From Chryseobacterium taklimakanense (GTDB lineage: Bacteria > Bacteroidota > Bacteroidia > Flavobacteriales > Weeksellaceae), in contig NZ_LT906465.1 in NCBI RefSeq assembly GCF_900187185.1, forward strand, positions 2,666,001-2,730,000: a stretch of DNA of 64,000 nucleotides, in the 5' to 3' direction. Below are positions 1 to 64,000 of the stretch, in pieces (the stretch's first letter is position 1; each line of letters opens with the position of its first letter). The notes under the pieces were generated by a model. The model did not search any database. It was not told the origin of the DNA and saw only the letters and a list, made by a program, of their open reading frames with translations. The position numbers were made by a program, and so were the translations under genes.

Positions 1-127
1 TCGATTCCTTGATAAGTTGGTAGGCGAATCCGAATCCCGCCAAAACCATGAACAGGGACACCGTCAAAGCCGTGATGGAGACCGCCTTGTTAATCCTTAT
101 TTTTTCTTCAATACTTTTTATCAGCAT
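1..127 (-). CDS. traK: Conjugative transfer protein TraK, N-terminal fragment
   Basis: Reading leftwards from an ATG at 125-127 gives 42 codons that run off the window edge. The start is MLIKSIEEKIRINKAVSITA, followed by a hydrophobic stretch of about 20 residues, so a short cytoplasmic N-terminus and one membrane anchor. This layout and its place directly after TraJ fit Bacteroidetes TraK, a VirB8-like inner-membrane scaffold of the mating channel. It starts 12 bases after the restored TraJ stop at 140-142. Only the N-terminus is visible, so the family call rests mainly on position. Confidence 0.6.
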   Translation of the reverse strand, partial: MLIKSIEEKIRINKAVSITALTVSLFMVLAGFGFAYQLIKES

Positions 128-139
128 AGTTTTTAGTTT

Positions 140-332
140 TTATCGTAAAGCCTTGATTGATTTTCCCATTTCACCCGCAGTCTTGGCGGCAGATACTGCG
201 ATTGCCTTTCCTCCCGTTGCCGCAGAAGCCGCAGCGGTTTTACCCATGCTCATCACTTTGGCTGCCGCACTCTTTCCTTTGGTCATGATTCCCGCACCTC
301 CCGCAGAAACGATGGAGTCTGCAATGGTCGGG
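140..332 (-). pseudogene. Out-of-frame C-terminal tail of TraJ
   Basis: On the minus strand, beginning at the GGG run at 330-332, another frame reads PTIADSIVSAGGAGIMTKGK and continues as an Ala/Lys/Gly-rich segment to MGKSIKALR and a TAA at 140-142, directly before the TraK start at 127. Such Ala/Gly-rich basic tails are usual at the C-terminus of TraJ proteins. This segment therefore looks like the true end of TraJ, separated from its gene by a one-base deletion. Confidence 0.7.
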
Positions 333-1365
333 TCATCAGTACGCCGATTCCCGTTACGATGTACGCGACGCAGGGGAAAAGTACAGTGTGAATCATCCCG
401 TTATTAGAAATGTAGGCAGCGAGCATATTGAGGTCGGTCACGGTTCCGTTGTTCAAAAGCAGGTCGTAGCGTTCTATTTCAAGTTGATAGCCCGAGATAA
501 TCAGTTGCTGACCGATGTTGATAATGGTGTAGGAAACGAAGGTGTAGAGATTGATGTTGATGAATTTCGCCACCCAATTTTGAAAGGAACTCTCAAATCC
601 CGGAATCAGCGAAAGACCGACGGCGACAGGACCGAGCACAATCAACACATAACTCCAAATTTTTTGTATAAAGAAGATAAAGTAGGTACAGACCCGCAAA
701 ATCGTCAGCGAAACCGCCTCCAACACTTCCGAAATAAGTTTCTGAAATTGGAAATCCATCCTAATCATCCACTCCTGAATCGGCGTGAAAAGTTTGCTCA
801 TTCCCTCGATGATTCGGTCACCGAATCCTTTGTCCTCGTTGATTTGAAGTTCCTTCTGTTTGGCTTCCTCCTCGGCTTTCTGCTTAATCAGGAACTCCAA
901 CAATTGGGTCTGCTTTTCAAATCTTTTGACGCGGATGTCGTTTGCCTGTTTTTCAATCGATAAAAAAATGTCCTTGGAAGGTTGCGCCAATTTCTGCAAC
1001 GGATATTGAATCATTTGGTAGAAACTCACCCAATGCAGGAGAATCATCCCGATGATGATGGGTCTAATCATCGGCGTCACTTCCCAAGGTCTCGCTCCTT
1101 CCTGCATTTGGAATCCGAGGTATCCGAGATACATCAACGCTCCCAAACCGCCGATGGTTCTTCCGAGCATACTCGCTGCAATCGCGTTGCTTTGGATGTC
1201 GGTGTCCAATTGAGTGAAGACCTCCATATACCATCGTTCAAATGCGCCGTCACCTTTCAGAAACTGCAATAAACTGTTGACGCTGTTGTTGGTCTGCGCA
1301 AATCCCATTACGGGAACCAGGAGCGCCATAAGGCAAAGCACGTTTAAAATTGTTTTGCTATTCAT
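283..1365 (-). CDS. traJ: Conjugative transfer protein TraJ (VirB6-like), C-terminus frameshifted
   Basis: A 360-codon polytopic membrane protein with a signal peptide (residues 1-23, cleavage after GFAQ), several hydrophobic segments, a charged cytoplasmic helix rich in K/E/Q near residues 140-185 and a hydrophobic C-terminal half. In Bacteroidetes ICEs TraJ is the VirB6-type inner-membrane channel component. Genes either side (secreted TraI-like proteins before, TraK after) match the usual order. The last 15 or so residues (after GVLMT) read RPLQTPSFLREVRES, which is out of frame: one additional G in the GGG run at 330-332 would give an uninterrupted tail ending at 140. Either a true frameshift or a sequence error. 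Confidence 0.75.
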   Translation of the reverse strand: MNSKTILNVLCLMALLVPVMGFAQTNNSVNSLLQFLKGDGAFERWYMEVFTQLDTDIQSNAIAASMLGRTIGGLGALMYLGYLGFQMQEGARPWEVTPMIRPIIIGMILLHWVSFYQMIQYPLQKLAQPSKDIFLSIEKQANDIRVKRFEKQTQLLEFLIKQKAEEEAKQKELQINEDKGFGDRIIEGMSKLFTPIQEWMIRMDFQFQKLISEVLEAVSLTILRVCTYFIFFIQKIWSYVLIVLGPVAVGLSLIPGFESSFQNWVAKFININLYTFVSYTIINIGQQLIISGYQLEIERYDLLLNNGTVTDLNMLAAYISNNGMIHTVLFPCVAYIVTGIGVLMTRPLQTPSFLREVRES

Positions 1366-1366
1366 C

Positions 1367-2206
1367 TTAAAATTGGTGTTTGTAGTGGTTCATCACTTCC
1401 TGTGCGATTTCCTTGTCGGTTTTGAAATTTTTCGTTCCGAATAGGTTTGTAGTATTTTTTAGGTCTTGAAGGATCTTGTGATAATCCATATACAGTCCGC
1501 CTTTTAGGTCGTGGCTTCGGATTTCGGACGAAAATTTTCGCCATCCGATCAAAGTTTCGTGGTACATCAGGAAGCGTTTCCCTCTCGGCATATCCACCGT
1601 TCTTGAAATATTGTACTTGTCTTTAAGCAAATCCAATTTTTCTTTCAGGAGACTAATTCCACCCGTAGAAAGCAAAGTCTGATAGACTTCGGGTTTTTGA
1701 AATCCCCACTCCAAATAATTTTGAGGGTTGTCGGGAAATTCACGTAGCGGTTTCAGCATCCTGTTGTAGTAGAGCAACCAAAGCGGGTCTGCGCTGACTG
1801 TGGCTGAAGTCCAATGCGCAAAATCTTGAACGCTTCTTTTGTGGATGGTGTCGGTTTCCATCTTGATGCGTTCCGTCTCCTTTCTTTGCAGTTCGAGTTC
1901 GCCGAATCGTTGGGTTTCCAATCCTGTCGGCTTTAGCGGTCGGATATCGGGACCGTCCTTATAGTCACGGTTTCTAGACGGTGCCCATATTCCCCAAATT
2001 GTGGCGTAGGCGAAATTGGTCTGAATCCCGAGCAAATATTTTGGATAGGGTCTCCAATCGCCCCATCCCTCGAAAACCATCCTTTTCTGTTGTGCCACGA
2101 TGGAAGGGTCGTTCAGTCGTTTGACGGTAAATTGTGCCTTCAGATTTTCAGAGAAAATCATTGCAATAAGGGCAATGAGGAAGGCGAAGTTTGTTTTAGT
2201 ATGCAT
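1367..2206 (-). CDS. Secreted conjugation-locus protein, unknown function
   Basis: A 279-residue protein with an N-terminal signal peptide (about residues 1-24, ending NLKA). The rest is hydrophilic and rich in aromatic residues, with GWGDWRPYPKYLLG near residue 50 and a charged helix near residues 105-125. The C-terminus (KEIAQEVMNHYKHQF) resembles the ends of the three TraI-like proteins upstream (for example TIVENIMIKYKHNF), which suggests a shared ending or distant kinship. It lies 9 bases after the gene at 2216 and 1 base before traJ, so it belongs to the transfer operon. I do not recognise a named family. Confidence 0.6.
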   Translation of the reverse strand: MHTKTNFAFLIALIAMIFSENLKAQFTVKRLNDPSIVAQQKRMVFEGWGDWRPYPKYLLGIQTNFAYATIWGIWAPSRNRDYKDGPDIRPLKPTGLETQRFGELELQRKETERIKMETDTIHKRSVQDFAHWTSATVSADPLWLLYYNRMLKPLREFPDNPQNYLEWGFQKPEVYQTLLSTGGISLLKEKLDLLKDKYNISRTVDMPRGKRFLMYHETLIGWRKFSSEIRSHDLKGGLYMDYHKILQDLKNTTNLFGTKNFKTDKEIAQEVMNHYKHQF

Positions 2207-2215
2207 AATGATTCA

Positions 2216-2887
2216 TTAAAAAAGGTTTCTGTATTTGGTGAGGATGTCCTGAACCAAAATCCTGTCGAGATTGATATAGTCTTGTAGGACGGGAATTTGA
2301 TAGAGGTAGGGTCTGTTTTTGGCGGTCTTCAGGATGATGTTGATGTACAAAATCCAACCGTCGATGGCTCTTGCGCGCGCCAACATTTTTTCGATAAGCA
2401 GGTCGCGGTCGTAGGCGTTCATCAGAAAATCCTTGTTCTCGTTCATAATGTCGGAAACCATTTCCTGCTTCAGCAGGACGGATTCCCGAATGATTTGGTT
2501 GTAGTATTTGGTCAGCAGAATGGCGTATTCGGGATTTTGTGCGCTGAGTTGCATCATTTCCTGAGAATGGGTGAGGATGTCGCCCAAATATTTATAAAAA
2601 TACACGAGCTGTTTCCCGTTTCTGATGGAGGAATTGATGTTCGAAAGTTTGTCGTAGATAAACTCGTGGATGGCGACCACCTGAATCATTTTTTGGTTCG
2701 CCTGCTCGTAGAGTTTTCTTTGCTTTTCGTAGGAATCGAGGTAGGCCTGATTGCTTGCCAAACGGACACCCTGATTTTTGGTGAGCTGCGCCAACAGTTT
2801 GTCGTTGATCACGATGAAGCTCGTGTCTTGTGCCTGAAACAGACAAAATCCCGAAAAAAACAATGCGGTCAAAAGAATCTTTTTCAT
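2216..2887 (-). CDS. TraI/VirB5-like secreted protein (third paralogue)
   Basis: A 223-residue exported protein: signal peptide 1-19 (CLFQAQ), then a mostly helical body with heptad-like spacing between residues 45 and 170, and the C-terminal signature YINLDRILVQDILTKYRNLF. The ending and overall helical layout match the genes at 2890-3576 and 3576-4232, so the three form a tandem paralogous set. Position between TraG and TraJ is that of TraI (DUF4141), a VirB5-like periplasmic component. Family membership is inferred from layout rather than from a decisive motif. Confidence 0.55.
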   Translation of the reverse strand: MKKILLTALFFSGFCLFQAQDTSFIVINDKLLAQLTKNQGVRLASNQAYLDSYEKQRKLYEQANQKMIQVVAIHEFIYDKLSNINSSIRNGKQLVYFYKYLGDILTHSQEMMQLSAQNPEYAILLTKYYNQIIRESVLLKQEMVSDIMNENKDFLMNAYDRDLLIEKMLARARAIDGWILYINIILKTAKNRPYLYQIPVLQDYINLDRILVQDILTKYRNLF

Positions 2888-2889
2888 TT

Positions 2890-3576
2890 TTAAAAAGTGT
2901 TTATTCCGTTAATAATGCTCTGAACCACCTGTCGGTCTCGGTTGACATAATATTCCAACAAAGCCTTCTTGTATTCGATTTTTCTTCGTAGTTCCCGAAT
3001 CAGGAAAAGGGTGTAGTAGGATTCGCTCTCAAGCCGTTTCACTTCCTCAAGGGCGTAATCCAACAAAACTTTCCGTTCGGCTTTCTCCATTTGGTTGATG
3101 GCGCCGTAGGAAACCACGATGCCCGCCAAAAGCCTTACCACCATCTGCAGATCGTCCGCAAACTGAATCTGTCCCGGCAACGCCACGATGAGTGCATAAG
3201 GAGCGGTTTGCAGTTCCTCGATAATCAAGAGTTCGTTGTTTCGGATTCTTGCCGCTTCCTGCGTGATTGCGTAACCCGTGGGAATGGACTGCATCGCAAA
3301 ATCTACAAAACGGAGCCGGTCCTGAATCTTCACCGTCGTTTCCCGAAGTTTCGTCCACTGCTTCTTGTTTTGGTTTTCGGTGGCGAGATTCAGCGTCTGT
3401 TTGTTCTTCATCTCCTTTTGCCGACCGTTTTCCTCCATCGTGTGGCGGATTTCCAAATTCATCATCGGAAAGGAGACATTTTCCTGCTGCCACGACGGCG
3501 TGGAACCGCCACTGCTCGAAGTCAGAAGCGAATGTGCCGCAATCAGCACCGCCGAAAGATAGAATTTGGCTTTCAT
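2890..3576 (-). CDS. TraI/VirB5-like secreted protein (second paralogue)
   Basis: 228 residues with a hydrophobic N-terminus (about 1-20) that could be a signal peptide, followed by a Ser/Gly-rich linker and a long helical region (about residues 70-215). It ends YYVNRDRQVVQSIINGINTF, aligned with the endings of the flanking paralogues. Its start ATG overlaps the stop of the preceding gene by one base (TAATG), so the two are probably translationally coupled. The Met/Gln/Glu-rich stretch at residues 38-75 is not shared with the other two copies. Confidence 0.55.
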   Translation of the reverse strand: MKAKFYLSAVLIAAHSLLTSSSGGSTPSWQQENVSFPMMNLEIRHTMEENGRQKEMKNKQTLNLATENQNKKQWTKLRETTVKIQDRLRFVDFAMQSIPTGYAITQEAARIRNNELLIIEELQTAPYALIVALPGQIQFADDLQMVVRLLAGIVVSYGAINQMEKAERKVLLDYALEEVKRLESESYYTLFLIRELRRKIEYKKALLEYYVNRDRQVVQSIINGINTF

Positions 3577-4232
3577 CAGAAATTGTGCTTGTATTTAATC
3601 ATGATATTTTCCACGATGGTCTTGTCGGTGTTGATGTAGCCCTGAAAAGGATTGATGGCTTTCAGAAAGCCGAGGCGTTTGGCGCGTTCGATGGTCATCA
3701 TGATGGTCAGGAGCCAAATCTTCAATGTTTTCACCTTTTCAGAAATACTGAATAGAAGTCGGTAACGGTCTCCTGCTGTGGCGAGGTTGAGTTCCCCCGA
3801 TTTCATCAGTTCCGAAACATCGGTGCTCATTGCAAGGACGCTCTCATAAGTTTCCTTGGTGGCTTTAACACCGAAAATGGCGTATTCGGGAGCATCACTC
3901 ACCAAGGTTGAAATCTGCGAGGAATAGTTGGCGCAATCCTGTAAATCGGAATAGATTTCTTTTACCTGAATACCGTTTTGAAGCGTTCCCGAAACTTCAC
4001 GAAGCCCTTTCAGAATTTTGTTCTGAATATCGTTGGCTACCACCATTTGAGCACCGACCCAAGTTTGTGCCTGTTGCAGTTTGTTCTGCTGCTCGATGGT
4101 TTTCTGCTGCTCCGATTTTAGATTTTCGGAATAGAGAATCAGCGCTGCCGTCGTGGTCGGGTCGATGTAGGTGTTTTGGGCGGAAATGAATCCGATTCCA
4201 AAAAGGGCGGTCAAAATTTTAAACTTTTTCAT
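3576..4232 (-). CDS. TraI/VirB5-like secreted protein (first paralogue)
   Basis: 218 residues; signal peptide 1-18 (GIGFISAQ), then a helical, Gln-rich segment (residues 35-75), a central helix bundle and the C-terminal signature YINTDKTIVENIMIKYKHNF. Its length and position straight after traG match Bacteroidetes TraI (DUF4141), thought to act in the periplasm in the manner of VirB5. The start overlaps the end of traG by 14 bases. It is the most typical member of the three-gene paralogous set. Confidence 0.6.
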   Translation of the reverse strand: MKKFKILTALFGIGFISAQNTYIDPTTTAALILYSENLKSEQQKTIEQQNKLQQAQTWVGAQMVVANDIQNKILKGLREVSGTLQNGIQVKEIYSDLQDCANYSSQISTLVSDAPEYAIFGVKATKETYESVLAMSTDVSELMKSGELNLATAGDRYRLLFSISEKVKTLKIWLLTIMMTIERAKRLGFLKAINPFQGYINTDKTIVENIMIKYKHNF

Positions 4233-7200
4233 GATGCAAATCGTTTTGTTGAATTAATTCTTCAAAAGTCAGTTCGGAATACTCCATCATTTCTGTGATT
4301 TTCTTGAACACGTTCTGATCTTTGAACTGTGATTTCATTTTTTGGTAAAAGGAGGTCGCCTTTTTGTCCAAAGGTTTTTTGTAGAGATTCACGAGGGAAA
4401 CCATAGTACCCAAATCGTTGTTGAAAGCCATCACATCTTTCACAAATTTTTTGAGCGCGTCGTCGTAACTTCCGCTTTCCTTGGCGTAATATTCTATGGC
4501 GGACTTTTCGGGTTTTTCGGTAGTGTAGGTGAGATATTGTTCTAGAGAAACCTCGTTTCCGTAAACTTCGCCTCTCGAACCCCGCTTCATATAAAATTCC
4601 TTGAATCGGCTTCTTCCGAATTTGTTGTTCAGGTTGTTGATGGTAAAAATTTTGTTCTGTTCCACCTTGTTCAGCGAGAGGAGCGATGCGATTCGGTCAA
4701 AATTGTCCTTGAACTTGGTTTGGTCCAACAAAATGAAGGTGTCCGAATTATTGATAATGGAATCCTTTACCACTGCATTTCCGATGATGTCGTCCAATTC
4801 CTGTGTCACCACTACGGCTTCGCCCCAAAACTTTCTCACCGTTTTATAGAGATAAAGAATGTAGCCTCCCATCAGTTTTGAGGCAATCGCCTTCCATGCT
4901 TCCTCGATAATCAGGGCTTTTCTTCGGTCTTTTCGCAACCTCATTTTCTGAATAAAAGTGTCCATGATGATGAGCGTCACGATGGGGAAGAGTTTCGGGT
5001 TGTCCTTCACATTGTCGATTTCAAACACGATGAAAGGTTCATCAAATAGAGTGTTATCTGCACTTTCGTTCAAAGTTGTTCCGTATCTTCCACCTTTGTA
5101 GAAATCCTTCAGAACAAACAAAAAGGTTCGCAGGTTGAATTCCTTTTCACCAATTTTGTGCTTTTTATTGTTCAAAAAGACAGGAAGAAATTTCTCGCAG
5201 TATTCATAAAACCCATTAAAAGAAAGTTCTTTTACAGCGAGTTTTTCCTCAAGACCGCCAATTTTTTTGATGAGCGTCTTTCGGTAGGCGTCATTCCATT
5301 CCTGCGAGGATTCGGGACGCTTTATAAGGTCTCTCGTTTTGGTCAGAACCAATTGCGACTCGTTGTAGGTTTTTCGTCTTTCCTCGTCAGTCAAAGTTTC
5401 ATACGCTTCAAAAATTCGGTAGAACATCTCGCTATCGTAATCGGGGTTTCCGATGTTGGAATCGGGATGGTAATAACGGATGAGTTTTCTTCCCGTTTCC
5501 TTAATTTCTTTGGTCGAGGCATCAAATGGAAGTCCCAACAAATCGTAAAAAGTCTTGGCATCCTGAAAATCCTTTTCAAACTCGGACTCGATGTCCGCCT
5601 CGTCGATATTGTATTTTTTGAGGTAGAGCATCAGTTCGTCGGAATCCTTGTGTTCAAACCAATTCGTTCCCGCATTGAAATATTGGTGGTAATACGACAT
5701 CAGCACATTGTCCAAGATGGATTTTTGGGTATTGCTCATTGTTGCGTCCGCTCCCTGCCAAATCAAAAAAATGAGGTTGGTCAAAAACTCTATTTTCTCG
5801 ATGTTGAATTCCTCCTTGTTCATCAGGAAAGGATTCATCGTAATAGGTTTTTCCTCGGTGTACTGAATATATCTTCCGCCTTTATAACTGCAAGTTCCGG
5901 AGTAGGAATCTCCAGTGTCCACGATAATCACGTCGTAATTGTAGGTGAGATACTGCTCCACGATATTGTTCATCAAGAAAGATTTCCCGCTTCCCGAAGG
6001 TCCCAAAACAAACTTGTTCCGATTGTTGATTCGTCCCGTCTTCATCGGCAAATCGGCGGGATCCACGCGAAGCGGAACGCCCTGTCTGTCGGTAAATCTC
6101 AAATGAAAATTCGAATTTTCACTCATTGGGTAACTTTCTTTAAAAAAAAAACATAACGCAGCCTCGCTCGTCGTGGTAAATAAATCGTAGTCTTTCAGTT
6201 CGACCGCATTTCCGGGAAGGCAACATCGGAAGAGTTCCAATTGGTTAAAGGCGTTCTTGGAAATGTTGATGCCCTTGGTGAACAGTTTGCTCTCAATCAG
6301 CGACTGTGTTTCCTCCATTCTGTCGAGTGAGTCGGCGGAATAGACGATGGAGAAATGCGCGTCCACAATCAGTTGACCATCAACCGTCACATTGTGCAGG
6401 AGTTCGTCGATTTCGGCAGCGACAATCGCATTCGACGGTGCGCTGTTTGCAACGCCTTCGTGCTTTTTCTTCTTCTTTTCCAAATCGCGCTGTCGTTGGG
6501 TTTGGATGGGAATCGAGATAATTTGGTTGTAGATGATGGTGTTGTAGTCCTCCAACTCGTTGATGAAGGAGAAATTATCCACCGCCGTATCGGAAGAGGC
6601 GTTGTTTCCGCCCAAAAGCGAGTAGGGTTCAATTTCGGAGGGAAGTTCGATGCGTTCCACATCCACATAGGAAATGGTTTTCACAAACTGTTTTCCAATG
6701 CGCAGAAACTCGTTATTGGAGTAGATATTGTCGAAGACTTGATTCTTAACGAAATTCATCGAGAGACTTCCACCGACATAATATTCAAAATCTTTCTCCC
6801 GTAAAAATTTCGGTTCGCAGTGGTATTGGGAGAGAAGCATAAAAATCTTCTGACAACGGTCGCGCAAGTCTTTGTAGTTTTTTTCCGAGAAGGAATACGA
6901 GGTCTTTTTTTTCTGTTGGTCGAGGATGTCGGTAAAGAGTAAAATGGTGTCAATACTCTTAAAGATTCTTCCCTCGAAATGTTCGGAATATTTTTGCTGC
7001 AGGAACTGATTGGACGGTTCCGCCGAATACTGCCTTTTGGAAAAAATGTCAAGTTTTTGGAGTAAATGTCCCTCTCCCAAAGTCGCCACGATTTGGTTTA
7101 AAAGCGTGTGATACTGCAGATAAAGGTCGGGATCGGCAGAATATTGCTCCACCATATTTTTGATTTTGATTCCGATGACGGGATTTCCGAACTTTCCGAC

Positions 7201-7296
7201 CATCACGTCAAAATTCCAATCGTGTTTGTTGCCGTGGTCATAGCCGATGAACGGGATGTCCATTTCAATTTTTTTCTTTTTCATTGTTTTGCTCAT
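4219..7296 (-). CDS. traG: TraG-family (VirB4-type) conjugation ATPase with inserted J-domain
   Basis: A 1025-residue cytoplasmic ATPase that would energise pilus assembly and DNA transfer. Walker A is GPSGSGKS at residues 432-439; the Walker B-like RKALIIEEAW lies at about 792-801. Typical Bacteroidetes TraG proteins are near 800-850 residues; the excess comes from an insertion between the two motifs. This contains a J-domain at about residues 582-646 (TFYDLLGLPFDASTKEIKET, then HPD at 610-612 and FEAYETLTDEERRKTYNE), normally a co-chaperone module that stimulates Hsp70 (DnaK). The start overlaps the end of the DUF4133 gene by 32 bases. The ATPase call is firm; the J-domain is clear from its motifs, its role unknown. 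Confidence 0.88.
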   Translation of the reverse strand: MSKTMKKKKIEMDIPFIGYDHGNKHDWNFDVMVGKFGNPVIGIKIKNMVEQYSADPDLYLQYHTLLNQIVATLGEGHLLQKLDIFSKRQYSAEPSNQFLQQKYSEHFEGRIFKSIDTILLFTDILDQQKKKTSYSFSEKNYKDLRDRCQKIFMLLSQYHCEPKFLREKDFEYYVGGSLSMNFVKNQVFDNIYSNNEFLRIGKQFVKTISYVDVERIELPSEIEPYSLLGGNNASSDTAVDNFSFINELEDYNTIIYNQIISIPIQTQRQRDLEKKKKKHEGVANSAPSNAIVAAEIDELLHNVTVDGQLIVDAHFSIVYSADSLDRMEETQSLIESKLFTKGINISKNAFNQLELFRCCLPGNAVELKDYDLFTTTSEAALCFFFKESYPMSENSNFHLRFTDRQGVPLRVDPADLPMKTGRINNRNKFVLGPSGSGKSFLMNNIVEQYLTYNYDVIIVDTGDSYSGTCSYKGGRYIQYTEEKPITMNPFLMNKEEFNIEKIEFLTNLIFLIWQGADATMSNTQKSILDNVLMSYYHQYFNAGTNWFEHKDSDELMLYLKKYNIDEADIESEFEKDFQDAKTFYDLLGLPFDASTKEIKETGRKLIRYYHPDSNIGNPDYDSEMFYRIFEAYETLTDEERRKTYNESQLVLTKTRDLIKRPESSQEWNDAYRKTLIKKIGGLEEKLAVKELSFNGFYEYCEKFLPVFLNNKKHKIGEKEFNLRTFLFVLKDFYKGGRYGTTLNESADNTLFDEPFIVFEIDNVKDNPKLFPIVTLIIMDTFIQKMRLRKDRRKALIIEEAWKAIASKLMGGYILYLYKTVRKFWGEAVVVTQELDDIIGNAVVKDSIINNSDTFILLDQTKFKDNFDRIASLLSLNKVEQNKIFTINNLNNKFGRSRFKEFYMKRGSRGEVYGNEVSLEQYLTYTTEKPEKSAIEYYAKESGSYDDALKKFVKDVMAFNNDLGTMVSLVNLYKKPLDKKATSFYQKMKSQFKDQNVFKKITEMMEYSELTFEELIQQNDLHHEKV

Positions 7297-7570
7297 TAAG
7301 GTTGAAGCGTTTTGGGAAAATGTGGATCTGCTCGTGGTTTTTGGTCTTGTTGTAGAGTCCTTTTCTATCCTGAATTTTGTAAATCATATAGATTCCGCTT
7401 CCGGCGAGGATCAATCCCAACACGGTTCCGAAAATCCCGATGAGTGAGGAGAAGATGGCGGCGCAAAAAAGTCCACCGACTGCCGTTCCCATCGCATAGT
7501 AGATGTACTTGTCCTTCAGTCCGAAAAAGACAAGGGGTTTTTTAAGCCCCTTGTAAAGAAAAAAGCCCAT
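7265..7570 (-). CDS. traF: DUF4133 family conjugation protein (VirB3-like)
   Basis: I start this at the ATG at 7568-7570 (MGFFLYKGLKKPLVFFGLK), which overlaps the stop of the upstream gene (TAATG); the reading frame is open further upstream, but there it only overlaps that gene. About 101 residues: a short basic N-terminus with the KGxKKPLVFFGLKxKY pattern of DUF4133/TraF, two adjacent membrane segments (about residues 25-65), then a basic tail. VirB3-like proteins of this kind sit in the inner membrane next to the VirB4-type ATPase, encoded immediately downstream here. Confidence 0.8.
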   Translation of the reverse strand: MGFFLYKGLKKPLVFFGLKDKYIYYAMGTAVGGLFCAAIFSSLIGIFGTVLGLILAGSGIYMIYKIQDRKGLYNKTKNHEQIHIFPKRFNLNEQNNEKEKN

Positions 7571-7896
7571 TACATTCCGAAGAAGGCGCCGACGAATTGT
7601 GGAACAATCACCAAGAAAAGACAGGCTCCCGCCCAACCAACAATTTCCTTGTTGATGTCTTGGTCTCCATTCGTCCACTTGTTGTAGATTCTCACACCGC
7701 CAATCAGTCCGACTACGGCACCAATCGCCTGAATAATCAGTTTGATGGGTTCCCAATAGGAACGGATAGAGGTGTTCGCTCCGGCAAGTGCGCCTGCTCC
7801 TCCGGCTTGTGCGAGTAGTGGTGCAACCGCCAAAAACAGTAGTCCTGCGGTCAGCATTTTTCCAAACAATTTTCTTTTGTTCATTTTTGAATTCAT
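7570..7896 (-). CDS. traE: DUF4134 family conjugation protein (VirB2 pilin-like)
   Basis: 108 residues: signal-like N-terminus (about 1-30, ending APLLAQAGG), an Ala/Gly-rich stretch, then two hydrophobic segments separated by RIYNKWTNGDQDINKE. This is the form of DUF4134/TraE, a small pilin-like VirB2 analogue. It precedes the VirB3-like gene and overlaps it by one base. The hydrophilic loop KWTNGDxDxNKEIxGWxG is typical of the family. Confidence 0.82.
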   Translation of the reverse strand: MNSKMNKRKLFGKMLTAGLLFLAVAPLLAQAGGAGALAGANTSIRSYWEPIKLIIQAIGAVVGLIGGVRIYNKWTNGDQDINKEIVGWAGACLFLVIVPQFVGAFFGM

Positions 7897-7927
7897 AATT
7901 CGTAAGGGTTAAAAATTAGGGTTTGTG

Positions 7928-8443
7928 TTAGTTGAAAGAGGGGAGTACAGATTTGTAGGATTTGATTCCATTAACATTGACCATCTGTACGTTGGTTTCA
8001 GCAAGGTTAAGCATCTGTCTGAACTTGTCTTCCTGCCTGCTTAAAAAATCCTGTTGGACTTCTTCAGGTTTGTGTGTGGGTTCCGTTATTTTTGATAGAT
8101 TTTCCAATGCTTCATCCAACTGTCCATAAAATTCTTCTTGCTCGAACTTCCTACGGAGTGCTTCGATGTCGGGTTCTGTTTCAGTTTCGGAAACAGATTG
8201 CGGATCTTCTTCAAAAGCATAATCTGATGGAGAAAAGGAATTTGGGACATTCAGCGGTTCAGCATCCTCGATTCCGACTTGGATAATGTCCGGGTGGTCG
8301 CGTTCTGCAAAATCGCCAATCGAAAAAACTTCCGTGTCGTCGGTTTTCACCGAATTGGTTTTCTTTAGAAACAAGTCATAGACAATATTTACCGCATAGT
8401 AGAGAATATAGATTCCCAAAATAATCATTGTAAATTTTCCCAT
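7928..8443 (-). CDS. Membrane-anchored protein of the transfer operon, unknown function
   Basis: 171 residues: one N-terminal membrane helix (about residues 5-24, IILGIYILYYAVNIVYDLFL), then a long acidic, probably disordered cytoplasmic or periplasmic region (residues 30-110) and a helical C-terminus. Its position between ParA and the pilin-like gene matches the poorly characterised TraC/TraD-like genes in flavobacterial transfer loci. No enzymatic motif is visible. Confidence 0.6.
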   Translation of the reverse strand: MGKFTMIILGIYILYYAVNIVYDLFLKKTNSVKTDDTEVFSIGDFAERDHPDIIQVGIEDAEPLNVPNSFSPSDYAFEEDPQSVSETETEPDIEALRRKFEQEEFYGQLDEALENLSKITEPTHKPEEVQQDFLSRQEDKFRQMLNLAETNVQMVNVNGIKSYKSVLPSFN

Positions 8444-8488
8444 AATGGATAAAGGTGTTTAGGTGTTGAAGATTGATTTTCTTGAAGG

Positions 8489-9130
8489 TTATTTCTCTTT
8501 GGAAGCCTTTTCGATGTGTTCCACCACTTCCGAGAAAACATCTTTCACGGCAAGTCTTTGGTGACCTTTTAGCGAGCGGGTGTTGATTTTCTGAAGGATG
8601 TTCCGTTTGAGGACAGGTTGGCTAATCAGTTTTCCGAACCTTGAGATTTCCTCGTCCATCATAGGCTTGTTGGGATACTCAAAATTTTTCTCGTAGCGTG
8701 AACGGATGAAAATCTTTCCGGCTTCACTTTCCAAAAGCCCCAAAAAGTTGATGAAGACCAAGGTCGATTTGGTGGAAATGTCGGAATATTCAAAAGGAAT
8801 GATGATAAAGTCGCTGTATTGAAGGATGTCGGTGTACTTCATATCAAGTGTTCCGGCAAGGTCGAAAAGATAGACCGCTTCGTCGGACTTCATCTTCATC
8901 AATGTTTCAAAATCGGAGAAAGGAGCCTGATTGTCCTCCGAAATCTGAACCTCGTAAAGTTTTGGGAGATTCAAGTCTTCATCCTCCATCCACTTGTTGT
9001 AGAAAGATTTTTGAAAATCGAAATCGAAAACGTGGATTTCCTTTTTCTGTAAGGCGAGATAATTGGCAAAGGCAATGGCAAGCGTGGTTTTTCCGGCACC
9101 GCCTTTCTGTGTGGCAAATGTGATAATCAT
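8489..9130 (-). CDS. ParA/MinD-type ATPase
   Basis: 213 residues beginning MIITFATQKGGAGKTTLAIA, with the deviant Walker A KGGAGKTT at residues 9-16, a switch-like FDFDFQ near residue 37, and YLFDLAGTLD in the middle as the Walker B/switch region. Such ParA proteins head Bacteroidetes transfer operons (often called TraA) and are thought to help position or stabilise the element; no ParB partner is visible nearby. The start codon overlaps the relaxase stop by one base, so the two are likely coupled. Confidence 0.85.
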   Translation of the reverse strand: MIITFATQKGGAGKTTLAIAFANYLALQKKEIHVFDFDFQKSFYNKWMEDEDLNLPKLYEVQISEDNQAPFSDFETLMKMKSDEAVYLFDLAGTLDMKYTDILQYSDFIIIPFEYSDISTKSTLVFINFLGLLESEAGKIFIRSRYEKNFEYPNKPMMDEEISRFGKLISQPVLKRNILQKINTRSLKGHQRLAVKDVFSEVVEHIEKASKEK

Positions 9131-10560
9131 TATTTTCTCTTTTTTCTTTTCTTTTTCAGTGCGTCTTCGGCAGGGTCTTTTGGGATGAAGGAAGATTTCA
9201 GGAGTTCGTCAATCAGTTTTGAGAGGTTGCTTTCATGTTTCTGAATCGTTCCCTTTGATTCCTGCAGATTTTGGTCAGGATAAAATATTTGCTCGATGAT
9301 TTTTTCGCCCACCAAAGACTTCAAGTCCTGAATATGGTGGTATCGGTGGTGTACTGCATAAAAATCGCCTTCATCGTTCTTCACTATGGAGATTTGGTCG
9401 TTTTGTCCATTTTTCAGGTACTCCAAAACCTCCTTTCTGATGGACTGATAAATTTCCTTGGTCTTTCTAAACTTGTTCTCGAAAACCATAAAGTCCTTTA
9501 CTGAATCGTCGTTGAGGGATTTAATCAAGACTTCCTTTTCCTTTTCGTCCCGAATGTTGAAATCTTTCAAGCGTTCAAACATCCTTTTGTCGATGGTGTT
9601 TTCGGTAAACTCAAACATCTCGTTCATCTTGAAAATTTCGCTTCCTTTGAAGACGTTTCCCGTTTTATGGTCGATGATGGTGCAACCGAAAGGCTTCTTA
9701 AAATCTTTGTGGTGGAAGACGATGTCGATTCCAAACACATCTAGCATCTTTTTCTGAAGTTCGCTTTCGAACTCAATCTTTGGTGTGGAATCGGCTTGCT
9801 TTTCAAATAATCCTTCAAACTTTCTGTTGTCTTCCACCTTGAAAACTTTAGGGGAGCATATTTCCCTGTATTTGGAAATGATGGCTTTAATCTTTTTCTT
9901 TCGGCTTAAATCATCTGAATCTTGAAATGAAATTTTTCCGATGTCGAGCGTTTTCTGAATCACTCCATTTTTAAGGAGGTCGATTGAATTTTCATCTGCC
10001 TTGTTCATCGCTACCCGAAATCCATTCCGATTCAGAAGTGTTTCCAATTGTTTGATGGAAGCGAATCGGTAGGACAAGAGTCTGTTCAAGGTTGATTCTT
10101 GGCTGATTCCGAAAATCTGCTCCTGAACTTTTGCCAACGCTTTTTGTGCTTTGAGTTTTTCATAGGAATCGTTGATTTTTCTACCCGATTTTTTATTGAC
10201 TCTCGTGGAAACGATGTGGACATGGTTGTTCTCGGTATCGCTGTGGAAAATCACTAGAAACGGCTGTTTCCCGTATCCCATTTCGTCCATAAATTTCTCG
10301 GCGGTTTCGGTGAGTTGCTCTTTCGTTTCCTCCTGAAATCTCGACGAAATCACGGCGTGAAACTGTGGTTTTTTCACTCGGTCACTTTTGGAAATTGCTC
10401 TCAGGTAATTTCTTACCTCCTCGGAACTGCTTTCTTCGTTAATGAATGACGGAAAGTTCTTCATCAGCATCAGTTCTCCTTTTCCTGAATCAATCTTTTT
10501 CTCGTTGTACCTCACCCCGTGAAAATCATCGCCTGCCGAACCCAAAATCTTAACTAGCAT
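9130..10560 (-). CDS. Relaxase/mobilisation nuclease (MobA-type)
   Basis: 476 residues. The N-terminal third carries relaxase features: FHGVRYNEKK near residue 13, then HSDTENNHVHIVSTRVN with a three-histidine metal site (H106, H113, H115), followed by GRKINDSYEKLKAQKALAKV. The candidate catalytic Tyr is Y18 or another early Tyr. The C-terminal 300 residues are charged and end in a Lys/Arg tract. Relaxases nick oriT and carry the strand into the recipient. It overlaps the upstream RHH gene by 11 bases and parA by one. Confidence 0.85.
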   Translation of the reverse strand: MLVKILGSAGDDFHGVRYNEKKIDSGKGELMLMKNFPSFINEESSSEEVRNYLRAISKSDRVKKPQFHAVISSRFQEETKEQLTETAEKFMDEMGYGKQPFLVIFHSDTENNHVHIVSTRVNKKSGRKINDSYEKLKAQKALAKVQEQIFGISQESTLNRLLSYRFASIKQLETLLNRNGFRVAMNKADENSIDLLKNGVIQKTLDIGKISFQDSDDLSRKKKIKAIISKYREICSPKVFKVEDNRKFEGLFEKQADSTPKIEFESELQKKMLDVFGIDIVFHHKDFKKPFGCTIIDHKTGNVFKGSEIFKMNEMFEFTENTIDKRMFERLKDFNIRDEKEKEVLIKSLNDDSVKDFMVFENKFRKTKEIYQSIRKEVLEYLKNGQNDQISIVKNDEGDFYAVHHRYHHIQDLKSLVGEKIIEQIFYPDQNLQESKGTIQKHESNLSKLIDELLKSSFIPKDPAEDALKKKRKKRK

Positions 10561-10915
10561 CCGACATCATCTCATAAATCTTGAGGAAAATTTGGTTTTG
10601 CTGATTTTTCAGTTCGGCAATCTTTTCCAATTTTTGGTTGAACGAATTCAGTTCGGTTTCGCTGATGAACTTTTGGGAGTTTGCAATTCTCGCCACCTGA
10701 TTGATGTTGTTCTCGATTTTCGCAAATAGGTTATCCTGTTTTTCAATGAACGCCAATACTTTTCTTCTCTCGTCCGATAGCATTTTTTGCTCCACGGAAT
10801 CGATAATGAAATTGGTAAGGCTGATGTTTCTTGTGTCGCACAATTTCTTCCAAGCCTCCTTTTTTTCTTTTTGCAGGCGTATAAAAAGTCTTACATTTTT
10901 GGTGCTTGTTTTCAT
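10550..10915 (-). CDS. Mobilisation accessory protein (MobC/RHH-type)
   Basis: I prefer the start at 10913-10915 (MKTSTKNVRLFIRLQKEKKE), 22 codons inside the longer open frame that begins at 10981, because the internal start gives the usual N-terminal beta-strand/helix pattern of ribbon-helix-helix relaxosome proteins. About 121 residues: RHH-like region 1-45 and a C-terminal coiled coil (NINQVARIANSQ then LNSFNQKLEKIAELKNQQNQ), as in MobC-type proteins that help the relaxase at oriT. It overlaps the relaxase start, and the candidate oriT lies about 450 bases upstream. Confidence 0.75.
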   Translation of the reverse strand: MKTSTKNVRLFIRLQKEKKEAWKKLCDTRNISLTNFIIDSVEQKMLSDERRKVLAFIEKQDNLFAKIENNINQVARIANSQKFISETELNSFNQKLEKIAELKNQQNQIFLKIYEMMSDAS

Positions 10916-11361
10916 TTCTGCCTGCAAAATATTTCTCTGTTCTTCGGGGACAAAGTTGCACTGTGCGGACAGTTTTATCACTATGTTTCAATTTCGGAAG
11001 ACTATAAACATAACCTGTGATACATAAACACACGTTTTTCTAAATTTTAAGAAATAGAATGGACTGCGGTGGAATTTTTTGCAGTTTGGGTAATTTGAAT
11101 TGTCGCCGATTTAGATTTGAAATAGACAGTTGAGAATTTCAAATGAAGATTTTTGAAAGTAAATATTTCGTTCGCGATTTGCTACGGACTTTGTAGTTGA
11201 TGGCAAACAAGATATGATTGAAAACAGAAATGATTGGAAATGAATTTTTGAATTTTCATTCCTGAAAATATTTCGATGATTTTGATAAAAATATTGTTGA
11301 ATAAAAAATCCAAAATCTAATGTTCAGAAAAAAGAAAAAAATGAGTTCCGAATTTTTTCAC

Positions 11362-11435
11362 CCTTTCCGACAGGAAAGGCAAGAGGGTCTTTGGAAGCCA
11401 ATTTGCAAAATTGTGCGTACAAAGACACATCTTGC
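11362..11435. other. oriT: Candidate origin of transfer (oriT)
   Basis: Two adjacent hairpins: CCTTTCC (11362-11368) pairs with GGAAAGG (11373-11379) around GACA; then GCAAGA (11379-11384) pairs with TCTTGC (11430-11435) and, inside it, GTCTTTG (11387-11393) pairs with CAAAGAC (11420-11426), with CAATTT/AAATTG near the apex. Strong inverted repeats just upstream of a relaxase operon are the usual place and form of oriT. No nick site can be assigned from sequence alone. Confidence 0.5.
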
Positions 11436-11640
11436 AACTTCACATCGATAGCAATAAATGTTTACATCAAGTGGTGAAAAAGGCTTTAAATAGGCGGTTT
11501 TTTGAATAATCAAAGATTGACGGTTGCAGAAGAAAAATTGAAGTTTGATTTTTGATTAGAAAAATCGTTTTCAAAATTGGAGTGGATTGTGTAACTGATG
11601 AAATTTTTAAAAATTTGATTTTCAATTAGTTAAATAAGGT

Positions 11641-12014
11641 GGTTGTATCTAATTTGAGCAGGTGGGTTGTATCTGAATTGAGCAAGTAGGTTGTATCTGA
11701 ATTGAGCAGGGGTTGTACTTATTTTGAGCAAGCTCTGAAAAAGAAATTAATATTAGAGGTTGTATCTATTTTGAGCAGGGGGTTGTATCTGAATTGAGAA
11801 GGGGTTGTATATATTTTGAGCATGTAGGTTGCATTTGGATTGAGCAGGGTGGTTGTATCTAAATTGAGCAGGGGGTTGTGTATATTTTGAGCATGTAGGT
11901 TGTATTTGGATTGAGCAGGGTGGTTGTATTTGAATTGAGGAAGGGGTTGTATTTATATTGAGCAGGTAGGTTATATCTAAATTGAGCAAGGGGGTATTTT
12001 CGGATTGAGTAGGA
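11641..12014. repeat. Degenerate tandem repeat array, about 15 copies of 22-24 bp
   Basis: Units follow GGTTGTATCTGAATTGAGCA plus GG or a few G/T/A bases. I count about 15, with variation mainly at the TCTGAATT core (also TATATTTT, TTTGGATT, TCTAAATT). The fourth unit carries about 24 extra bases before the next copy. A higher-order repeat of about 70 bp is visible: the three units from about 11804 recur from about 11875 with few changes. Iteron-like protein binding sites are one reading; slippage-amplified spacer is the other. Confidence 0.9.
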
Positions 12015-12264
12015 GTCACGAAAAGTAACATAAAAGTATACAAGTGTAACTAAGTTGTTATATAACGTATTTTGTTACTTCTCTTTATTAATAGCTATTT
12101 TGAACGATTCTTGCTTGGTTATATAATTGGAGTATACAAAGTATATATAAATTGTAATTTTTTAAATGAAAGGACAATTCTACTAGCGTTCTTTCAAATT
12201 ACTTTTCCACAATGTATTATAATCACAATTATTTTGGTTATTTTTATCTGATTTTGTTTCTTTT

Positions 12265-12283
12265 ACAGTAAATGATTTACTGT
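12265..12283. promoter_or_regulatory. Palindrome upstream of qatA
   Basis: ACAGTAAATGATTTACTGT is an 8-bp perfect inverted repeat (ACAGTAAA/TTTACTGT) around TGA, 46 bases before the qatA start, in a very A+T-rich stretch. Its position suits a repressor operator or a promoter-proximal hairpin. No clear TAnnTTTG box is placed with confidence here. Confidence 0.35.
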
Positions 12284-12329
12284 ATTATTATGAATATTAT
12301 AATATTATAAAAATATTAAATTATAATCT

Positions 12330-14225
12330 ATGTGGGCAGATAATGAAACTTCCGAAGATTTATTAGGATTTAAAGTACACGCGGACTTATTAATCGATAT
12401 AATAAAAGATGAATCCGTACTTCCAATTACGATTGGAGTTTTTGGTGATTGGGGAAGCGGTAAATCTAGTATTTTGCAGATTGTAAAAGATGAATTTGAT
12501 AAAGAAGAAGATAAGGATTCGCTTTGCATATACTTTAATGGATGGACTTTCGAAGGATATGATGATGCAAAAGCTGCATTGCTGAATTCAATTCTTAAAG
12601 AATTAGAGGATAACAAAAAGATTTCAGCAGAAATAAAAGAAACAATTAAAGAAAAAGCAAAAAAGCTATGGAAATCTGTTGACTGGATGCGTGGTGCCGG
12701 AATGGTTATGAAAAATATTGCTTTACCAGCAGTTTCAGCTTATTTTACAGGTGGAGTCAGCTTAGTTCCTTTTGCTATTCAAAAATTGAGTGAATTGGGC
12801 GATAATCCTGAGAAAATAATTGGAAAACTTCAATCAAAAGAAGGTCAGGAAACTTTTAAAGCTTTCTTCAAATCGCAAGAAGAAGATAAAAAAACTATTA
12901 ATGCAGTAGCAGAATTTAGAAAGGATTTTTCAGAACTTTTAGAAGCAACTAATTTTAAAAGATTAGTTGTAATAATAGATGATTTGGATCGTTGCAGTCC
13001 CGAAAGAATTATTGAAAATTTGGAGGCAATTAAGTTGTTCGTTAATGTTTCGAAAACAGCCTTCGTTATTGGTGCAGATCCACGCATTGTCAAATATGCA
13101 ATCGAGCATAAATATAAAAACGACAAGGAAATTGAAGAAGATAACAGCCGGATAGTAATTGATTATTTAGAAAAATTAATTCAGTTACCCTATTCTTTGC
13201 CAAGACTTTCTGAGTCAGAGGTTGAAACTTATATTTCAATGCTAATATGTAAAAAAGAAATTGGAAATGAGAAATTTAAAATTGTTATAGAGGCATTTCA
13301 GAAATACAGACTAAAAAATAAATACTCTGCTTTTGGTTTGTCAGAATTTGAGTCAATTTTGGATGCAGATGATTTTAGTAAAGTCAAAGATAACGTTATT
13401 ACAATTCCTGCGCTAGTTCCACTAATTACAAATAGTCTATATGGCAATCCACGGCAAATTAAGCGCTTTCTAAATACATTTACAGTTAGGAAAAGACTTG
13501 CAGAAGTGGCATCTTTAACAGGTTTTAAAGATTCGGTTCTTGCAAAAATGATGATTCTGGAATATTCCGAACCAAAATTATTCAAAAAGCTATTTGACTG
13601 GCAAATAGTGCAGGACGGCATTCCAAAAGAAATTGGGGAGATTGAGTCTATTTGTGAAGAAAAAGAAATTGAAAAAATAAGCGAAGATCTTAATGATTCT
13701 GACTTTAAAGAATGGAATAAACCAAAAGTCATAAAGTGGTTCCAAATTGAACCTTTTTTGTCTGAAATAGATTTGCGAGATTATTATTGGATTGCCCGAG
13801 ACAAATTAGAAAATTCAATAACTTCAGGTAGTATGATTCCGCCAGTAGTAAAATCTTTATTTGGTCAGCTATTACCTGATGAAATGCCTGCTGCCGTAAC
13901 TAAGGATATACTTTCCAACAGTTTTCAGCAACTAAATAATATCGAAAAAGAAGCTTTCTTTAATTTACTTTCTTCTAATATTAAAAGAAATCCACAACAA
14001 AAAAGGTTGTATGATATCTTTACAATTATGCTAGAGGAAAAAATTGATAACACTGCTCAATATTATATTGAAGCTCTTAAAGTAATTAATATATCTAATA
14101 TTGAGCCGGCAGTAGCTTTAAGACTGTCTAACTTTAAATCTGACCCTATAATTGGTGATTTTTTAATCAATTATTTTCAAGGTGGTAAATCTCCGGCAAG
14201 CAGATCTTTTAATTTAAAAAAATAA
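12330..14225 (+). CDS. qatA: QatA, KAP-family P-loop NTPase
   Basis: 631 residues. Walker A is GDWGSGKSS at 39-47, Walker B VVIIDDLDRC near 213-222 followed by SPERIIENLEAIKLFV, the signature of KAP NTPases. A hydrophobic segment near residues 123-150, inserted between the motifs, could be membrane-associated as in other KAP proteins. The LYGNPRQIKRFLN motif near residues 370-382 is the KAP sensor-like arginine region. It is the first of four genes with the QatA-QatB-QatC-QatD layout, an anti-phage system (KAP ATPase, QatB, QueC-like, TatD-like). The next gene starts 2 bases after the stop. Confidence 0.88.
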   Translation: MWADNETSEDLLGFKVHADLLIDIIKDESVLPITIGVFGDWGSGKSSILQIVKDEFDKEEDKDSLCIYFNGWTFEGYDDAKAALLNSILKELEDNKKISAEIKETIKEKAKKLWKSVDWMRGAGMVMKNIALPAVSAYFTGGVSLVPFAIQKLSELGDNPEKIIGKLQSKEGQETFKAFFKSQEEDKKTINAVAEFRKDFSELLEATNFKRLVVIIDDLDRCSPERIIENLEAIKLFVNVSKTAFVIGADPRIVKYAIEHKYKNDKEIEEDNSRIVIDYLEKLIQLPYSLPRLSESEVETYISMLICKKEIGNEKFKIVIEAFQKYRLKNKYSAFGLSEFESILDADDFSKVKDNVITIPALVPLITNSLYGNPRQIKRFLNTFTVRKRLAEVASLTGFKDSVLAKMMILEYSEPKLFKKLFDWQIVQDGIPKEIGEIESICEEKEIEKISEDLNDSDFKEWNKPKVIKWFQIEPFLSEIDLRDYYWIARDKLENSITSGSMIPPVVKSLFGQLLPDEMPAAVTKDILSNSFQQLNNIEKEAFFNLLSSNIKRNPQQKRLYDIFTIMLEEKIDNTAQYYIEALKVINISNIEPAVALRLSNFKSDPIIGDFLINYFQGGKSPASRSFNLKK

Positions 14226-14227
14226 CT

Positions 14228-14968
14228 ATGGGCACATCAAAATCCTTTTCAGATGTGAAACACTCTATGATTCCCAATTGGGGTAATTTGAGTTCATCAC
14301 TCACTACAAATTGTAATTCATCCGAACTTACAACACCAAAACTTAAATCCATTATGGGGAATTTTGTATCAGCATTAAGTGGTGCTAATACCGGAGGTCG
14401 TGGGGGTTCAAGAGCTGGCGCGAGAAGTAGTATTAGAACTGCAAAAAAAATTGGTGGCGTTTTATCTCAATTTATAAGTTCGGGAAATAATATTAGAGAA
14501 ACTTTAGCTTATACGGGTCTTACAGATATTAATAATAGGTCTGTTGGTGATGTTATTAACCATTTGATTGAATATTGCTCAGATAGTGCAGCATCAATAG
14601 ATGATAACGCAGCGAAAGAAGCGACAAGACAATTGCTAGAAGAATTAATCGGACAGGCTGAGTCGGTTGACGAAGTAGAAACCCTATTAGAACAAACTTT
14701 TTCTTCAAATAGTTTAGAAGATATAATAGTAAAATATTTTGCTTATTACATTAATGAGCTTCTTTCAAAATGGTTTTACGAAAATCTAATAAAAAGTAAG
14801 GGTGAAAATGATTGCAATAATCTTTTCGGTCAGATTAAAAACTTCATTTTCGAAAGAGTTAATGATATCCACCGAAGAAACCCACTACAGAATGTGGATT
14901 GGAGTTCTGATGAAGCTGATAGGCTTGTAAAAAATATTCAACAAGATGTTTTAACTGTTTTCGAATAA
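14228..14968 (+). CDS. qatB: QatB
   Basis: 246 residues, no enzyme motif. The N-terminus is polar and Ser-rich, starting MGTSKSFSDVKHSMIPNWGN, with a Gly/Arg-rich segment (TGGRGGSRAGARS) near residues 56-70; the C-terminal half is helical. This is the form of QatB, the system-specific second component whose biochemical role is not settled. It lies 2 bases after qatA and 2 bases before qatC. The assignment relies on context as well as on the N-terminal SxxW/Gly-rich pattern. Confidence 0.8.
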   Translation: MGTSKSFSDVKHSMIPNWGNLSSSLTTNCNSSELTTPKLKSIMGNFVSALSGANTGGRGGSRAGARSSIRTAKKIGGVLSQFISSGNNIRETLAYTGLTDINNRSVGDVINHLIEYCSDSAASIDDNAAKEATRQLLEELIGQAESVDEVETLLEQTFSSNSLEDIIVKYFAYYINELLSKWFYENLIKSKGENDCNNLFGQIKNFIFERVNDIHRRNPLQNVDWSSDEADRLVKNIQQDVLTVFE

Positions 14969-14970
14969 TT

Positions 14971-16326
14971 ATGAGAGTAGATATATTTTTTAATGATGCG
15001 GATTATGGTAAATTTTCGGATATGCATCTTAGTTTTGTTGAAAATGGAAGAGAAAGAAGAGTGCCACTCTCTTTTTTAAGATATGAAAATGTTTATGACT
15101 TTTCAAATGATTTAAGTTCTGTTAAGTTTGATTTTTTCCTAATAGCAGCTATAGTATACGGAGTTGATAATCTTTTAAATAGGGCAGTGCACTCTAATGA
15201 TGGATGGTCAAGAGATATAGAAGTTGAATTTCCTGTAATTAATTTACATGTTTGGATAGGAAAGGAAGAAAAACTAAAGAAAATACTTGATTTTTTGACG
15301 GGCGACAATTGGATGGTGTCCTTCTGTGAGAATAATCATGATAATTTTTATTATCCTAGACCTCTTTCTAGAAGAAGAAAGTTACCGAGAGATTATGATA
15401 AAGATTCAATCATTTCAACAAGTTTATTTTCGGGTGGTCTTGATTCATTTATAGGAGTTATAGACAAATTGGAATCAATTCGGAATAATGAAAAGTTGCT
15501 TTTGGTTTCACATTTTGATTCAAAATCACCTGGTCCAAATGGTGACCAACATAGACTATTATCACATTTATCATCTCAATACCCAAATAAAATTGAATGG
15601 ATACAATCAAAATTGGCACTTTCACGTAAGGATATTGAAGGAAATAAAGTTGTTGTAGAAAATAACTATCGAAGTAGATCTTTATTTTTTATTGGCTTGG
15701 GCATTTACTTAAGCCCTGTTAACGAACTTATTATTCCGGAAAATGGAACAATTTCCATCAATTATCCATTAACTCCTTCTCGCGTAAGTTCTTTAAGTAC
15801 TAGGTCAACACATCCATTTGTTTTAATGAAATTACAGGAGTTGTTTAACGATATAGGCTTGTCGGTTCACTTAATAAATTCTTATTCATTTAAGACAAAA
15901 GGCGAAATGTTCACCGAATGTTTAAACCCACAATTTTTACAAAGAACTTTTCCGGATTCAGTATCTTGTGGTAAAAGAGGAAGAAAACAGCATTGGTCAA
16001 TTAGAAATGGCACAGAGCAATGTGGTAGGTGTATGCCTTGTATTTATAGGCGAGCGGCACTGAACGCATCTGGTTTCGACAATGAAATCTTTGGTAATGA
16101 TGTTACGACGGTACTTTCTCTTAATCACGATTTGCCGGCATTATTTTCATATCTAAAAAGAGATATTACATTAGAAAAAATGAAAAGAGACTTAGTTGTG
16201 AGTGGTAATATAGAGGTGTCGGTTTTGGAGAATTATGCAGCAATGGTATTACGATCTAAGCAGGAAGTGATAAATTTGTTTCGAGATAAAGGTAACAATT
16301 TTGTAAAATCTCAATTAGGCATTTAA
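14971..16326 (+). CDS. qatC: QatC, QueC-like ATP-pyrophosphatase family protein
   Basis: 451 residues. A PP-loop SGGLDSF at 154-160 binds ATP in the manner of QueC (7-cyano-7-deazaguanine synthase). A zinc site is visible as C333, C351, C354, C357 (QCGRCMPC), matching the four-cysteine QueC pattern. The N-terminal ~145 residues precede the PP-loop and are not part of canonical QueC. In Qat systems QatC may modify DNA, protein or a small molecule; the substrate is not known from the sequence. The stop overlaps the qatD start (TAATG). Confidence 0.88.
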   Translation: MRVDIFFNDADYGKFSDMHLSFVENGRERRVPLSFLRYENVYDFSNDLSSVKFDFFLIAAIVYGVDNLLNRAVHSNDGWSRDIEVEFPVINLHVWIGKEEKLKKILDFLTGDNWMVSFCENNHDNFYYPRPLSRRRKLPRDYDKDSIISTSLFSGGLDSFIGVIDKLESIRNNEKLLLVSHFDSKSPGPNGDQHRLLSHLSSQYPNKIEWIQSKLALSRKDIEGNKVVVENNYRSRSLFFIGLGIYLSPVNELIIPENGTISINYPLTPSRVSSLSTRSTHPFVLMKLQELFNDIGLSVHLINSYSFKTKGEMFTECLNPQFLQRTFPDSVSCGKRGRKQHWSIRNGTEQCGRCMPCIYRRAALNASGFDNEIFGNDVTTVLSLNHDLPALFSYLKRDITLEKMKRDLVVSGNIEVSVLENYAAMVLRSKQEVINLFRDKGNNFVKSQLGI

Positions 16327-17057
16327 TGAATATTGACGCTCATTGTCATATAGATTTATATCAGAATCCAAGAAAGATTTTGATTGAAGCTAATAATTCT
16401 AATTTAGCTGTTTTATCAATGACAAATTTACCGAGTCATTTTGAGCTTGGTTACTCGTATTTTAAGACGCTTAAAAAAGTAAGATTAGCTCTTGGTATGC
16501 ACCCTTTAATGGCGGAATTTCACAAAAAAGAATTTCCTTTATTTATGAGAAATTTACATAAGACTTCATACATTGGAGAAGTAGGGTTAGATTTTTCAAT
16601 GGAAGGCATTAATACTAAGGATATTCAAATTGAAACATTCACAAAAATATTATCTAATATTATTGGTCAGAGAAAAATATTGAGCATACATTCAAGAAAG
16701 GCTGAAAGGGAAGTTTTAAATTTACTTAAAGAGTATAAAATTAGAAATGCTATTTTTCATTGGTATTCTGGAAGCATAAAATTGATTGATGAAATTGCAG
16801 AATGTGGTTTTTTCTTTTCTGTTAACTCAGCTATGATAAAATCTCAAAATGGGAGAAAAATTTTACAAAAAATTCCTAAGAATTTTCTTTTGACTGAAAC
16901 AGATGGACCTTTTGTGCAGGAGAATAATACACCTTTAAAACCAGGACAAGTTGAAAGTGTTATTACATTTTTATCTGAATTATGGTCAGTATCTGAAAGT
17001 GATGTAAAAGAAACATTGAATTCAAATTTTAAAAATCTTCTTAAATCCATTAAATAA
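16326..17057 (+). CDS. qatD: QatD, TatD-like metal-dependent nuclease
   Basis: 243 residues with the TatD metal ligands: HCH at 6-8 (NIDAHCHID), GMHP at 57-60, GEVGLD at 84-89, SIHSRKAE, FHWYSGS and TETDGPF. The family are metal-dependent DNases of the amidohydrolase fold. As the last Qat gene it is the likely effector or processing nuclease. It overlaps qatC by one base; a gap of about 410 bases follows. All usual metal-binding residues appear present. Confidence 0.9.
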   Translation: MNIDAHCHIDLYQNPRKILIEANNSNLAVLSMTNLPSHFELGYSYFKTLKKVRLALGMHPLMAEFHKKEFPLFMRNLHKTSYIGEVGLDFSMEGINTKDIQIETFTKILSNIIGQRKILSIHSRKAEREVLNLLKEYKIRNAIFHWYSGSIKLIDEIAECGFFFSVNSAMIKSQNGRKILQKIPKNFLLTETDGPFVQENNTPLKPGQVESVITFLSELWSVSESDVKETLNSNFKNLLKSIK

Positions 17058-17468
17058 TCTCCGCTCAGCCACAGAAAGTAAGATAAGTGAAATCATAAGA
17101 AAAGCAAGCTTCAACGGTAAGTTCGTCCATAATGGTTTTGCGCCAAACAACGTTTGAAACCCATCTTACTGCAAAACTAAAATTTCGTCGTAATAAGACC
17201 GCACTGCCCATATTTTAAGATTATGTAAAATGCTTTCCTTGTAACATGCGAAGCCATTTTGCTCGAATGCCTTCCCGTCGCTGTTGTAGTTATAACTTAT
17301 ACTGTCAGTCCACATGAAAGTTTGGGGAACTTACTCCCGATGACGTATTTGTTGAAAGAGGAAAACTCATCCAAACCAATCACCAAAAAGCAGTTTTCTC
17401 CCTTTCAACAAATTTAACAACAACATCAACGTGAAATTTATATATTTACAAAAAAGAAGAGTTTAAAA
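17058..17468. other. Non-coding gap with a long hairpin
   Basis: 411 bases without an open frame worth calling. Base composition is less A+T-rich than the flanking genes, so it may be a scrap of other DNA. The main structure is an inverted repeat at 17347-17413. Nothing else recognisable is seen. Confidence 0.5.
17347..17413. repeat. Long imperfect inverted repeat
   Basis: ATTTGTTGAAAGAGGAAAAC (from 17347; arm to 17367) is complementary to the arm at 17392-17413, whose reverse complement begins ATTTGTTGAAAGGGAGAAAA; one base is bulged or inserted. The loop is 24 bases (17368-17391). It ends 55 bases before the GTG of the next gene. It could be a structured RNA, an operator or the trace of an inserted element. 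Confidence 0.65.
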
Positions 17469-19133
17469 GTGTCCAACGAACCGGGATACTACAAAACGAA
17501 ACCAATTTTTATGGCAAAATTAAGCATTGCAGGATATATAGTATTTACTTATGAATATAGCCCTTACAAAGACATTTATTGGAATGAAATAAGTCAAAAG
17601 ATCATTAAAAAATATGGGGATAATATCATTGATGATTTAGAAAAAGTAGATGAATGTCTTAATGAATGCTTTTTATATTTCATTAAAAAATTCGAAGAAA
17701 TAGTTTCCAATATTAGCAACTTCAAATTCTACTGTTATGTTTTTAGATTGCACGAAGATTCTTTAAAATTAATGCTTAAGGAAAGAAGCGGTGAATTAGA
17801 CCTTTTTGAATCAATTGAGGAGTCTCATTTCGCTATATACAGAAGGATTTTAAAAATAGTACTTGAACAAGGCTGTAATGTAGATATGCAATGGGGAACT
17901 CTTAATGATACTTCTGCAGATACGTTTAGTGAAAATGTTCAAAGATTATTTTATATTGGGATGCAACTTTATATGTTTGCTGACAAGATAGCCTATCATA
18001 GAATGCTTAACGGTGCATATTTTATTAACTTCGAAGAAAATGACATTGTTATTAACTGGCAAAATAATTATGGTACTGTTGAACATCATTTAATGTCTTA
18101 TTTTTCAAAAGGATATGAGACTGGTGTGGTTGATGAAACGGGCGTTACCGAATTGAGACAAAAGATTGAAGAATGCTATGGAGTACATTATGATAAAACA
18201 TTTGGAATTCCTTTCTTCATAAAAAAGCATTTTTCGGGAAATCCTTGTCAAACTATTGAACCTTATGTACTACCAATAAATTTAAAGTCAGAATTTAGTG
18301 ATTTATCTAATGAGGATGCAGAAAATATTTACAAAGGATTGTCTATATCAAAAGAAAATTGTTTGTCTTTAATTGATACAATATTGAAGCCCTACTCTAC
18401 TGAACGCTTTCTTTACAGACCTTTTTTAATTTATAATATAAACAATGAGCAACGACTATTAACTTCAGAAGATAAATTTTCTGAATCAGTTTATGTTTTA
18501 GCAACAAACGCAGTTCAATGGAATACATTAAATGCTGAATGGAGACAAAAAAAATGCTTTCAAAAGTATATTAATAAAAAAAGTAATGAACATGATAAAT
18601 TATTAGAAGACCGAATTGAACAATACTTTAAAACTAATAGAATCTTATTTGCTCGGAATATAAAGAGTTTTAAAACAGCAACAAATAATAATATTAATAT
18701 TGATAATGCTACTTGTGGCGAAATAGATTTTATCTTCATTGATGGTATTCGAAAAGAAATTGTTGTTGCAGATTCTAAATATAATAAAGCGAGGTATGAA
18801 GCTGTAGGCTACAGACAGGATTTTACAAATTTTGAAAAAAAATATGAACCTCAATTGCAAAAAAAGATAGATTGGGTTGCTAATAATATACCGATTGTTA
18901 ATCAACACTTTGTTAAAATTTCCAACAATCAAAATCTTGATTTTACTTCTTACAATGTAAATGGAATGTTCATAATAAATACTCCAACTTTTTATATGTT
19001 TTGTAGCAAATATTTAACTATTGATATTGAACATTTTGAGCTTCACCTTAAGGGAAGAAATGTTTATCCCGATTTAACATTACCATTTGAAGTTGGGACA
19101 CAAAAAATATATACATATCCATATTTTAAATAG
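17469..19133 (+). CDS. Orphan protein with PD-(D/E)XK nuclease-like C-terminus
   Basis: 554 residues from a GTG at 17469; an ATG at 17511 (MAKLSIAGYIVFTYEYSPYK) is a good alternative. The N-terminal 380 residues match nothing I recognise. Near the C-terminus, CGEIDFIFIDGIRKEIVVAD followed by SK gives the pattern E418/D420...D435-x-K437, with a strand-turn-strand layout, as in the PD-(D/E)XK nuclease fold. The helix after it (QDFTNFEKKYEPQLQKKIDW) is amphipathic. No partner gene is adjacent: Qat ends 410 bases upstream and a gene fragment follows. Probably a standalone restriction or abortive-infection protein; the function is inferred from fold motifs and island context only. Confidence 0.55.
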   Translation: MSNEPGYYKTKPIFMAKLSIAGYIVFTYEYSPYKDIYWNEISQKIIKKYGDNIIDDLEKVDECLNECFLYFIKKFEEIVSNISNFKFYCYVFRLHEDSLKLMLKERSGELDLFESIEESHFAIYRRILKIVLEQGCNVDMQWGTLNDTSADTFSENVQRLFYIGMQLYMFADKIAYHRMLNGAYFINFEENDIVINWQNNYGTVEHHLMSYFSKGYETGVVDETGVTELRQKIEECYGVHYDKTFGIPFFIKKHFSGNPCQTIEPYVLPINLKSEFSDLSNEDAENIYKGLSISKENCLSLIDTILKPYSTERFLYRPFLIYNINNEQRLLTSEDKFSESVYVLATNAVQWNTLNAEWRQKKCFQKYINKKSNEHDKLLEDRIEQYFKTNRILFARNIKSFKTATNNNINIDNATCGEIDFIFIDGIRKEIVVADSKYNKARYEAVGYRQDFTNFEKKYEPQLQKKIDWVANNIPIVNQHFVKISNNQNLDFTSYNVNGMFIINTPTFYMFCSKYLTIDIEHFELHLKGRNVYPDLTLPFEVGTQKIYTYPYFK

Positions 19134-19162
19134 GAATCATCGAATAAATAAAATAAAATTAA

Positions 19163-19474
19163 ATAACCAACATACCAAAGTTCATACTTCCATTCAAAAT
19201 AATCGGTATTGAATTATTTGAAGGAGATGTGAAAGTGATTGGGTCAAGAAATGATTTTTTGCATGGTCGTATTACTGATTACAAAAATTTAGGAGAAAAC
19301 AGGGGAATCAGTCAAAAAGATAGAGATATGTATTATGCATCTGTTCGATTTTATACATTAATCAATTTGTTAATTTTGAAATACATAGGTTATGATAGTT
19401 ACGTACTTAATTTTTCAAAAATATTTGAGAACGATACTACATATTTAGTAAAAGAAGATTTTTACAGAAAATGA
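19163..19474 (+). pseudogene. HEPN-like gene remnant (C-terminal part)
   Basis: The frame is open from 19163 with no good start; a GTG at 19229 gives 81 residues. The conceptual product contains GSRNDFLHGRITDYKNLGEN, an R-x4-H motif typical of HEPN ribonucleases (for example ApeA-like proteins), then a helical end (YASVRFYTLINLLILKYIGY) of the type found at the C-terminus of such proteins. The expected N-terminal several hundred residues are missing, so I read this as a truncated gene left after a deletion. Confidence 0.5.
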
Positions 19475-19556
19475 TAAAACATTTGTAATGATAGTTGTCC
19501 TCATGTCATAATTAAGTTAATTTTTTAAAATATAACTTCGTCAATTATATTGAATT

Positions 19557-19586
19557 TTGCCAATATTATATAAATGCATATCTTTG
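19557..19586 (+). promoter_or_regulatory. Bacteroidetes-type promoter of the AbiE pair
   Basis: TTG at 19557-19559 and TATCTTTG at 19579-19586, spaced 19 bases, match the TTG/TAnnTTTG consensus. The start codon at 19594 is 7 bases after the -7 box, so the message is probably leaderless. TTTTGCCAATATT overlaps the -33 element, a suitable site for repression. Confidence 0.65.
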
Positions 19587-19593
19587 CACTGTA

Positions 19594-20319
19594 ATGTTAA
19601 GAAATTTGGAACAACATATTGAACATTATTTTAAGGGAAGCGATAAACTTTCCAAGGATAGGCTTGTATTTTCTATAAAGAAGGACTTTCCAAGTTGGTC
19701 TGAAAATACCATCAATATGTATCTCTCCAAACTTAAAAAAGACGGAGTTTTAAATAATCCCTCAAGAGGAATCTATGAGATAGAGAACAAAGAACAGTTT
19801 TATCCTAAAATCTCAAGTAATCTTAAAAGAATTTACAATAAAGTAAATCGAGAATTCCCCTATATTTCGTTTTGTGTTTGGGACACGATATGGTTCAATG
19901 ACTTTATGATTCATCAGCCTTTTAAGAACTATGTTGTTTTAGAGGTTGAAAAAGATGCTTGTGAATCAGTGTTTTCATTTTTGTCGCAAACAATGAAAAA
20001 TGTCTTTTTCAATCCTGATGAAGAAATTTTTGAGCGCTACATTCACAATGTTGATGAGGTTGTAATTGTGAAGAATCTGATTTCGGAATCACCATTAATT
20101 GAAAGAGATAAAATAACTATTCCTACACTTGAAAAGTTATTGGTAGATATGTTGATTGATGCTTCGCTTTTTTCGGCTCAACAAAATGAAAAAGAAATAA
20201 TCATTAAGAATGTAAAACAAAGATTTACATTAAATGAACTGAAGATGAATAGATATGCTTCAAGAAGAAACAGGGAAAAGGAAATTTATGAATTAATAAA
20301 TATAAGTTTGGCAAAATAA
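19594..20319 (+). CDS. abiEi: AbiEi-like antitoxin, type IV toxin-antitoxin (DUF6577-like)
   Basis: 241 residues. The N-terminus (about 1-70) is a winged-helix domain: SKDRLVFSIKKDFPSWSENT, then INMYLSKLKKDGVLNNPSRG and IYEI, as in AbiEi antitoxins that bind their own promoter. The C-terminal part (PYISFCVWDTIWFNDFMIHQ onwards) is the domain that opposes the nucleotidyltransferase toxin. The toxin gene starts 26 bases after the stop. Autoregulation is expected: TTTTGCCAA motifs occur in the promoter and in an inverted repeat over the stop codon. Confidence 0.8.
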   Translation: MLRNLEQHIEHYFKGSDKLSKDRLVFSIKKDFPSWSENTINMYLSKLKKDGVLNNPSRGIYEIENKEQFYPKISSNLKRIYNKVNREFPYISFCVWDTIWFNDFMIHQPFKNYVVLEVEKDACESVFSFLSQTMKNVFFNPDEEIFERYIHNVDEVVIVKNLISESPLIERDKITIPTLEKLLVDMLIDASLFSAQQNEKEIIIKNVKQRFTLNELKMNRYASRRNREKEIYELINISLAK

Positions 20320-20333
20320 ACATATTTTGCCAA
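20308..20333. promoter_or_regulatory. Inverted repeat TTGGCAAAAT/ATTTTGCCAA
   Basis: A perfect 10-bp inverted repeat with a 6-base spacer over the abiEi stop codon and the intergenic gap before the toxin. One arm (ATTTTGCCAA) also occurs at the abiEi promoter (19554-19563). It is either an operator or an attenuating hairpin that lowers toxin expression relative to the antitoxin. Confidence 0.6.
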
Positions 20334-20345
20334 TTTTAAACAATT

Positions 20346-21383
20346 ATGATAGATGCAAAATCTTACACTGAAGAATGGATAACTAACTTACGAAATAGTT
20401 TTGGCAAACGTGTTGACCCGAAACTTATAGAAAAAGTAATATATGCATTGACACTCTTGGAGCAATTGAGATTGAACAATCTAGAATTTGTCTTCAAAGG
20501 AGGAACAGCACTACTTTTAGCGACGGAAAATCCGAGACGCTTTTCAATAGACATCGACATTATTACCGAAGAATCTGAAGACAAAATCAAAACGGTTTTA
20601 GAAAAAATAAGTCAATTAGAGATGTTTATCAGATGGGAGGACGATAATGATAGAAAACACACCCAAGATGCACCTATTGGACATTTCAAAATATTTTACA
20701 AAAGCAGTGTAGATGGTCACGAAGAACCTATTTTGTTGGATTTATTATATTCAACCAATCCTTATCCTGAAACAAAACTTTATCCGATAAAACATAAGTG
20801 GCTATTAACTGATGGAGAAGCAACTGATGTCGTCTTACCAACATTTGAAGCCATTTTAGGAGATAAGTTAACAGCATTTGCTCCAAAAACAACAGGAATA
20901 TTGTATTCTAAAAATCGTCCTGTAGAAATTATTAAACAATTGTATGACATTGCGTTTCTATTCGACCAAATAACTGATTTGGATGTTGTAAGAAAAAGTT
21001 ATTCTAGAGTTGTAGGGGAAGAAATAAGATATAGGAATTTGAAAATTGACGCTGATGTGGTTTTGAATGATACTTGGCAAACATGCTATATCTTGTCGGA
21101 AAGAGATGAGAAGTCTGATGAATTCAAACATTTGCAGTTAGGTATCAAGAATTTCACAAATTTTATCATCGACCGTTTTTCAATTGAAGAGGCGATTGTT
21201 GCATCTTCAAAAGTGGCTTATCTCACAACTTTAATAAAAAAGGGTGGAAATAAAGAAATAGAGCGCTTTAATAATCCAACTGAAATCAAAGATTGGCTGA
21301 TTGAACATCCCACCTACAATAAACTGAACAAGTTAAAAAAGAGTAATCCCGAGGCATTTTTTTATTGGTACAAATGTGTATAG
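20346..21383 (+). CDS. abiEii: AbiEii-type nucleotidyltransferase toxin
   Basis: 345 residues. The nucleotidyltransferase signature is present: FKGGTALLL at about 50-58 and RFSIDIDIITEE with the acidic pair D69/D71, followed by HFKIFY and the conserved region DKLTAFAPKTTGI near residues 176-188 and KQLYDIAFLFDQ. AbiEii toxins add nucleotides to RNA targets (shown for tRNA acceptor stems in some homologues) and cause growth arrest on phage infection. It pairs with the antitoxin upstream. All core acidic residues seem intact. Confidence 0.88.
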   Translation: MIDAKSYTEEWITNLRNSFGKRVDPKLIEKVIYALTLLEQLRLNNLEFVFKGGTALLLATENPRRFSIDIDIITEESEDKIKTVLEKISQLEMFIRWEDDNDRKHTQDAPIGHFKIFYKSSVDGHEEPILLDLLYSTNPYPETKLYPIKHKWLLTDGEATDVVLPTFEAILGDKLTAFAPKTTGILYSKNRPVEIIKQLYDIAFLFDQITDLDVVRKSYSRVVGEEIRYRNLKIDADVVLNDTWQTCYILSERDEKSDEFKHLQLGIKNFTNFIIDRFSIEEAIVASSKVAYLTTLIKKGGNKEIERFNNPTEIKDWLIEHPTYNKLNKLKKSNPEAFFYWYKCV

Positions 21384-21474
21384 AACTTAAGAGCATTTTC
21401 ATAGCAAAAAATGAATAGTTCTGATTCTTTTATTCATCACTTTTCTTAATAACAAATATTTAAGACAAATATTT

Positions 21475-21503
21475 TATCTTTGTTAGATTGCCAATATTGG
21501 TAA
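21475..21503 (+). promoter_or_regulatory. Promoter with palindromic operator upstream of sngA
   Basis: TATCTTTG at 21475-21482 is a good -7 box; no exact TTG is seen at the usual -33 distance. The expected start of transcription coincides with TTGCCAATATTGGTAA (21488-21503), a palindrome with a perfect CCAATATTGG core. The 5' leader to the sngA ATG is about 100 bases. TGCCAATATT is shared with the AbiE promoter. Confidence 0.5.
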
Positions 21504-21593
21504 AAAAATCCAAATTAATATTAACTTTTTAATTCCAAATCAAATTCCTTGATAACATTTATCGGAATTTGATAGAATCTGATTTTAGTAAAT

Positions 21594-23555
21594 ATGACAA
21601 TTTTTATTATTTTATTTTTGATAATTCTTATCGTTGTTCTAAGTAAGAAAAAGAATCCAAGCAAAAAAGTATACTTTAAGAACTCAAATTCTTTAATTCA
21701 ACCATCTGCAGTTAATAGTATATCTGCAAAAAGCCGTTCTAAAGCAATAGAAGACATGTCTTTTCATAACACAAATTCATCTAAAATAAATGATGATAGC
21801 GTTATTGATGTTTCTGAACTTGTAAGCACATTGATTGGAAATATCAAAGTTACTTCTGATTACACCTCTTCTTATTCCTCAATTCCGTATTGGGCACATC
21901 AATATATTTACTCATACAACGAAATAAATTATGCAACTCAAGCGCAAAAGGCATTTTACGAAAAATTTAGAAATGAATTCTTAAAAGAAAACTTCATCTA
22001 TCTAAATGGCAATAATAACTATGCCTTTATTTTACTTTTTGATTTACTGAATGAATTCGAAAATCACAAAGATTACCACAAAATTGAAAAACAATTAGAA
22101 GATTTAGGAAATAACTATCCTAGAACAAAATCATATTGCGTGTCGTTTTTGCTCAAAAAACTTGAAGAATACAATATGGATAATGAAGCTGATTTATTCA
22201 GGGAGAAAAACTACCAATACGATTACGACTATTGGAAATTGGGAAGACGATACAAAAAGAAGCTTAATCTTACCAATGAACAAGAGCAAATTCTTAACAG
22301 AATATGGCTTCAAAATAATGTGTTCAATGAAATTGAGTTCTGCAAAATTGAAATACTAAAAGGATTTTTGAGAGCTTACGAATTTTTACAGCGTAATTAT
22401 GTTTCGACTGACAATTCATTTGAAAATTTAATGGACGAACTGTCGGATTTTATTGTTAGAAAATATTATCATTATAGAAAAGGTAGTCAAAATTATAAAT
22501 ACACTTTCGATTCTGTAAAAGGAGAAATCTACGGTCACATTTTGAAATTGACAGAAAATAATGTTAGAGAAGAATTTTCCAATAAACGAAAATTAACTGC
22601 GGAATTGAATTACAGAACTCCTGAGATTTTAAATCTATATGATGAAAAAATCATTTCAAAATTAGCTGACTTTTTTGTTGAAGACAAGAAGAACATAATA
22701 CCACCGGATTTGGACACAGAAAAACTACTAAATGAAAGTAATACCACTCGTTGGAAGTCCAAGTTTGAAAAAATTTTAAAAGATTTTTCATCTGCGGATG
22801 GATTCGAAAATCAAATCATCAACTTGGCGGAGCAGAATGTCAAAAATCCTTCAGTAGAAAATATTTTTTACGAAGCATCAAAATCTGTGGCAAAAATTGA
22901 CAAAGTTTGTTCTCTCCGGCTTTACCTTCGCTATATTGATGCTGACTTAAAATCAACGCAGTTTGACAATAAGCAGATGAATAAAACAATTCAAAAAAGT
23001 TTATTTAATACAGCTGAACAATTTGACGATTTTGAAAAAATATTGAATAAATTCATTGTTGAAAAGAATCTTGAAGAGGCATTAAAGTGTATAAATGAGT
23101 TTTATATCCCAAAGAGACGAAAAATATCCATTGATAAAAAAACAATTCAAGATGTCCAGAAACAACACTCGGGAACGGTAAGTCTCCTTAATGAATATTT
23201 GCAAGAAGAGATGGAAGAAGATGTGCAAAATGAAGAATGGGGAAAAGAAGAGGATGTTGTTCAAATTAATATAATTAACGATAATGAAGATTTAGTTTCT
23301 TCTAAATTTTTAAATGAATTAAATCTTTCTGAACTTCAAAAAGAAGTTTTGGAAATCTTTGAAAAAAGCAGTTTCAGTATTCCCCAAACCGAACTTGAAG
23401 ATTTCCTAAAAGCAAAAAACCAAATGATGAATTCGGTAGTAGATTCTATTAACGAACACTGTTTTGATACATTTGATGATGTACTTATTGAAGAAGACGA
23501 TGAGTATTTTACTATAAACGAAAATTATTACAAAAAACTATTAAAGAATGATTGA
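21594..23555 (+). CDS. sngA: Shango component SngA, TerB-domain membrane protein
   Basis: 653 residues: one N-terminal membrane helix (residues 2-17) followed by a basic stretch, a Ser/Asn-rich linker to about 75, then a TerB_N-type region (SIPYWAHQYIYSYNEINYAT onwards), a long helical middle and an acidic C-terminal TerB_C-like region (SELQKEVLEIFEKSSFSIPQ). Shango is a three-gene anti-phage system of a TerB-like protein, an ATPase and a helicase, the order found here. It overlaps the ATPase gene by 8 bases. Confidence 0.82.
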   Translation: MTIFIILFLIILIVVLSKKKNPSKKVYFKNSNSLIQPSAVNSISAKSRSKAIEDMSFHNTNSSKINDDSVIDVSELVSTLIGNIKVTSDYTSSYSSIPYWAHQYIYSYNEINYATQAQKAFYEKFRNEFLKENFIYLNGNNNYAFILLFDLLNEFENHKDYHKIEKQLEDLGNNYPRTKSYCVSFLLKKLEEYNMDNEADLFREKNYQYDYDYWKLGRRYKKKLNLTNEQEQILNRIWLQNNVFNEIEFCKIEILKGFLRAYEFLQRNYVSTDNSFENLMDELSDFIVRKYYHYRKGSQNYKYTFDSVKGEIYGHILKLTENNVREEFSNKRKLTAELNYRTPEILNLYDEKIISKLADFFVEDKKNIIPPDLDTEKLLNESNTTRWKSKFEKILKDFSSADGFENQIINLAEQNVKNPSVENIFYEASKSVAKIDKVCSLRLYLRYIDADLKSTQFDNKQMNKTIQKSLFNTAEQFDDFEKILNKFIVEKNLEEALKCINEFYIPKRRKISIDKKTIQDVQKQHSGTVSLLNEYLQEEMEEDVQNEEWGKEEDVVQINIINDNEDLVSSKFLNELNLSELQKEVLEIFEKSSFSIPQTELEDFLKAKNQMMNSVVDSINEHCFDTFDDVLIEEDDEYFTINENYYKKLLKND

Positions 23556-24864
23556 TAACATTAAACCAAAAGAAGCTACCTCAATAGTAAATTCACTTGT
23601 AAGCGGTGTAGTCCCCAAAATTGGTGTTCAGCATATAACGGTTGGAAGAACCGATGAAATAGAAGCATTCATCTCAGCACTCAACGATGTTAAAAACGGG
23701 CATAGTTTAGCCAAGTTTTGGATTGGTGATTTTGGGAGTGGGAAGTCTTTTATGCTTCATTTGCTCAATACTGTTGCACTGAAACAGAAATTTGTGGTGG
23801 CAAACGCAGATTTTACACCGGACAATCGACTTTATTCAAACGATGGAAAGAGTGTTTTGCTCTATTCATCAATTATGGACAATATTGCGATTCAAACCAA
23901 GCCTGAAGGTGGAGCTTTGCAAACGCTGTTGGAAAAATGGATTGAGCAAGTAATTACAAAAACAGCACAGGAAAATGAAATCTCTTTGGTTGATATTCGA
24001 AATGAGGAATACCTTGGCTTGATTCAAAATTCTATAATCAAGACTATTAATGAAATTACGGAAGTAGGAGGTTTTGATTTCGGTTCCGTCATTGTCAAAT
24101 ATTATGAGGGTTATATAAAAGGAGATGAACTTTTGCGTAGAAATGCGTTAAAATGGTTGAAGGGAGAATACAAAACAAAAACTGAAGCAAGGCAAGATTT
24201 AGGGGTTCGTGAAATTATCAACGACCAAAACTTTTATGATATGCTGAAAAATTTCTGCAAATTGTTTGTCAGCATGGGTTACAGTGGTTTTATGATTAAT
24301 TTGGATGAAGCAATCAACCTCTATAAAATTTCAACTTCTGTGATGAGGGAGAAGAATTACGAAAAAATTCTCAGCATCTATAATGACTGTTTTCAGGGTA
24401 AAGTATCAAACTTATTCATCAATTTTGCAGGTACGAGGGAGTTTTTGGAGAATGAAAGACGCGGTCTATTTAGTTACCAAGCTTTAAAATCTCGATTACA
24501 AACTAATAAATTTGAAACATTGGAGATGAGGGATTTTGCACAGCCAGTGATCAAACTCACTCCGTTAAACCATAATGAAATTTTTGTTCTACTAAAGAAG
24601 TTAAAGTTAATATTTGATTTTAATTATAAGACTGATATCAATATTTCTGATGAAGAAATTTCAGCCTTTATGGAGGAAATGTTTAATAAACCAGGAGCTT
24701 CTGAATTTCTTACACCAAGAGAAGTGATTCGTGATTTTTTAAACATTTTAAATATCATTCGCCAAAATCCAGAAGTGGACAAGAACCAATTGTTTGGAGA
24801 TATAGAAATTGAGGATGAAAGACCAAACGATTTGAATATCTTGGATAGCATCGAAGAATTATGA
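23548..24864 (+). CDS. sngB: Shango component SngB, DUF2791/BrxC-D-type ATPase
   Basis: 438 residues. Walker A is GDFGSGKS at 60-67 within AKFWIGDFGSGKSFML; Walker B/NLDEA at 251-255 (GFMINLDEAINLYK). The N-terminal IVNSLVSGVVPKIGVQHITV is characteristic of the BREX/DUF2791 ATP-binding family. In Shango this ATPase partners with the TerB protein and helicase. It overlaps sngA by 8 bases and sngC by 4, so the three are coupled. BREX is ruled out because no BrxC, PglX or PglZ gene is near. Confidence 0.85.
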   Translation: MIDNIKPKEATSIVNSLVSGVVPKIGVQHITVGRTDEIEAFISALNDVKNGHSLAKFWIGDFGSGKSFMLHLLNTVALKQKFVVANADFTPDNRLYSNDGKSVLLYSSIMDNIAIQTKPEGGALQTLLEKWIEQVITKTAQENEISLVDIRNEEYLGLIQNSIIKTINEITEVGGFDFGSVIVKYYEGYIKGDELLRRNALKWLKGEYKTKTEARQDLGVREIINDQNFYDMLKNFCKLFVSMGYSGFMINLDEAINLYKISTSVMREKNYEKILSIYNDCFQGKVSNLFINFAGTREFLENERRGLFSYQALKSRLQTNKFETLEMRDFAQPVIKLTPLNHNEIFVLLKKLKLIFDFNYKTDINISDEEISAFMEEMFNKPGASEFLTPREVIRDFLNILNIIRQNPEVDKNQLFGDIEIEDERPNDLNILDSIEEL

Positions 24865-26996
24865 TAGCCTTCAATCTACTTTCCGAGCCGATTCGAAAAT
24901 ATATTAGAGATAAAGGATGGGAAAGTCTTAGACCAATTCAGGAAGCTGCAATCCAACGAATATTAAGCACAGAAAATAATTATGTGTTGATTTCAAGGAC
25001 TGCGTCAGGCAAAACAGAAGCCGCATTTCTGCCTATATTGTCAAGGGCAAATTTCAAAAAAGAAGGAGTTAGGATTCTTTATATTTCTCCATTAATTGCA
25101 TTGATAAATGACCAATTTCGCAGAGTGGAAGAATTGTGCGAATATTTGGACATACCTGTAACAAAATGGCATGGTGAAGCAAGCAGAGGTCAAAAAGAAA
25201 AACTACTCAAAAATCCAAGTGGAATTGTATTGATTACTCCTGAGTCTTTGGAAGCAATGTTTGTAAACAAGCCATACAATGTAAAGCATTTGTTTGAATC
25301 ATTAGAATTTGTTGTCATCGATGAAATTCATTCATTTTTAGGTTCTGACAGGGGAATCCAATTGCAATCAATATTGTCGCGACTACAAAAAATAAATAAA
25401 ACAAAGTTCAAAACCTTAGCGCTTTCTGCCACTGTTAGTGATTCTAATCAATATGTTGAGTTAAAAAATTTTATTGGCGATGTTGAGAATACAAAAATTA
25501 TTAGGGATATCACGCCAAAACCTATCAATGCTGTTTTTAGATATTTTGAAGGTACAGGTGCTGAATTACCTCTCGATTTGTTGAAGGATTTATACGTTCA
25601 GACAAGAAATAATAAATCACTTATTTTTCCTAATGCTAGAGGAAGGGTAGAAGAGGTCGCTGTAAAATTGAGAAAGATTTCAGATAAAGTTGGTGGACAT
25701 CAAAATTATTTTTCGCATCATTCTTCTGTTGATAAAGAGGTGAGAGAATATGTAGAGTTTTTTGCGAAAAATAATACCTATCAGAATTTTAGCATTGCTT
25801 GTACGTCAACTTTAGAGTTGGGAATTGATATTGGAAGTGTCGATCAGGTTGTACAGATTGATGCAACTCATAGTATTGCTTCATTAATCCAACGAGTAGG
25901 ACGAAGTGGAAGAAGGGATGATAAAGCGAGTAATTTATTTTTGTATGCAACCAATCGATGGACATTGCTACAATCTGTTGCTTGTTGGTTATTATATGAG
26001 GAAAAATATATCGAGCCTGTAATTTTGAAAGAAAAGGCATATGATATTTTGGTTCATCAGATACTTTCTACGGTAAAGGGCACTTCGGGTATATTAAAAA
26101 AGAATCTAATTTCTGTTTTACAAGAAAATAACGCCTTTAAAAATATTTCAAAAACCGATATTGAAGAGATCATTGATTTTTTAGTAGCAAAAGACCTTTT
26201 AGAAAAACTTGAATTTGAATTAATTTTAGGAATTGAGGGAGAAAAGATTGTCAACAATCGGGAGTTTTATAGTGTTTTTCAAACCGAAGATTTATTTAAA
26301 GTTTCGCATAAAGGAAATAAAATCGGCGAAATACCACTTACGATTCAGGTTCGCGAAGATGAAAATATTTATTTATCTGCCCGAATTTGGAAAATTGCTC
26401 ATGTTGATTTGAAATCAAAAAAAATTGAAGTTATTCCGGCAAATGATGGAAAGAAACCTATTTTTGAAGGAAACGGTGCTAATATAGCTGAAAGAATAAG
26501 GCAAAAAATGTTAGAAATTTTGGTTTCAAAAAAAGAGTATGATTTTCTTGACGAGCCAAGTCAGAATATCATAACTGAAATGCAAAAAGAATTTTCGATT
26601 TTTGATATCAATGATTTATATAGTCAAAGACCGCTTCATTCCACTAATAGTAATCTTACTTTCTTTTCTTTTACGAGTTCAAAAATTAATAAAACTTTAA
26701 AAATAGTTTTCGATGCAGTAGGAATTGAAAACTTTTATACTGAGCTCGAAAGCGCATTTGAAATCAAAATAAATAAGGATGAATTTGCACAAAAATTAAA
26801 AAAATTATCATCTTTTGATGTTAACATTGATTTGGTGCTAGCAAATGTTTTAGATGCAAACCCCAACATTTTAGATTTTTCAAAATATGGTAAATTCTTG
26901 CCTGTAAAATTCCAATTGGAAATATTGAAAAACTCATATTATGATTTACTTGGTTGTGAAAGATTTTTAAGAAGTTTAAAGATTGTAAATAATTAG
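24861..26996 (+). CDS. sngC: Shango component SngC, DEAD/DEAH-box helicase
   Basis: 711 residues, superfamily 2. Motif I TASGKT at 47-52, motif II DEIH at 154-157, motif III LSAT near 188-191, motif V CTSTLELGIDIGSVDQ and motif VI QRVGRSGR at 344-351. The helicase core is followed by a winged-helix and helical C-terminal region (about 380-700), resembling Lhr/BrxHI-like helicases. It starts inside the last codons of sngB (ATGA overlap) and ends the operon. A 150-base gap follows. Confidence 0.87.
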   Translation: MIAFNLLSEPIRKYIRDKGWESLRPIQEAAIQRILSTENNYVLISRTASGKTEAAFLPILSRANFKKEGVRILYISPLIALINDQFRRVEELCEYLDIPVTKWHGEASRGQKEKLLKNPSGIVLITPESLEAMFVNKPYNVKHLFESLEFVVIDEIHSFLGSDRGIQLQSILSRLQKINKTKFKTLALSATVSDSNQYVELKNFIGDVENTKIIRDITPKPINAVFRYFEGTGAELPLDLLKDLYVQTRNNKSLIFPNARGRVEEVAVKLRKISDKVGGHQNYFSHHSSVDKEVREYVEFFAKNNTYQNFSIACTSTLELGIDIGSVDQVVQIDATHSIASLIQRVGRSGRRDDKASNLFLYATNRWTLLQSVACWLLYEEKYIEPVILKEKAYDILVHQILSTVKGTSGILKKNLISVLQENNAFKNISKTDIEEIIDFLVAKDLLEKLEFELILGIEGEKIVNNREFYSVFQTEDLFKVSHKGNKIGEIPLTIQVREDENIYLSARIWKIAHVDLKSKKIEVIPANDGKKPIFEGNGANIAERIRQKMLEILVSKKEYDFLDEPSQNIITEMQKEFSIFDINDLYSQRPLHSTNSNLTFFSFTSSKINKTLKIVFDAVGIENFYTELESAFEIKINKDEFAQKLKKLSSFDVNIDLVLANVLDANPNILDFSKYGKFLPVKFQLEILKNSYYDLLGCERFLRSLKIVNN

Positions 26997-27144
26997 TTAA
27001 AATTATCACTTTAATTATTTTTTCATTTTTTAAAGGTAGGTGATGATTCTTTCTTTGAATGGTGAAGGTATTATCTTGTTATCATGACCTTTTGTTTTAA
27101 TACCTAAATATAGATAACTATTACAAAAATAACACTAAAAGAGC

Positions 27145-30100
27145 ATGATCGAAATATTAAATAATTATTGTAATAAGGAGAGCGGACTTTTGCTCTTCAA
27201 TCCTCCTACAGGCTCAGGCAAAACGCACCATGTGTTAAGTTGGATTTTTAAAAATTATAAAGAATTCTGCAAAGACAACAAGAAAATTTTCTTTGTGACC
27301 AATTTGAAAAAAAATCTTCCCGATCAAAAGCTAAAGGATGAATTCTTCGCGCCAAATAAACAATTGGAGGATTTTGATAAATATGTAACTTTTTTAGATT
27401 CAAACGCAGATTGTCTAGTTAAAAGATTTGAACAAGTAGAACATTCAGTTAATGAGTATTTTAAAAATTTAAAAATATTCTACGCAATCAAAAATAGTGT
27501 TTCGGAAATTAAAAGACATCAATCAAATCCTTCATTACGTACAATTGTTGCAAAATTAAATGAAGAATTGCGCAATGATCTTGAACCTAAATTTAGAAGG
27601 TCAATAGAAAAATATTTAAAGGAAAATTATTCTAATCGGCAAGAGCGAATCAGGGCAATTCAAACCAATAGAGATTTAATGTGGATTGGAGAGTTGTACC
27701 CTGCTGTCTTTTCTTCTAAAAAGAAAATTTTCTTTTTAAGTATTGACAAATTCTATCATAAAAATAGTACACTTGTTGAACCTTCTTATTCATTTTTAGA
27801 AAATGAACTAACTAAAAATGCTATTATTTTTATTGATGAATTTGATGCGACGAAAGAAAATATCCTAAATAATATTATTGAAAAGGGTAAGAAGCAAAGG
27901 ATTGATTTCATGCACCTTTTCACAGAAATATATTGGGCACTATCCAAAAATGTTTTCCCTAAAAAATTCACAATTCATTCTGAAAAACGTATAGAGCAAA
28001 TTAAGAACAAGTATGGTCTTACATTAGAAAATATCCAAAGTATCTTACTTGAAAAAGCCGAGGAAATTGTCGAAAAATATAGTTTGGATTTTAGTTTTAA
28101 GACTATGGATGTTAATGAAGAAAATTCAAATCAAAGAAATTTACTATTTCACGATTTCCAATACCATTCAGTTTATAGGAATGATAAAAAATATATAAAA
28201 TTAAATCCTAATAAGTATGAAAAAATAAATGAAATTACATTTGAGAGCGACAAACCTCAAACAGGTGAGAATATTGTATCACTACTAAATCAAATTAAAG
28301 GATTTGTTAATTACTTTAGTGGTATTATTAAAAGTATTGCCGAGAATTATCAACAATTAGAGGAACAAGAAAGAAGTAATAATCCCAAAAGAAATGAGTT
28401 TACTTTCGATTTAGCACTTAGTACTGTTATTGAAGAGTTTGGGTTGGAAAGTAGGCATAAAAACTATATTATCGACAATATTTTAAGCGCTAGGGAAAAA
28501 ACTCGCAGAAGATTAGACGGTGCCTATGAATTAAATTATGATTTGAGTTTTTATGAGAATGGATTTAGATACTATGATTTTGTAGATGATGATTCGCATC
28601 AGTCCAAGACAAAAACATTCATTTATAATTTTCAAAATACACCTGAAAAATTTATTTTAAAATTAGCAGAAAAAGCGAAAGTGGTTGGTATTTCGGCTAC
28701 TGCTCTTATTGAGACTGTTACGGGCAATTATGATATTCAATATTTCAAAAGACAACTTGGAGAGAAATTTTTCGAATTAACTGAAAACGAAAAGTTCCAT
28801 TTGAAAAATTTATTTGACAACCAAAATAAGCATTACAATAATGTACATATTATTCCCGAATGGGTAAATTTCTTGAGTGGAGGAGAATCAAAAGAAAAAG
28901 CAATTCAGGAATTTGAAAAATTATTTGAAAATAAGGAATTGGCAGAAAGTATTGTGGGAGAACTAATTGCTACAAATCCAAATTCAACAGATTATCATTT
29001 CAATAGATACTTAAAAATAGGTTATTGTTTCAAACAATTTATATCAAAAGAGGATATTTTGGGCTTCTTATGTTTGCTTAACAAGGAACCTAAAAAGAAT
29101 GATAAAGACCTTAATTTGAGAATACTTGAACTTATCTTCGAATATCTAATTGAAGAAACAACGAAAACGCAATCCTTTTTTATTTCGGATGATAACACTT
29201 TTAAAGTTATCGAATCTTATACTATAATTAACAGTAGCGACTTTGACAATAAAAAGCAGTCATTCATCAAGCGGTTGGAAAAAGGCAAAAAAGTATTTAT
29301 TATTTCGATGTATCAAACTATGGGAGCGGGACAAAATTTACAATTTATTTCGCCTAATCCTGAAAATTTGGTTAATGTTCAGGATGAATCGTCCTTTAAT
29401 TGGAATTTTCAAAATGAAACTGACATTAATGCGATATATCTAGATAAACCTACACACATAATCCAACAGATCAATATTAACCTAAATGAAGAAGGATTCA
29501 TCAAATACCTTTTTCAGCTAGAGTTTTTAGCTCAAGCAGGATTAATTTCTGTAAAGCAATTAAACTATCAGGTTACGATTGCATTTAAAAATTTATTAGC
29601 ATCTTTTAGCACCTCGAAAAAACCTGAGAGTCCTAATAACAGCTTTTTATACAAAGATTATAATATCAAACAGCATTTTGTAAAATTCATCATTCAAGCT
29701 ATAGGAAGAATTTGCAGGACAAATTTAAAATCTCCTAATATCTACATTTTTGCAGATAGTGAATTAGACAGTCTGATTTCTGATTATGATGTTGACAACA
29801 ATTTAGTTTTAAATGAGTTTAAAGCTCTTGTCAAATCAGGAAGGCAAAAAATTCAAGATGAAAATAACAAAGATTTGAAATTAAAAAACATTGCAACTGC
29901 AACTAATAAAAAAGTATATAGTAAAATTCGGAAGTTTATATCTAGCGATTGGAAATGGAACGAAAATAGAAAAGTGGAGTGGGAGCATTTAAGAGAAATG
30001 TGCTTGCGATTTCCAACCATTTCCGTAGATGAAATAAGCAAATTTAAACTTAATAGAATTCTAGACTTATATATAGAATTGCCAAGCGAAAACAATAAAT

Positions 30101-30687
30101 ATTTCTTCCAATTAAATGAGAGAGATGAAGTTAATGATTATCACAATGTTGAAATTGATTTTGATAAGAATATTGGAAGGGAAGTTTCTGTTGGAACAAG
30201 TCGTTTGGTCGAACTTTTACAAATAGATGGAGTGAAATCATATTTTAAATCAAAGAATTGGGCGACAGACTTTGCCTTAAACAAATATATGCTTTCTCCC
30301 ATTTTATTCAACAATATTTACAAAGGTGCTTTAGGAGAGCAAGTGGGAAGATTTATCTTCGAAAAACACTTTGAAGTAGAACTAGAAGAATTGGATTTAG
30401 AAAATTATGAACTTTTTGACTTTAAAGTAAAAAACACCAATACTTATATTGACTTTAAGCATTGGAAAGAAAATACAGAAATTAGTTTCGACGAACAAGA
30501 AAATAAAATCCGAGAAAAATTAAAAAAAGTTAAGGGAGAAAGAGTATTTATTATTAATATTTTATCTTCGGAAGACCGAAGTCCTATAAAATCTTCTGAT
30601 GGCAAAATCGTAGAAATTCCTTGTCTTTGGAATATGAGTAGACAGGAATTGGATACTAACTTTCTAAAAGAATTTAAAAGGGTATGA
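27145..30687 (+). CDS. Large helicase with C-terminal nuclease-like domain, unnamed system
   Basis: 1180 residues, no family name I can give with confidence. Superfamily 2 helicase motifs: PPTGSGKT (motif I, about 20-27), IIFIDEFDA (motif II, DEFD 231-234), VVGISATAL (motif III) and IIQAIGRICR (motif VI, about 848-857). Long insertions separate motif I from II and the two RecA halves. At the C-terminus, GALGEQVGRFIFEKHF and then FDFKVKNTNTYIDFKHWKEN give D1092 and D1103-x-K1105, a PD-(D/E)XK nuclease pattern. So one protein may unwind and cut nucleic acid. Its stop overlaps the ATG of the next gene (ATGA). It is separate from Shango by a 148-base gap. Confidence 0.7.
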   Translation: MIEILNNYCNKESGLLLFNPPTGSGKTHHVLSWIFKNYKEFCKDNKKIFFVTNLKKNLPDQKLKDEFFAPNKQLEDFDKYVTFLDSNADCLVKRFEQVEHSVNEYFKNLKIFYAIKNSVSEIKRHQSNPSLRTIVAKLNEELRNDLEPKFRRSIEKYLKENYSNRQERIRAIQTNRDLMWIGELYPAVFSSKKKIFFLSIDKFYHKNSTLVEPSYSFLENELTKNAIIFIDEFDATKENILNNIIEKGKKQRIDFMHLFTEIYWALSKNVFPKKFTIHSEKRIEQIKNKYGLTLENIQSILLEKAEEIVEKYSLDFSFKTMDVNEENSNQRNLLFHDFQYHSVYRNDKKYIKLNPNKYEKINEITFESDKPQTGENIVSLLNQIKGFVNYFSGIIKSIAENYQQLEEQERSNNPKRNEFTFDLALSTVIEEFGLESRHKNYIIDNILSAREKTRRRLDGAYELNYDLSFYENGFRYYDFVDDDSHQSKTKTFIYNFQNTPEKFILKLAEKAKVVGISATALIETVTGNYDIQYFKRQLGEKFFELTENEKFHLKNLFDNQNKHYNNVHIIPEWVNFLSGGESKEKAIQEFEKLFENKELAESIVGELIATNPNSTDYHFNRYLKIGYCFKQFISKEDILGFLCLLNKEPKKNDKDLNLRILELIFEYLIEETTKTQSFFISDDNTFKVIESYTIINSSDFDNKKQSFIKRLEKGKKVFIISMYQTMGAGQNLQFISPNPENLVNVQDESSFNWNFQNETDINAIYLDKPTHIIQQININLNEEGFIKYLFQLEFLAQAGLISVKQLNYQVTIAFKNLLASFSTSKKPESPNNSFLYKDYNIKQHFVKFIIQAIGRICRTNLKSPNIYIFADSELDSLISDYDVDNNLVLNEFKALVKSGRQKIQDENNKDLKLKNIATATNKKVYSKIRKFISSDWKWNENRKVEWEHLREMCLRFPTISVDEISKFKLNRILDLYIELPSENNKYFFQLNERDEVNDYHNVEIDFDKNIGREVSVGTSRLVELLQIDGVKSYFKSKNWATDFALNKYMLSPILFNNIYKGALGEQVGRFIFEKHFEVELEELDLENYELFDFKVKNTNTYIDFKHWKENTEISFDEQENKIREKLKKVKGERVFIINILSSEDRSPIKSSDGKIVEIPCLWNMSRQELDTNFLKEFKRV

Positions 30688-32675
30688 AAATTTGCAAAAT
30701 TAATCGACTTAAGATAAATTTAACTTTAGATAATATTTTTCGAGATTTTATCATTGTAAAGTTTTCCACTTCAGAAAATTACATTAAGTACGGAGCTTTA
30801 ATCTTGGATGAATTAAGCTATGCATTAGAGGCAAAAAGCATTGTTTTCGAAGGAGGGAAATCTTTTTATGCTTTGTTTGAAAAAGAAAAGATTGAAAAGA
30901 TTGATTTATCAAAATCTTTAGAAAAGTTAGAAAGTGGAGAAACACTATTTTATAAGTTATTAAATACAACTGAAATAAGTGAAATAGCTAACCATACTAT
31001 TGCACAACTACTCATAAACTCACTTTCAAACCCCAAGAATAATAAACTCTCTTTTAATAATCTAACAGGAAAATTATATCTTTTTTCACCTAACTTCTTC
31101 AAAATATCAAAGACGAAGGATAGGGAACAGGTTTTTAAAATAGTTGCTTTAGAATTGAATATTGCTTCTGATTTATCATTTCAACTTAATGTAAAGACAT
31201 TTTCAAGCGTACTCCTGAGTAAACACATGGATTTTTCTAAGAAAAAATTCAGCGAATTTCCAAAATATACTTTTGTACATTCCACAGGGACATTAAGGAG
31301 AGTTTTAGCTTCTGACAATAATATTCAAGGAGAAAACCAATTTATTCAAAAACAAACAACTAGGAACGGAGTTTTGGAGAAAAATCTCATTCCATTTTTA
31401 TCGTTCAAAAATTTACAGGAATTTAATGACAGTAAAATAGGATTATTAAATTTAATCATTCAACGCATTGAAGAAAAATTGTTTGATTATTTGTCAATTG
31501 AATTAACTGAACTTCCTGTCGAAAAAACGATTCGCTATAATTCATCGTTTAATATTGCTGGGTTTGACAAAAATATTTATTTGCTTGATTTGATTAAAGA
31601 CGAGGATTCAGGGGATTACATTAATCAAGTTAAAAGTTCGCTAAAAAGGTTACTGCCAAAAGCGAATGTTAAGATTGTGAAAAAGGAAAATAAGAATGGT
31701 TACAATTTAAATTTAATTCACAATAAATCATACTATACTAGATATGGGAAAAAGGATCCTTATAAATCTAGTTTAATTAGCCAACATTTTACATTCGAAG
31801 ATTTCACAATTGATTCAAATGCAACACTCAAAGCATTGATTATAGAATCAATTATTAGAAATGATATTAAGAATAATCAAATCTCAATAACAAATTGGGA
31901 AAAATATGAATTTAAAGAAAAATGGATTTTCGGAGCCAGGTTAAATGAACAGTTTTGTTTTCTTACTATTCATCCAAATGGAAATTTGAAATTTGAGATT
32001 TTTGAACCGAATTTATTCAATCAAACCGAATTTGATATGCTTTGTAAAGCTTTTGAAGAAAATAACAATGTAGAATTTTTAGTAAAAGACGAGAAAGGTA
32101 ACATCAATTTAATAAACAAGACACCATTTTATACAATACCAAATTATGGTCTTTTATTCAAAAAACTTCATAATGAATCCATTCCCTTAAAATTATCAAG
32201 AATTGATGCAATAAAATATTTAAGTGAAATCGTCGAAAATGTTAAAAATGGGGATGAAATAATTGCTAGAATAAACAAGATTGAGCATTGGAGCAAAAAG
32301 TCACTTCTTGATTGTTTTGAAAATAGAACTGATAAAAAGAAATTCGCGGAAAAAATTAAAACTGAAACAGGAGAAATTTTGAAATCGTACTTTCGAGATA
32401 AAACGAGATACGAAATCTTAGATAGCCAATTGGATATTCATATACTTAGAGAAAATGAAAAGCTCTATTATTACGTAGGCATCAAAGGAGAGGGAATTCA
32501 GCAACAGATCTCCCGAGCATCAACGATCAGAGAAATAGAGTCATATGAAGGTTCAGAAATAATTTTTGATAGATTGACATCTTTGATGAACGTTGATTTT
32601 GTGAAAAATGGTGAGTTGACCGTTTTTCCATTTCCAATTAAATATTTGCGTGAGTGGGTAAAGCAAAATTTTTGA
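30684..32675 (+). CDS. Partner protein of the large helicase, unknown fold
   Basis: 663 residues, coupled to the helicase gene by a 4-base ATGA overlap. No signal peptide, membrane helix or zinc cluster. Visible landmarks: NNLTGKLYLFSPNFFKISK near 135-155, ALELNIASDLSFQLNVKTFS near 170-190, DLIKDEDSGDYINQVKSSLK near 300-320, RLNEQFCFLTIHPNGNLKFE near 420-440 and a C-terminal YYVGIKGEGIQQQISRASTI followed by FPFPIKYLREW. The N-, middle and C-terminal layout weakly recalls PIWI/Argonaute-like proteins such as the pPIWI-RE group, which also travel with a helicase and a nuclease, but I cannot see catalytic residues that prove it. It is the last gene before the element's right end. Confidence 0.6.
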   Translation: MKICKINRLKINLTLDNIFRDFIIVKFSTSENYIKYGALILDELSYALEAKSIVFEGGKSFYALFEKEKIEKIDLSKSLEKLESGETLFYKLLNTTEISEIANHTIAQLLINSLSNPKNNKLSFNNLTGKLYLFSPNFFKISKTKDREQVFKIVALELNIASDLSFQLNVKTFSSVLLSKHMDFSKKKFSEFPKYTFVHSTGTLRRVLASDNNIQGENQFIQKQTTRNGVLEKNLIPFLSFKNLQEFNDSKIGLLNLIIQRIEEKLFDYLSIELTELPVEKTIRYNSSFNIAGFDKNIYLLDLIKDEDSGDYINQVKSSLKRLLPKANVKIVKKENKNGYNLNLIHNKSYYTRYGKKDPYKSSLISQHFTFEDFTIDSNATLKALIIESIIRNDIKNNQISITNWEKYEFKEKWIFGARLNEQFCFLTIHPNGNLKFEIFEPNLFNQTEFDMLCKAFEENNNVEFLVKDEKGNINLINKTPFYTIPNYGLLFKKLHNESIPLKLSRIDAIKYLSEIVENVKNGDEIIARINKIEHWSKKSLLDCFENRTDKKKFAEKIKTETGEILKSYFRDKTRYEILDSQLDIHILRENEKLYYYVGIKGEGIQQQISRASTIREIESYEGSEIIFDRLTSLMNVDFVKNGELTVFPFPIKYLREWVKQNF

Positions 32676-32890
32676 ATTTGTTTCATAATAGTGAGCATCT
32701 AATCAAATTGTTAGTCATTTTTTTAAGTAAATACACTATACTTTGATTAATGAAATTCTTTATCATTTTTTTTAGAGTCAAATATTACTACCAAACCCGT
32801 CCAAAAAATAATCAACTTTATTTGCAAATAATCAAAAAAACAATATATTTGCACTATTGAAAAACGACGCTCTTAATAGCGTTTTGACAA

Positions 32891-32910
32891 TGACCTATTC
32901 AGTGACCTGT
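32891..32910 (+). repeat. Direct repeat copy 1, TGACCTATTCAGTGACCTGT
   Basis: First of three copies around the attachment site; this one lies inside the element, 54 bases before the attR core. Identical to the copy at 33193-33212. Placement on both sides of an att core suggests arm-type sites for a tyrosine integrase or its accessory proteins. Confidence 0.7.
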
Positions 32911-32964
32911 CATAACACTATTTCCGCATAACGGTTGTGGATAGGGCTTTTAAGAAATTTAAAA

Positions 32965-32982
32965 GAGTCCCGTCCGGATCGC
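32965..32982. other. attR: attR: duplicated 3' end of tRNA-Asp
   Basis: GAGTCCCGTCCGGATCGC is identical to 33071-33088, which covers the T-loop, 3' acceptor strand and discriminator base of tRNA-Asp plus one base. The base before each copy differs, so the identity is limited to 18 bp. This is the classic scar of site-specific insertion into a tRNA 3' end. It lies 31 bases before an intact tRNA-Asp, consistent with tandem tRNA-Asp genes of which the first was the target. Confidence 0.75.
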
Positions 32983-33013
32983 AGAGATTTACAATTTTAT
33001 CTTCGAAAAAATT

Positions 33014-33087
33014 GATCCGGTAGTTCAGCTGGTTAGAATGCCGCCCTGTCACGGCGGAGGTCGCGGGTTCGAGTCCCGTCCGGATCG
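33014..33087 (+). tRNA. trnD: tRNA-Asp (GTC)
   Basis: Full cloverleaf: acceptor GATCCGG pairs with CCGGATC; D-arm GTTCAGCTGGTTAGAAT; anticodon stem CCGCC/GGCGG around CTGTCAC with anticodon GTC; T-arm GCGGG-TTCGAGT-CCCGT; discriminator G. CCA is not encoded. It marks the junction between the integrated element (left) and the chromosome (right). Confidence 0.96.
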
Positions 33088-33192
33088 CGATTACTTTACC
33101 AAAGTAGCACAAAATGCTGTAAAACATAGGTTTTACGGCATTTTTCGTTTTATGCTGATATCAAAGAGCAACAAATTCGCACATATTTTCAG

Positions 33193-33212
33193 TGACCTAT
33201 TCAGTGACCTGT
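33193..33212 (+). repeat. Direct repeat copy 2, with inverted half-copy
   Basis: Same 20 bases as 32891-32910, about 105 bases after the tRNA. An inverted half-site AATAGGTCACTG follows at about 33226-33236, so a hairpin is possible. A third, shorter copy TGACCTATTCAGTGACA begins at 33322. These lie outside the presumed right end of the element and may be the leftover arm of an earlier insertion at the same tRNA. Confidence 0.65.
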
Positions 33213-33321
33213 TTCAATTTCAAAAATAGGTCACTGGAAAAAATCTAAACGAGCGATTGAAAATTGATTTTGAAATGATTTTTTCAGACCAAATTTTGGA
33301 TTTTTTTTCGAGTGTGTGCAG

Positions 33322-33338
33322 TGACCTATTCAGTGACA
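33322..33338 (+). repeat. Direct repeat copy 3 (partial)
   Basis: TGACCTATTCAGTGACA, matching the first 16 bases of the two copies on either side of the tRNA. The remaining stretch up to the next gene at 33421 shows nothing else. Confidence 0.6.
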
Positions 33339-33420
33339 TCAATATTTTACTCTGCATTAATAATCAGTTATCAAAATTGAGCTAAATTTGAGGGCTAAAA
33401 AACTTTTCGATTCTACCATT

Positions 33421-33852
33421 ATGCAAACTATAGATCACGATTTCAATTTCAGTTTCCCGATACAGATGCGGTGGAATGATGCGGATGCTCTGGGTCATGT
33501 AAACAATGCTATTTATGTTACCTATTTTGAAACTGCAAGAGGTCTGTATATGATGAAAGCCTGTCCACAGTGGGACTGGCTGCAAAATATGTTTTTGATC
33601 GGTAATGTAAGCGTAAATTTTCAGAAGGAAATTTTGCTCACTTCACAGAACGTTCGGGTTCATGTAAGAACCTCCAAAATCGGAACTAAAAGTTTTGTTT
33701 TTGAATATGCAATCACCTCTGACAAAAAAGGGGAAACCGTAATCCATGCCACCGGAAGTACTACACAAATCATGTTCGATATGCAAACCAGAAAAACAGT
33801 CGAAGTTCCGGATTGGGTACGCAAATCATTAACTGAATTTGATAATCTATAA
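33421..33852 (+). CDS. Acyl-CoA thioesterase, hotdog fold (4-hydroxybenzoyl-CoA thioesterase type)
   Basis: 143 residues from the ATG at 33421, preferred over an upstream in-frame TTG at 33388 because the hotdog domain begins at once. RWNDADALGHVNNAIYVTYF contains the catalytic Asp and the HVNN motif of YbgC/FcbC-like thioesterases, which hydrolyse acyl-CoA. It is followed 21 bases on by a second hotdog protein on the same strand, so the two likely form an operon. First chromosomal gene to the right of the integrated element. Confidence 0.85.
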   Translation: MQTIDHDFNFSFPIQMRWNDADALGHVNNAIYVTYFETARGLYMMKACPQWDWLQNMFLIGNVSVNFQKEILLTSQNVRVHVRTSKIGTKSFVFEYAITSDKKGETVIHATGSTTQIMFDMQTRKTVEVPDWVRKSLTEFDNL

Positions 33853-33873
33853 AAGGATTTTAAAAAATTTAGA

Positions 33874-34266
33874 ATGTATTTGATTCACTCAAAAATAATT
33901 GAAGTTGAAGAAGAGCATCTGGACGAGTTCAATCATGTGAATAACGTTCAATATGTGCAGTGGGTGGAAGAAATTGCTAAGGAGCATTGGGAACTCGTTA
34001 AAGCTGATACGCCTTATCCCAACGATTACTGGGTGATGGCGGATCATCATATCCAATACAGAAAGCAGGTTTACAAAGGTGATGACCTGAAAATATTAAC
34101 CTATCCACAAAATCCGGAAGGTATTCGCCAGCCTAGAAAGGTTGAATTTTACAGAGGTGATGAACTGGTAGCAGATTCCCGGACTCTTTGGGTGCTTATT
34201 GATAATGAATCAAATAAAATTAAGCGTATTGCGGAAAACTGGCTTGAAACTTTGAAGAAAGGCTGA
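33874..34266 (+). CDS. Acyl-CoA thioesterase, hotdog fold
   Basis: 130 residues with EHLDEFNHVNNVQYVQWVEE, the Asp-x5-9-HVNN pattern of the YbgC-like family (here the Asp is in HLDEFNHVN). Single hotdog domain of normal length. It differs clearly from the neighbour upstream, so it is not a recent duplicate. Substrate not deducible. Confidence 0.82.
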   Translation: MYLIHSKIIEVEEEHLDEFNHVNNVQYVQWVEEIAKEHWELVKADTPYPNDYWVMADHHIQYRKQVYKGDDLKILTYPQNPEGIRQPRKVEFYRGDELVADSRTLWVLIDNESNKIKRIAENWLETLKKG

Positions 34267-34300
34267 TGTGAAAGATTTTTGAATTACTTTTCTTATCCAA

Positions 34301-35506
34301 TTAAGTAAGCTCTATCAAAGTAATTTCCGGTAAAACGCCAACCCTTCCCGGATAACCTATAACTCCGAAACCACGGTTTACATACAGATATTTGCCCCCG
34401 CTTTCATACAGATCGGCCCATTTTTTATAACGGTACTGCACCGGTGACCACTTGATGTTCTTTAAATCCAGACCAAACTGCATCCCGTGTGTGTGTCCGG
34501 AAAGCGTAAGAGAAATGTCCGATGGATGTTCTTTTACAATTTCATCAAAATGGGTAGGATCGTGGCTCATTAGGATTTTTGCGGCATTTTGCGGAATTCC
34601 TCTCGTGGCTTTATCCAAGTCTCCATATTGCGGAAATGGTTTCAGTCCCCAGTTCTCAACACCGATGATGTAAAGTTTCTCACCATTTTTGTCGATGATT
34701 CGGTGCTCATTGAGAAGCATTTCAAATCCGGCTTCTTTCTGAAGTTTTATTAAATTCGGAATATTCTGTGCCTGTTCCTGTTTCGAATTCCATTGGATGT
34801 AAAGACCGTAATCGTGATTTCCCAGAACTGAGAACTTACCGTCTTTTGCGTTAATTGAAGCGAAAAGATTTTTCACACTGTTAAACTCTTCCGCAAGATT
34901 GTTGACCATGTCCCCGGTAAAAAGCACAAGATCTGGTTTCTGCTCATTAATCATGTTAAAAGCATGCTGTAATTTTTGCGGATGGAAAAAACTTCCCGCG
35001 TGCATGTCGGAAATCTGGATGATTTTATAACCTTTAAAACTTTCAGGCAGATTTTTAATCTTCACCTTAACCTTTCTTACCCGATGGCGGTATTTTCCGA
35101 AGGCAACACCATCCAGAAAAAGTGAAGTGAACACGCCTGCAATTGCGAGCCCGGCCAGGCTAAGGAATTTCCTTCGCTCCGGAAAATGGGTTTCTTTATT
35201 GGTAAAGTAACTGAATCCGAACTGCAAAAGCCGGAAAATGTCATCAATGAGAAGAAAAAATACTATAAAAAGTTTCGGCAAAAGCACAGCCAGAACTACG
35301 GTTGCAGATACCTGAACGCGATGATGGTCCCGGTCGCTTCGGTTGATAAATAGCAGGTTATAAACCAGAAAAATATAAACCAGCGCATTGATGGCGATGT
35401 ACGCAATTCTGCCATACGGATTGCTGACAACGGTTTTTAATGCCTGATAAATGTAAAATTCAAGCAGAAAAAGTATTCCGGTGAAGATTAGAAAAAATTG
35501 TTTCAT
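34301..35506 (-). CDS. Membrane metallophosphoesterase (calcineurin-like)
   Basis: 401 residues. About four hydrophobic segments occupy residues 1-130, followed by a soluble phosphoesterase domain with all the metal-binding motifs: IISQISDMHAGSFF-like QISDMHAG near 167, FTGDMVNN near 200, VLGNHDYG near 230 and LSGHTHGMQFG near 345. Related to YaeI/LpxG-like metallophosphoesterases; the N-terminal anchor places the domain at the membrane. Convergent with the thioesterase gene; about 34 bases separate them. Confidence 0.85.
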   Translation of the reverse strand: MKQFFLIFTGILFLLEFYIYQALKTVVSNPYGRIAYIAINALVYIFLVYNLLFINRSDRDHHRVQVSATVVLAVLLPKLFIVFFLLIDDIFRLLQFGFSYFTNKETHFPERRKFLSLAGLAIAGVFTSLFLDGVAFGKYRHRVRKVKVKIKNLPESFKGYKIIQISDMHAGSFFHPQKLQHAFNMINEQKPDLVLFTGDMVNNLAEEFNSVKNLFASINAKDGKFSVLGNHDYGLYIQWNSKQEQAQNIPNLIKLQKEAGFEMLLNEHRIIDKNGEKLYIIGVENWGLKPFPQYGDLDKATRGIPQNAAKILMSHDPTHFDEIVKEHPSDISLTLSGHTHGMQFGLDLKNIKWSPVQYRYKKWADLYESGGKYLYVNRGFGVIGYPGRVGVLPEITLIELT

Positions 35507-35576
35507 CTGGAAAAAGAAAGCACAATCTTCTAATTAATTGTGCTTTATAATCGTATCTCTTTATAATTTATACCAG

Positions 35577-36644
35577 TTACGGAAATTTGTAAACAATCGC
35601 ATTGATATTCATCCCGGCGCCAACTGATGCGAATAAAATGTAGGAGTTATCTTTAAATGAGTGACCCTCCATTTTTCCTTTTTTAATTAAATCGTACATC
35701 GTAGGCACGGTGGCAACTGATGAATTCCCAAATTCCTGAATCGTCATCGGAGAAACAGAATGCTCGTAACTGCTCTTTCCGTAAAGCTTAAACAGGCGGG
35801 AAATCATCGCATGGTCCATTTTTGCATTGGCCTGGTGAAGAAGAATTTTATCGATGTCATCCAGGGTGAGCCCTGCACTGTCGATGGTCTGCTTCATCGC
35901 ATCAGGAACATATTTCAGCGCAAATTCGTAGATTTTTCTGCCCCGCATCCTGATGTATTTTTTAGTCTGGTCCGCTTCAGGATTCAGTGAATGTGAATTT
36001 TCAAGGTATGCCAGTTCATCACCGTTGAAGCACAAGGTGTTGTGTGCGATAATTCCAACGTTTTCCTCCTCAGTGGCCGTCACTACAACTGCTCCGGCAC
36101 CGTCCGCGAAAATCATTTTATTTCTGTCATAGGGATCGGTAACCCTGCTTAAAGTTTCGGAACCCACAACCAGAATATTCTTAGCTTTTCCGGATTTAAT
36201 CAGGGTGTCTGCCAATACCATTCCTTCAACCCAGCCCGGACAACCGAAAATCATATCGTAATTGATACATTTTGGATTCTTGATACCAAGTTTATTTTTA
36301 ATGATCGCCGAAAGGGAAGGCATAAAGCTCTGCTGTCCGTGTAGGTCCACATCCCCGAAATTGGTTGCGCTGATGATATAATCAAGGCTTTCCTTATCAA
36401 TCCCGGCGTCATCCAAAGCGATTTGTGCCGATTTCGCGCCGATGTCAGAATTCACAAGGTCATCATCTACATATCTTCTGTTTTCAATCTCTGTGATTTC
36501 TACAAATTTTTGTATAATTTCATCATTGGGTTTATCAATTTTTACGAAATTATCGTCATAAAAAACCGAGTCACTGAAGTGGTTTCTCTCAATCACTCTT
36601 TCCGGCAAATAACTTCCTGAACCAATGATTATGGTATTTGGCAT
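35577..36644 (-). CDS. 3-oxoacyl-ACP synthase III-like ketosynthase
   Basis: 355 residues, thiolase fold of the KAS III (FabH) type. The catalytic triad is visible: C135 in DMIFGCPGW, H270 in ILLHQANAKMDH and N307 in EFGNSSVATVP. The family condenses an acyl-CoA primer with malonyl-ACP; close variants make other beta-ketoacyl products, so a role in primary fatty acid synthesis is only likely, not certain. A TTG/TAACTTTG promoter precedes it. Confidence 0.85.
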   Translation of the reverse strand: MPNTIIIGSGSYLPERVIERNHFSDSVFYDDNFVKIDKPNDEIIQKFVEITEIENRRYVDDDLVNSDIGAKSAQIALDDAGIDKESLDYIISATNFGDVDLHGQQSFMPSLSAIIKNKLGIKNPKCINYDMIFGCPGWVEGMVLADTLIKSGKAKNILVVGSETLSRVTDPYDRNKMIFADGAGAVVVTATEEENVGIIAHNTLCFNGDELAYLENSHSLNPEADQTKKYIRMRGRKIYEFALKYVPDAMKQTIDSAGLTLDDIDKILLHQANAKMDHAMISRLFKLYGKSSYEHSVSPMTIQEFGNSSVATVPTMYDLIKKGKMEGHSFKDNSYILFASVGAGMNINAIVYKFP

Positions 36645-36681
36645 AATGGTTTGCGTATTTACTTTTAATCAATATAATCAG

Positions 36682-36710
36682 CAAAGTTAAGAATTATAAT
36701 GCAATCCCAA
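36682..36710 (-). promoter_or_regulatory. Promoter of the KAS III-like gene
   Basis: On the minus strand TTG (36708-36710) and TAACTTTG (36682-36689) are 18 bases apart, matching the Bacteroidetes consensus; the leader to the ATG at 36644 is about 30 bases. On the plus strand TAAATTTG (36729-36736) is a -7-like box for the gene at 36757. Confidence 0.6.
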
Positions 36711-36756
36711 ACAAACCAAAATTATTATTAAATTTGCAGCTTACTCCTGTAAAAAT

Positions 36757-37326
36757 ATGAAAAAAAATCCTGCGCTTTTTGGTTTTATCGTGGCGTTAGT
36801 GGTTACTGTGTTTGCGTTTGGAATTTATTTTCTCTTTTTGGCAAAGAAGAATTATTACCTTGTTGATAACCCCACACCCAAGACTTATTATTTCAAAATA
36901 AATAACGGCGAAGAAAAAGTGATTTCTGCCGGGCAGTACGTTAAAGTGGACCTGCAAAAAGGTAAAAACGACATCAAAGTTTTCGATGATGCTAAAAAGT
37001 TGATCTACGACTCGGCTTTCAGTGTTAATAAAGTTCGGGGGCTTATCAATATCACCAATTCAGATTATTACATCTACACACAATATTACGGTTACGACAT
37101 TAAGAAAGATTCACTCCTCGAAAAACTGGGTAAAACCGACATCGATGGCAAAATCTACTATGGTGGGCCTAAGAAATTCAGTAAACTCTACACAGAGGAT
37201 TTCTATTATAATATAGATGAGGATTACGATAAGGTCATCAAAAACATACAGAAGACTGAATCCCGCGTGAAAATTTTCCGAAAGCAGGATTTTTTAAATT
37301 ATTACAAAGAATATTACAACTTTTAA
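36757..37326 (+). CDS. Membrane-anchored protein, unknown function
   Basis: 189 residues: one N-terminal membrane helix (about 7-28) and an extracytoplasmic Tyr-rich domain (YYLVDNPTPKTYYFKINNGE onwards). No cysteine after the helix, so not a lipoprotein. It reads as a conserved hypothetical protein; the next gene, menG/ubiE, starts only 4 bases after its stop, so they are co-transcribed. Confidence 0.7.
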   Translation: MKKNPALFGFIVALVVTVFAFGIYFLFLAKKNYYLVDNPTPKTYYFKINNGEEKVISAGQYVKVDLQKGKNDIKVFDDAKKLIYDSAFSVNKVRGLINITNSDYYIYTQYYGYDIKKDSLLEKLGKTDIDGKIYYGGPKKFSKLYTEDFYYNIDEDYDKVIKNIQKTESRVKIFRKQDFLNYYKEYYNF

Positions 37327-37330
37327 GACA

Positions 37331-38050
37331 TTGAAACAGGTTACACCATACAATACAGAAGCGAGCAAGAAAAGCCAGGTTGAAGATATGTTCGACAACA
37401 TAGCGCCGAAATACGATTTGCTGAACCACGTACTTTCCATGAAAATAGATGTACTGTGGCGCGACAAACTGGTGAAATGGATGAACAAAGACCAACCCAA
37501 ACTCACTCTGGATGTAGCTACAGGAACCGGGGATCTTGCCATCGCTGTACATAAAGGAACTAAAGCCGATGTGGTAGGCCTCGACCTTTCACAGCAAATG
37601 CTTAATGTAGGCATTGAAAAAGTGAAAAAACAAAACCTGCAGGAAAAAATTTCAATGATGAAAGGTGATGCGGAAAACCTGCCTTTCGAGGATAATAAAT
37701 TCGATGCCGTTTCCGTTGGATTTGGTGTGAGGAATTTTGAAAATTTAGCTAAAGGTCTTGCAGAACTTAGACGCGTCGTGAAAGAAGGCAAGAGCGTTTA
37801 TATCCTTGAATTTTCTAAAGTTGAAGGATTTTTGGGGCCACTTTACATGTTTTATTTTAAAAACATTTTGCCGCAGATCGGTAAACTGGTTTCCAAAGAC
37901 AACCGCGCTTATACGTATCTTCCGGATTCAGTTAATGCGTTTCCTTTTGGCGAAAAAATGAAGCAGATTTTGCTCGATACTGGCTTCAAAAAAGTAGAAT
38001 ACAAAAAGCTCAGCCTGGGTATTGCCACGATTTACAAAGCAACCAAATGA
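37331..38050 (+). CDS. ubiE: Demethylmenaquinone methyltransferase
   Basis: 239 residues from a TTG (37331), the first start that keeps the conserved N-terminus KKSQVEDMFDNIAPKYDLLN. SAM-binding motif LDVATGTGDLAIAV near residue 58, then MKGDAENLPFEDNKFDAVS and the family signature FGVRNFENLAKGLAELRRVV. It makes menaquinone from demethylmenaquinone, the quinone of this phylum. It ends 1 base before the porT-like start. Confidence 0.92.
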   Translation: MKQVTPYNTEASKKSQVEDMFDNIAPKYDLLNHVLSMKIDVLWRDKLVKWMNKDQPKLTLDVATGTGDLAIAVHKGTKADVVGLDLSQQMLNVGIEKVKKQNLQEKISMMKGDAENLPFEDNKFDAVSVGFGVRNFENLAKGLAELRRVVKEGKSVYILEFSKVEGFLGPLYMFYFKNILPQIGKLVSKDNRAYTYLPDSVNAFPFGEKMKQILLDTGFKKVEYKKLSLGIATIYKATK

Positions 38051-38051
38051 T

Positions 38052-38837
38052 ATGGTGAACAATATTTTTAAAATTACGCTACTTTGCTCCTTTTTAGTCT
38101 CGGGGCTGTCACATGCGCAGCTTTTCCGCACCAAAGACCGGATGGACAAGTTGCAGGAATTTGATGAGCAGAAATTCAGCTGGGGCTTTTTCCTGGCGGG
38201 TAATAATTTCGACTACAAACTCGTCTTGGATCCAAAATTGGGGATGAACGGCAGGCAAAATGCAGTACAGTCTAAAGGCTCTTACAGTTTTGGCGCAGGA
38301 CTGATCGGAAAAATGAAGCTTAACAACAGTTTCGATCTCCGTTTGGAACCCGGACTTCAGTTTGTGCAGAGAGAGCTCGTTTTCGACACACAGGAAAATT
38401 CAGAGTTTGCAGCGGGGACGAATTCAATCCCACCATTCATGCCCATAACTCTTACAGACGCCGACAAAAAAAGAAATTTAAAATCCACTTACCTGGATGT
38501 GCCGCTTTTGCTGGAGTTTCATGGTGACCGCTGGTACAATTCGCGCCCTTATGCTGCGGCAGGTGTTAATTATATGGCAAATTTGCAGTCTAACGAAAAC
38601 GCAACTGAAGATAATTCAACGGGAGTTTTCAGAAGTACCACGCACAATTTCGGGTGGAGTGTTGAGGCCGGTTTGCAGTTTTACTTCAGCAGATTTAAGC
38701 TTACGCCAGGCTTCCGCGGCACTTTTGTGATGAATAATGAACTGGTGAAAGACAATGCAGACACGCCGCCATATTGGGCAAGCGCAATTTCTGCAATGCA
38801 CAGCCGCGTATTTATGTTTGTTCTGAAATTTGAATAA
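38052..38837 (+). CDS. porT: PorT-like outer-membrane beta-barrel protein
   Basis: 261 residues from the ATG at 38052, chosen over the earlier in-frame start at 38022 that overlaps ubiE because it opens directly with the signal peptide MVNNIFKITLLCSFLVSGLS (cleavage after HAQ). The body alternates aromatic and polar residues as in an outer-membrane barrel and ends in F (FVLKFE). The ubiE-porT pair is a known arrangement in flavobacteria, where PorT belongs to type IX secretion. Promoter shared with the upstream genes. Confidence 0.8.
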   Translation: MVNNIFKITLLCSFLVSGLSHAQLFRTKDRMDKLQEFDEQKFSWGFFLAGNNFDYKLVLDPKLGMNGRQNAVQSKGSYSFGAGLIGKMKLNNSFDLRLEPGLQFVQRELVFDTQENSEFAAGTNSIPPFMPITLTDADKKRNLKSTYLDVPLLLEFHGDRWYNSRPYAAAGVNYMANLQSNENATEDNSTGVFRSTTHNFGWSVEAGLQFYFSRFKLTPGFRGTFVMNNELVKDNADTPPYWASAISAMHSRVFMFVLKFE

Positions 38838-38985
38838 TTTAAGCTTCTGATTATAAAATATTTAAAAGAGGAGATTGAAATGATTTGCTCTTTTTATTAT
38901 TTTAATTAAAAAATTAAAGTGTGGTTTTCCATCTTTTAATATTAAATTTTTATATTTTTGCAATAGTTAGAATTAAAAACCTGAG

Positions 38986-39288
38986 ATGCTGAAAGATTTA
39001 GAAAGTAATTTTTTGTTGCTGGAAAAAAGGATTCTGATGCTTAAAAAAGATTACCAGAATCTGCGTGAGGAGCACGCGGCACTTTCTAAAGATTACGAGG
39101 AAATGAAGGAGAAGTATGAGGCTGAGCGGAAAAAAAGTCAGGAATTAGCGGAAGAACAAAAAAATATAAAACTTCAGTCCGCAATATCAGGAAATCCCGA
39201 GCATAACCGACTGATGAAAAATCATATCAACAGGCTCATAAAAGAAGTGGATTACTGTATTGCACAACTTCAGAACAGCGGCTTATAA
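38986..39288 (+). CDS. Small coiled-coil protein upstream of zapA
   Basis: 100 residues, almost wholly a coiled coil: heptads run from residue 1 to about 65 (LESNFLLLEKRILMLKKDYQ onwards), followed by a short C-terminal segment ending HINRLIKEVDYCIAQLQNSG. Its stop overlaps the zapA ATG (TAATG), so the two are made together. Position and form suggest a divisome partner of ZapA. A TATTTTTG -7 box lies at 38953-38960. Confidence 0.75.
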   Translation: MLKDLESNFLLLEKRILMLKKDYQNLREEHAALSKDYEEMKEKYEAERKKSQELAEEQKNIKLQSAISGNPEHNRLMKNHINRLIKEVDYCIAQLQNSGL

Positions 39289-39575
39289 TGGATGTGAGGA
39301 GAATTACCATCAACATTGCCGGGCGTACTTACCCGCTGAATGTTCCCGCCGCCGAGGAAGAAACTCTTCGGAAGGTCGGAAAGCAGATTGAAAGTATGAT
39401 CAAGGATTTTGAAGCCAGCTTTGATGTTCGCGACAAACAGGATGCACTGGCCATGTGCGCCCTGAAACTGGGAACCAATGCCGAAGTTTTTGCTTTAAAC
39501 AATGAAAAAAATATAAACGCCTCCAACGAGCGTGTTCAGCAGATGAACAAACTTCTGGAAGAGCTGGAAAAGTAG
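39288..39575 (+). CDS. zapA: Cell division protein ZapA
   Basis: 95 residues: RRITINIAGRTYPLNVPAAE at the N-terminus (the ZapA beta-hairpin and IxGxxYxL motif), then EEETLRKVGKQIESMIKDFE and a C-terminal coiled coil. ZapA bundles FtsZ at the division ring. Followed by the 6S-like RNA, as in many other bacteria. Confidence 0.9.
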   Translation: MDVRRITINIAGRTYPLNVPAAEEETLRKVGKQIESMIKDFEASFDVRDKQDALAMCALKLGTNAEVFALNNEKNINASNERVQQMNKLLEELEK

Positions 39576-39599
39576 ATTTTTCTTTTCCGATAAAAACTG

Positions 39600-39767
39600 C
39601 CTACAATAGTTCTAACACATTACAGGTAAACTCAACGCTAAACAATTACCGGGCGAATGTTCACTTAATGGCGTGCCGTTTTACGCGGATTACAGAAAGT
39701 GAAAAACAGTCCAAATCGTGTTGATTAGGAGTTTACTCTAAATCACTGAACTGTTGTAGGTTTTTTT
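39600..39767 (+). ncRNA. ssrS: 6S RNA
   Basis: CCTACAATAGTTC (39600-39612) pairs with GAACTGTTGTAGG (39748-39760) with one G-U; inside, GTAAACTC (about 39627-39634) pairs with GAGTTTAC (about 39729-39736); a large open middle lies between, giving the long bulged hairpin of 6S RNA, which binds the housekeeping RNA polymerase holoenzyme. A T-run follows at 39761. Location between zapA and rny agrees with 6S genes of this phylum. Confidence 0.8.
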
Positions 39768-39856
39768 GTTTCACGTTACAATTTAGTAAAACTTGAAATC
39801 TAAAATTTGAAACTTGAAACACGCATTTGAACATTTTAAATTTAAACTCAACATAT

Positions 39857-41428
39857 ATGACAACAACCGCAATAATCATTGGCATTGTCGGTATAGTTTT
39901 AGGAGCGGTCTTAGGATATTTGTTTTCTAAAAGCTCTCTGAATTCAAAGGCAAAATTCATCCTTGATGACGCACAGAAAAACGCCGACAACCTGATAGAA
40001 AAAGCCACCGTTCAGGCAGAATCCATTAAAAAAGAAAAGCAGCTGCAGGCAAAAGAAAAATTCCTTGAACTGAAGTCGCAGCATGATGCTGATATTCAGT
40101 CCAGAGAAAAGAAGATGCAGGAAGCTGAAAAACGCATTAAGGACAAAGAACACAAACTGAACGACGAACTAAGCAAAACCGGCAAGCTTGAGAAGGATCT
40201 CGACAGACAGATTGCAGATTACGCAAAAAAGAGCGAAATTCTGGACAGAAAACAATCGGAACTCGATATAATTACGGCGCAAAAAGTAGAAATTCTGGAG
40301 AAGATTTCTGGCTTCTCCGCTGAGGAGGCAAAGGCTGAACTGGTAGAGGCGATGAAAGCTGAAGCCAAATCCAGAGCTCAGGCTCACGTACAGGGCATCA
40401 TGGAAGAGGCGCAGATGAACGCTAAAAATGAGGCAAGAAAAATCGTAATCCAGACGATCCAGAGAATCGGTACGGAACAGGCGATTGAAAATTCAGTTTC
40501 AGTTTTCAATATCGAGTCTGACGAAATTAAGGGTAGAATTATCGGCAGGGAAGGTAGAAATATCCGTGCTTTGGAAGCAGCAACCGGTGTAGAAATTATC
40601 GTGGACGATACTCCGGAAGCCATTTTATTGTCATGTTTTGATCCTGTAAGAAGAGAAATCGCAAGACTATCCCTTCACAGGCTTGTAACGGACGGCAGAA
40701 TTCACCCTGCAAGAATTGAGGAAGTGGTGGAGAAGACAAGAAAGCAGATTGAAGAAGAAATCATCGAAGTTGGTAAGAGAACCATCATTGACCTGGGAAT
40801 CCACGGGCTGCATCCTGAACTTGTAAAGATTGTTGGTAGAATGAAGTACCGCTCCTCTTACGGGCAAAACCTGCTGCAGCACTCGCGCGAAGTTGCAAAT
40901 ATCGCAGCAACTATGGCAGCAGAATTAGGGTTAAATGTAAAACTAGCCAAAAGAGCAGGCTTACTTCACGATATCGGTAAAGTTCCGGAGCAGGAATCTG
41001 AACTTCCGCACGCACTTCTTGGTATGCAGTGGGCAGAAAAATATGGGGAGAATCCTGAAGTTGTAAATGCGATTGGTGCACACCATGACGAGGTTGAAAT
41101 GACTTCACTTCTTTCGCCAATCATCCAGGTTGCCGACGGTATTTCCGGAGCAAGGCCGGGAGCAAGACGCCAGGTTCTGGAATCCTATATTCAGCGTCTG
41201 AAAGACCTTGAAGCCGCAGCGCTAAGTTTTGATGGCGTTTCCAGCGCTTACGCCATTCAGGCCGGCCGTGAACTGCGTGTTATGGTAGAAAGCGGAAAAG
41301 TAAGCGACGAGCAAAGCGCGCAACTTTCTTATGATATTTCGGAGAAAATACAGAATGAACTGACTTACCCGGGACAGGTTAAAGTAACCGTTATCCGGGA
41401 AACCAGAGCGGTGAATATCGCGAGATAA
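39857..41428 (+). CDS. rny: Ribonuclease Y
   Basis: 523 residues from the ATG at 39857, chosen because the membrane helix follows directly ([20 protein letters not shown]); an in-frame upstream ATG adds 10 odd residues. Domains: membrane helix, long coiled coil (about 25-200), KH domain ([20 protein letters not shown]), HD domain ([14 protein letters not shown] and [10 protein letters not shown]) and a C-terminal domain. It starts mRNA decay at the membrane. A strong terminator follows. Confidence 0.95.
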
Positions 41429-41448
41429 AAATTTAATTTGATATGAAG

Positions 41449-41478
41449 AAAACGCCTTCCGTTTGGGAGGCGTTTTTA
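41449..41478 (+). terminator. Intrinsic terminator of rny
   Basis: AAACGCCTTCC-GTTT-GGGAGGCGTTTTT: a G+C-rich stem with a 4-base loop followed by T residues, 20 bases after the rny stop. Confidence 0.85.
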
Positions 41479-41612
41479 TTTGCAGATTTTGAAATCTTTG
41501 GCTGTTAAAAATTGGAACCAGGACTTTTTTAAAATCTTATTTATTTCTGGTAAAAATAATCTCCATTCTATTTATTTATACGTTCTAAACATATTAAAAA
41601 GATACATGATTT

Positions 41613-42080
41613 TCACAAAAACGGTTTCATCTCCTCCTCAATCTGCTTCCTTAGGTCCATAAGTTTTATGGCGTACTGTTCCATTTGTTTTTCCTGTTCG
41701 GTTTCAGGGATGAATTTTGGAACTTCTATGCTGTTGCCTTCGTCATCCACCGCGACAAAAACTATGATACAGTGCGTTTTCTTTTCGAAATCCTTTCTTT
41801 TGATATTGCGGGAAAAAACATTGATGGCGATGTGCATACTCGTCTTTCCGGTGTAAATTACCTCAGCCTCCACTTTTACGATGTGCCCGATTTTTATGGG
41901 TGAATAAAACCGGATGCCACCCACATAAACCGTCACGCAATAACTCGAAGCCCATGAACTGGCGCAGGCGTAGCCTGCCTGGTCAATCCATTTCATCACG
42001 CTGCCGCCGTGCACATTGCCGCCATAATTCACATCCGATGGTTCTGAAATAAACTGAAATACCGTCTTGGTCTGCATCAT
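41613..42080 (-). CDS. Acyl-CoA thioesterase, hotdog (BFIT/YciA type)
   Basis: 155 residues. MMQTKTVFQFISEPSDVNYG, then GNVHGGSVMKWIDQAGYACA with the catalytic-site Asp and His region of the YciA/acyl-CoA thioesterase group. VKVEAEVIYTGKTSMHIAIN is the second core strand pair. Cytoplasmic, acts on acyl-CoA. Its C-terminal extension (EQEKQMEQYAIKLMDLRKQI) is charged. Distinct from the two YbgC-like thioesterases at 33421-34266. Confidence 0.85.
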   Translation of the reverse strand: MMQTKTVFQFISEPSDVNYGGNVHGGSVMKWIDQAGYACASSWASSYCVTVYVGGIRFYSPIKIGHIVKVEAEVIYTGKTSMHIAINVFSRNIKRKDFEKKTHCIIVFVAVDDEGNSIEVPKFIPETEQEKQMEQYAIKLMDLRKQIEEEMKPFL

Positions 42081-42243
42081 TGGTTTATTTTTAATATGTA
42101 TAAAGTTACAAATTTTATGGTTTCGGGAGTGTTTGCGGTAACTTTAACGAATCCTTAACTTACATTTCGCACAGGATTTGCTATCTTTAGAACACTAAAG
42201 AGAGCCTTAGGTGAAATTATTAACACAAAAAAATTAAACAAAA

Positions 42244-42705
42244 ATGGGACTAGGATCATTTTTAAAAAATGTAGGTGAAAAATTATTTGGAGGAGGTGAA
42301 ACCCCCGAAGAACAGGCAAAAAAGGTAAGAGACCACGTTGCAAAATACGGTTTCGATGTGTCAGGACTGACCTTTACAGTGGCTAACGACAAAGTAACCA
42401 TATCCGGCGAAGCTAAAGACTGGGAGCAAAAAAGTAAAATCTATGTTGCTGCCGGTAACGTAGAAGGTATCGACGGTGTAACGGACAACATGACGGTAAA
42501 AGCTGCACCAGTGCAAACTGCCGCCCCTGCACAAGTCGCTCAGCCAAAGTACCACACCGTAGAAAGTGGTGACACGCTTTCTAAAATTGCAAAAGAAGTT
42601 TACGGTGATGTGAACGCTTACAACAGAATTTTCGAAGCAAACAGGCCGATGCTTTCTGATCCTGATAAAATTTATCCGGGACAGGTTTTGGTTATACCTC
42701 AATAA
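42244..42705 (+). CDS. BON-LysM protein (Kbp/YgaU-like)
   Basis: 153 residues: a short amphipathic N-terminus (GLGSFLKNVGEKLFG), a BON domain (about 25-90, KVTISGEAKDWEQKSKIYVA) and a C-terminal LysM domain (YHTVESGDTLSKIAKEVYGD to VLVIPQ). The layout is that of Kbp/YgaU, a cytoplasmic potassium-binding protein in E. coli; no signal peptide is present here, which agrees. Function in this organism is inferred. Confidence 0.85.
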   Translation: MGLGSFLKNVGEKLFGGGETPEEQAKKVRDHVAKYGFDVSGLTFTVANDKVTISGEAKDWEQKSKIYVAAGNVEGIDGVTDNMTVKAAPVQTAAPAQVAQPKYHTVESGDTLSKIAKEVYGDVNAYNRIFEANRPMLSDPDKIYPGQVLVIPQ

Positions 42706-42777
42706 TTTTTTAAGACAAAACTTATATAATCCGGTTCATTTCTGAATCGGATTTTTTATGCTTAAATTTGTTGGATT

Positions 42778-43134
42778 ATGAAAACGGTCTATTATCTGAA
42801 AACCTGCGGAACCAACAGGAAAATTATGGCCCCGCTCGATTTATCCGGCTGGAATCTCCGCGAAATAAAAACTGAACCGGTTACTGAAGAAGAACTTGAT
42901 GAAATGTATAAAATAGCTGGTTCGTATGAAGCGCTTTTCAGCAGGAAATCTTCGCAGATCAAAGCAAGAGGAATTGATGTGAAATCCTTGAAGGAAGAAG
43001 ATTATAAAAAACTTCTGCTTGAACATTACACTTTTCTGAAAAGGCCTGTGTTCCTCACCGAAGACAAAATTTTTATCGGCAACGATAAATCAAACCTTGA
43101 AAAACTAAACGCTTTTTTCGGGAATAAATCATGA
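42778..43134 (+). CDS. ArsC/Spx-like protein
   Basis: 118 residues, thioredoxin-like ArsC family (YLKTCGTNRKIMAPLDLSGW start; KARGIDVKSLKEEDYKKLLL and RPVFLTEDKIFIGND end). C10 in the CGTNRK motif is the only cysteine, at the active-site position; the CxxC of Spx and further ArsC cysteines are missing. A glutaredoxin-dependent reductase role or a regulatory role are both open. Overlaps the next gene by 4 bases. Confidence 0.8.
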   Translation: MKTVYYLKTCGTNRKIMAPLDLSGWNLREIKTEPVTEEELDEMYKIAGSYEALFSRKSSQIKARGIDVKSLKEEDYKKLLLEHYTFLKRPVFLTEDKIFIGNDKSNLEKLNAFFGNKS

Positions 43135-43472
43135 GAATATTGGGTGCTCTTTTACTGTTGGTTTCGCTGAATTTTTCGGCTCAAACGGTGTACAGAACAC
43201 CTTCGGGATCAAAATACCATCTTGGTTCCTGCCGAATGGTGAAAAATGTTTCCTCAAAATTAAGTTTAGAAAGTGCACAGCGAAACGGACTTTTGCCCTG
43301 CGGAATCTGCCGGCCGCCTTTCCGTGGCGGATTGGGAATGACGTCGTCTCCGCAGAAAAAACCTGCGGGCACTAACGCTGCCAACCGTTGCCGCGGCATC
43401 ACAAAATCGGGTACGCGGTGCAAAAGAAATACAACAATCGGCAACGATTTCTGTTTCCAGCATTTGCCATAA
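43131..43472 (+). CDS. Small secreted protein with DUF5763-like cysteine motif
   Basis: 113 residues: signal peptide 1-18 (LLLVSLNFSAQ), then a segment with KYHLGSCRMVKNVSSKLSLE and LLPCGICRPP, and a C-terminal CRGITKSGTRCKRNTTIGND followed by FCFQH, which matches the DUF5763-type zinc-binding pattern. Coupled to the ArsC-like gene (ATGA). No known role. Confidence 0.75.
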   Translation: MRILGALLLLVSLNFSAQTVYRTPSGSKYHLGSCRMVKNVSSKLSLESAQRNGLLPCGICRPPFRGGLGMTSSPQKKPAGTNAANRCRGITKSGTRCKRNTTIGNDFCFQHLP

Positions 43473-43513
43473 AAAAAAACCGGCTGAATAATTTCATCAG
43501 CCGGATTTTTTTG
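43471..43513. terminator. Bidirectional terminator
   Basis: CCGGCTGA (43480-43487) pairs with TCAGCCGG (43497-43504), flanked by A9 on the left and T8 on the right. It serves the plus-strand gene ending at 43472 and gcvT on the minus strand. Confidence 0.85.
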
Positions 43514-43529
43514 TAAGAGTATTATTTCT

Positions 43530-44615
43530 TTATACAAAAGGTACTTTCACCACTTTGGCAGGAACATTTTTGTTTCTGATCTGGATAAAGATTTCGGTAC
43601 CTGTTTTAAAGTATGGTTTGTTCACATAAGCAAGTCCGATCCCGATTTTTTTCATTGGGCTCATCGTGCCGGAGGTTACTTTACCGATCACGTTTCCTTC
43701 GCCATCCACTACAGGATAATCATGCCTTGGTATGGCTTTTTCAGTCATTTCGAAGCCTACCAGTTTTCTGGAGATCCCTTCTTCTTTCTGTTTTTTTAGG
43801 AATTCTCTATCAACGAAATCACCTTTATCCAGTTTGGTTATCCAGCCCAGTCCGGCTTCCAGTGGGGAAGTAGTATCGTCAATATCGTTTCCGTACAGGC
43901 AGAATCCTTTTTCGAGGCGCAGGGTGTCCCTTGCTGCCAGTCCGCACGGCATCAGTCCGAATTCAGCGCCGGCTTCGGTAAGGACATCCCATAATTTTTC
44001 GGAACTTTCATTTTTAAAATAAATTTCGAAACCGCCGCTTCCCGTATAACCAGTGTTGGAGATAATTACTTTCGGAACTCCGGCAACCGTTCCCACGGTA
44101 AAATGATAATATGGAATATCCGAAAGGTTGCTATCAGTAAGTTTTTGAAGTGTTTCGGTGGCTTTTGGTCCCTGAATGGCAATCAGCGACATATCGTCAG
44201 ATGCATTGGTTAGTTTTGCTCCGAATTCAGCGTTGTATTTACTGATGTGTTCCCAGTCTTTATCAATATTCGATGCATTTACCACCACAAAATATTTTTC
44301 GTCGGCCATTTTGTACACAATCAGGTCGTCGACGATTCCGCCGTTACCGTTCGGAAGGCAGGTGTACTGAGCTTTACCGTCTTCCAGAGTGGTAATGTCA
44401 TTTGTAGTGACGTACTGAAGCAAATCTTTCGCTCCTGGACCCTCCACAAAAAACTGGCCCATATGCGAGACATCGAAAATTCCAACTTTTTCTCTCACCG
44501 CAAAATGCTCTTCCGTTACGCCAGAGTACTGCACCGGCATCTCAAAACCTGCGAAGGGGACCATTTTTGCGCCTAATGAAATATGTTTTTCGTAGAGCGC
44601 TGTTCTTTTTTCCAT
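43530..44615 (-). CDS. gcvT: Aminomethyltransferase, glycine cleavage T protein
   Basis: 361 residues of the full family length. Conserved blocks: [72 protein letters not shown] and [19 protein letters not shown]. It transfers the methylene group from the H-protein to tetrahydrofolate. No other gcv gene lies beside it, as is common in this phylum. Confidence 0.94.
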
Positions 44616-44698
44616 TATAAAGTTTATTTAGTTTTAATTATCTTCTTCATAGAGCAATACTGATTTTAGCACTATTCACGCGGTCTTCCCTCTTTCTG

Positions 44699-45208
44699 TT
44701 ACAAATGGTGCTTGTATTCTTCCAGAATAATCTTAAACCATTCTGTAAAGTTTTGCGGCTGTTCTGCAATCTCTTTTTCCAGAGCATCCATAGAAATATA
44801 TCGAACCTCTGCAACTTCCTCAGGATTCAGCATGAAATCACCTTCGTACGAACCGGTAAAAACATGATCCAGTTCGTGTTCCCACAGGTTTTGCCCCACA
44901 TCAGCCTTGTAAATAAAATGAAATTTCTTTTTGATATCGGTTTCAATTCCCAGTTCCTCTTTAAGCCGGCGTTTTGCACCTTCTTCATAGGTTTCACCAC
45001 TTCTGGGGTGGGAGCAGACTGCATTGGTCCACTGTCCGGGAGAATGGTATTTGGATCCGGCTCTTTTCTGCAGGAGCATCTCGCCCTTAGTGTTGAACAG
45101 AAATACCGAAAACGCGCGGTGTAGCAGACCGTTGATGTGCGCCTGCTGTTTCTCCATCAAACCGATTACTTCATCATTCTCCGAAATTAATACTACCTGT
45201 TCTTCCAT
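44699..45208 (-). CDS. idi: Isopentenyl-diphosphate delta-isomerase, type 1
   Basis: 169 residues, Nudix fold: NGLLHRAFSVFLFNTKGEML, then WTNAVCSHPRSGETYEEGAK with the catalytic Cys and RRLKEELGI of the Nudix box, and WEHELDHVFTGSYEGDFMLN with the catalytic Glu. Interconverts IPP and DMAPP for menaquinone and carotenoid chains. A TATCTTTG -7 box lies at 45225-45232 on the minus strand. Confidence 0.92.
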   Translation of the reverse strand: MEEQVVLISENDEVIGLMEKQQAHINGLLHRAFSVFLFNTKGEMLLQKRAGSKYHSPGQWTNAVCSHPRSGETYEEGAKRRLKEELGIETDIKKKFHFIYKADVGQNLWEHELDHVFTGSYEGDFMLNPEEVAEVRYISMDALEKEIAEQPQNFTEWFKIILEEYKHHL

Positions 45209-45369
45209 AAGCCGTAAAAGTGATCAAAGATAGTCAATAAAAAACGATTTTTAAAATGGTATTTATTTCCAGGCCACTGAAATTTTAATGAAAATTATTG
45301 TAAAATTCTGTGAACAAAAACAAAAGCCTTCATGAGAAAATGCTTAATTTTGACACTTGAAAACACATT

Positions 45370-45771
45370 ATGGCACTAGAATTCAAAGACCATTTAAGCC
45401 CGATTCTGAAAGACGGTATAAAGAACTATCTTATTGATATAGACGGCACTATTACCGACGATATTCCCAATGAAGAACCGGAACGCATGATAACCTGCGA
45501 ACCTTATCCCGATGCGCTGGAAACCATCAACAGATGGTATGACGAAGGACACCAAATCTGCTTTTTCACTTCCCGTACAGAGGATTTGAAGCAAATCACC
45601 ATCGAGTGGCTGGATAAAAACGGTTTTAAATATCACAGTGTGCTTTGCGGAAAACCCCGCGGTGGAAATTACCACTGGATCGACAATCACCTGGTAAAGG
45701 CGACCCGGTACAAGGGAAAATTTACCGATATGGTGGAAAAACAGGTGACCATTCAGGTTTTCAAAGATTAA
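45370..45771 (+). CDS. HAD-superfamily hydrolase, small
   Basis: 133 residues. HAD motif I is YLIDIDGTITDD (nucleophile and acid D's), motif II FFTSRTED, then GKPRGGNYHWIDNH as the motif III/IV region. No cap domain to speak of. Substrate unknown; homologues are often mislabelled phosphoheptose isomerase. The next gene, serA-like, starts 16 bases on; TAATTTTG (45345-45352) is a -7 box. Confidence 0.8.
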   Translation: MALEFKDHLSPILKDGIKNYLIDIDGTITDDIPNEEPERMITCEPYPDALETINRWYDEGHQICFFTSRTEDLKQITIEWLDKNGFKYHSVLCGKPRGGNYHWIDNHLVKATRYKGKFTDMVEKQVTIQVFKD

Positions 45772-45787
45772 TTCCCCAACATTTTAA

Positions 45788-46747
45788 ATGAAAATATTAG
45801 CAAACGACGGACTGGATAAATCTGGTGTTGAAGCCCTTACTGCAAAAGGATTCGAAGTGATTACCGAAAAAGTTCCGCAGGAATTCCTGGCCGATTACAT
45901 CAACAGCAATAAAATAAGAACGCTTCTCGTCCGCAGTGCAACTCAGGTAAGAAAAGATCTTATAGATGCCTGTCCGGGACTGGAAATTATTGGCAGAGGC
46001 GGTGTTGGTATGGATAATATTGATGTGGATTATGCCCGCTCAAAAAACATTCATGTCATTAACACGCCTTCCGCATCTTCGGAATCGGTTGCAGAACTGG
46101 TTTTTGCACATCTTTTTTCGGGAGCCAGGTTTCTTCAGGATTCCAACAGAAAAATGCCGGTAACAGGCGATTCGGAATTTGCATCGATGAAAAAATTCTA
46201 TGAAAAAGGTATTGAACTCCGCGGTAAAACCATCGGAATTATCGGGATGGGCAGGATTGGCCAGGAAGTGGCCAGAATAGCTCTGGGACTGGGTATGCGG
46301 GTGATTGCCGCAGATAACAATGTAGGTCGTGCCAGCATTAAAGTAAAATTTTACAACAACCAGTTCATCAATGTGGATATCGAGACAGAACCGTTGGAGG
46401 ATGTGCTGAAGCATGCAGACTTCATTACACTTCACGTGCCCTCGCAAAAAGAAGGTTATATGATCGGCAAGAAGGAATTTGAAACTATGAAAACCGGCGT
46501 TGCGGTAATCAACTGCTCCCGCGGTGGTGTCATTGATGAAGCTGCGCTTCTTGCCGCCCTCAACTCAGGAAAAGTTGCTTTTGCCGGCCTGGATGTTTTT
46601 GAGAATGAGCCTGTTCCTTCAAAAGAAATCCTTAACCATCCAAAAATTTCGCTCTCTCCCCACACCGGAGCGTCCACACTGGAAGCGCAGGACAGAATTG
46701 GGCTGTCCCTTGCAGAGCAGATCTGCTCGATACTGCAGATCCCGTAA
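45788..46747 (+). CDS. serA: D-3-phosphoglycerate dehydrogenase
   Basis: 319 residues, two-domain D-2-hydroxyacid dehydrogenase without the C-terminal ACT domain: NAD-binding GIIGMGRIGQEVARIALGLG, catalytic Arg in INCSRGGVIDE, Glu in DVFENEP and His in SPHTGAST. Short (type without ACT) SerA starts serine synthesis. No serC or serB is adjacent. A different hydroxyacid substrate cannot be excluded, but the short length and GRGGVGMDNIDVDYA favour SerA. Confidence 0.87.
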   Translation: MKILANDGLDKSGVEALTAKGFEVITEKVPQEFLADYINSNKIRTLLVRSATQVRKDLIDACPGLEIIGRGGVGMDNIDVDYARSKNIHVINTPSASSESVAELVFAHLFSGARFLQDSNRKMPVTGDSEFASMKKFYEKGIELRGKTIGIIGMGRIGQEVARIALGLGMRVIAADNNVGRASIKVKFYNNQFINVDIETEPLEDVLKHADFITLHVPSQKEGYMIGKKEFETMKTGVAVINCSRGGVIDEAALLAALNSGKVAFAGLDVFENEPVPSKEILNHPKISLSPHTGASTLEAQDRIGLSLAEQICSILQIP

Positions 46748-46833
46748 GAAATACTTTAAAGATGTAAATGTCTGAAAACCAAATGATTTGGCTTAGAGAC
46801 GTCTACACGATATATCAGGAGGTTCAAGAATAA

Positions 46834-46874
46834 CGAAAAAAAGCCGTTTTCACTGTTGTGACACGGCTTTAATT
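46834..46874. terminator. Bidirectional terminator between serA and mscL
   Basis: AAAGCCGT (46840-46847) pairs with ACGGCTTT (46863-46870); an A-run precedes it, so it is strongest for mscL on the minus strand. Confidence 0.7.
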
Positions 46875-46892
46875 TCTTTTATTCAGCTAAGA

Positions 46893-47264
46893 TTATTTTC
46901 TTTTCAGTTCGTCGCGAATTTCCATCAATAACTGATCGGTTGAGGAAGGCGCTTCCGGAGCCGCTTCTGCGGGTTTGGTTACTTTATTGGCTGCTTTAAT
47001 CAACCAGAAAAGTACCATCGCAATGGCCAGGAAACTGATGATTGCTGCAATGAATTTTCCCCAGTAAACACCGTTTACAGACCACTGAGCAATATTTTCT
47101 ACGCCGGCAGCTTCCAACGCCGGAGTCAGCAATAATGGGGTAATCACATCTTCAACCAATGAAGTTACAATTTTACCGAATGCTGCACCGATCATTACAC
47201 CCACTGCCAAATCCAGCACGTTACCTTTGAATGCAAATTCCTTAAATTCTTTTACAAATCCCAT
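46893..47264 (-). CDS. mscL: Large-conductance mechanosensitive channel MscL
   Basis: 123 residues: KEFKEFAFKGNVLDLAVGVM, the MscL N-terminal helix and first transmembrane segment, the periplasmic loop, a second transmembrane segment (FIAAIISFLAIAMVLFWLIK) and a charged C-terminal helix. It releases solutes on osmotic downshock. TACTTTTG on the minus strand at 47294-47301 is a -7 box. Confidence 0.95.
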   Translation of the reverse strand: MGFVKEFKEFAFKGNVLDLAVGVMIGAAFGKIVTSLVEDVITPLLLTPALEAAGVENIAQWSVNGVYWGKFIAAIISFLAIAMVLFWLIKAANKVTKPAEAAPEAPSSTDQLLMEIRDELKRK

Positions 47265-47404
47265 AGTGTTTATAATTTTTAATGTTAAACAGACAAAAGT
47301 ATAAAAAATAAACTTCCAAAGTAATTTATATTTATGAACTTTCGTATTACAATAAGGAATTAAAATATTATTCAGCGCTTTACTGCGGGAAACACTGTTT
47401 TTTT

Positions 47405-47878
47405 TTAATATCTGATTCCTAATTTTTTGAGGATAAAGTGAAGCAGCCAGGCAGGGCCCACCAAAAGAAACTGTAAATCTTTCAGAAAGCTGGGTTTTTT
47501 ACCCTCTATTTTATGCCCTATAAATTGAAAAATCCAGCTCAGGACAAAAACGCTGAGAAAAACAATCCAGGAGTTGGTTTCAGTTTGTATATTCACAAGG
47601 TAAATAAGATGTTCCATCAGCAGCATAAACAAAAGCATGATAAACCCAATCACCGCTGAAAGCCGGAAATAAAAAATGCTTACCAAAACCACGGCTGCCA
47701 AACTCGCGATGCTGATGCACCCAAAGTACGAGAAACAAAAATGCGGTGCCGGAATAATTGAGATAAATCCCAAAATCGACCAGAAAATAAGCGGAACGCA
47801 GATCCAGTGAATGAATTTATTTGTTTGGTTCTGATGGCTTTCGCCGTATTCTTCGAACAGCTGGTCAATCTTTCTCAT
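47405..47878 (-). CDS. DUF962/Mpo1-like membrane protein
   Basis: 157 residues: MRKIDQLFEEYGESHQNQTN, KFIHWICVPLIFWSILGFIS, then four hydrophobic segments and FQFIGHKIEGKKPSFLKDLQ, with His residues in the first loop and near the end, as in the Mpo1-like family (2-hydroxy fatty acid dioxygenase in yeast). Bacterial members are poorly studied, so the activity is unproven here. Confidence 0.8.
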   Translation of the reverse strand: MRKIDQLFEEYGESHQNQTNKFIHWICVPLIFWSILGFISIIPAPHFCFSYFGCISIASLAAVVLVSIFYFRLSAVIGFIMLLFMLLMEHLIYLVNIQTETNSWIVFLSVFVLSWIFQFIGHKIEGKKPSFLKDLQFLLVGPAWLLHFILKKLGIRY

Positions 47879-47920
47879 ATCGGTAATATTATAATTTAAA
47901 AATGAAGGCTTGTAAGACTC

Positions 47921-48484
47921 TTAATCCAAATTCCAGAGAAGAAAATTGATGACATCATCACGTTTCCGCAGGGTATCATCGCTGAAGTTTCGGTAATAAT
48001 CGTAATTAAAGGGAACGGTAAGCTGAATTTTATCCTTTTTAAGCTGATCGGTAATATCCGAAACTTTTGCGAACAGCGGATTAGGAATTTTCTTCCATAG
48101 CTCCACAAGCATGGTGATATATTTGGCCTTTTCTTCGTCTGAAACTTTAACTTCAAACTGATTGTTTCTGTTCGTGAAAATAGCCGCTACATCAGGATAG
48201 TGGGTGTAATAATTCCTTATAGCCTGCTTTACCGCGTTTCTTTCCGTTGGCGTTGTCGGAAAAACCTGCTGCAGCCGTGCATTGTATTCTGCCTTAATCT
48301 TTTTTAAATCTGTTAAAACATCGTTTGGTATCGCGAGTTGATTTCTTTGGGGCAGGTATTTTTTATCCAGAAGATTGATGTACTGGCGCACAAAATTCTG
48401 TTTCAGAACATCTTCATTGAGGTTCTGCGAAAAGAGATTTCCCGCGAGAAAGAAAAGTAAGAGTAACGCTGCAAATTTTTTCAT
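47921..48484 (-). CDS. Secreted protein of unknown function
   Basis: 187 residues from the ATG at 48482-48484, which opens with a clear signal peptide (KKFAALLLLFFLAGNLFSQ); the longer open frame to 48511 adds nine residues that spoil it. The mature part is helical and lacks cysteines. Family not recognised. Confidence 0.7.
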   Translation of the reverse strand: MKKFAALLLLFFLAGNLFSQNLNEDVLKQNFVRQYINLLDKKYLPQRNQLAIPNDVLTDLKKIKAEYNARLQQVFPTTPTERNAVKQAIRNYYTHYPDVAAIFTNRNNQFEVKVSDEEKAKYITMLVELWKKIPNPLFAKVSDITDQLKKDKIQLTVPFNYDYYRNFSDDTLRKRDDVINFLLWNLD

Positions 48485-48568
48485 TTCATAAAAATAAAAA
48501 ATTCCACACAAAGTTGTATGGAATTTTATTAAGACGCTTGATCAAGTTCAGCGTGACATTTTTTAAAC

Positions 48569-50596
48569 TTAGTTTACCTCAACGCCGTTTTCAATCTTCA
48601 CTTCAGGCGTCATAAACGTCAGTTTTCCGTCGGGTTTTGTGGTGAGTAAAAGCATACCCTGAGATTCGATACCGCGGATTTTTCTTGGCGCAAGGTTGGC
48701 AAGGATCATCACCTGTTTTCCTACACATTCTTCCGGGGTGAAGCTCTCGGCAATGCCCGATACTACAGTTCTCACATCGATGCCGGTATCTACTTTGAAT
48801 TTTAATAGTTTATCGGCCTTCTCCACTTTTTCAGCTTCAAGTATCGTTGCGGTTCTAAGGTCCATTTTGCTGAAATCATCGTAGGTTATTTCTTCTTTCA
48901 TAGGATTGGCGTTAGGGTTGGTTTTCTTGTTGGATTGTTTGGTGTTTTCTAGTTTCTGAATCTGCGCCTCGATCACATCATCTTCAATTTTTGAGAAAAG
49001 TAGGGTAGCTTCATCGATCTGATGGCCGCTTTCTATCACAACTCCCGAGATGTCGTTCCAGTTTTTCTTCTCCACATTGAACATTTTCAAAAGTTTTTCT
49101 GAAGTAAAAGGCATAAACGGTTCACACAGCTGGCCCAAAGCCACCGCAATCTGCGCAGAAACGAATAACGACTGCGCGGTTTTTTCGGGATCTTCTTTAA
49201 TCGTTTTCCACGGTTCTTCAGTTTGCAGATATTGGTTTCCGAAACGTGCCAGGTTCATGAGTGCCGAAAGCGCATTTCTGAATTCGAAATTTTCAAGAAA
49301 AGTTTCGATTTCTTTGGCTGAGTTTTCAATTTCCTGCAGTTCAGCAGCGTTTGCATCACCTTCCGGAACCACGCCGTTATAATATTTATGGATAAGAACT
49401 GCAACTCTGTTGATGAAATTACCGAAAATTCCTACCAGTTCGGAGTTGTTTTTAGTCTGGAAATCCTTCCACGTAAAATTATTGTCCTTGGTTTCCGGTG
49501 CCGATGAAAGCAGTGCATAGCGCAGAACATCCTGTTGTCCCGGGAATTCTTCCACATATTCATGCGCCCATACGGCCCAGTTTCTTGAAGTGGAAATTTT
49601 ATCGTTTTCAAGATTTAAAAATTCAAAAGCAGGAACATTTTTCGGCATCACATAATTGCCGTGCGCCTTCATCATCGCGGGGAAAATAATGCAGTGAAAC
49701 ACAATATTGTCCTTACCGATAAAATGTATGAGGTCCGAATTTTCGTTCTGCCAGTAATCTTTCCAGTTTTTACCGTTTTTCTCTGCCCATTCCTGAGTGA
49801 AGGAAATATATCCGATGGGTGCATCAAACCACACGTAAAGAACTTTTCCGTCAGCCTCCGGAAGTGGCACAGGAACGCCCCAGTTCAGATCTCGGGTCAT
49901 CGCGCGCGGCTTCAGTCCGTCATTCAGCCAGGATTTTACCTGTCCGTAAACGTTGGGTTTCCAGTCGTCTTTATGACCGTCGATAATCCATTCGTTCAGG
50001 AAATTTTCGTAGTCATTTAAAGGAAGATACCAGTTTTTGGTTTCCTTCAGAACCGGCACATTTCCGCTAAGCATGGATTTTGGATTGATGAGTTCTGAAG
50101 GGGAAAGGGTAGAGCCGCACTTTTCGCACTGGTCACCATAGGCATTCTCGTTGCCACAATTAGGGCAGGTTCCCACGATATAGCGGTCAGCCAAAAACTC
50201 ACCCGCCTGCTCATCAAAATACTGGTCGGAAAGCTCTTCGGTAAATTTACCTTTATGATATAATGCGGTGAAAAAATCCTGCGAATTTTCGTGATGTTTT
50301 TTGGAGGTCGTTCGGGAGTATTCGTCGAAAGAAATGCCTAAATCTGAAAATGATTTTTTGATGATTTCGTGGTATTTATCCACAATATCCTGAGGTGTAA
50401 CACCTTCTTTTTTGGCGCGGATCGTAATCGGAATTCCGTGCTCATCCGAACCGCAGATAAACGCCACATCACGTCCCAATCTTCTCTGAAATCTTGCGTA
50501 AACATCTGAGGGAACATAAACGCCCGCCAAATGCCCTATATGAACCGGCCCGTTTGCATAAGGCAAAGCTGCGGTAATCATTTTTCTCTCTGACAT
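48569..50596 (-). CDS. metG: Methionine--tRNA ligase
   Basis: 675 residues. HIGH motif in YANGPVHIGHLAG near residue 15, a zinc knuckle CPNCGNENAYGDQCEKCG near 145, the KMSKS equivalent KISTS near 335 and a C-terminal tRNA-binding domain (MDLRTATILEAEKVEKADKL to IRGIESQGMLLL). Full-length, with the dimerising EMAP-like domain. A TATCTTTG box lies at 50616-50623 on the minus strand. Confidence 0.95.
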   Translation of the reverse strand: MSERKMITAALPYANGPVHIGHLAGVYVPSDVYARFQRRLGRDVAFICGSDEHGIPITIRAKKEGVTPQDIVDKYHEIIKKSFSDLGISFDEYSRTTSKKHHENSQDFFTALYHKGKFTEELSDQYFDEQAGEFLADRYIVGTCPNCGNENAYGDQCEKCGSTLSPSELINPKSMLSGNVPVLKETKNWYLPLNDYENFLNEWIIDGHKDDWKPNVYGQVKSWLNDGLKPRAMTRDLNWGVPVPLPEADGKVLYVWFDAPIGYISFTQEWAEKNGKNWKDYWQNENSDLIHFIGKDNIVFHCIIFPAMMKAHGNYVMPKNVPAFEFLNLENDKISTSRNWAVWAHEYVEEFPGQQDVLRYALLSSAPETKDNNFTWKDFQTKNNSELVGIFGNFINRVAVLIHKYYNGVVPEGDANAAELQEIENSAKEIETFLENFEFRNALSALMNLARFGNQYLQTEEPWKTIKEDPEKTAQSLFVSAQIAVALGQLCEPFMPFTSEKLLKMFNVEKKNWNDISGVVIESGHQIDEATLLFSKIEDDVIEAQIQKLENTKQSNKKTNPNANPMKEEITYDDFSKMDLRTATILEAEKVEKADKLLKFKVDTGIDVRTVVSGIAESFTPEECVGKQVMILANLAPRKIRGIESQGMLLLTTKPDGKLTFMTPEVKIENGVEVN

Positions 50597-51001
50597 AAAT
50601 TCTTAATATTTTATGCAAAGATAGGTGTTATGATGCTTTTTTTAAAATCAGTATAAAAGTGCATTTTGAGAATAAAATTTTTATGAGACTTGTCATTTTT
50701 GTTAATTTAGGTTAAAAATACGTTAAACATCTGTTTGTAATTTAGTAATTTTGAGTGGAAGAAATTAATATTTAATAAAGATGATAACCATTTGATTATT
50801 AATAATATATTAAAAAAAATATTTTGTGATGTTCAATATTTATCAGTTAAATCATTATAATACAATATTAATTTTGTGTTAACAGAAAAAAGCATAAATT
50901 GGAAGGCTGGAATTTACTTTTAAAGAGAATAAAGAGCGACATTATTTTTTTAAGCAATGCTTTACTAATAAACTGAATATTAATCCTTAAATTTTATATT
51001 T
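50597..51001. promoter_or_regulatory. Intergenic region upstream of susC
   Basis: 405 bases between divergent metG and susC. TAATTTTG at 50746-50753 is a -7-like box on the plus strand; from there to the susC GTG is an A+T-rich leader of about 240 bases. No gene or strong hairpin seen. Confidence 0.35.
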
Positions 51002-53755
51002 GTGAGAAACTATCGTACAGTTTTGAAAATTGCTCCCGCTTTTCTACTGGCAGGAACAATGATGATTAACGCACAGCAGGACTCAACCACTCGTGAGAAA
51101 AAAATTGAAGAGGTTGTGCTGATTGGTTACGGTCAGAGAAAAAAATCTGATTTGACAGGATCAATCGTTTCTGTATCCTCGAAAGACTTCAATGGAGGTG
51201 CTACATCTCCGGAGCAGCTAATCCAGGGTAAAGCTCCGGGTGTGGCTATTACGGGCAACGGAGGTGCTCCCGGGTCAGGTTCCTCTATCAGAATTAGAGG
51301 TGGTGCGTCGCTTAACGCAAACAGCGCGCCACTGGTAGTAATTGATGGCGTTCCGCAAGACATGTCAAAAAATGAGGATGGTACATCAATTAGAGGTGCG
51401 AGCGATCCATTGGCTTTAATTAACCCTAACGATATTGAATCGGTTGATATCCTTAAAGATGCGTCTGCTGCAGCAATTTATGGTAACCGTGCATCAAACG
51501 GGGTTATCCTTATTACGACTAAGAAAGGTGCAGCGGGAAAAGTAAAGGTAAACTTATCTACTGTAGCTTCTGTTTCTACAAGAATGGGAAATGTAGATGT
51601 GCTTAACGGTGATGAGTACAGAACTTTTGTAAATACTTATGGTCCTAATGCTGCTAAAGCACTTCTTGGTACCCATAATACCGACTGGCAGGATCTTATT
51701 TATCAGGAAGCATGGGGAACCGACAATAACCTTGCTGTTTCAGGTGGCATTAAAGGTCTTCCTTACCGTGTGTCTTTAGGTTATAACGAGCAAAACGGTA
51801 TCGTGAGAACCAATGAGTTCCGCAGAACATCCCTTGCGGTTAACTTAAGCCCTAAGTTTCTGAATAACCACCTGTCGATTAACGCCAACTTTAAAGGTTC
51901 ATTTACCGATAACAGATTCCCGAATGGCGGTGCTATTAATAATGCCATTTACTTTGATCCTACCCAACCGGTTTACATGGATGATCCAAGATTTGGCAAC
52001 TATTTCGAATGGCTGAACAATGGCAGTTTGAATACTGTTTCTAACAGGAACCCGGTAAGCTTACTTTACAATACCAGAAATATTTCTTCGGTTTACAGGT
52101 TAATGCCAAGTATTCAGCTTGATTATAAACTGCATTTCCTTCCTGAAATGAGATGGAACGTTAACCTTGCCTATGATTACAGCAAAGGCTACGGAAGCAA
52201 TCAAACTTCACCTTACAGTGGTGCAGGTAATGGTTCTTACTCTTACAGCCCTTACGAGCAGGAAAAGAAAAACAAATTATTTGAGACTTACCTGAATTAT
52301 GTGAAAACCATCTCCTCCATCAATACCAATGTGGATTTGATGGCCGGTCACTCTTATCAGGATTTCAGCAGTGCCAGTCCCGCAGGTGAAAGTTTGCTTT
52401 TCAATACCAACACAGGAGAAACAAGGCTTACACCGTTCAACGCATACGAAGATCAGTTGACTTTACTTTCGTTCTACGGTAGAGCTATTTTCACGATTGC
52501 TAACAAGTATATTTTAACGGGCTCTATCAGACGTGACGGATCTTCCAGATTCTATAACGGAACTACGGATAACCTTTGGGGTAATTTCCCGGCATTTGCA
52601 TTTGCATGGAAGATTAATGAAGAAGGAATGTTCAGGGATATATCAAACTTATCCACCCTTAAACTAAGACTGGGTTACGGTTTGACAGGGCAGCAGGAAG
52701 TAGCTGGAATGTATCCGGCATATTCCAGATATAAAATAAGTGAGGAAACCGCACAATATTTGTTTGGTAACATTTTCTACCCAATGTACCGACCTGAACA
52801 GTATAACCCTGATTTAACCTGGGAGAAAACATTAACCAAGAACATCGGTCTGGATTTTGGTTTCTTCAGCAACAGAATCAATGGTTCCATTGATTTATTC
52901 CAGAAAGATACAAGCGACCTTATTGCTTATGTACCGGTACCTGCCGGAGGTTTGAGCAACTACAATACTAAAAATGTTGGGGATATGACCAATAAAGGTA
53001 TTGAGTTTACACTAAACCTTACTCCTGTTAAAAACGATAATACAACATGGGATATTAATTTCAACGCAACACATTACACTTCAGAAATTACAAGTTTATC
53101 CGACGCGGTTGCTGCAGACTTCAAAATTCCGGTTGGAGGTATTTCTGGTGCTGTAGGACAAAATATCCAGGCTCACAGTGTTGGCCATGCTCCATATTCC
53201 TTCTATGTATTCAGACAGCTTTACGACAACTCAGGGAAGCCTGTTCCCGGAGCTTATGTGGATACAAACGGTGACGGTGTTCTGAATGATATGGATAAAT
53301 ACTTCTACAAATCTTCAACTCCAGACGCCCTTTTAGGATTTTCTACTAAAGTTACCTATAAAAAATGGGATTTCAGTACGGCACTTAGAGCGGTAATTGG
53401 AAATTACGTATATAATAATGCAGCTTCAAACAGTTCACTGGCATCCTTAACAACGAATGATTATTTGCAGAACATCTACAGAACTGCTGCAGATTACAGA
53501 TTTGGAAATATTCAGCTTTGGTCTGATGCTTTCGTGGAAGATGCTTCTTTCCTTAGAATGGATAACTTGACTGTAGGGCACAATTTCGGAGAAGTGTTTG
53601 GCGACAGAACCAACTTGAGAGTTTACGGTATGGCGCAGAACGTATTCGTAATTTCTGATTACTCAGGTGTTGACCCGGAGATTTTCGGAAATATCGACAA
53701 CGGTTTCTACCAAAGGCCAAAAGTATATTCATTAGGACTTAATTTTCAATTTTAA
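51002..53755 (+). CDS. susC: SusC-family TonB-dependent glucan transporter
   Basis: 917 residues from a GTG. A signal peptide (MINAQ) is followed directly by the TonB-box-like region EEVVLIGYGQRKKSDLTGS and the plug (SIRIRGGASLNANSAPLVVI), then the barrel ending LGLNFQF. The N-terminal carboxypeptidase-like domain (CarboxypepD_reg) of most SusC proteins is missing, so the length is on the short side. It imports oligosaccharides captured by the SusD lipoprotein made by the next gene, 20 bases on. Confidence 0.93.
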   Translation: MRNYRTVLKIAPAFLLAGTMMINAQQDSTTREKKIEEVVLIGYGQRKKSDLTGSIVSVSSKDFNGGATSPEQLIQGKAPGVAITGNGGAPGSGSSIRIRGGASLNANSAPLVVIDGVPQDMSKNEDGTSIRGASDPLALINPNDIESVDILKDASAAAIYGNRASNGVILITTKKGAAGKVKVNLSTVASVSTRMGNVDVLNGDEYRTFVNTYGPNAAKALLGTHNTDWQDLIYQEAWGTDNNLAVSGGIKGLPYRVSLGYNEQNGIVRTNEFRRTSLAVNLSPKFLNNHLSINANFKGSFTDNRFPNGGAINNAIYFDPTQPVYMDDPRFGNYFEWLNNGSLNTVSNRNPVSLLYNTRNISSVYRLMPSIQLDYKLHFLPEMRWNVNLAYDYSKGYGSNQTSPYSGAGNGSYSYSPYEQEKKNKLFETYLNYVKTISSINTNVDLMAGHSYQDFSSASPAGESLLFNTNTGETRLTPFNAYEDQLTLLSFYGRAIFTIANKYILTGSIRRDGSSRFYNGTTDNLWGNFPAFAFAWKINEEGMFRDISNLSTLKLRLGYGLTGQQEVAGMYPAYSRYKISEETAQYLFGNIFYPMYRPEQYNPDLTWEKTLTKNIGLDFGFFSNRINGSIDLFQKDTSDLIAYVPVPAGGLSNYNTKNVGDMTNKGIEFTLNLTPVKNDNTTWDINFNATHYTSEITSLSDAVAADFKIPVGGISGAVGQNIQAHSVGHAPYSFYVFRQLYDNSGKPVPGAYVDTNGDGVLNDMDKYFYKSSTPDALLGFSTKVTYKKWDFSTALRAVIGNYVYNNAASNSSLASLTTNDYLQNIYRTAADYRFGNIQLWSDAFVEDASFLRMDNLTVGHNFGEVFGDRTNLRVYGMAQNVFVISDYSGVDPEIFGNIDNGFYQRPKVYSLGLNFQF

Positions 53756-53775
53756 TTCACAATATAATTCAGAAG

Positions 53776-55359
53776 ATGAAACTTTTTAATAAAAAATCAA
53801 AAACTATATTCACAGCAGTTTTGGGTTTGAGTCTTACCTTTTCTACTGTTTCCTGCGTGCAGGATCTGGAAAGGGAGCCGATTACGGATACGACATCTGC
53901 AAATCTCTTCAAAGACTTCAAAAATTATCCTTTGCTGTTGGCTAAACTTTACGGTGCGCAGGCTGTTGGAGGACAGCAGGGTGGTGACGGCATGTCAGAT
54001 ATCAGCGGCATCGACGGTGGTTTCTCCAGCTATATGCGTCAGCTTTACACCATGCAGGTTATTACCACTGATGAAGCTAAAATTGCTTGGCAGGACGGTA
54101 CTTTACCGCAGATGAACACAATGTCGTGGACGGCATCCAACGAGTTTATTGCTGCGATCTACTACAGATTATATGGTGAAATTGCACTTTGTAATGAATT
54201 CATCAAAAATACTACTGATGAAAAGCTTGCTGCCAATGGAATAACCGGTGAAGACCTCACAGAAGCTAAATACATGCGCGGTGAAGCCAGATTTCTTCGT
54301 GCATTAGCCTACTACAATGCACTGGATTTGTTCGGAAATGTACCTTTCGTGGATGAAAATACCGGAACTGCATTACCGGAGAGAATCGTGAGAGCAGATC
54401 TTTTTAACTGGCTGGAAACTGAAACCAAAGCATTGGAAGCTGAACTGAAAAATCCAAAATCCAACGAATACGGCCGTGCTGACAAAGCCGCTGCGTGGAT
54501 GCTTCTTTCAAGACTTTATCTTAATGCAAAAGTTTACACAGGTACAGAAAAGAACAATGATGTAATCACTTATACCAATAAAATTATTGGCTCTGGCTAT
54601 AGCCTGAAGTCTGATTACGGAAGCTTGTTCATGGCTGATAATCATGTAAACAATCCAGAGGTGATTTTTTCTATCAATTACGATGGCCTTAAAACACAGA
54701 CTTATGGTGGGACAACCTTCTTAATTCACGCTGCAGTCGGTGGTTCAATGCCTGTAAGTTACTACGGAATCAACGGTGGCTGGGGAGGTATGAGAGTTAC
54801 CAAATCTTTTGTGAGCCTGTTCCCTGCGGACGGTTCAGATAGAAGAGGCAGATTCTATACCGATGGCCAGACTTTGGAGATTAATGACCTTGGCAACTTT
54901 AAAAACGGTTATGGATTTACCAAATACCGCAACATAAGATTTTCTGACGGTAAAGCCGGATCAGATACTACAGGAAACTTTGTAGACGCCGATATTCCGT
55001 TCTTCAGATTGGGTGATGTTTATCTGATGTACGCAGAAGCTACACTAAGAGGTGGTAATGGTAACATGGCATCTGCATTACAGTACGTAAATGCTTTGAG
55101 AGCAAGAGCGGGTGCTACACCTGTGGTAAGCATGAACCTTGATTTCATACTTTCAGAAAGAGGTAGAGAAATGTCCTGGGAAATGACAAGGAGATCGGAT
55201 CTTATCCGTTTCGGAAAATTTACGGGTTCTTCTTACCTCTGGGCTTGGAAAGGTGGCGCTAAAGACGGTGCAGCCGTTCCGGAATACAGAAACCTGTTCC
55301 CAATTCCTACGAATGACATCATCGCAAACGCTAACCTGGTACAAAATCCCGGATATTAA
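53776..55359 (+). CDS. susD: SusD/RagB starch-binding lipoprotein
   Basis: 527 residues; a lipobox STVSC gives a lipidated Cys at 27, so it is a surface lipoprotein. TPR-like helices include LTEAKYMRGEARFLRALAYY and RADKAAAWMLLSRLYLNAKV, and the C-terminus ends NANLVQNPGY as in SusD proteins. It caps the SusC barrel and binds glucan. Confidence 0.93.
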   Translation: MKLFNKKSKTIFTAVLGLSLTFSTVSCVQDLEREPITDTTSANLFKDFKNYPLLLAKLYGAQAVGGQQGGDGMSDISGIDGGFSSYMRQLYTMQVITTDEAKIAWQDGTLPQMNTMSWTASNEFIAAIYYRLYGEIALCNEFIKNTTDEKLAANGITGEDLTEAKYMRGEARFLRALAYYNALDLFGNVPFVDENTGTALPERIVRADLFNWLETETKALEAELKNPKSNEYGRADKAAAWMLLSRLYLNAKVYTGTEKNNDVITYTNKIIGSGYSLKSDYGSLFMADNHVNNPEVIFSINYDGLKTQTYGGTTFLIHAAVGGSMPVSYYGINGGWGGMRVTKSFVSLFPADGSDRRGRFYTDGQTLEINDLGNFKNGYGFTKYRNIRFSDGKAGSDTTGNFVDADIPFFRLGDVYLMYAEATLRGGNGNMASALQYVNALRARAGATPVVSMNLDFILSERGREMSWEMTRRSDLIRFGKFTGSSYLWAWKGGAKDGAAVPEYRNLFPIPTNDIIANANLVQNPGY

Positions 55360-55386
55360 TTTTAATTAATAAAAGAAAATATCAAA

Positions 55387-56190
55387 ATGAAAAAACAACA
55401 TATATTTCAAAAAATCTTTCTTGCATTGATAATGCTTTTGGGCATTATTTCATGCCAGGACCGCGAATTGCTTACGGTAGAAAACCAGTCCGCAGCAATT
55501 TTATTGGATACATCTAAAGAAACTGTTTTCCTGGATAAGAATTTTCCGGACAATCCAGCTTTGAACCTCACGTGGGAAGTTGCAAAATACACTCAGCCAA
55601 CAGAACTTAAATATAAAATTGAAGCTTCAAAAACTGCTGATTTTGCTAAACCTGTTTTGGTAAAAACTGTTGAAGAATCTCAAAGAACGGCAACACTTAC
55701 GACATCAGAAATGAATGCCGTAGCTGAAAAACTTGGTTTAGCGCCGAATGTACAGGCGCCAATGTATTTGCGTGTGACTTCATTCGTAGGTGAGGATGGT
55801 GAGTATGTTGTAGCTACATCCAATGTATCCTCTGTGAAAATCACTCCTTACGAATTGGTATATCCAGATTTCTATCTTGTTGGCGCCGCGGCACCGGTAG
55901 GCTGGGATTCCGGTAATGCAATGCTTCTTACAAAAAATAAAGAGATCGCAACCATTGTAACCACATTAAAAGGTGGTGAATCCTTCAGATTCCTTGGCCA
56001 ACAGAACTGGAATGGTATGAACTACAGTATAGACCAGGCTGGAACGAAAGACAGCTACAGATATTTCAAGCAGGTTTCTTCAAATATCGTTCAGGATGGT
56101 GACGAAAATATGAAATTCACTGGTACGACAGGGACTTATAAGATAACCATCAATGCTAAAGAACAATCTTTAACCATTGTAGCACAATAA
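55387..56190 (+). CDS. SusE-like surface lipoprotein
   Basis: 267 residues; lipobox GIISC, lipidated Cys at 23. A SusE-type Ig-like domain (LNLTWEVAKYTQPTELKYKI) is followed by one starch-binding, CBM-like domain from about 155 (PDFYLVGAAAPVGWDSGNAM). Shares the N-terminal domain design with the next gene. Its job is to hold glucan at the cell surface. Confidence 0.85.
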   Translation: MKKQHIFQKIFLALIMLLGIISCQDRELLTVENQSAAILLDTSKETVFLDKNFPDNPALNLTWEVAKYTQPTELKYKIEASKTADFAKPVLVKTVEESQRTATLTTSEMNAVAEKLGLAPNVQAPMYLRVTSFVGEDGEYVVATSNVSSVKITPYELVYPDFYLVGAAAPVGWDSGNAMLLTKNKEIATIVTTLKGGESFRFLGQQNWNGMNYSIDQAGTKDSYRYFKQVSSNIVQDGDENMKFTGTTGTYKITINAKEQSLTIVAQ

Positions 56191-56207
56191 TTTAAAAGAC
56201 AGATATT

Positions 56208-57545
56208 ATGAAAAATATATTTAGAATTTTGTTTTTGGCAATGATAGTACCTTTACTGTTTCAGTCATGTAGAGAAGACGATTTTGCCTATAAAACAGCG
56301 GAACCTTCATTTACACTTTACAATACGACATTAAGTTCAAATGTCCTATATCCTACAATGAAAGATAACCCGTTCAGGCTTACCTGGGACAATACTTTAG
56401 GTGCAGCTGCAGAATATAACGTGCAGATTTCGACAACTGAAGATTTTGCGAAGCCAGTGGTTTTGGGTAAATCTTCAGCAACTACATTTACAACTTCTAT
56501 CGGCAATTTAAACAATGCGTTGCTTCAGGCTGGATACCAACCTTATAAAAGCCAAAGGGTTTATGTAAGAGTAATTTCAGGCTCCAGTGTATCGAACGTG
56601 ATCGCATTTGATGCGACGCCTTATCCGTCTGCAGCGCCTGTAATTACTGCTCCAACCGCAGGCACCAAAATTGTGCTGGACGGTACAAATCCTGACGGTG
56701 TAGCTGCTAAAGTGGCTTGGACAGATTATAATTATGGTACCGATGTGGTATATACTGTTGAGATAGCGCCAAAAGGTTCCACAAATTTTGTAGTACTTGG
56801 TACAGTTAATAACCTTAAGCAGTTGTCAGTTTCAAATCTTGTAATGGATCAGGCTGTTCTTAAGGTTGGTGGTTTGGCTAATGTTGCTGCTGACTATGAT
56901 CTCAGAGTCACTGCAGCCACTACGTCAGCTGGTGGTACGCTGAAATCTACTTCAGCGGTAGTTACGGTAAATGTAACCCCTTACCAGTTAGAGTCTTACA
57001 TATATGCTCCAGGTGGTTATCAGGGTTGGAATCCGGCTACGGCTAATACACTGGTATCTTCAGTTAGCAATAATATTTATATTGGATATATCAACTTCCC
57101 TGCAGCAGGGACTGAGTTCAAGTTTACTCAGGCACGCAACTGGGATACTAACTGGGGTGATGATGGTGCTGACGGTACTTTGGAGCCGGGTGGCGCAAAC
57201 CTTAAGTCTCCGGGTGCAGGTTATTACAAAATAACGGTGGATCTGAATACCAAAACTTATACAATGGTTCCTTACGCCATCGGTATTGTGGGCGCTTACA
57301 ACGGTTGGGGTGCAACTCCGGATACGGTAATGACTTGGGATGATGCCCAAAGAAAATTTGTCACAACCCTTGCTTTACCTGCTGGTGAGTTCAAATTCAG
57401 AATCAACGGTTCATGGGATGAAAACTATGGAGACTCCAATAAAGACGGTGTTTTAGATAAAGGCGGTGATAACCTCTCAGTAGCTGCTGCCGGCACGTAC
57501 ACCATCACGTATGATCCATTTGCTATGACTTATAGCATTAAATAA
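56208..57545 (+). CDS. SusE/SusF-type surface lipoprotein with two starch-binding domains
   Basis: 445 residues; lipobox LLFQSC, Cys at 21. An N-terminal Ig-like SusE domain resembling that of the upstream gene, a second Ig-like domain, then two CBM-like repeats (YIYAPGGYQGWNPATANTLV and AIGIVGAYNGWGATPDTVMT), each with the xxGWxP/WG aromatic site and a Asp/Asn-rich NWGDDGADGTL-type loop. A terminator follows. Confidence 0.85.
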   Translation: MKNIFRILFLAMIVPLLFQSCREDDFAYKTAEPSFTLYNTTLSSNVLYPTMKDNPFRLTWDNTLGAAAEYNVQISTTEDFAKPVVLGKSSATTFTTSIGNLNNALLQAGYQPYKSQRVYVRVISGSSVSNVIAFDATPYPSAAPVITAPTAGTKIVLDGTNPDGVAAKVAWTDYNYGTDVVYTVEIAPKGSTNFVVLGTVNNLKQLSVSNLVMDQAVLKVGGLANVAADYDLRVTAATTSAGGTLKSTSAVVTVNVTPYQLESYIYAPGGYQGWNPATANTLVSSVSNNIYIGYINFPAAGTEFKFTQARNWDTNWGDDGADGTLEPGGANLKSPGAGYYKITVDLNTKTYTMVPYAIGIVGAYNGWGATPDTVMTWDDAQRKFVTTLALPAGEFKFRINGSWDENYGDSNKDGVLDKGGDNLSVAAAGTYTITYDPFAMTYSIK

Positions 57546-57568
57546 TTTTTTATTCATTTAGCTGTATA

Positions 57569-57599
57569 AATCTGTCGCGTTGTGCGGCAGATTTTTTTT
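57569..57599 (+). terminator. Terminator after the susCDEF-like operon
   Basis: AATCTGTCGC (57569-57578) pairs with GCGGCAGATT (57584-57593) with one G-U, followed by T8, 24 bases after the last stop. Confidence 0.85.
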
Positions 57600-57671
57600 G
57601 TTAAATGGTGATACTTATTCGCTAAAAAGATTAAGATTTCATAATTTTAGACCTTTGTTAAAAAATTTGAT

Positions 57672-59825
57672 ATGAGAAAAAATATAATAGGAGCAGTTTT
57701 TCTTTTTGCAACAGGCTTCGCAATCAACGCTCAAACCCTTAAATCACCCGACGGCAAATTTGAAATGAATTTCCAGCTGAAATCGGGAGTGCCATATTAT
57801 AATCTGAAATATCAGGGCAAAACTGTAGTTGAAGATTCAAAATTAGGTTTGAGGTTGCTCCGCGACGGCGATATTCAGTTCGCTTCAGAAATTGAAAGAA
57901 AAGACCAGAACGGTAAAGACCTGAATGATGGCTTCACCAAAACAGCGGAAAAATTTGATTCTAAAAATGAATCCTGGAATCCGGTTTTGGGCGAGAAAAA
58001 ATCTTACGTTAACCATTACAACGAACTGGCAGTTACGCTGAACCAGCCGGCGAATGACCGCCATATCATTATTAAATTCCGTTTGTTCAATGACGGTCTT
58101 GGCTTCAGGTATGAATTCCCGGAGCAGAAAAACCTGAATTATTTCATCATTAAAGAAGAAGATTCCGAAATTGACCTTGCTGCTGATATGAAGACTTTCT
58201 GGATTACCGGAGATTACGATTCGCAGGAATACCAGTATCAGGAAACCAAAATTTCAGAAATCCCGGCAAGATGGCCAAAATCTTACGACGGAAATGCCTC
58301 GCAAACGCCGATAAAAAATGCGATCCAGATTCCTACAATGATGAAGTGGGAAGGGAAAACGCCTTTATACCTGAATATTTCTGAAGCTGCCGTCATCAAT
58401 TATCCTACCGCAAATGTTGAGGTGGATGCTGTTAATTACAAACTTAAAACACATTTAACGCCTGACGCTCAGGGCGCAAAAGGTTATATCCAGACGCCAG
58501 CCGTTTCACCGTGGAGAACAATCATCGTTTCACCAAAAGCTGAAGAAGTTCTGGATTCAAAGATGATTTTTAACCTTAATGAACCTACACATTACACCGA
58601 TACTTCATACATCAAACCCACGAAATATATGGGCGTTTGGTGGGAAATGATCATCGGAAAGTCCCAGTGGGCTTATTCTACGGCGAACAATGTGCATATT
58701 GGCAAAACAGATTTTTCAAAATTAACACCCAACGGAAAACACGCCGCCAACAACGATAAAGTAAAACAATATATCGACTTCGCATCTAAACACGGTTTTG
58801 ATGCTTTGCTGGTTGAAGGATGGAATGTTGGATGGGAAGATTGGTTTGGTCATTCTAAAGAATTTGTTTTCGACTTTGTAACGCCTTATCCCGATTTTGA
58901 TATCAAAATGCTGAACGATTATGCGCATTCCAAAGGCATAAAACTGATGATGCACCACGAAACTTCAGGCTCTGCAACCAATTACGAGCGTTGGGCCGAC
59001 AAAGCCTTCCAGCTGATGAACAAATACGGTTATCCGTCTGTGAAAACCGGTTATGTGGGCAACATCATTCCGCGCGGCGAACATCATTATTCACAATGGA
59101 CCATCAACCATTATTTCCGGATAGCTGAAAAAGCCAACGAATACAAAATCATGGTGAATTCTCACGAAAGCGTGCGCCCGACAGGGCAAAGCCGTACGTA
59201 CCCGAACTGGATCGCTGCCGAAGCCGCCCGCGGGACTGAGTTTGATGCGTTCGGCGGAAATAATCCGGATCACCATGTTATTTTGCCTTTTACCAGATTC
59301 ATGGGCGGACCGATGGATTACACGCCCGGAATTTTCCAGACTAAACTCGATTACTACTTCCCTGGCGACACAAGATACGTGAAAACCACGCTTGCCAAAC
59401 AGCTGGCTCTGTATGTGGTGATGTATTCTCCACTTCAGATGGCTGCTGATTTACCGGAAAATTATGAGAGACATCTTGATGCCTTCCAGTTCATCAAAGA
59501 CGTAGCTGCAGATTGGGATGATACCAAAATTCTGGCCGCTGAACCGGGCGATTACATCCACACAGCACGCAAAGCCAAAAGTAAAGACGAGTGGTACATT
59601 GGCGGCATCACCGATGAAAACGCGAGAACTTTCACGGTAGATTTTTCTTTCCTTCCGAAAGGTAAAAAATACCAGGCAACCGTTTACGAAGATGGCAAGG
59701 ATGCTGATTATATCAACAATCCGCAGAGCTATAATATTTACAGGAAAACCGTAACCAGCGCCAGCAAAATCCCTGTGAAACTTGCACGAAGCGGCGGTTA
59801 TGCGATTTCTGTGAAGCCTTTATAA
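57672..59825 (+). CDS. GH97 family glycoside hydrolase (alpha-glucosidase, SusB-like)
   Basis: 717 residues with a signal peptide (INAQ). N-terminal GH97 beta-sandwich domain, a central (beta/alpha)8 barrel and a C-terminal sandwich. Motifs: KYMGVWWEMIIGKSQWAYST, LMMHHETSGSATNYERWADK, VNSHESVRPTGQSRTYPNWI and HHVILPFTRFMGGPMDYTPG. The set of Glu residues in WWEM, HHET and NSHES fits the inverting, calcium-dependent GH97 type that releases glucose. Expected periplasmic. Confidence 0.92.
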   Translation: MRKNIIGAVFLFATGFAINAQTLKSPDGKFEMNFQLKSGVPYYNLKYQGKTVVEDSKLGLRLLRDGDIQFASEIERKDQNGKDLNDGFTKTAEKFDSKNESWNPVLGEKKSYVNHYNELAVTLNQPANDRHIIIKFRLFNDGLGFRYEFPEQKNLNYFIIKEEDSEIDLAADMKTFWITGDYDSQEYQYQETKISEIPARWPKSYDGNASQTPIKNAIQIPTMMKWEGKTPLYLNISEAAVINYPTANVEVDAVNYKLKTHLTPDAQGAKGYIQTPAVSPWRTIIVSPKAEEVLDSKMIFNLNEPTHYTDTSYIKPTKYMGVWWEMIIGKSQWAYSTANNVHIGKTDFSKLTPNGKHAANNDKVKQYIDFASKHGFDALLVEGWNVGWEDWFGHSKEFVFDFVTPYPDFDIKMLNDYAHSKGIKLMMHHETSGSATNYERWADKAFQLMNKYGYPSVKTGYVGNIIPRGEHHYSQWTINHYFRIAEKANEYKIMVNSHESVRPTGQSRTYPNWIAAEAARGTEFDAFGGNNPDHHVILPFTRFMGGPMDYTPGIFQTKLDYYFPGDTRYVKTTLAKQLALYVVMYSPLQMAADLPENYERHLDAFQFIKDVAADWDDTKILAAEPGDYIHTARKAKSKDEWYIGGITDENARTFTVDFSFLPKGKKYQATVYEDGKDADYINNPQSYNIYRKTVTSASKIPVKLARSGGYAISVKPL

Positions 59826-59885
59826 CTCAAACCATTTAAATTTACTCAAACCTTAAAGGCCATGCTTTTAAGGTTTTTATTTCTT

Positions 59886-60860
59886 ATGAAAACACTTTTC
59901 AACAGGCAAAATATTTTCCTCATCCTGCTGATTTTAATGGTCATTGCGGGGAAATTAATTCCCTACAAGCCACACTATAACGAGATTTTCAATCTTAATA
60001 AATTTATCGACTGGGGTATTGCCGGTATTTTCCTGCTTTACGGACTGAAACTCAACCTGAAGGAAGTCTTAAAAGACATTTCCAACTGGAAACTGCATCT
60101 GCTCGTGCAGTTCGGCACATTCATCCTTTTTCCAATGTTGGTATTTTTATTTTATCCTTTGGCGAAGGACAGTACGTGGTTTCTACTGTGGGTTGCGGTA
60201 TTTTTTCTGGCAGCTTTGCCGTCCACGGTGTCTTCATCGGTGGTAATGGTTTCCATAGCTAAAGGCAATATCACGTCAGCCATATTCAACGCCTCAGTTT
60301 CCGGGTTGATAGGAATTGTGATGACGCCTTTGCTGATGAGCTTTTTTCTCAGTCAAAATGCTGAAAGCGGCGCCCACACCACCGAAATCATCGCACAGCT
60401 GCTCATAAAAGTTTTGCTGCCCATCATTCTCGGTATCCTGCTGAACCCCATTTTCAGGAATCTCATAAACCGCCACAGCAAGCTCATTGGCGAGTTCGAC
60501 CGGCTCATCATCCTGCTCATCGTCTATGAAAGTTTTTCGGGTGCATTTATCAACCGTATTTTTTCAACCATTCCTACCATACAGTTTATATGGCTTACTT
60601 TAGCCTGTATCGCTCTGTTTTTCATTGTTTACGAAATCATTAAATTCATTTGTCACCGGCTGAATTTCAGTCGGGAAGATACCGTCACCGCCACGTTTTG
60701 CGGTTCCAAAAAATCACTCGTCCACGGCAGCCTTTTCGTCCTCGTACTGGGCATTCCCGACGAATCAAAAGTCCTTTTCCTGCTGCCCATCATGATTTAT
60801 CACAGCTTCCAACTTTTTTACGTCAGTTGGCTGGCAAATAAACTCGCAAAAAGCGTGTAG
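59886..60860 (+). CDS. SBF-like (bile acid:sodium symporter type) transporter
   Basis: 324 residues from the ATG at 59886; an earlier in-frame start at 59862 adds eight residues. Ten or so hydrophobic segments; the SBF-like (PF13593) signature includes GIFLLYGLKLNLKEVLKDIS, AALPSTVSSSVVMVSIAKGN and TFCGSKKSLVHGSLFVLVLG. Substrate unknown. Why it lies inside a glucan locus is not clear. Confidence 0.85.
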   Translation: MKTLFNRQNIFLILLILMVIAGKLIPYKPHYNEIFNLNKFIDWGIAGIFLLYGLKLNLKEVLKDISNWKLHLLVQFGTFILFPMLVFLFYPLAKDSTWFLLWVAVFFLAALPSTVSSSVVMVSIAKGNITSAIFNASVSGLIGIVMTPLLMSFFLSQNAESGAHTTEIIAQLLIKVLLPIILGILLNPIFRNLINRHSKLIGEFDRLIILLIVYESFSGAFINRIFSTIPTIQFIWLTLACIALFFIVYEIIKFICHRLNFSREDTVTATFCGSKKSLVHGSLFVLVLGIPDESKVLFLLPIMIYHSFQLFYVSWLANKLAKSV

Positions 60861-60902
60861 TTTAGGGCAATATTTGTAAATTTAACGGTTAAAATTTTTA
60901 GG

Positions 60903-61018
60903 AGCTTTTTCCCGCTATCCGCTGTATCTTTTGTTCCGCTGCGCTCCACAAAAGGATGCCGCTACTATCGGGGCTAGTGATAATAAACTGCAAAATCGGC
61001 GCTCGCTTCGCTCGCGCC
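60903..61018. repeat. Intergenic palindromic repeats before the GH13 gene
   Basis: CCCG (60911) pairs with CGGG (60969) and AGC/GCT lies outside, enclosing TATCTTTTGT/ACAAAAGGAT; a second hairpin GGCGC...GCGCC lies at 60998-61018. The form resembles the dispersed G+C-rich intergenic repeats common in Chryseobacterium-type genomes. They may act as a transcription or mRNA-stability hairpin. Confidence 0.65.
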
Positions 61019-61030
61019 AGCCAATTAAAA

Positions 61031-62884
61031 ATGAAAAAAACAATTTTATTTCTGTTCATTTCCGTTTTTTCCTTCGCTCAAATCCAAAAGGTAGAGCCTG
61101 CATTCTGGTGGAAAGGGATGAAGAATCACGAACTTCAGATTTTACTTTACGGCAAAAATATTGCCAACCAAACAGTTGCACTTTCAGACGGTGTTCTGAT
61201 CAAAAATCTGCAGAAAGTTGAAAATCCCAATTACGTGTTCATCACGGTAAATACAGGTGAAATTAAAACTTCAAAGTTCAATATTAACCTGAAAAAAGGT
61301 AAGAAATTAATCAGTTCATACTCTTACGAACTGAAAGACAGAAATCCGGGATCTGCAGAAAGAAGTTCATTTTCATCCAAAGATGTCATTTATCTGATCA
61401 TGCCCGACCGCTTTGCAAACGGTGATGAAACCAACGATTCCAAACCGGATTTAACCGAAAAGGCAAACCGAAACTTGCCAAGCGGAAGACATGGTGGCGA
61501 TTTGCGGGGCATTATAAAAAATTTAGACTATCTTCAAAATTTGGGGGTTACCGCACTGTGGCTCACGCCCGCAAACGAGGACAACGAAAAGCAGACATCC
61601 TATCACGGTTACGCCCAGACCGATCTTTATAAAATTGATGGCAGATACGGAACCAACGAAGAATACCTCGAACTTTCACGGGAGTTGAAAAAACGCGGAA
61701 TGATGCTCATTCAGGATTACGTCACAAACCACTGGGGAATTTCTCACTGGCTCATTCAGGATTTACCGACAAAAGACTGGATTCACCAGTTCACGGATGG
61801 GGAAGGCAAATATGGTTTCAAACGTTCCAATTACCGCACGACTTCACAATTCGACAAAAACGTTTCCGAAATTGATAAAAAAGAAGCGCTCAATGGTTGG
61901 TTCGATACCACGATGCCGGATCTTAACCAAAGCAATCCGTTGGTTTTAAAATATTTAACCCAAAATGCGATTTGGTGGATCGAGTATGCTGAACTCGGCG
62001 GCCTGCGTGTGGACACTTATCCGTACAACGACAAAGAAGCCATGGCAAAATGGGCAAAAGCCATCACCGACGAGTACCCGAATTTCAACATCGTGGGCGA
62101 GGCGTGGATGTATCAGCCGGCGCATATCGCGTACTGGCAGAGGGATTCCAAGATTGCAGAAGCGGTGGGGTATAATTCCAATTTGCCGTCAGTGATGGAT
62201 TTCACGCTGTATACCGATTTGCCAGGTGCTTTGCAGGAAGCTGAAAACTGGGACAAGGGCATGATCAAAATCTACAACGCTCTGGGCAGTGATTTCCTTT
62301 ATCCGGACATCAACAATATCCTGGTGTTCTTCGAAAATCACGATACAGAAAGGTTCAACGAGATTTTCAATGCCAATCCGGATGCTTATAAAATGGCTTT
62401 AACTTTAATCTCCACCATTCGCGGGATTCCGCAGCTTTATTACGGCTCCGAAATCGGAATGCGGGGTGAGAAATCTAAAGGGGATGCCGACATCCGCAGG
62501 GATTTTCCAGGTGGCTGGAAGAGCGATAAACAGAATGCTTTCAATCCACAAACTCAAACCAAAGAGCAGAAGGAGTTTTACGATTTTACCCAAAAAATCC
62601 TGAACTGGCGCAAAGGAAAAGAGGTGATCCACACCGGAAAAACGACGCACTATATGCCTAAAGAAAGTGTTTATGTGTATTTCAGATACAATGAAAAAGA
62701 AAAAGTGATGGTAGTTCTAAACAATAATGCAAAGGAACAAACGCTGGATTTAAGCCGCTTTGCAGAAAGTTTAAACGGAATTTCGGCAGGACAGGATGTC
62801 ATCACCGGAAAAACTTTTCAGCTAAAACCAGAAAATAAATTAACCGTTTCACCAAAAACTTCATTAATTTTAGAATTGAATTAG
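61031..62884 (+). CDS. GH13 alpha-amylase/cyclomaltodextrinase-like enzyme
   Basis: 617 residues from the ATG at 61031, which opens with a signal peptide (ILFLFISVFSFAQ); the longer frame upstream has none. An N-terminal immunoglobulin-like domain (about 20-120) is typical of neopullulanase/cyclomaltodextrinase. Catalytic residues: nucleophile Asp in GLRVDTYPYNDKE, acid/base Glu in IVGEAWMY and third Asp in FFENHDTERF. It cuts alpha-1,4 glucan to short oligosaccharides for the other Sus proteins. Confidence 0.9.
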   Translation: MKKTILFLFISVFSFAQIQKVEPAFWWKGMKNHELQILLYGKNIANQTVALSDGVLIKNLQKVENPNYVFITVNTGEIKTSKFNINLKKGKKLISSYSYELKDRNPGSAERSSFSSKDVIYLIMPDRFANGDETNDSKPDLTEKANRNLPSGRHGGDLRGIIKNLDYLQNLGVTALWLTPANEDNEKQTSYHGYAQTDLYKIDGRYGTNEEYLELSRELKKRGMMLIQDYVTNHWGISHWLIQDLPTKDWIHQFTDGEGKYGFKRSNYRTTSQFDKNVSEIDKKEALNGWFDTTMPDLNQSNPLVLKYLTQNAIWWIEYAELGGLRVDTYPYNDKEAMAKWAKAITDEYPNFNIVGEAWMYQPAHIAYWQRDSKIAEAVGYNSNLPSVMDFTLYTDLPGALQEAENWDKGMIKIYNALGSDFLYPDINNILVFFENHDTERFNEIFNANPDAYKMALTLISTIRGIPQLYYGSEIGMRGEKSKGDADIRRDFPGGWKSDKQNAFNPQTQTKEQKEFYDFTQKILNWRKGKEVIHTGKTTHYMPKESVYVYFRYNEKEKVMVVLNNNAKEQTLDLSRFAESLNGISAGQDVITGKTFQLKPENKLTVSPKTSLILELN

Positions 62885-63081
62885 AAATGACCTAGGAGGC
62901 TTTTGCGTTACGAAATTTGAAATTGTTTTTCCTGCAAAATTTCCAGTGTTTGGATGGCGGCCAAATCTTACTTTAGTGAGTAAAAATTTTAATTCCACCC
63001 GAAACCTAACGAAGTGGTTCGACGAACGAAGAGAGTCGATTTTGGAAATCAAATTCAAATTTTAGCAAAAAAAACTTTAAT

Positions 63082-63591
63082 ATGAAAAAACTGTTTTTAC
63101 TTTTATTCGCAATAACTTTTGCATTCACAAACGCCCAAACCAAAGGCTTCTACGAAAACGTGCAAAAGAAAAACGTTTCCAGAGTACTGGATGATTTGAA
63201 TGCCTACGCCGCATCAGCCGACTTCAAAAATTATTTCGATTTATTTGCGGAAGAATCCACCTTCATCGGTACGGATGCCAGCGAAATCTGGAACAAAAAA
63301 GAATTTATGGCTTACGCGAAACCTCATTTCGACAAGGGAAAAGCGTGGAGTTTCAAATCTTTGAAAAGAGACATCACCTTCAGCAAAGACGGTAAATACG
63401 CCTGGTTTGACGAATTACTGGAAACCCAAATGAAAATCTGCCGCGGCTCCGGCGTCCTGGAAAAAATCGGAAACACCTGGAAAATCCGCCAGTACATCCT
63501 GTCCATGACCATTCCGAATGAGGTCTCGAATGACGTCATCAAAATAAAATCCGAATTAGAAACCAAAAAAATAGAAGAATTAAAAAAATGA
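63082..63591 (+). CDS. NTF2-like (SnoaL-type) secreted protein
   Basis: 169 residues with a signal peptide (ITFAFTNAQ). The fold is NTF2-like: DDLNAYAASADFKNYFDLFA, EESTFIGTDASEIWNKKEFM and AWFDELLETQMKICRGSGVL. No catalytic dyad can be assigned. Probably an accessory binding protein. Confidence 0.8.
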   Translation: MKKLFLLLFAITFAFTNAQTKGFYENVQKKNVSRVLDDLNAYAASADFKNYFDLFAEESTFIGTDASEIWNKKEFMAYAKPHFDKGKAWSFKSLKRDITFSKDGKYAWFDELLETQMKICRGSGVLEKIGNTWKIRQYILSMTIPNEVSNDVIKIKSELETKKIEELKK

Positions 63592-63626
63592 CCCTGGAGA
63601 TTTTTCATTAGGGAATTGAAAACAAC

Positions 63627-63650
63627 GTCACCCTGACCCTGCTGAAGGGT
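63627..63650. repeat. Short dispersed intergenic repeat
   Basis: GTCACCCTGACCCTGCTGAA followed by GGGT forms ACCCT/AGGGT arms and resembles the small dispersed palindrome seen between genes in this phylum. Another trace may be at 48541-48560 (AAGTTCAGCGTGACAT). Confidence 0.45.
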
Positions 63651-63678
63651 TAAACCTGAAACCTGAAACAATACGATT

Positions 63679-64000
63679 ATGACAAAAAAAATAAAACCAA
63701 ACCTTTCCCTTGCACAAATCATCAACATGAGCATGGGATTTATGGGAATACAGATGGCCTTTGGCCTGCAAAACGGTAATGCGAGCCGTATCTTAGCGAA
63801 TTTGGGAGCCGATGTGCATGAACTTTCGTGGTTCTGGCTGGTGGCGCCTTTCACGGGGCTTATCGTGCAGCCGATTATCGGCCACTTGGGCGATAACACC
63901 TGGAGTCCTCTGGGGCGCAGGAAACCATTCTTTCTCATTGGAGCCGTGCTGTGTGCTGTTGGTTTGGTTCTTCTGCCGAATGCTGCTTCAGTAACGCACT
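63679..64000 (+). CDS. MFS transporter, SLC45-like sugar carrier (5' part)
   Basis: From the ATG at 63679 the frame runs off the window after 107 codons. It starts MTKKIKPNLSLAQIINMSMG, then MQ(A)FGLQNGNASRI, the transmembrane segment and GHLGDNTWSPLGRRKPFFLI, the MFS motif between the second and third helices; the pattern of SLC45/MalT-like maltose carriers. Inner membrane, sugar uptake. The end is outside the window. Confidence 0.8.
   Translation, partial: MTKKIKPNLSLAQIINMSMGFMGIQMAFGLQNGNASRILANLGADVHELSWFWLVAPFTGLIVQPIIGHLGDNTWSPLGRRKPFFLIGAVLCAVGLVLLPNAASVTH

Follow-up and report, generated by a model that had tools for sequence, protein, structure and literature searches.

A probable DdmDE plasmid-elimination operon as the terminal cargo of an ICE in tRNA-Asp of Chryseobacterium taklimakanense

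Results

Both proteins of the gene pair match DdmDE

The terminal cargo of a 66.6-kb ICE inserted in tRNA-Asp of C. taklimakanense is very probably a DdmDE plasmid-elimination operon, a reading to which we assign a probability of about 94%. The window, that is, the whole stretch of 64,000 nucleotides that was analyzed, contains two overlapping + strand ORFs at 27145–30687 (1180 aa) and 30684–32675 (663 aa), with the junction ATGA. For this pair we observed that both proteins are homologous to those of DdmDE, that the helicase and nuclease residues are conserved, that the two genes overlap in an operon, that the pairing is conserved elsewhere and that the pair lies in the ICE. Judged from sequence, the pair is a Bacteroidota version of DdmDE and is a new example of a known system, not an undescribed one.

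The earlier note on this DNA had described a 1180-residue and a 663-residue gene coupled by ATGA, and both ORFs were present as it described them. It had also proposed a defence module with a helicase-nuclease effector and a recognition subunit, which matches DdmD and DdmE. The system itself was regarded there as unnamed and undescribed, unless both proteins confidently matched a named system. Such a match was found: since both proteins match DdmDE, one named system that has been characterized experimentally and structurally, the 'undescribed' reading was wrong. Neither protein was named by Pfam, NCBIfam or PHROGs searches. DISARM and Druantia were rejected as candidates, as neither protein matched their PADLOC models at E ≤ 1.

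The first gene, ddmD (27145–30687, + strand), encodes a predicted SF2 helicase with a C-terminal PD-(D/E)XK nuclease. The PADLOC DdmD model matched the 1180-residue protein with an E value of 3.9e-48. In phmmer searches against the PDB, the solved DdmD 9ix4 was matched across residues 11–1161 (E 2.2e-69), and the V. cholerae DdmD chains (9bf1, 2.2e-43; 9ezx, 8u0u and others) were matched at about 2e-43. The entries 9ix4, 9iw3 and 9ixm are presumably Lactobacillus casei DdmDE, which we take from the title of a Cell Res. 2024 paper. When the nuclease domain was used as the lone query, E values of 4.7e-20 for 9ix4 and 1.9e-09 for V. cholerae DdmD were obtained.

The DdmD of the window was then aligned with six homologues, with identity down to 23%. 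In the Walker A motif PPTGSGKT (residues 20–27; 27202–27225, + strand), T22, G23, G25, K26 and T27 were invariant, as was the whole Walker B or DEAH-type box DEFD (D231, E232, F233 and D234; 27835–27846, + strand). Further invariant helicase residues were S517–T519 in GISAT (515–519), and Q851–A852 and G854–R855 in QAIGRICR (851–858). The predicted catalytic residues of the nuclease, D1092...D1103-F-K1105 (30418–30459, + strand), were invariant in the same seven sequences at D1092, D1103 and K1105, and D1103-x-K1105 aligned with the D-x-K of the solved DdmD nuclease domains. Because this invariance holds across homologues of down to 23% identity, the DdmD motifs are not due to chance. Thus, the SF2 helicase motifs (PTGSGKT, DEFD, ISAT and QAIGRICR) and the C-terminal PD-(D/E)XK pattern proposed in the earlier note were both borne out at the same residues.

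The second gene, ddmE (30684–32675, + strand), encodes the 663-residue protein, a putative long-Argonaute-like, DNA-guided targeting subunit. When this protein was searched alone against the PDB by phmmer, DdmE 9iw3 was matched with an E value of 4.6e-12, and V. cholerae DdmE with just 0.012; the best single-sequence stretch to 9iw3 was the C-terminal end of DdmE. A profile of four Bacteroidota DdmE homologues improved these values to 3.6e-17 and 7e-07, respectively. With a Nostoc homologue added (five sequences), 9iw3 was matched at 2.9e-26 over residues 229–657 and V. cholerae DdmE at 3.8e-12, and no chain other than DdmE was found in the PDB at E ≤ 1. An AlphaFold prediction of DdmE from four sequences gave a model too poor (mean pLDDT 46.5) to display a long-Argonaute fold with an inactive PIWI; such a fold is suggested by the profile matches to DdmE chains. 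Pfam hits to TBP-TOTE and PIN_5 were weak (E about 0.1) and were judged to be chance. By these profile matches, the partner of DdmD here is DdmE, a divergent member. DdmE belongs to the long prokaryotic Argonautes; it lacks catalytic activity and works with DNA guides (PMC12409362). Since the homology is to a long Argonaute, the guess of a recognition subunit, 'possibly PIWI-like', appears to have been correct.

The pair is conserved but rare

A genomic neighbourhood search for the pair, as the earlier note had suggested, revealed ddmD and ddmE adjacent in five loci elsewhere. They were adjacent in a Saprospiraceae, a Polaribacter and a Bacteroidales genome, in which DdmD was 68–72% and DdmE 56–60% identical to the proteins of the window. 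The same arrangement was found in Nonlabens (DdmD 68% identical), where ddmD was intact and ddmE (L005:13482-15600) had two apparent frameshifts, possibly a sequencing error. The fifth locus was on plasmid pn2 of Nostoc sp. UHCC 0926, with identities of 38% for DdmD and 29% for DdmE. The two-gene pairing is therefore conserved beyond the window, at four Bacteroidota loci and at one plasmid locus of Nostoc.

In samples of the phylum and of the class, about 395 genomes each, the genome studied here was the only one that scored for ddmDE, in a search whose first-look filter may miss divergent copies. ddmDE is rare among the sampled Bacteroidota genomes. No relatives of the pair were found in the phage records and viral contigs searched. 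Separately, the Persicobacter plasmid pPP11 (L013:6360-12364) was observed to encode, next to parAB, a DdmD/ApsA-like protein of divergent sequence and, after it, a partner of 761 aa. This 761-aa protein had no recognizable DdmE match and lacked the ApsB motif, and it is possibly a third type of partner.

The operon lies at the right end of an ICE

Exact copies of an 18-bp sequence, the 3' end of tRNA-Asp, were located at genome positions 2632351–2632368, 2698965–2698982 (window 32965–32982) and 2699071–2699088. The first of these forms the 3' end of an intact tRNA-Asp, with a tyrosine integrase 250 bp further on. The second copy is attR, the right end of the ICE (32965–32982, + strand), which lies 290 bp past ddmE. 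The placement of the pair at an 'ICE edge' in the earlier note was therefore confirmed. The segment between the first two copies is a 66.6-kb ICE, because T4SS, coupling-protein, relaxase and TraM-type genes lie between them. In the window, the backbone includes a TraG/VirB4-type conjugation ATPase (4219–7296, − strand; Pfam P-loop_TraG, 2.2e-129) and a MobA/VirD2-type relaxase (9130–10560, − strand; Pfam Relaxase, 3.8e-21). The ATPase has an unusual insertion, a DnaJ J-domain (residues 583–645, E 6.9e-17) between its ATPase segments.

To the right of attR, the chromosome continues with the second member of the original tandem tRNA-Asp pair (33014–33088, + strand), which was detected by ARAGORN. 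Many relatives have the tandem tRNA-Asp pair uninterrupted, without insert, and the tRNA-Asp spacer of genome G827 is a near-identical match to what follows attR here; this is the empty site. The cargo is AT-rich, the GC content of ddmDE being 28.5% versus 41% in the chromosomal DNA on the right side. The ICE integrase was present in 58 of 148 genomes of the family, in which ddmDE was not common; ddmDE is therefore variable cargo.

Two further observations concern the ends of the element. Window positions 33089–33341, right of the second tRNA-Asp, resemble the left ICE end: they share with it the tRNA-proximal stretch and the CAGTGACCTATTCAGTGACCTGT repeats, which also occur at 32888–32910. 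This resemblance suggests that a second, related element left a remnant in the tandem tRNA. In the left part of the ICE (L010:9762-17352), ORFs of repeated length were found (290, 290, 290 and 289 aa; 389 and 389 aa), possibly duplicated cargo genes; one of them was searched against Pfam and had no match.

Neighbouring defence genes and alternative readings

The cargo is ordered as QatABCD, a 554-aa protein, AbiE, Shango SngABC and, as the last, DdmDE. On the + strand, PADLOC identified QatABCD at 12330–17057 (QatA 7.8e-116, QatB 5.2e-10, QatC 1.3e-87, QatD 2.1e-65), AbiEi/AbiEii at 19594–21383 (4.4e-90 and 2.1e-138) and the three Shango genes. The latter encode SngA with a TerB-C domain (21594–23555; E 5.1e-49; Pfam TerB_C 9.7e-24), the SngB ATPase of the BrxC/BrxD family (23548–24864; E 8.5e-167) and the SngC helicase (24861–26996; E 4.1e-210), which lies outside the pair. 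BREX was rejected, as the BREX-like genes nearby are Shango. The 554-aa protein (17469–19133) and an 81-aa ORF (19229–19474) in this defence island had no PADLOC or PHROGs match, and the 554-aa protein had no match in Pfam.

Shango, Qat and AbiE are anti-phage systems in PADLOC, and the two proteins of the pair might, like their neighbours, now have phages and not plasmids as their main target. However, the known DdmDE and ApsAB systems target plasmids, and ApsAB failed to protect against any of eight phages of E. coli (PMC11096173). We consider a mainly anti-phage role improbable.

The neighbourhood also bears on whether the pair belongs to ApsAB (helicase-nuclease plus ApsB), the related sister antiplasmid family of E. 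coli, instead of DdmDE. ApsAB is found in tRNA-inserted islands, some of which likewise contain Shango or AbiE, and ApsA and DdmD are parts of a single continuum of helicase-nucleases (PMC11096173). The partner decides the question, for it matches DdmE, which has no similarity to ApsB (PMC11096173). Moreover, the motif Y[X]3K[X]nQG[X]nK carried by ApsB (PMC11096173) was absent from the partner in the window and from four of the five compared partner proteins; the sole match, in the Bacteroidales partner, was chance-like and outside the presumed MID region. Given the DdmE match and the absence of the ApsB motif, the pair is therefore assigned to DdmDE, and membership of ApsAB is very unlikely.

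It is hardly credible that the upstream helicase and ATPase genes (21594–26996) belong with ddmDE to a larger composite system: sngC and ddmD are on the same strand and 148 bp apart, but these genes form a complete Shango SngABC operon in PADLOC, and this reading is largely refuted because none of the five other ddmDE loci has Shango-like genes directly upstream (ORF lengths, sequence starts or annotation).

Discussion

As a DdmDE system, the pair would likely eliminate plasmids by means of DNA guides, and competing mobile elements are possible targets. Antiplasmid activity is known from distant relatives only, and by analogy with them we infer the activity, guide use and targets of the pair as well as a part in protecting both the ICE and its host from rival plasmids. 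The mechanism of DdmDE comprises DdmE-guided binding, DdmD recruitment and plasmid degradation (review PMC12409362). If it works as in V. cholerae and Lactobacillus casei, DdmE would load short single-stranded DNA guides, pair with plasmid DNA and then recruit DdmD. DdmD would quit its autoinhibited dimer, load onto the displaced (non-target) strand and translocate, and its C-terminal nuclease would nick or degrade the plasmid. An ICE-borne DdmDE may in this way clear plasmids that enter the cell and either compete with the ICE or are a burden to its host.

With the present operon, an Argonaute system of the plasmid-destroying kind is located on an ICE of a Bacteroidota genome, and its sequences are far from those of the two structurally solved systems. 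Here, an antiplasmid system is borne by an element that itself moves by conjugation, and self versus non-self discrimination is therefore testable in a natural setting. A speculative extension, which we think rather unlikely, is that the Bacteroidota and cyanobacterial DdmDE lineage on conjugative elements and plasmids serves inter-element competition; it would then have to spare its own circular transferring form, by guide choice or by other means unlike V. cholerae.

Among known systems, the DdmDE of Lactobacillus casei (9ix4, 9iw3 and 9ixm) is alike in both proteins, DdmD over nearly its full length and DdmE by profile. The differences are the low identity, the host, which is a member of Bacteroidota and not of Bacillota, and the location on an ICE here. 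The DdmDE of V. cholerae VPI-2 is also homologous in both proteins and has in common with the present operon a genomic island with other defence systems (PMC12409362), but it is more distant (DdmD, E about 2e-43; DdmE, 3.8e-12 by profile). A helix-turn-helix/WYL gene, VC1772, is near the V. cholerae operon, whereas no counterpart lies directly beside the pair here. The ApsB-type partner and MID motif of E. coli ApsAB were not found in the pair. Nevertheless, ApsAB shares with it a helicase-nuclease, an Argonaute-like protein and tRNA-inserted islands with Shango and AbiE (PMC11096173), and to this antiplasmid, Shango and AbiE combination of E. coli islands one case outside Proteobacteria is now added.
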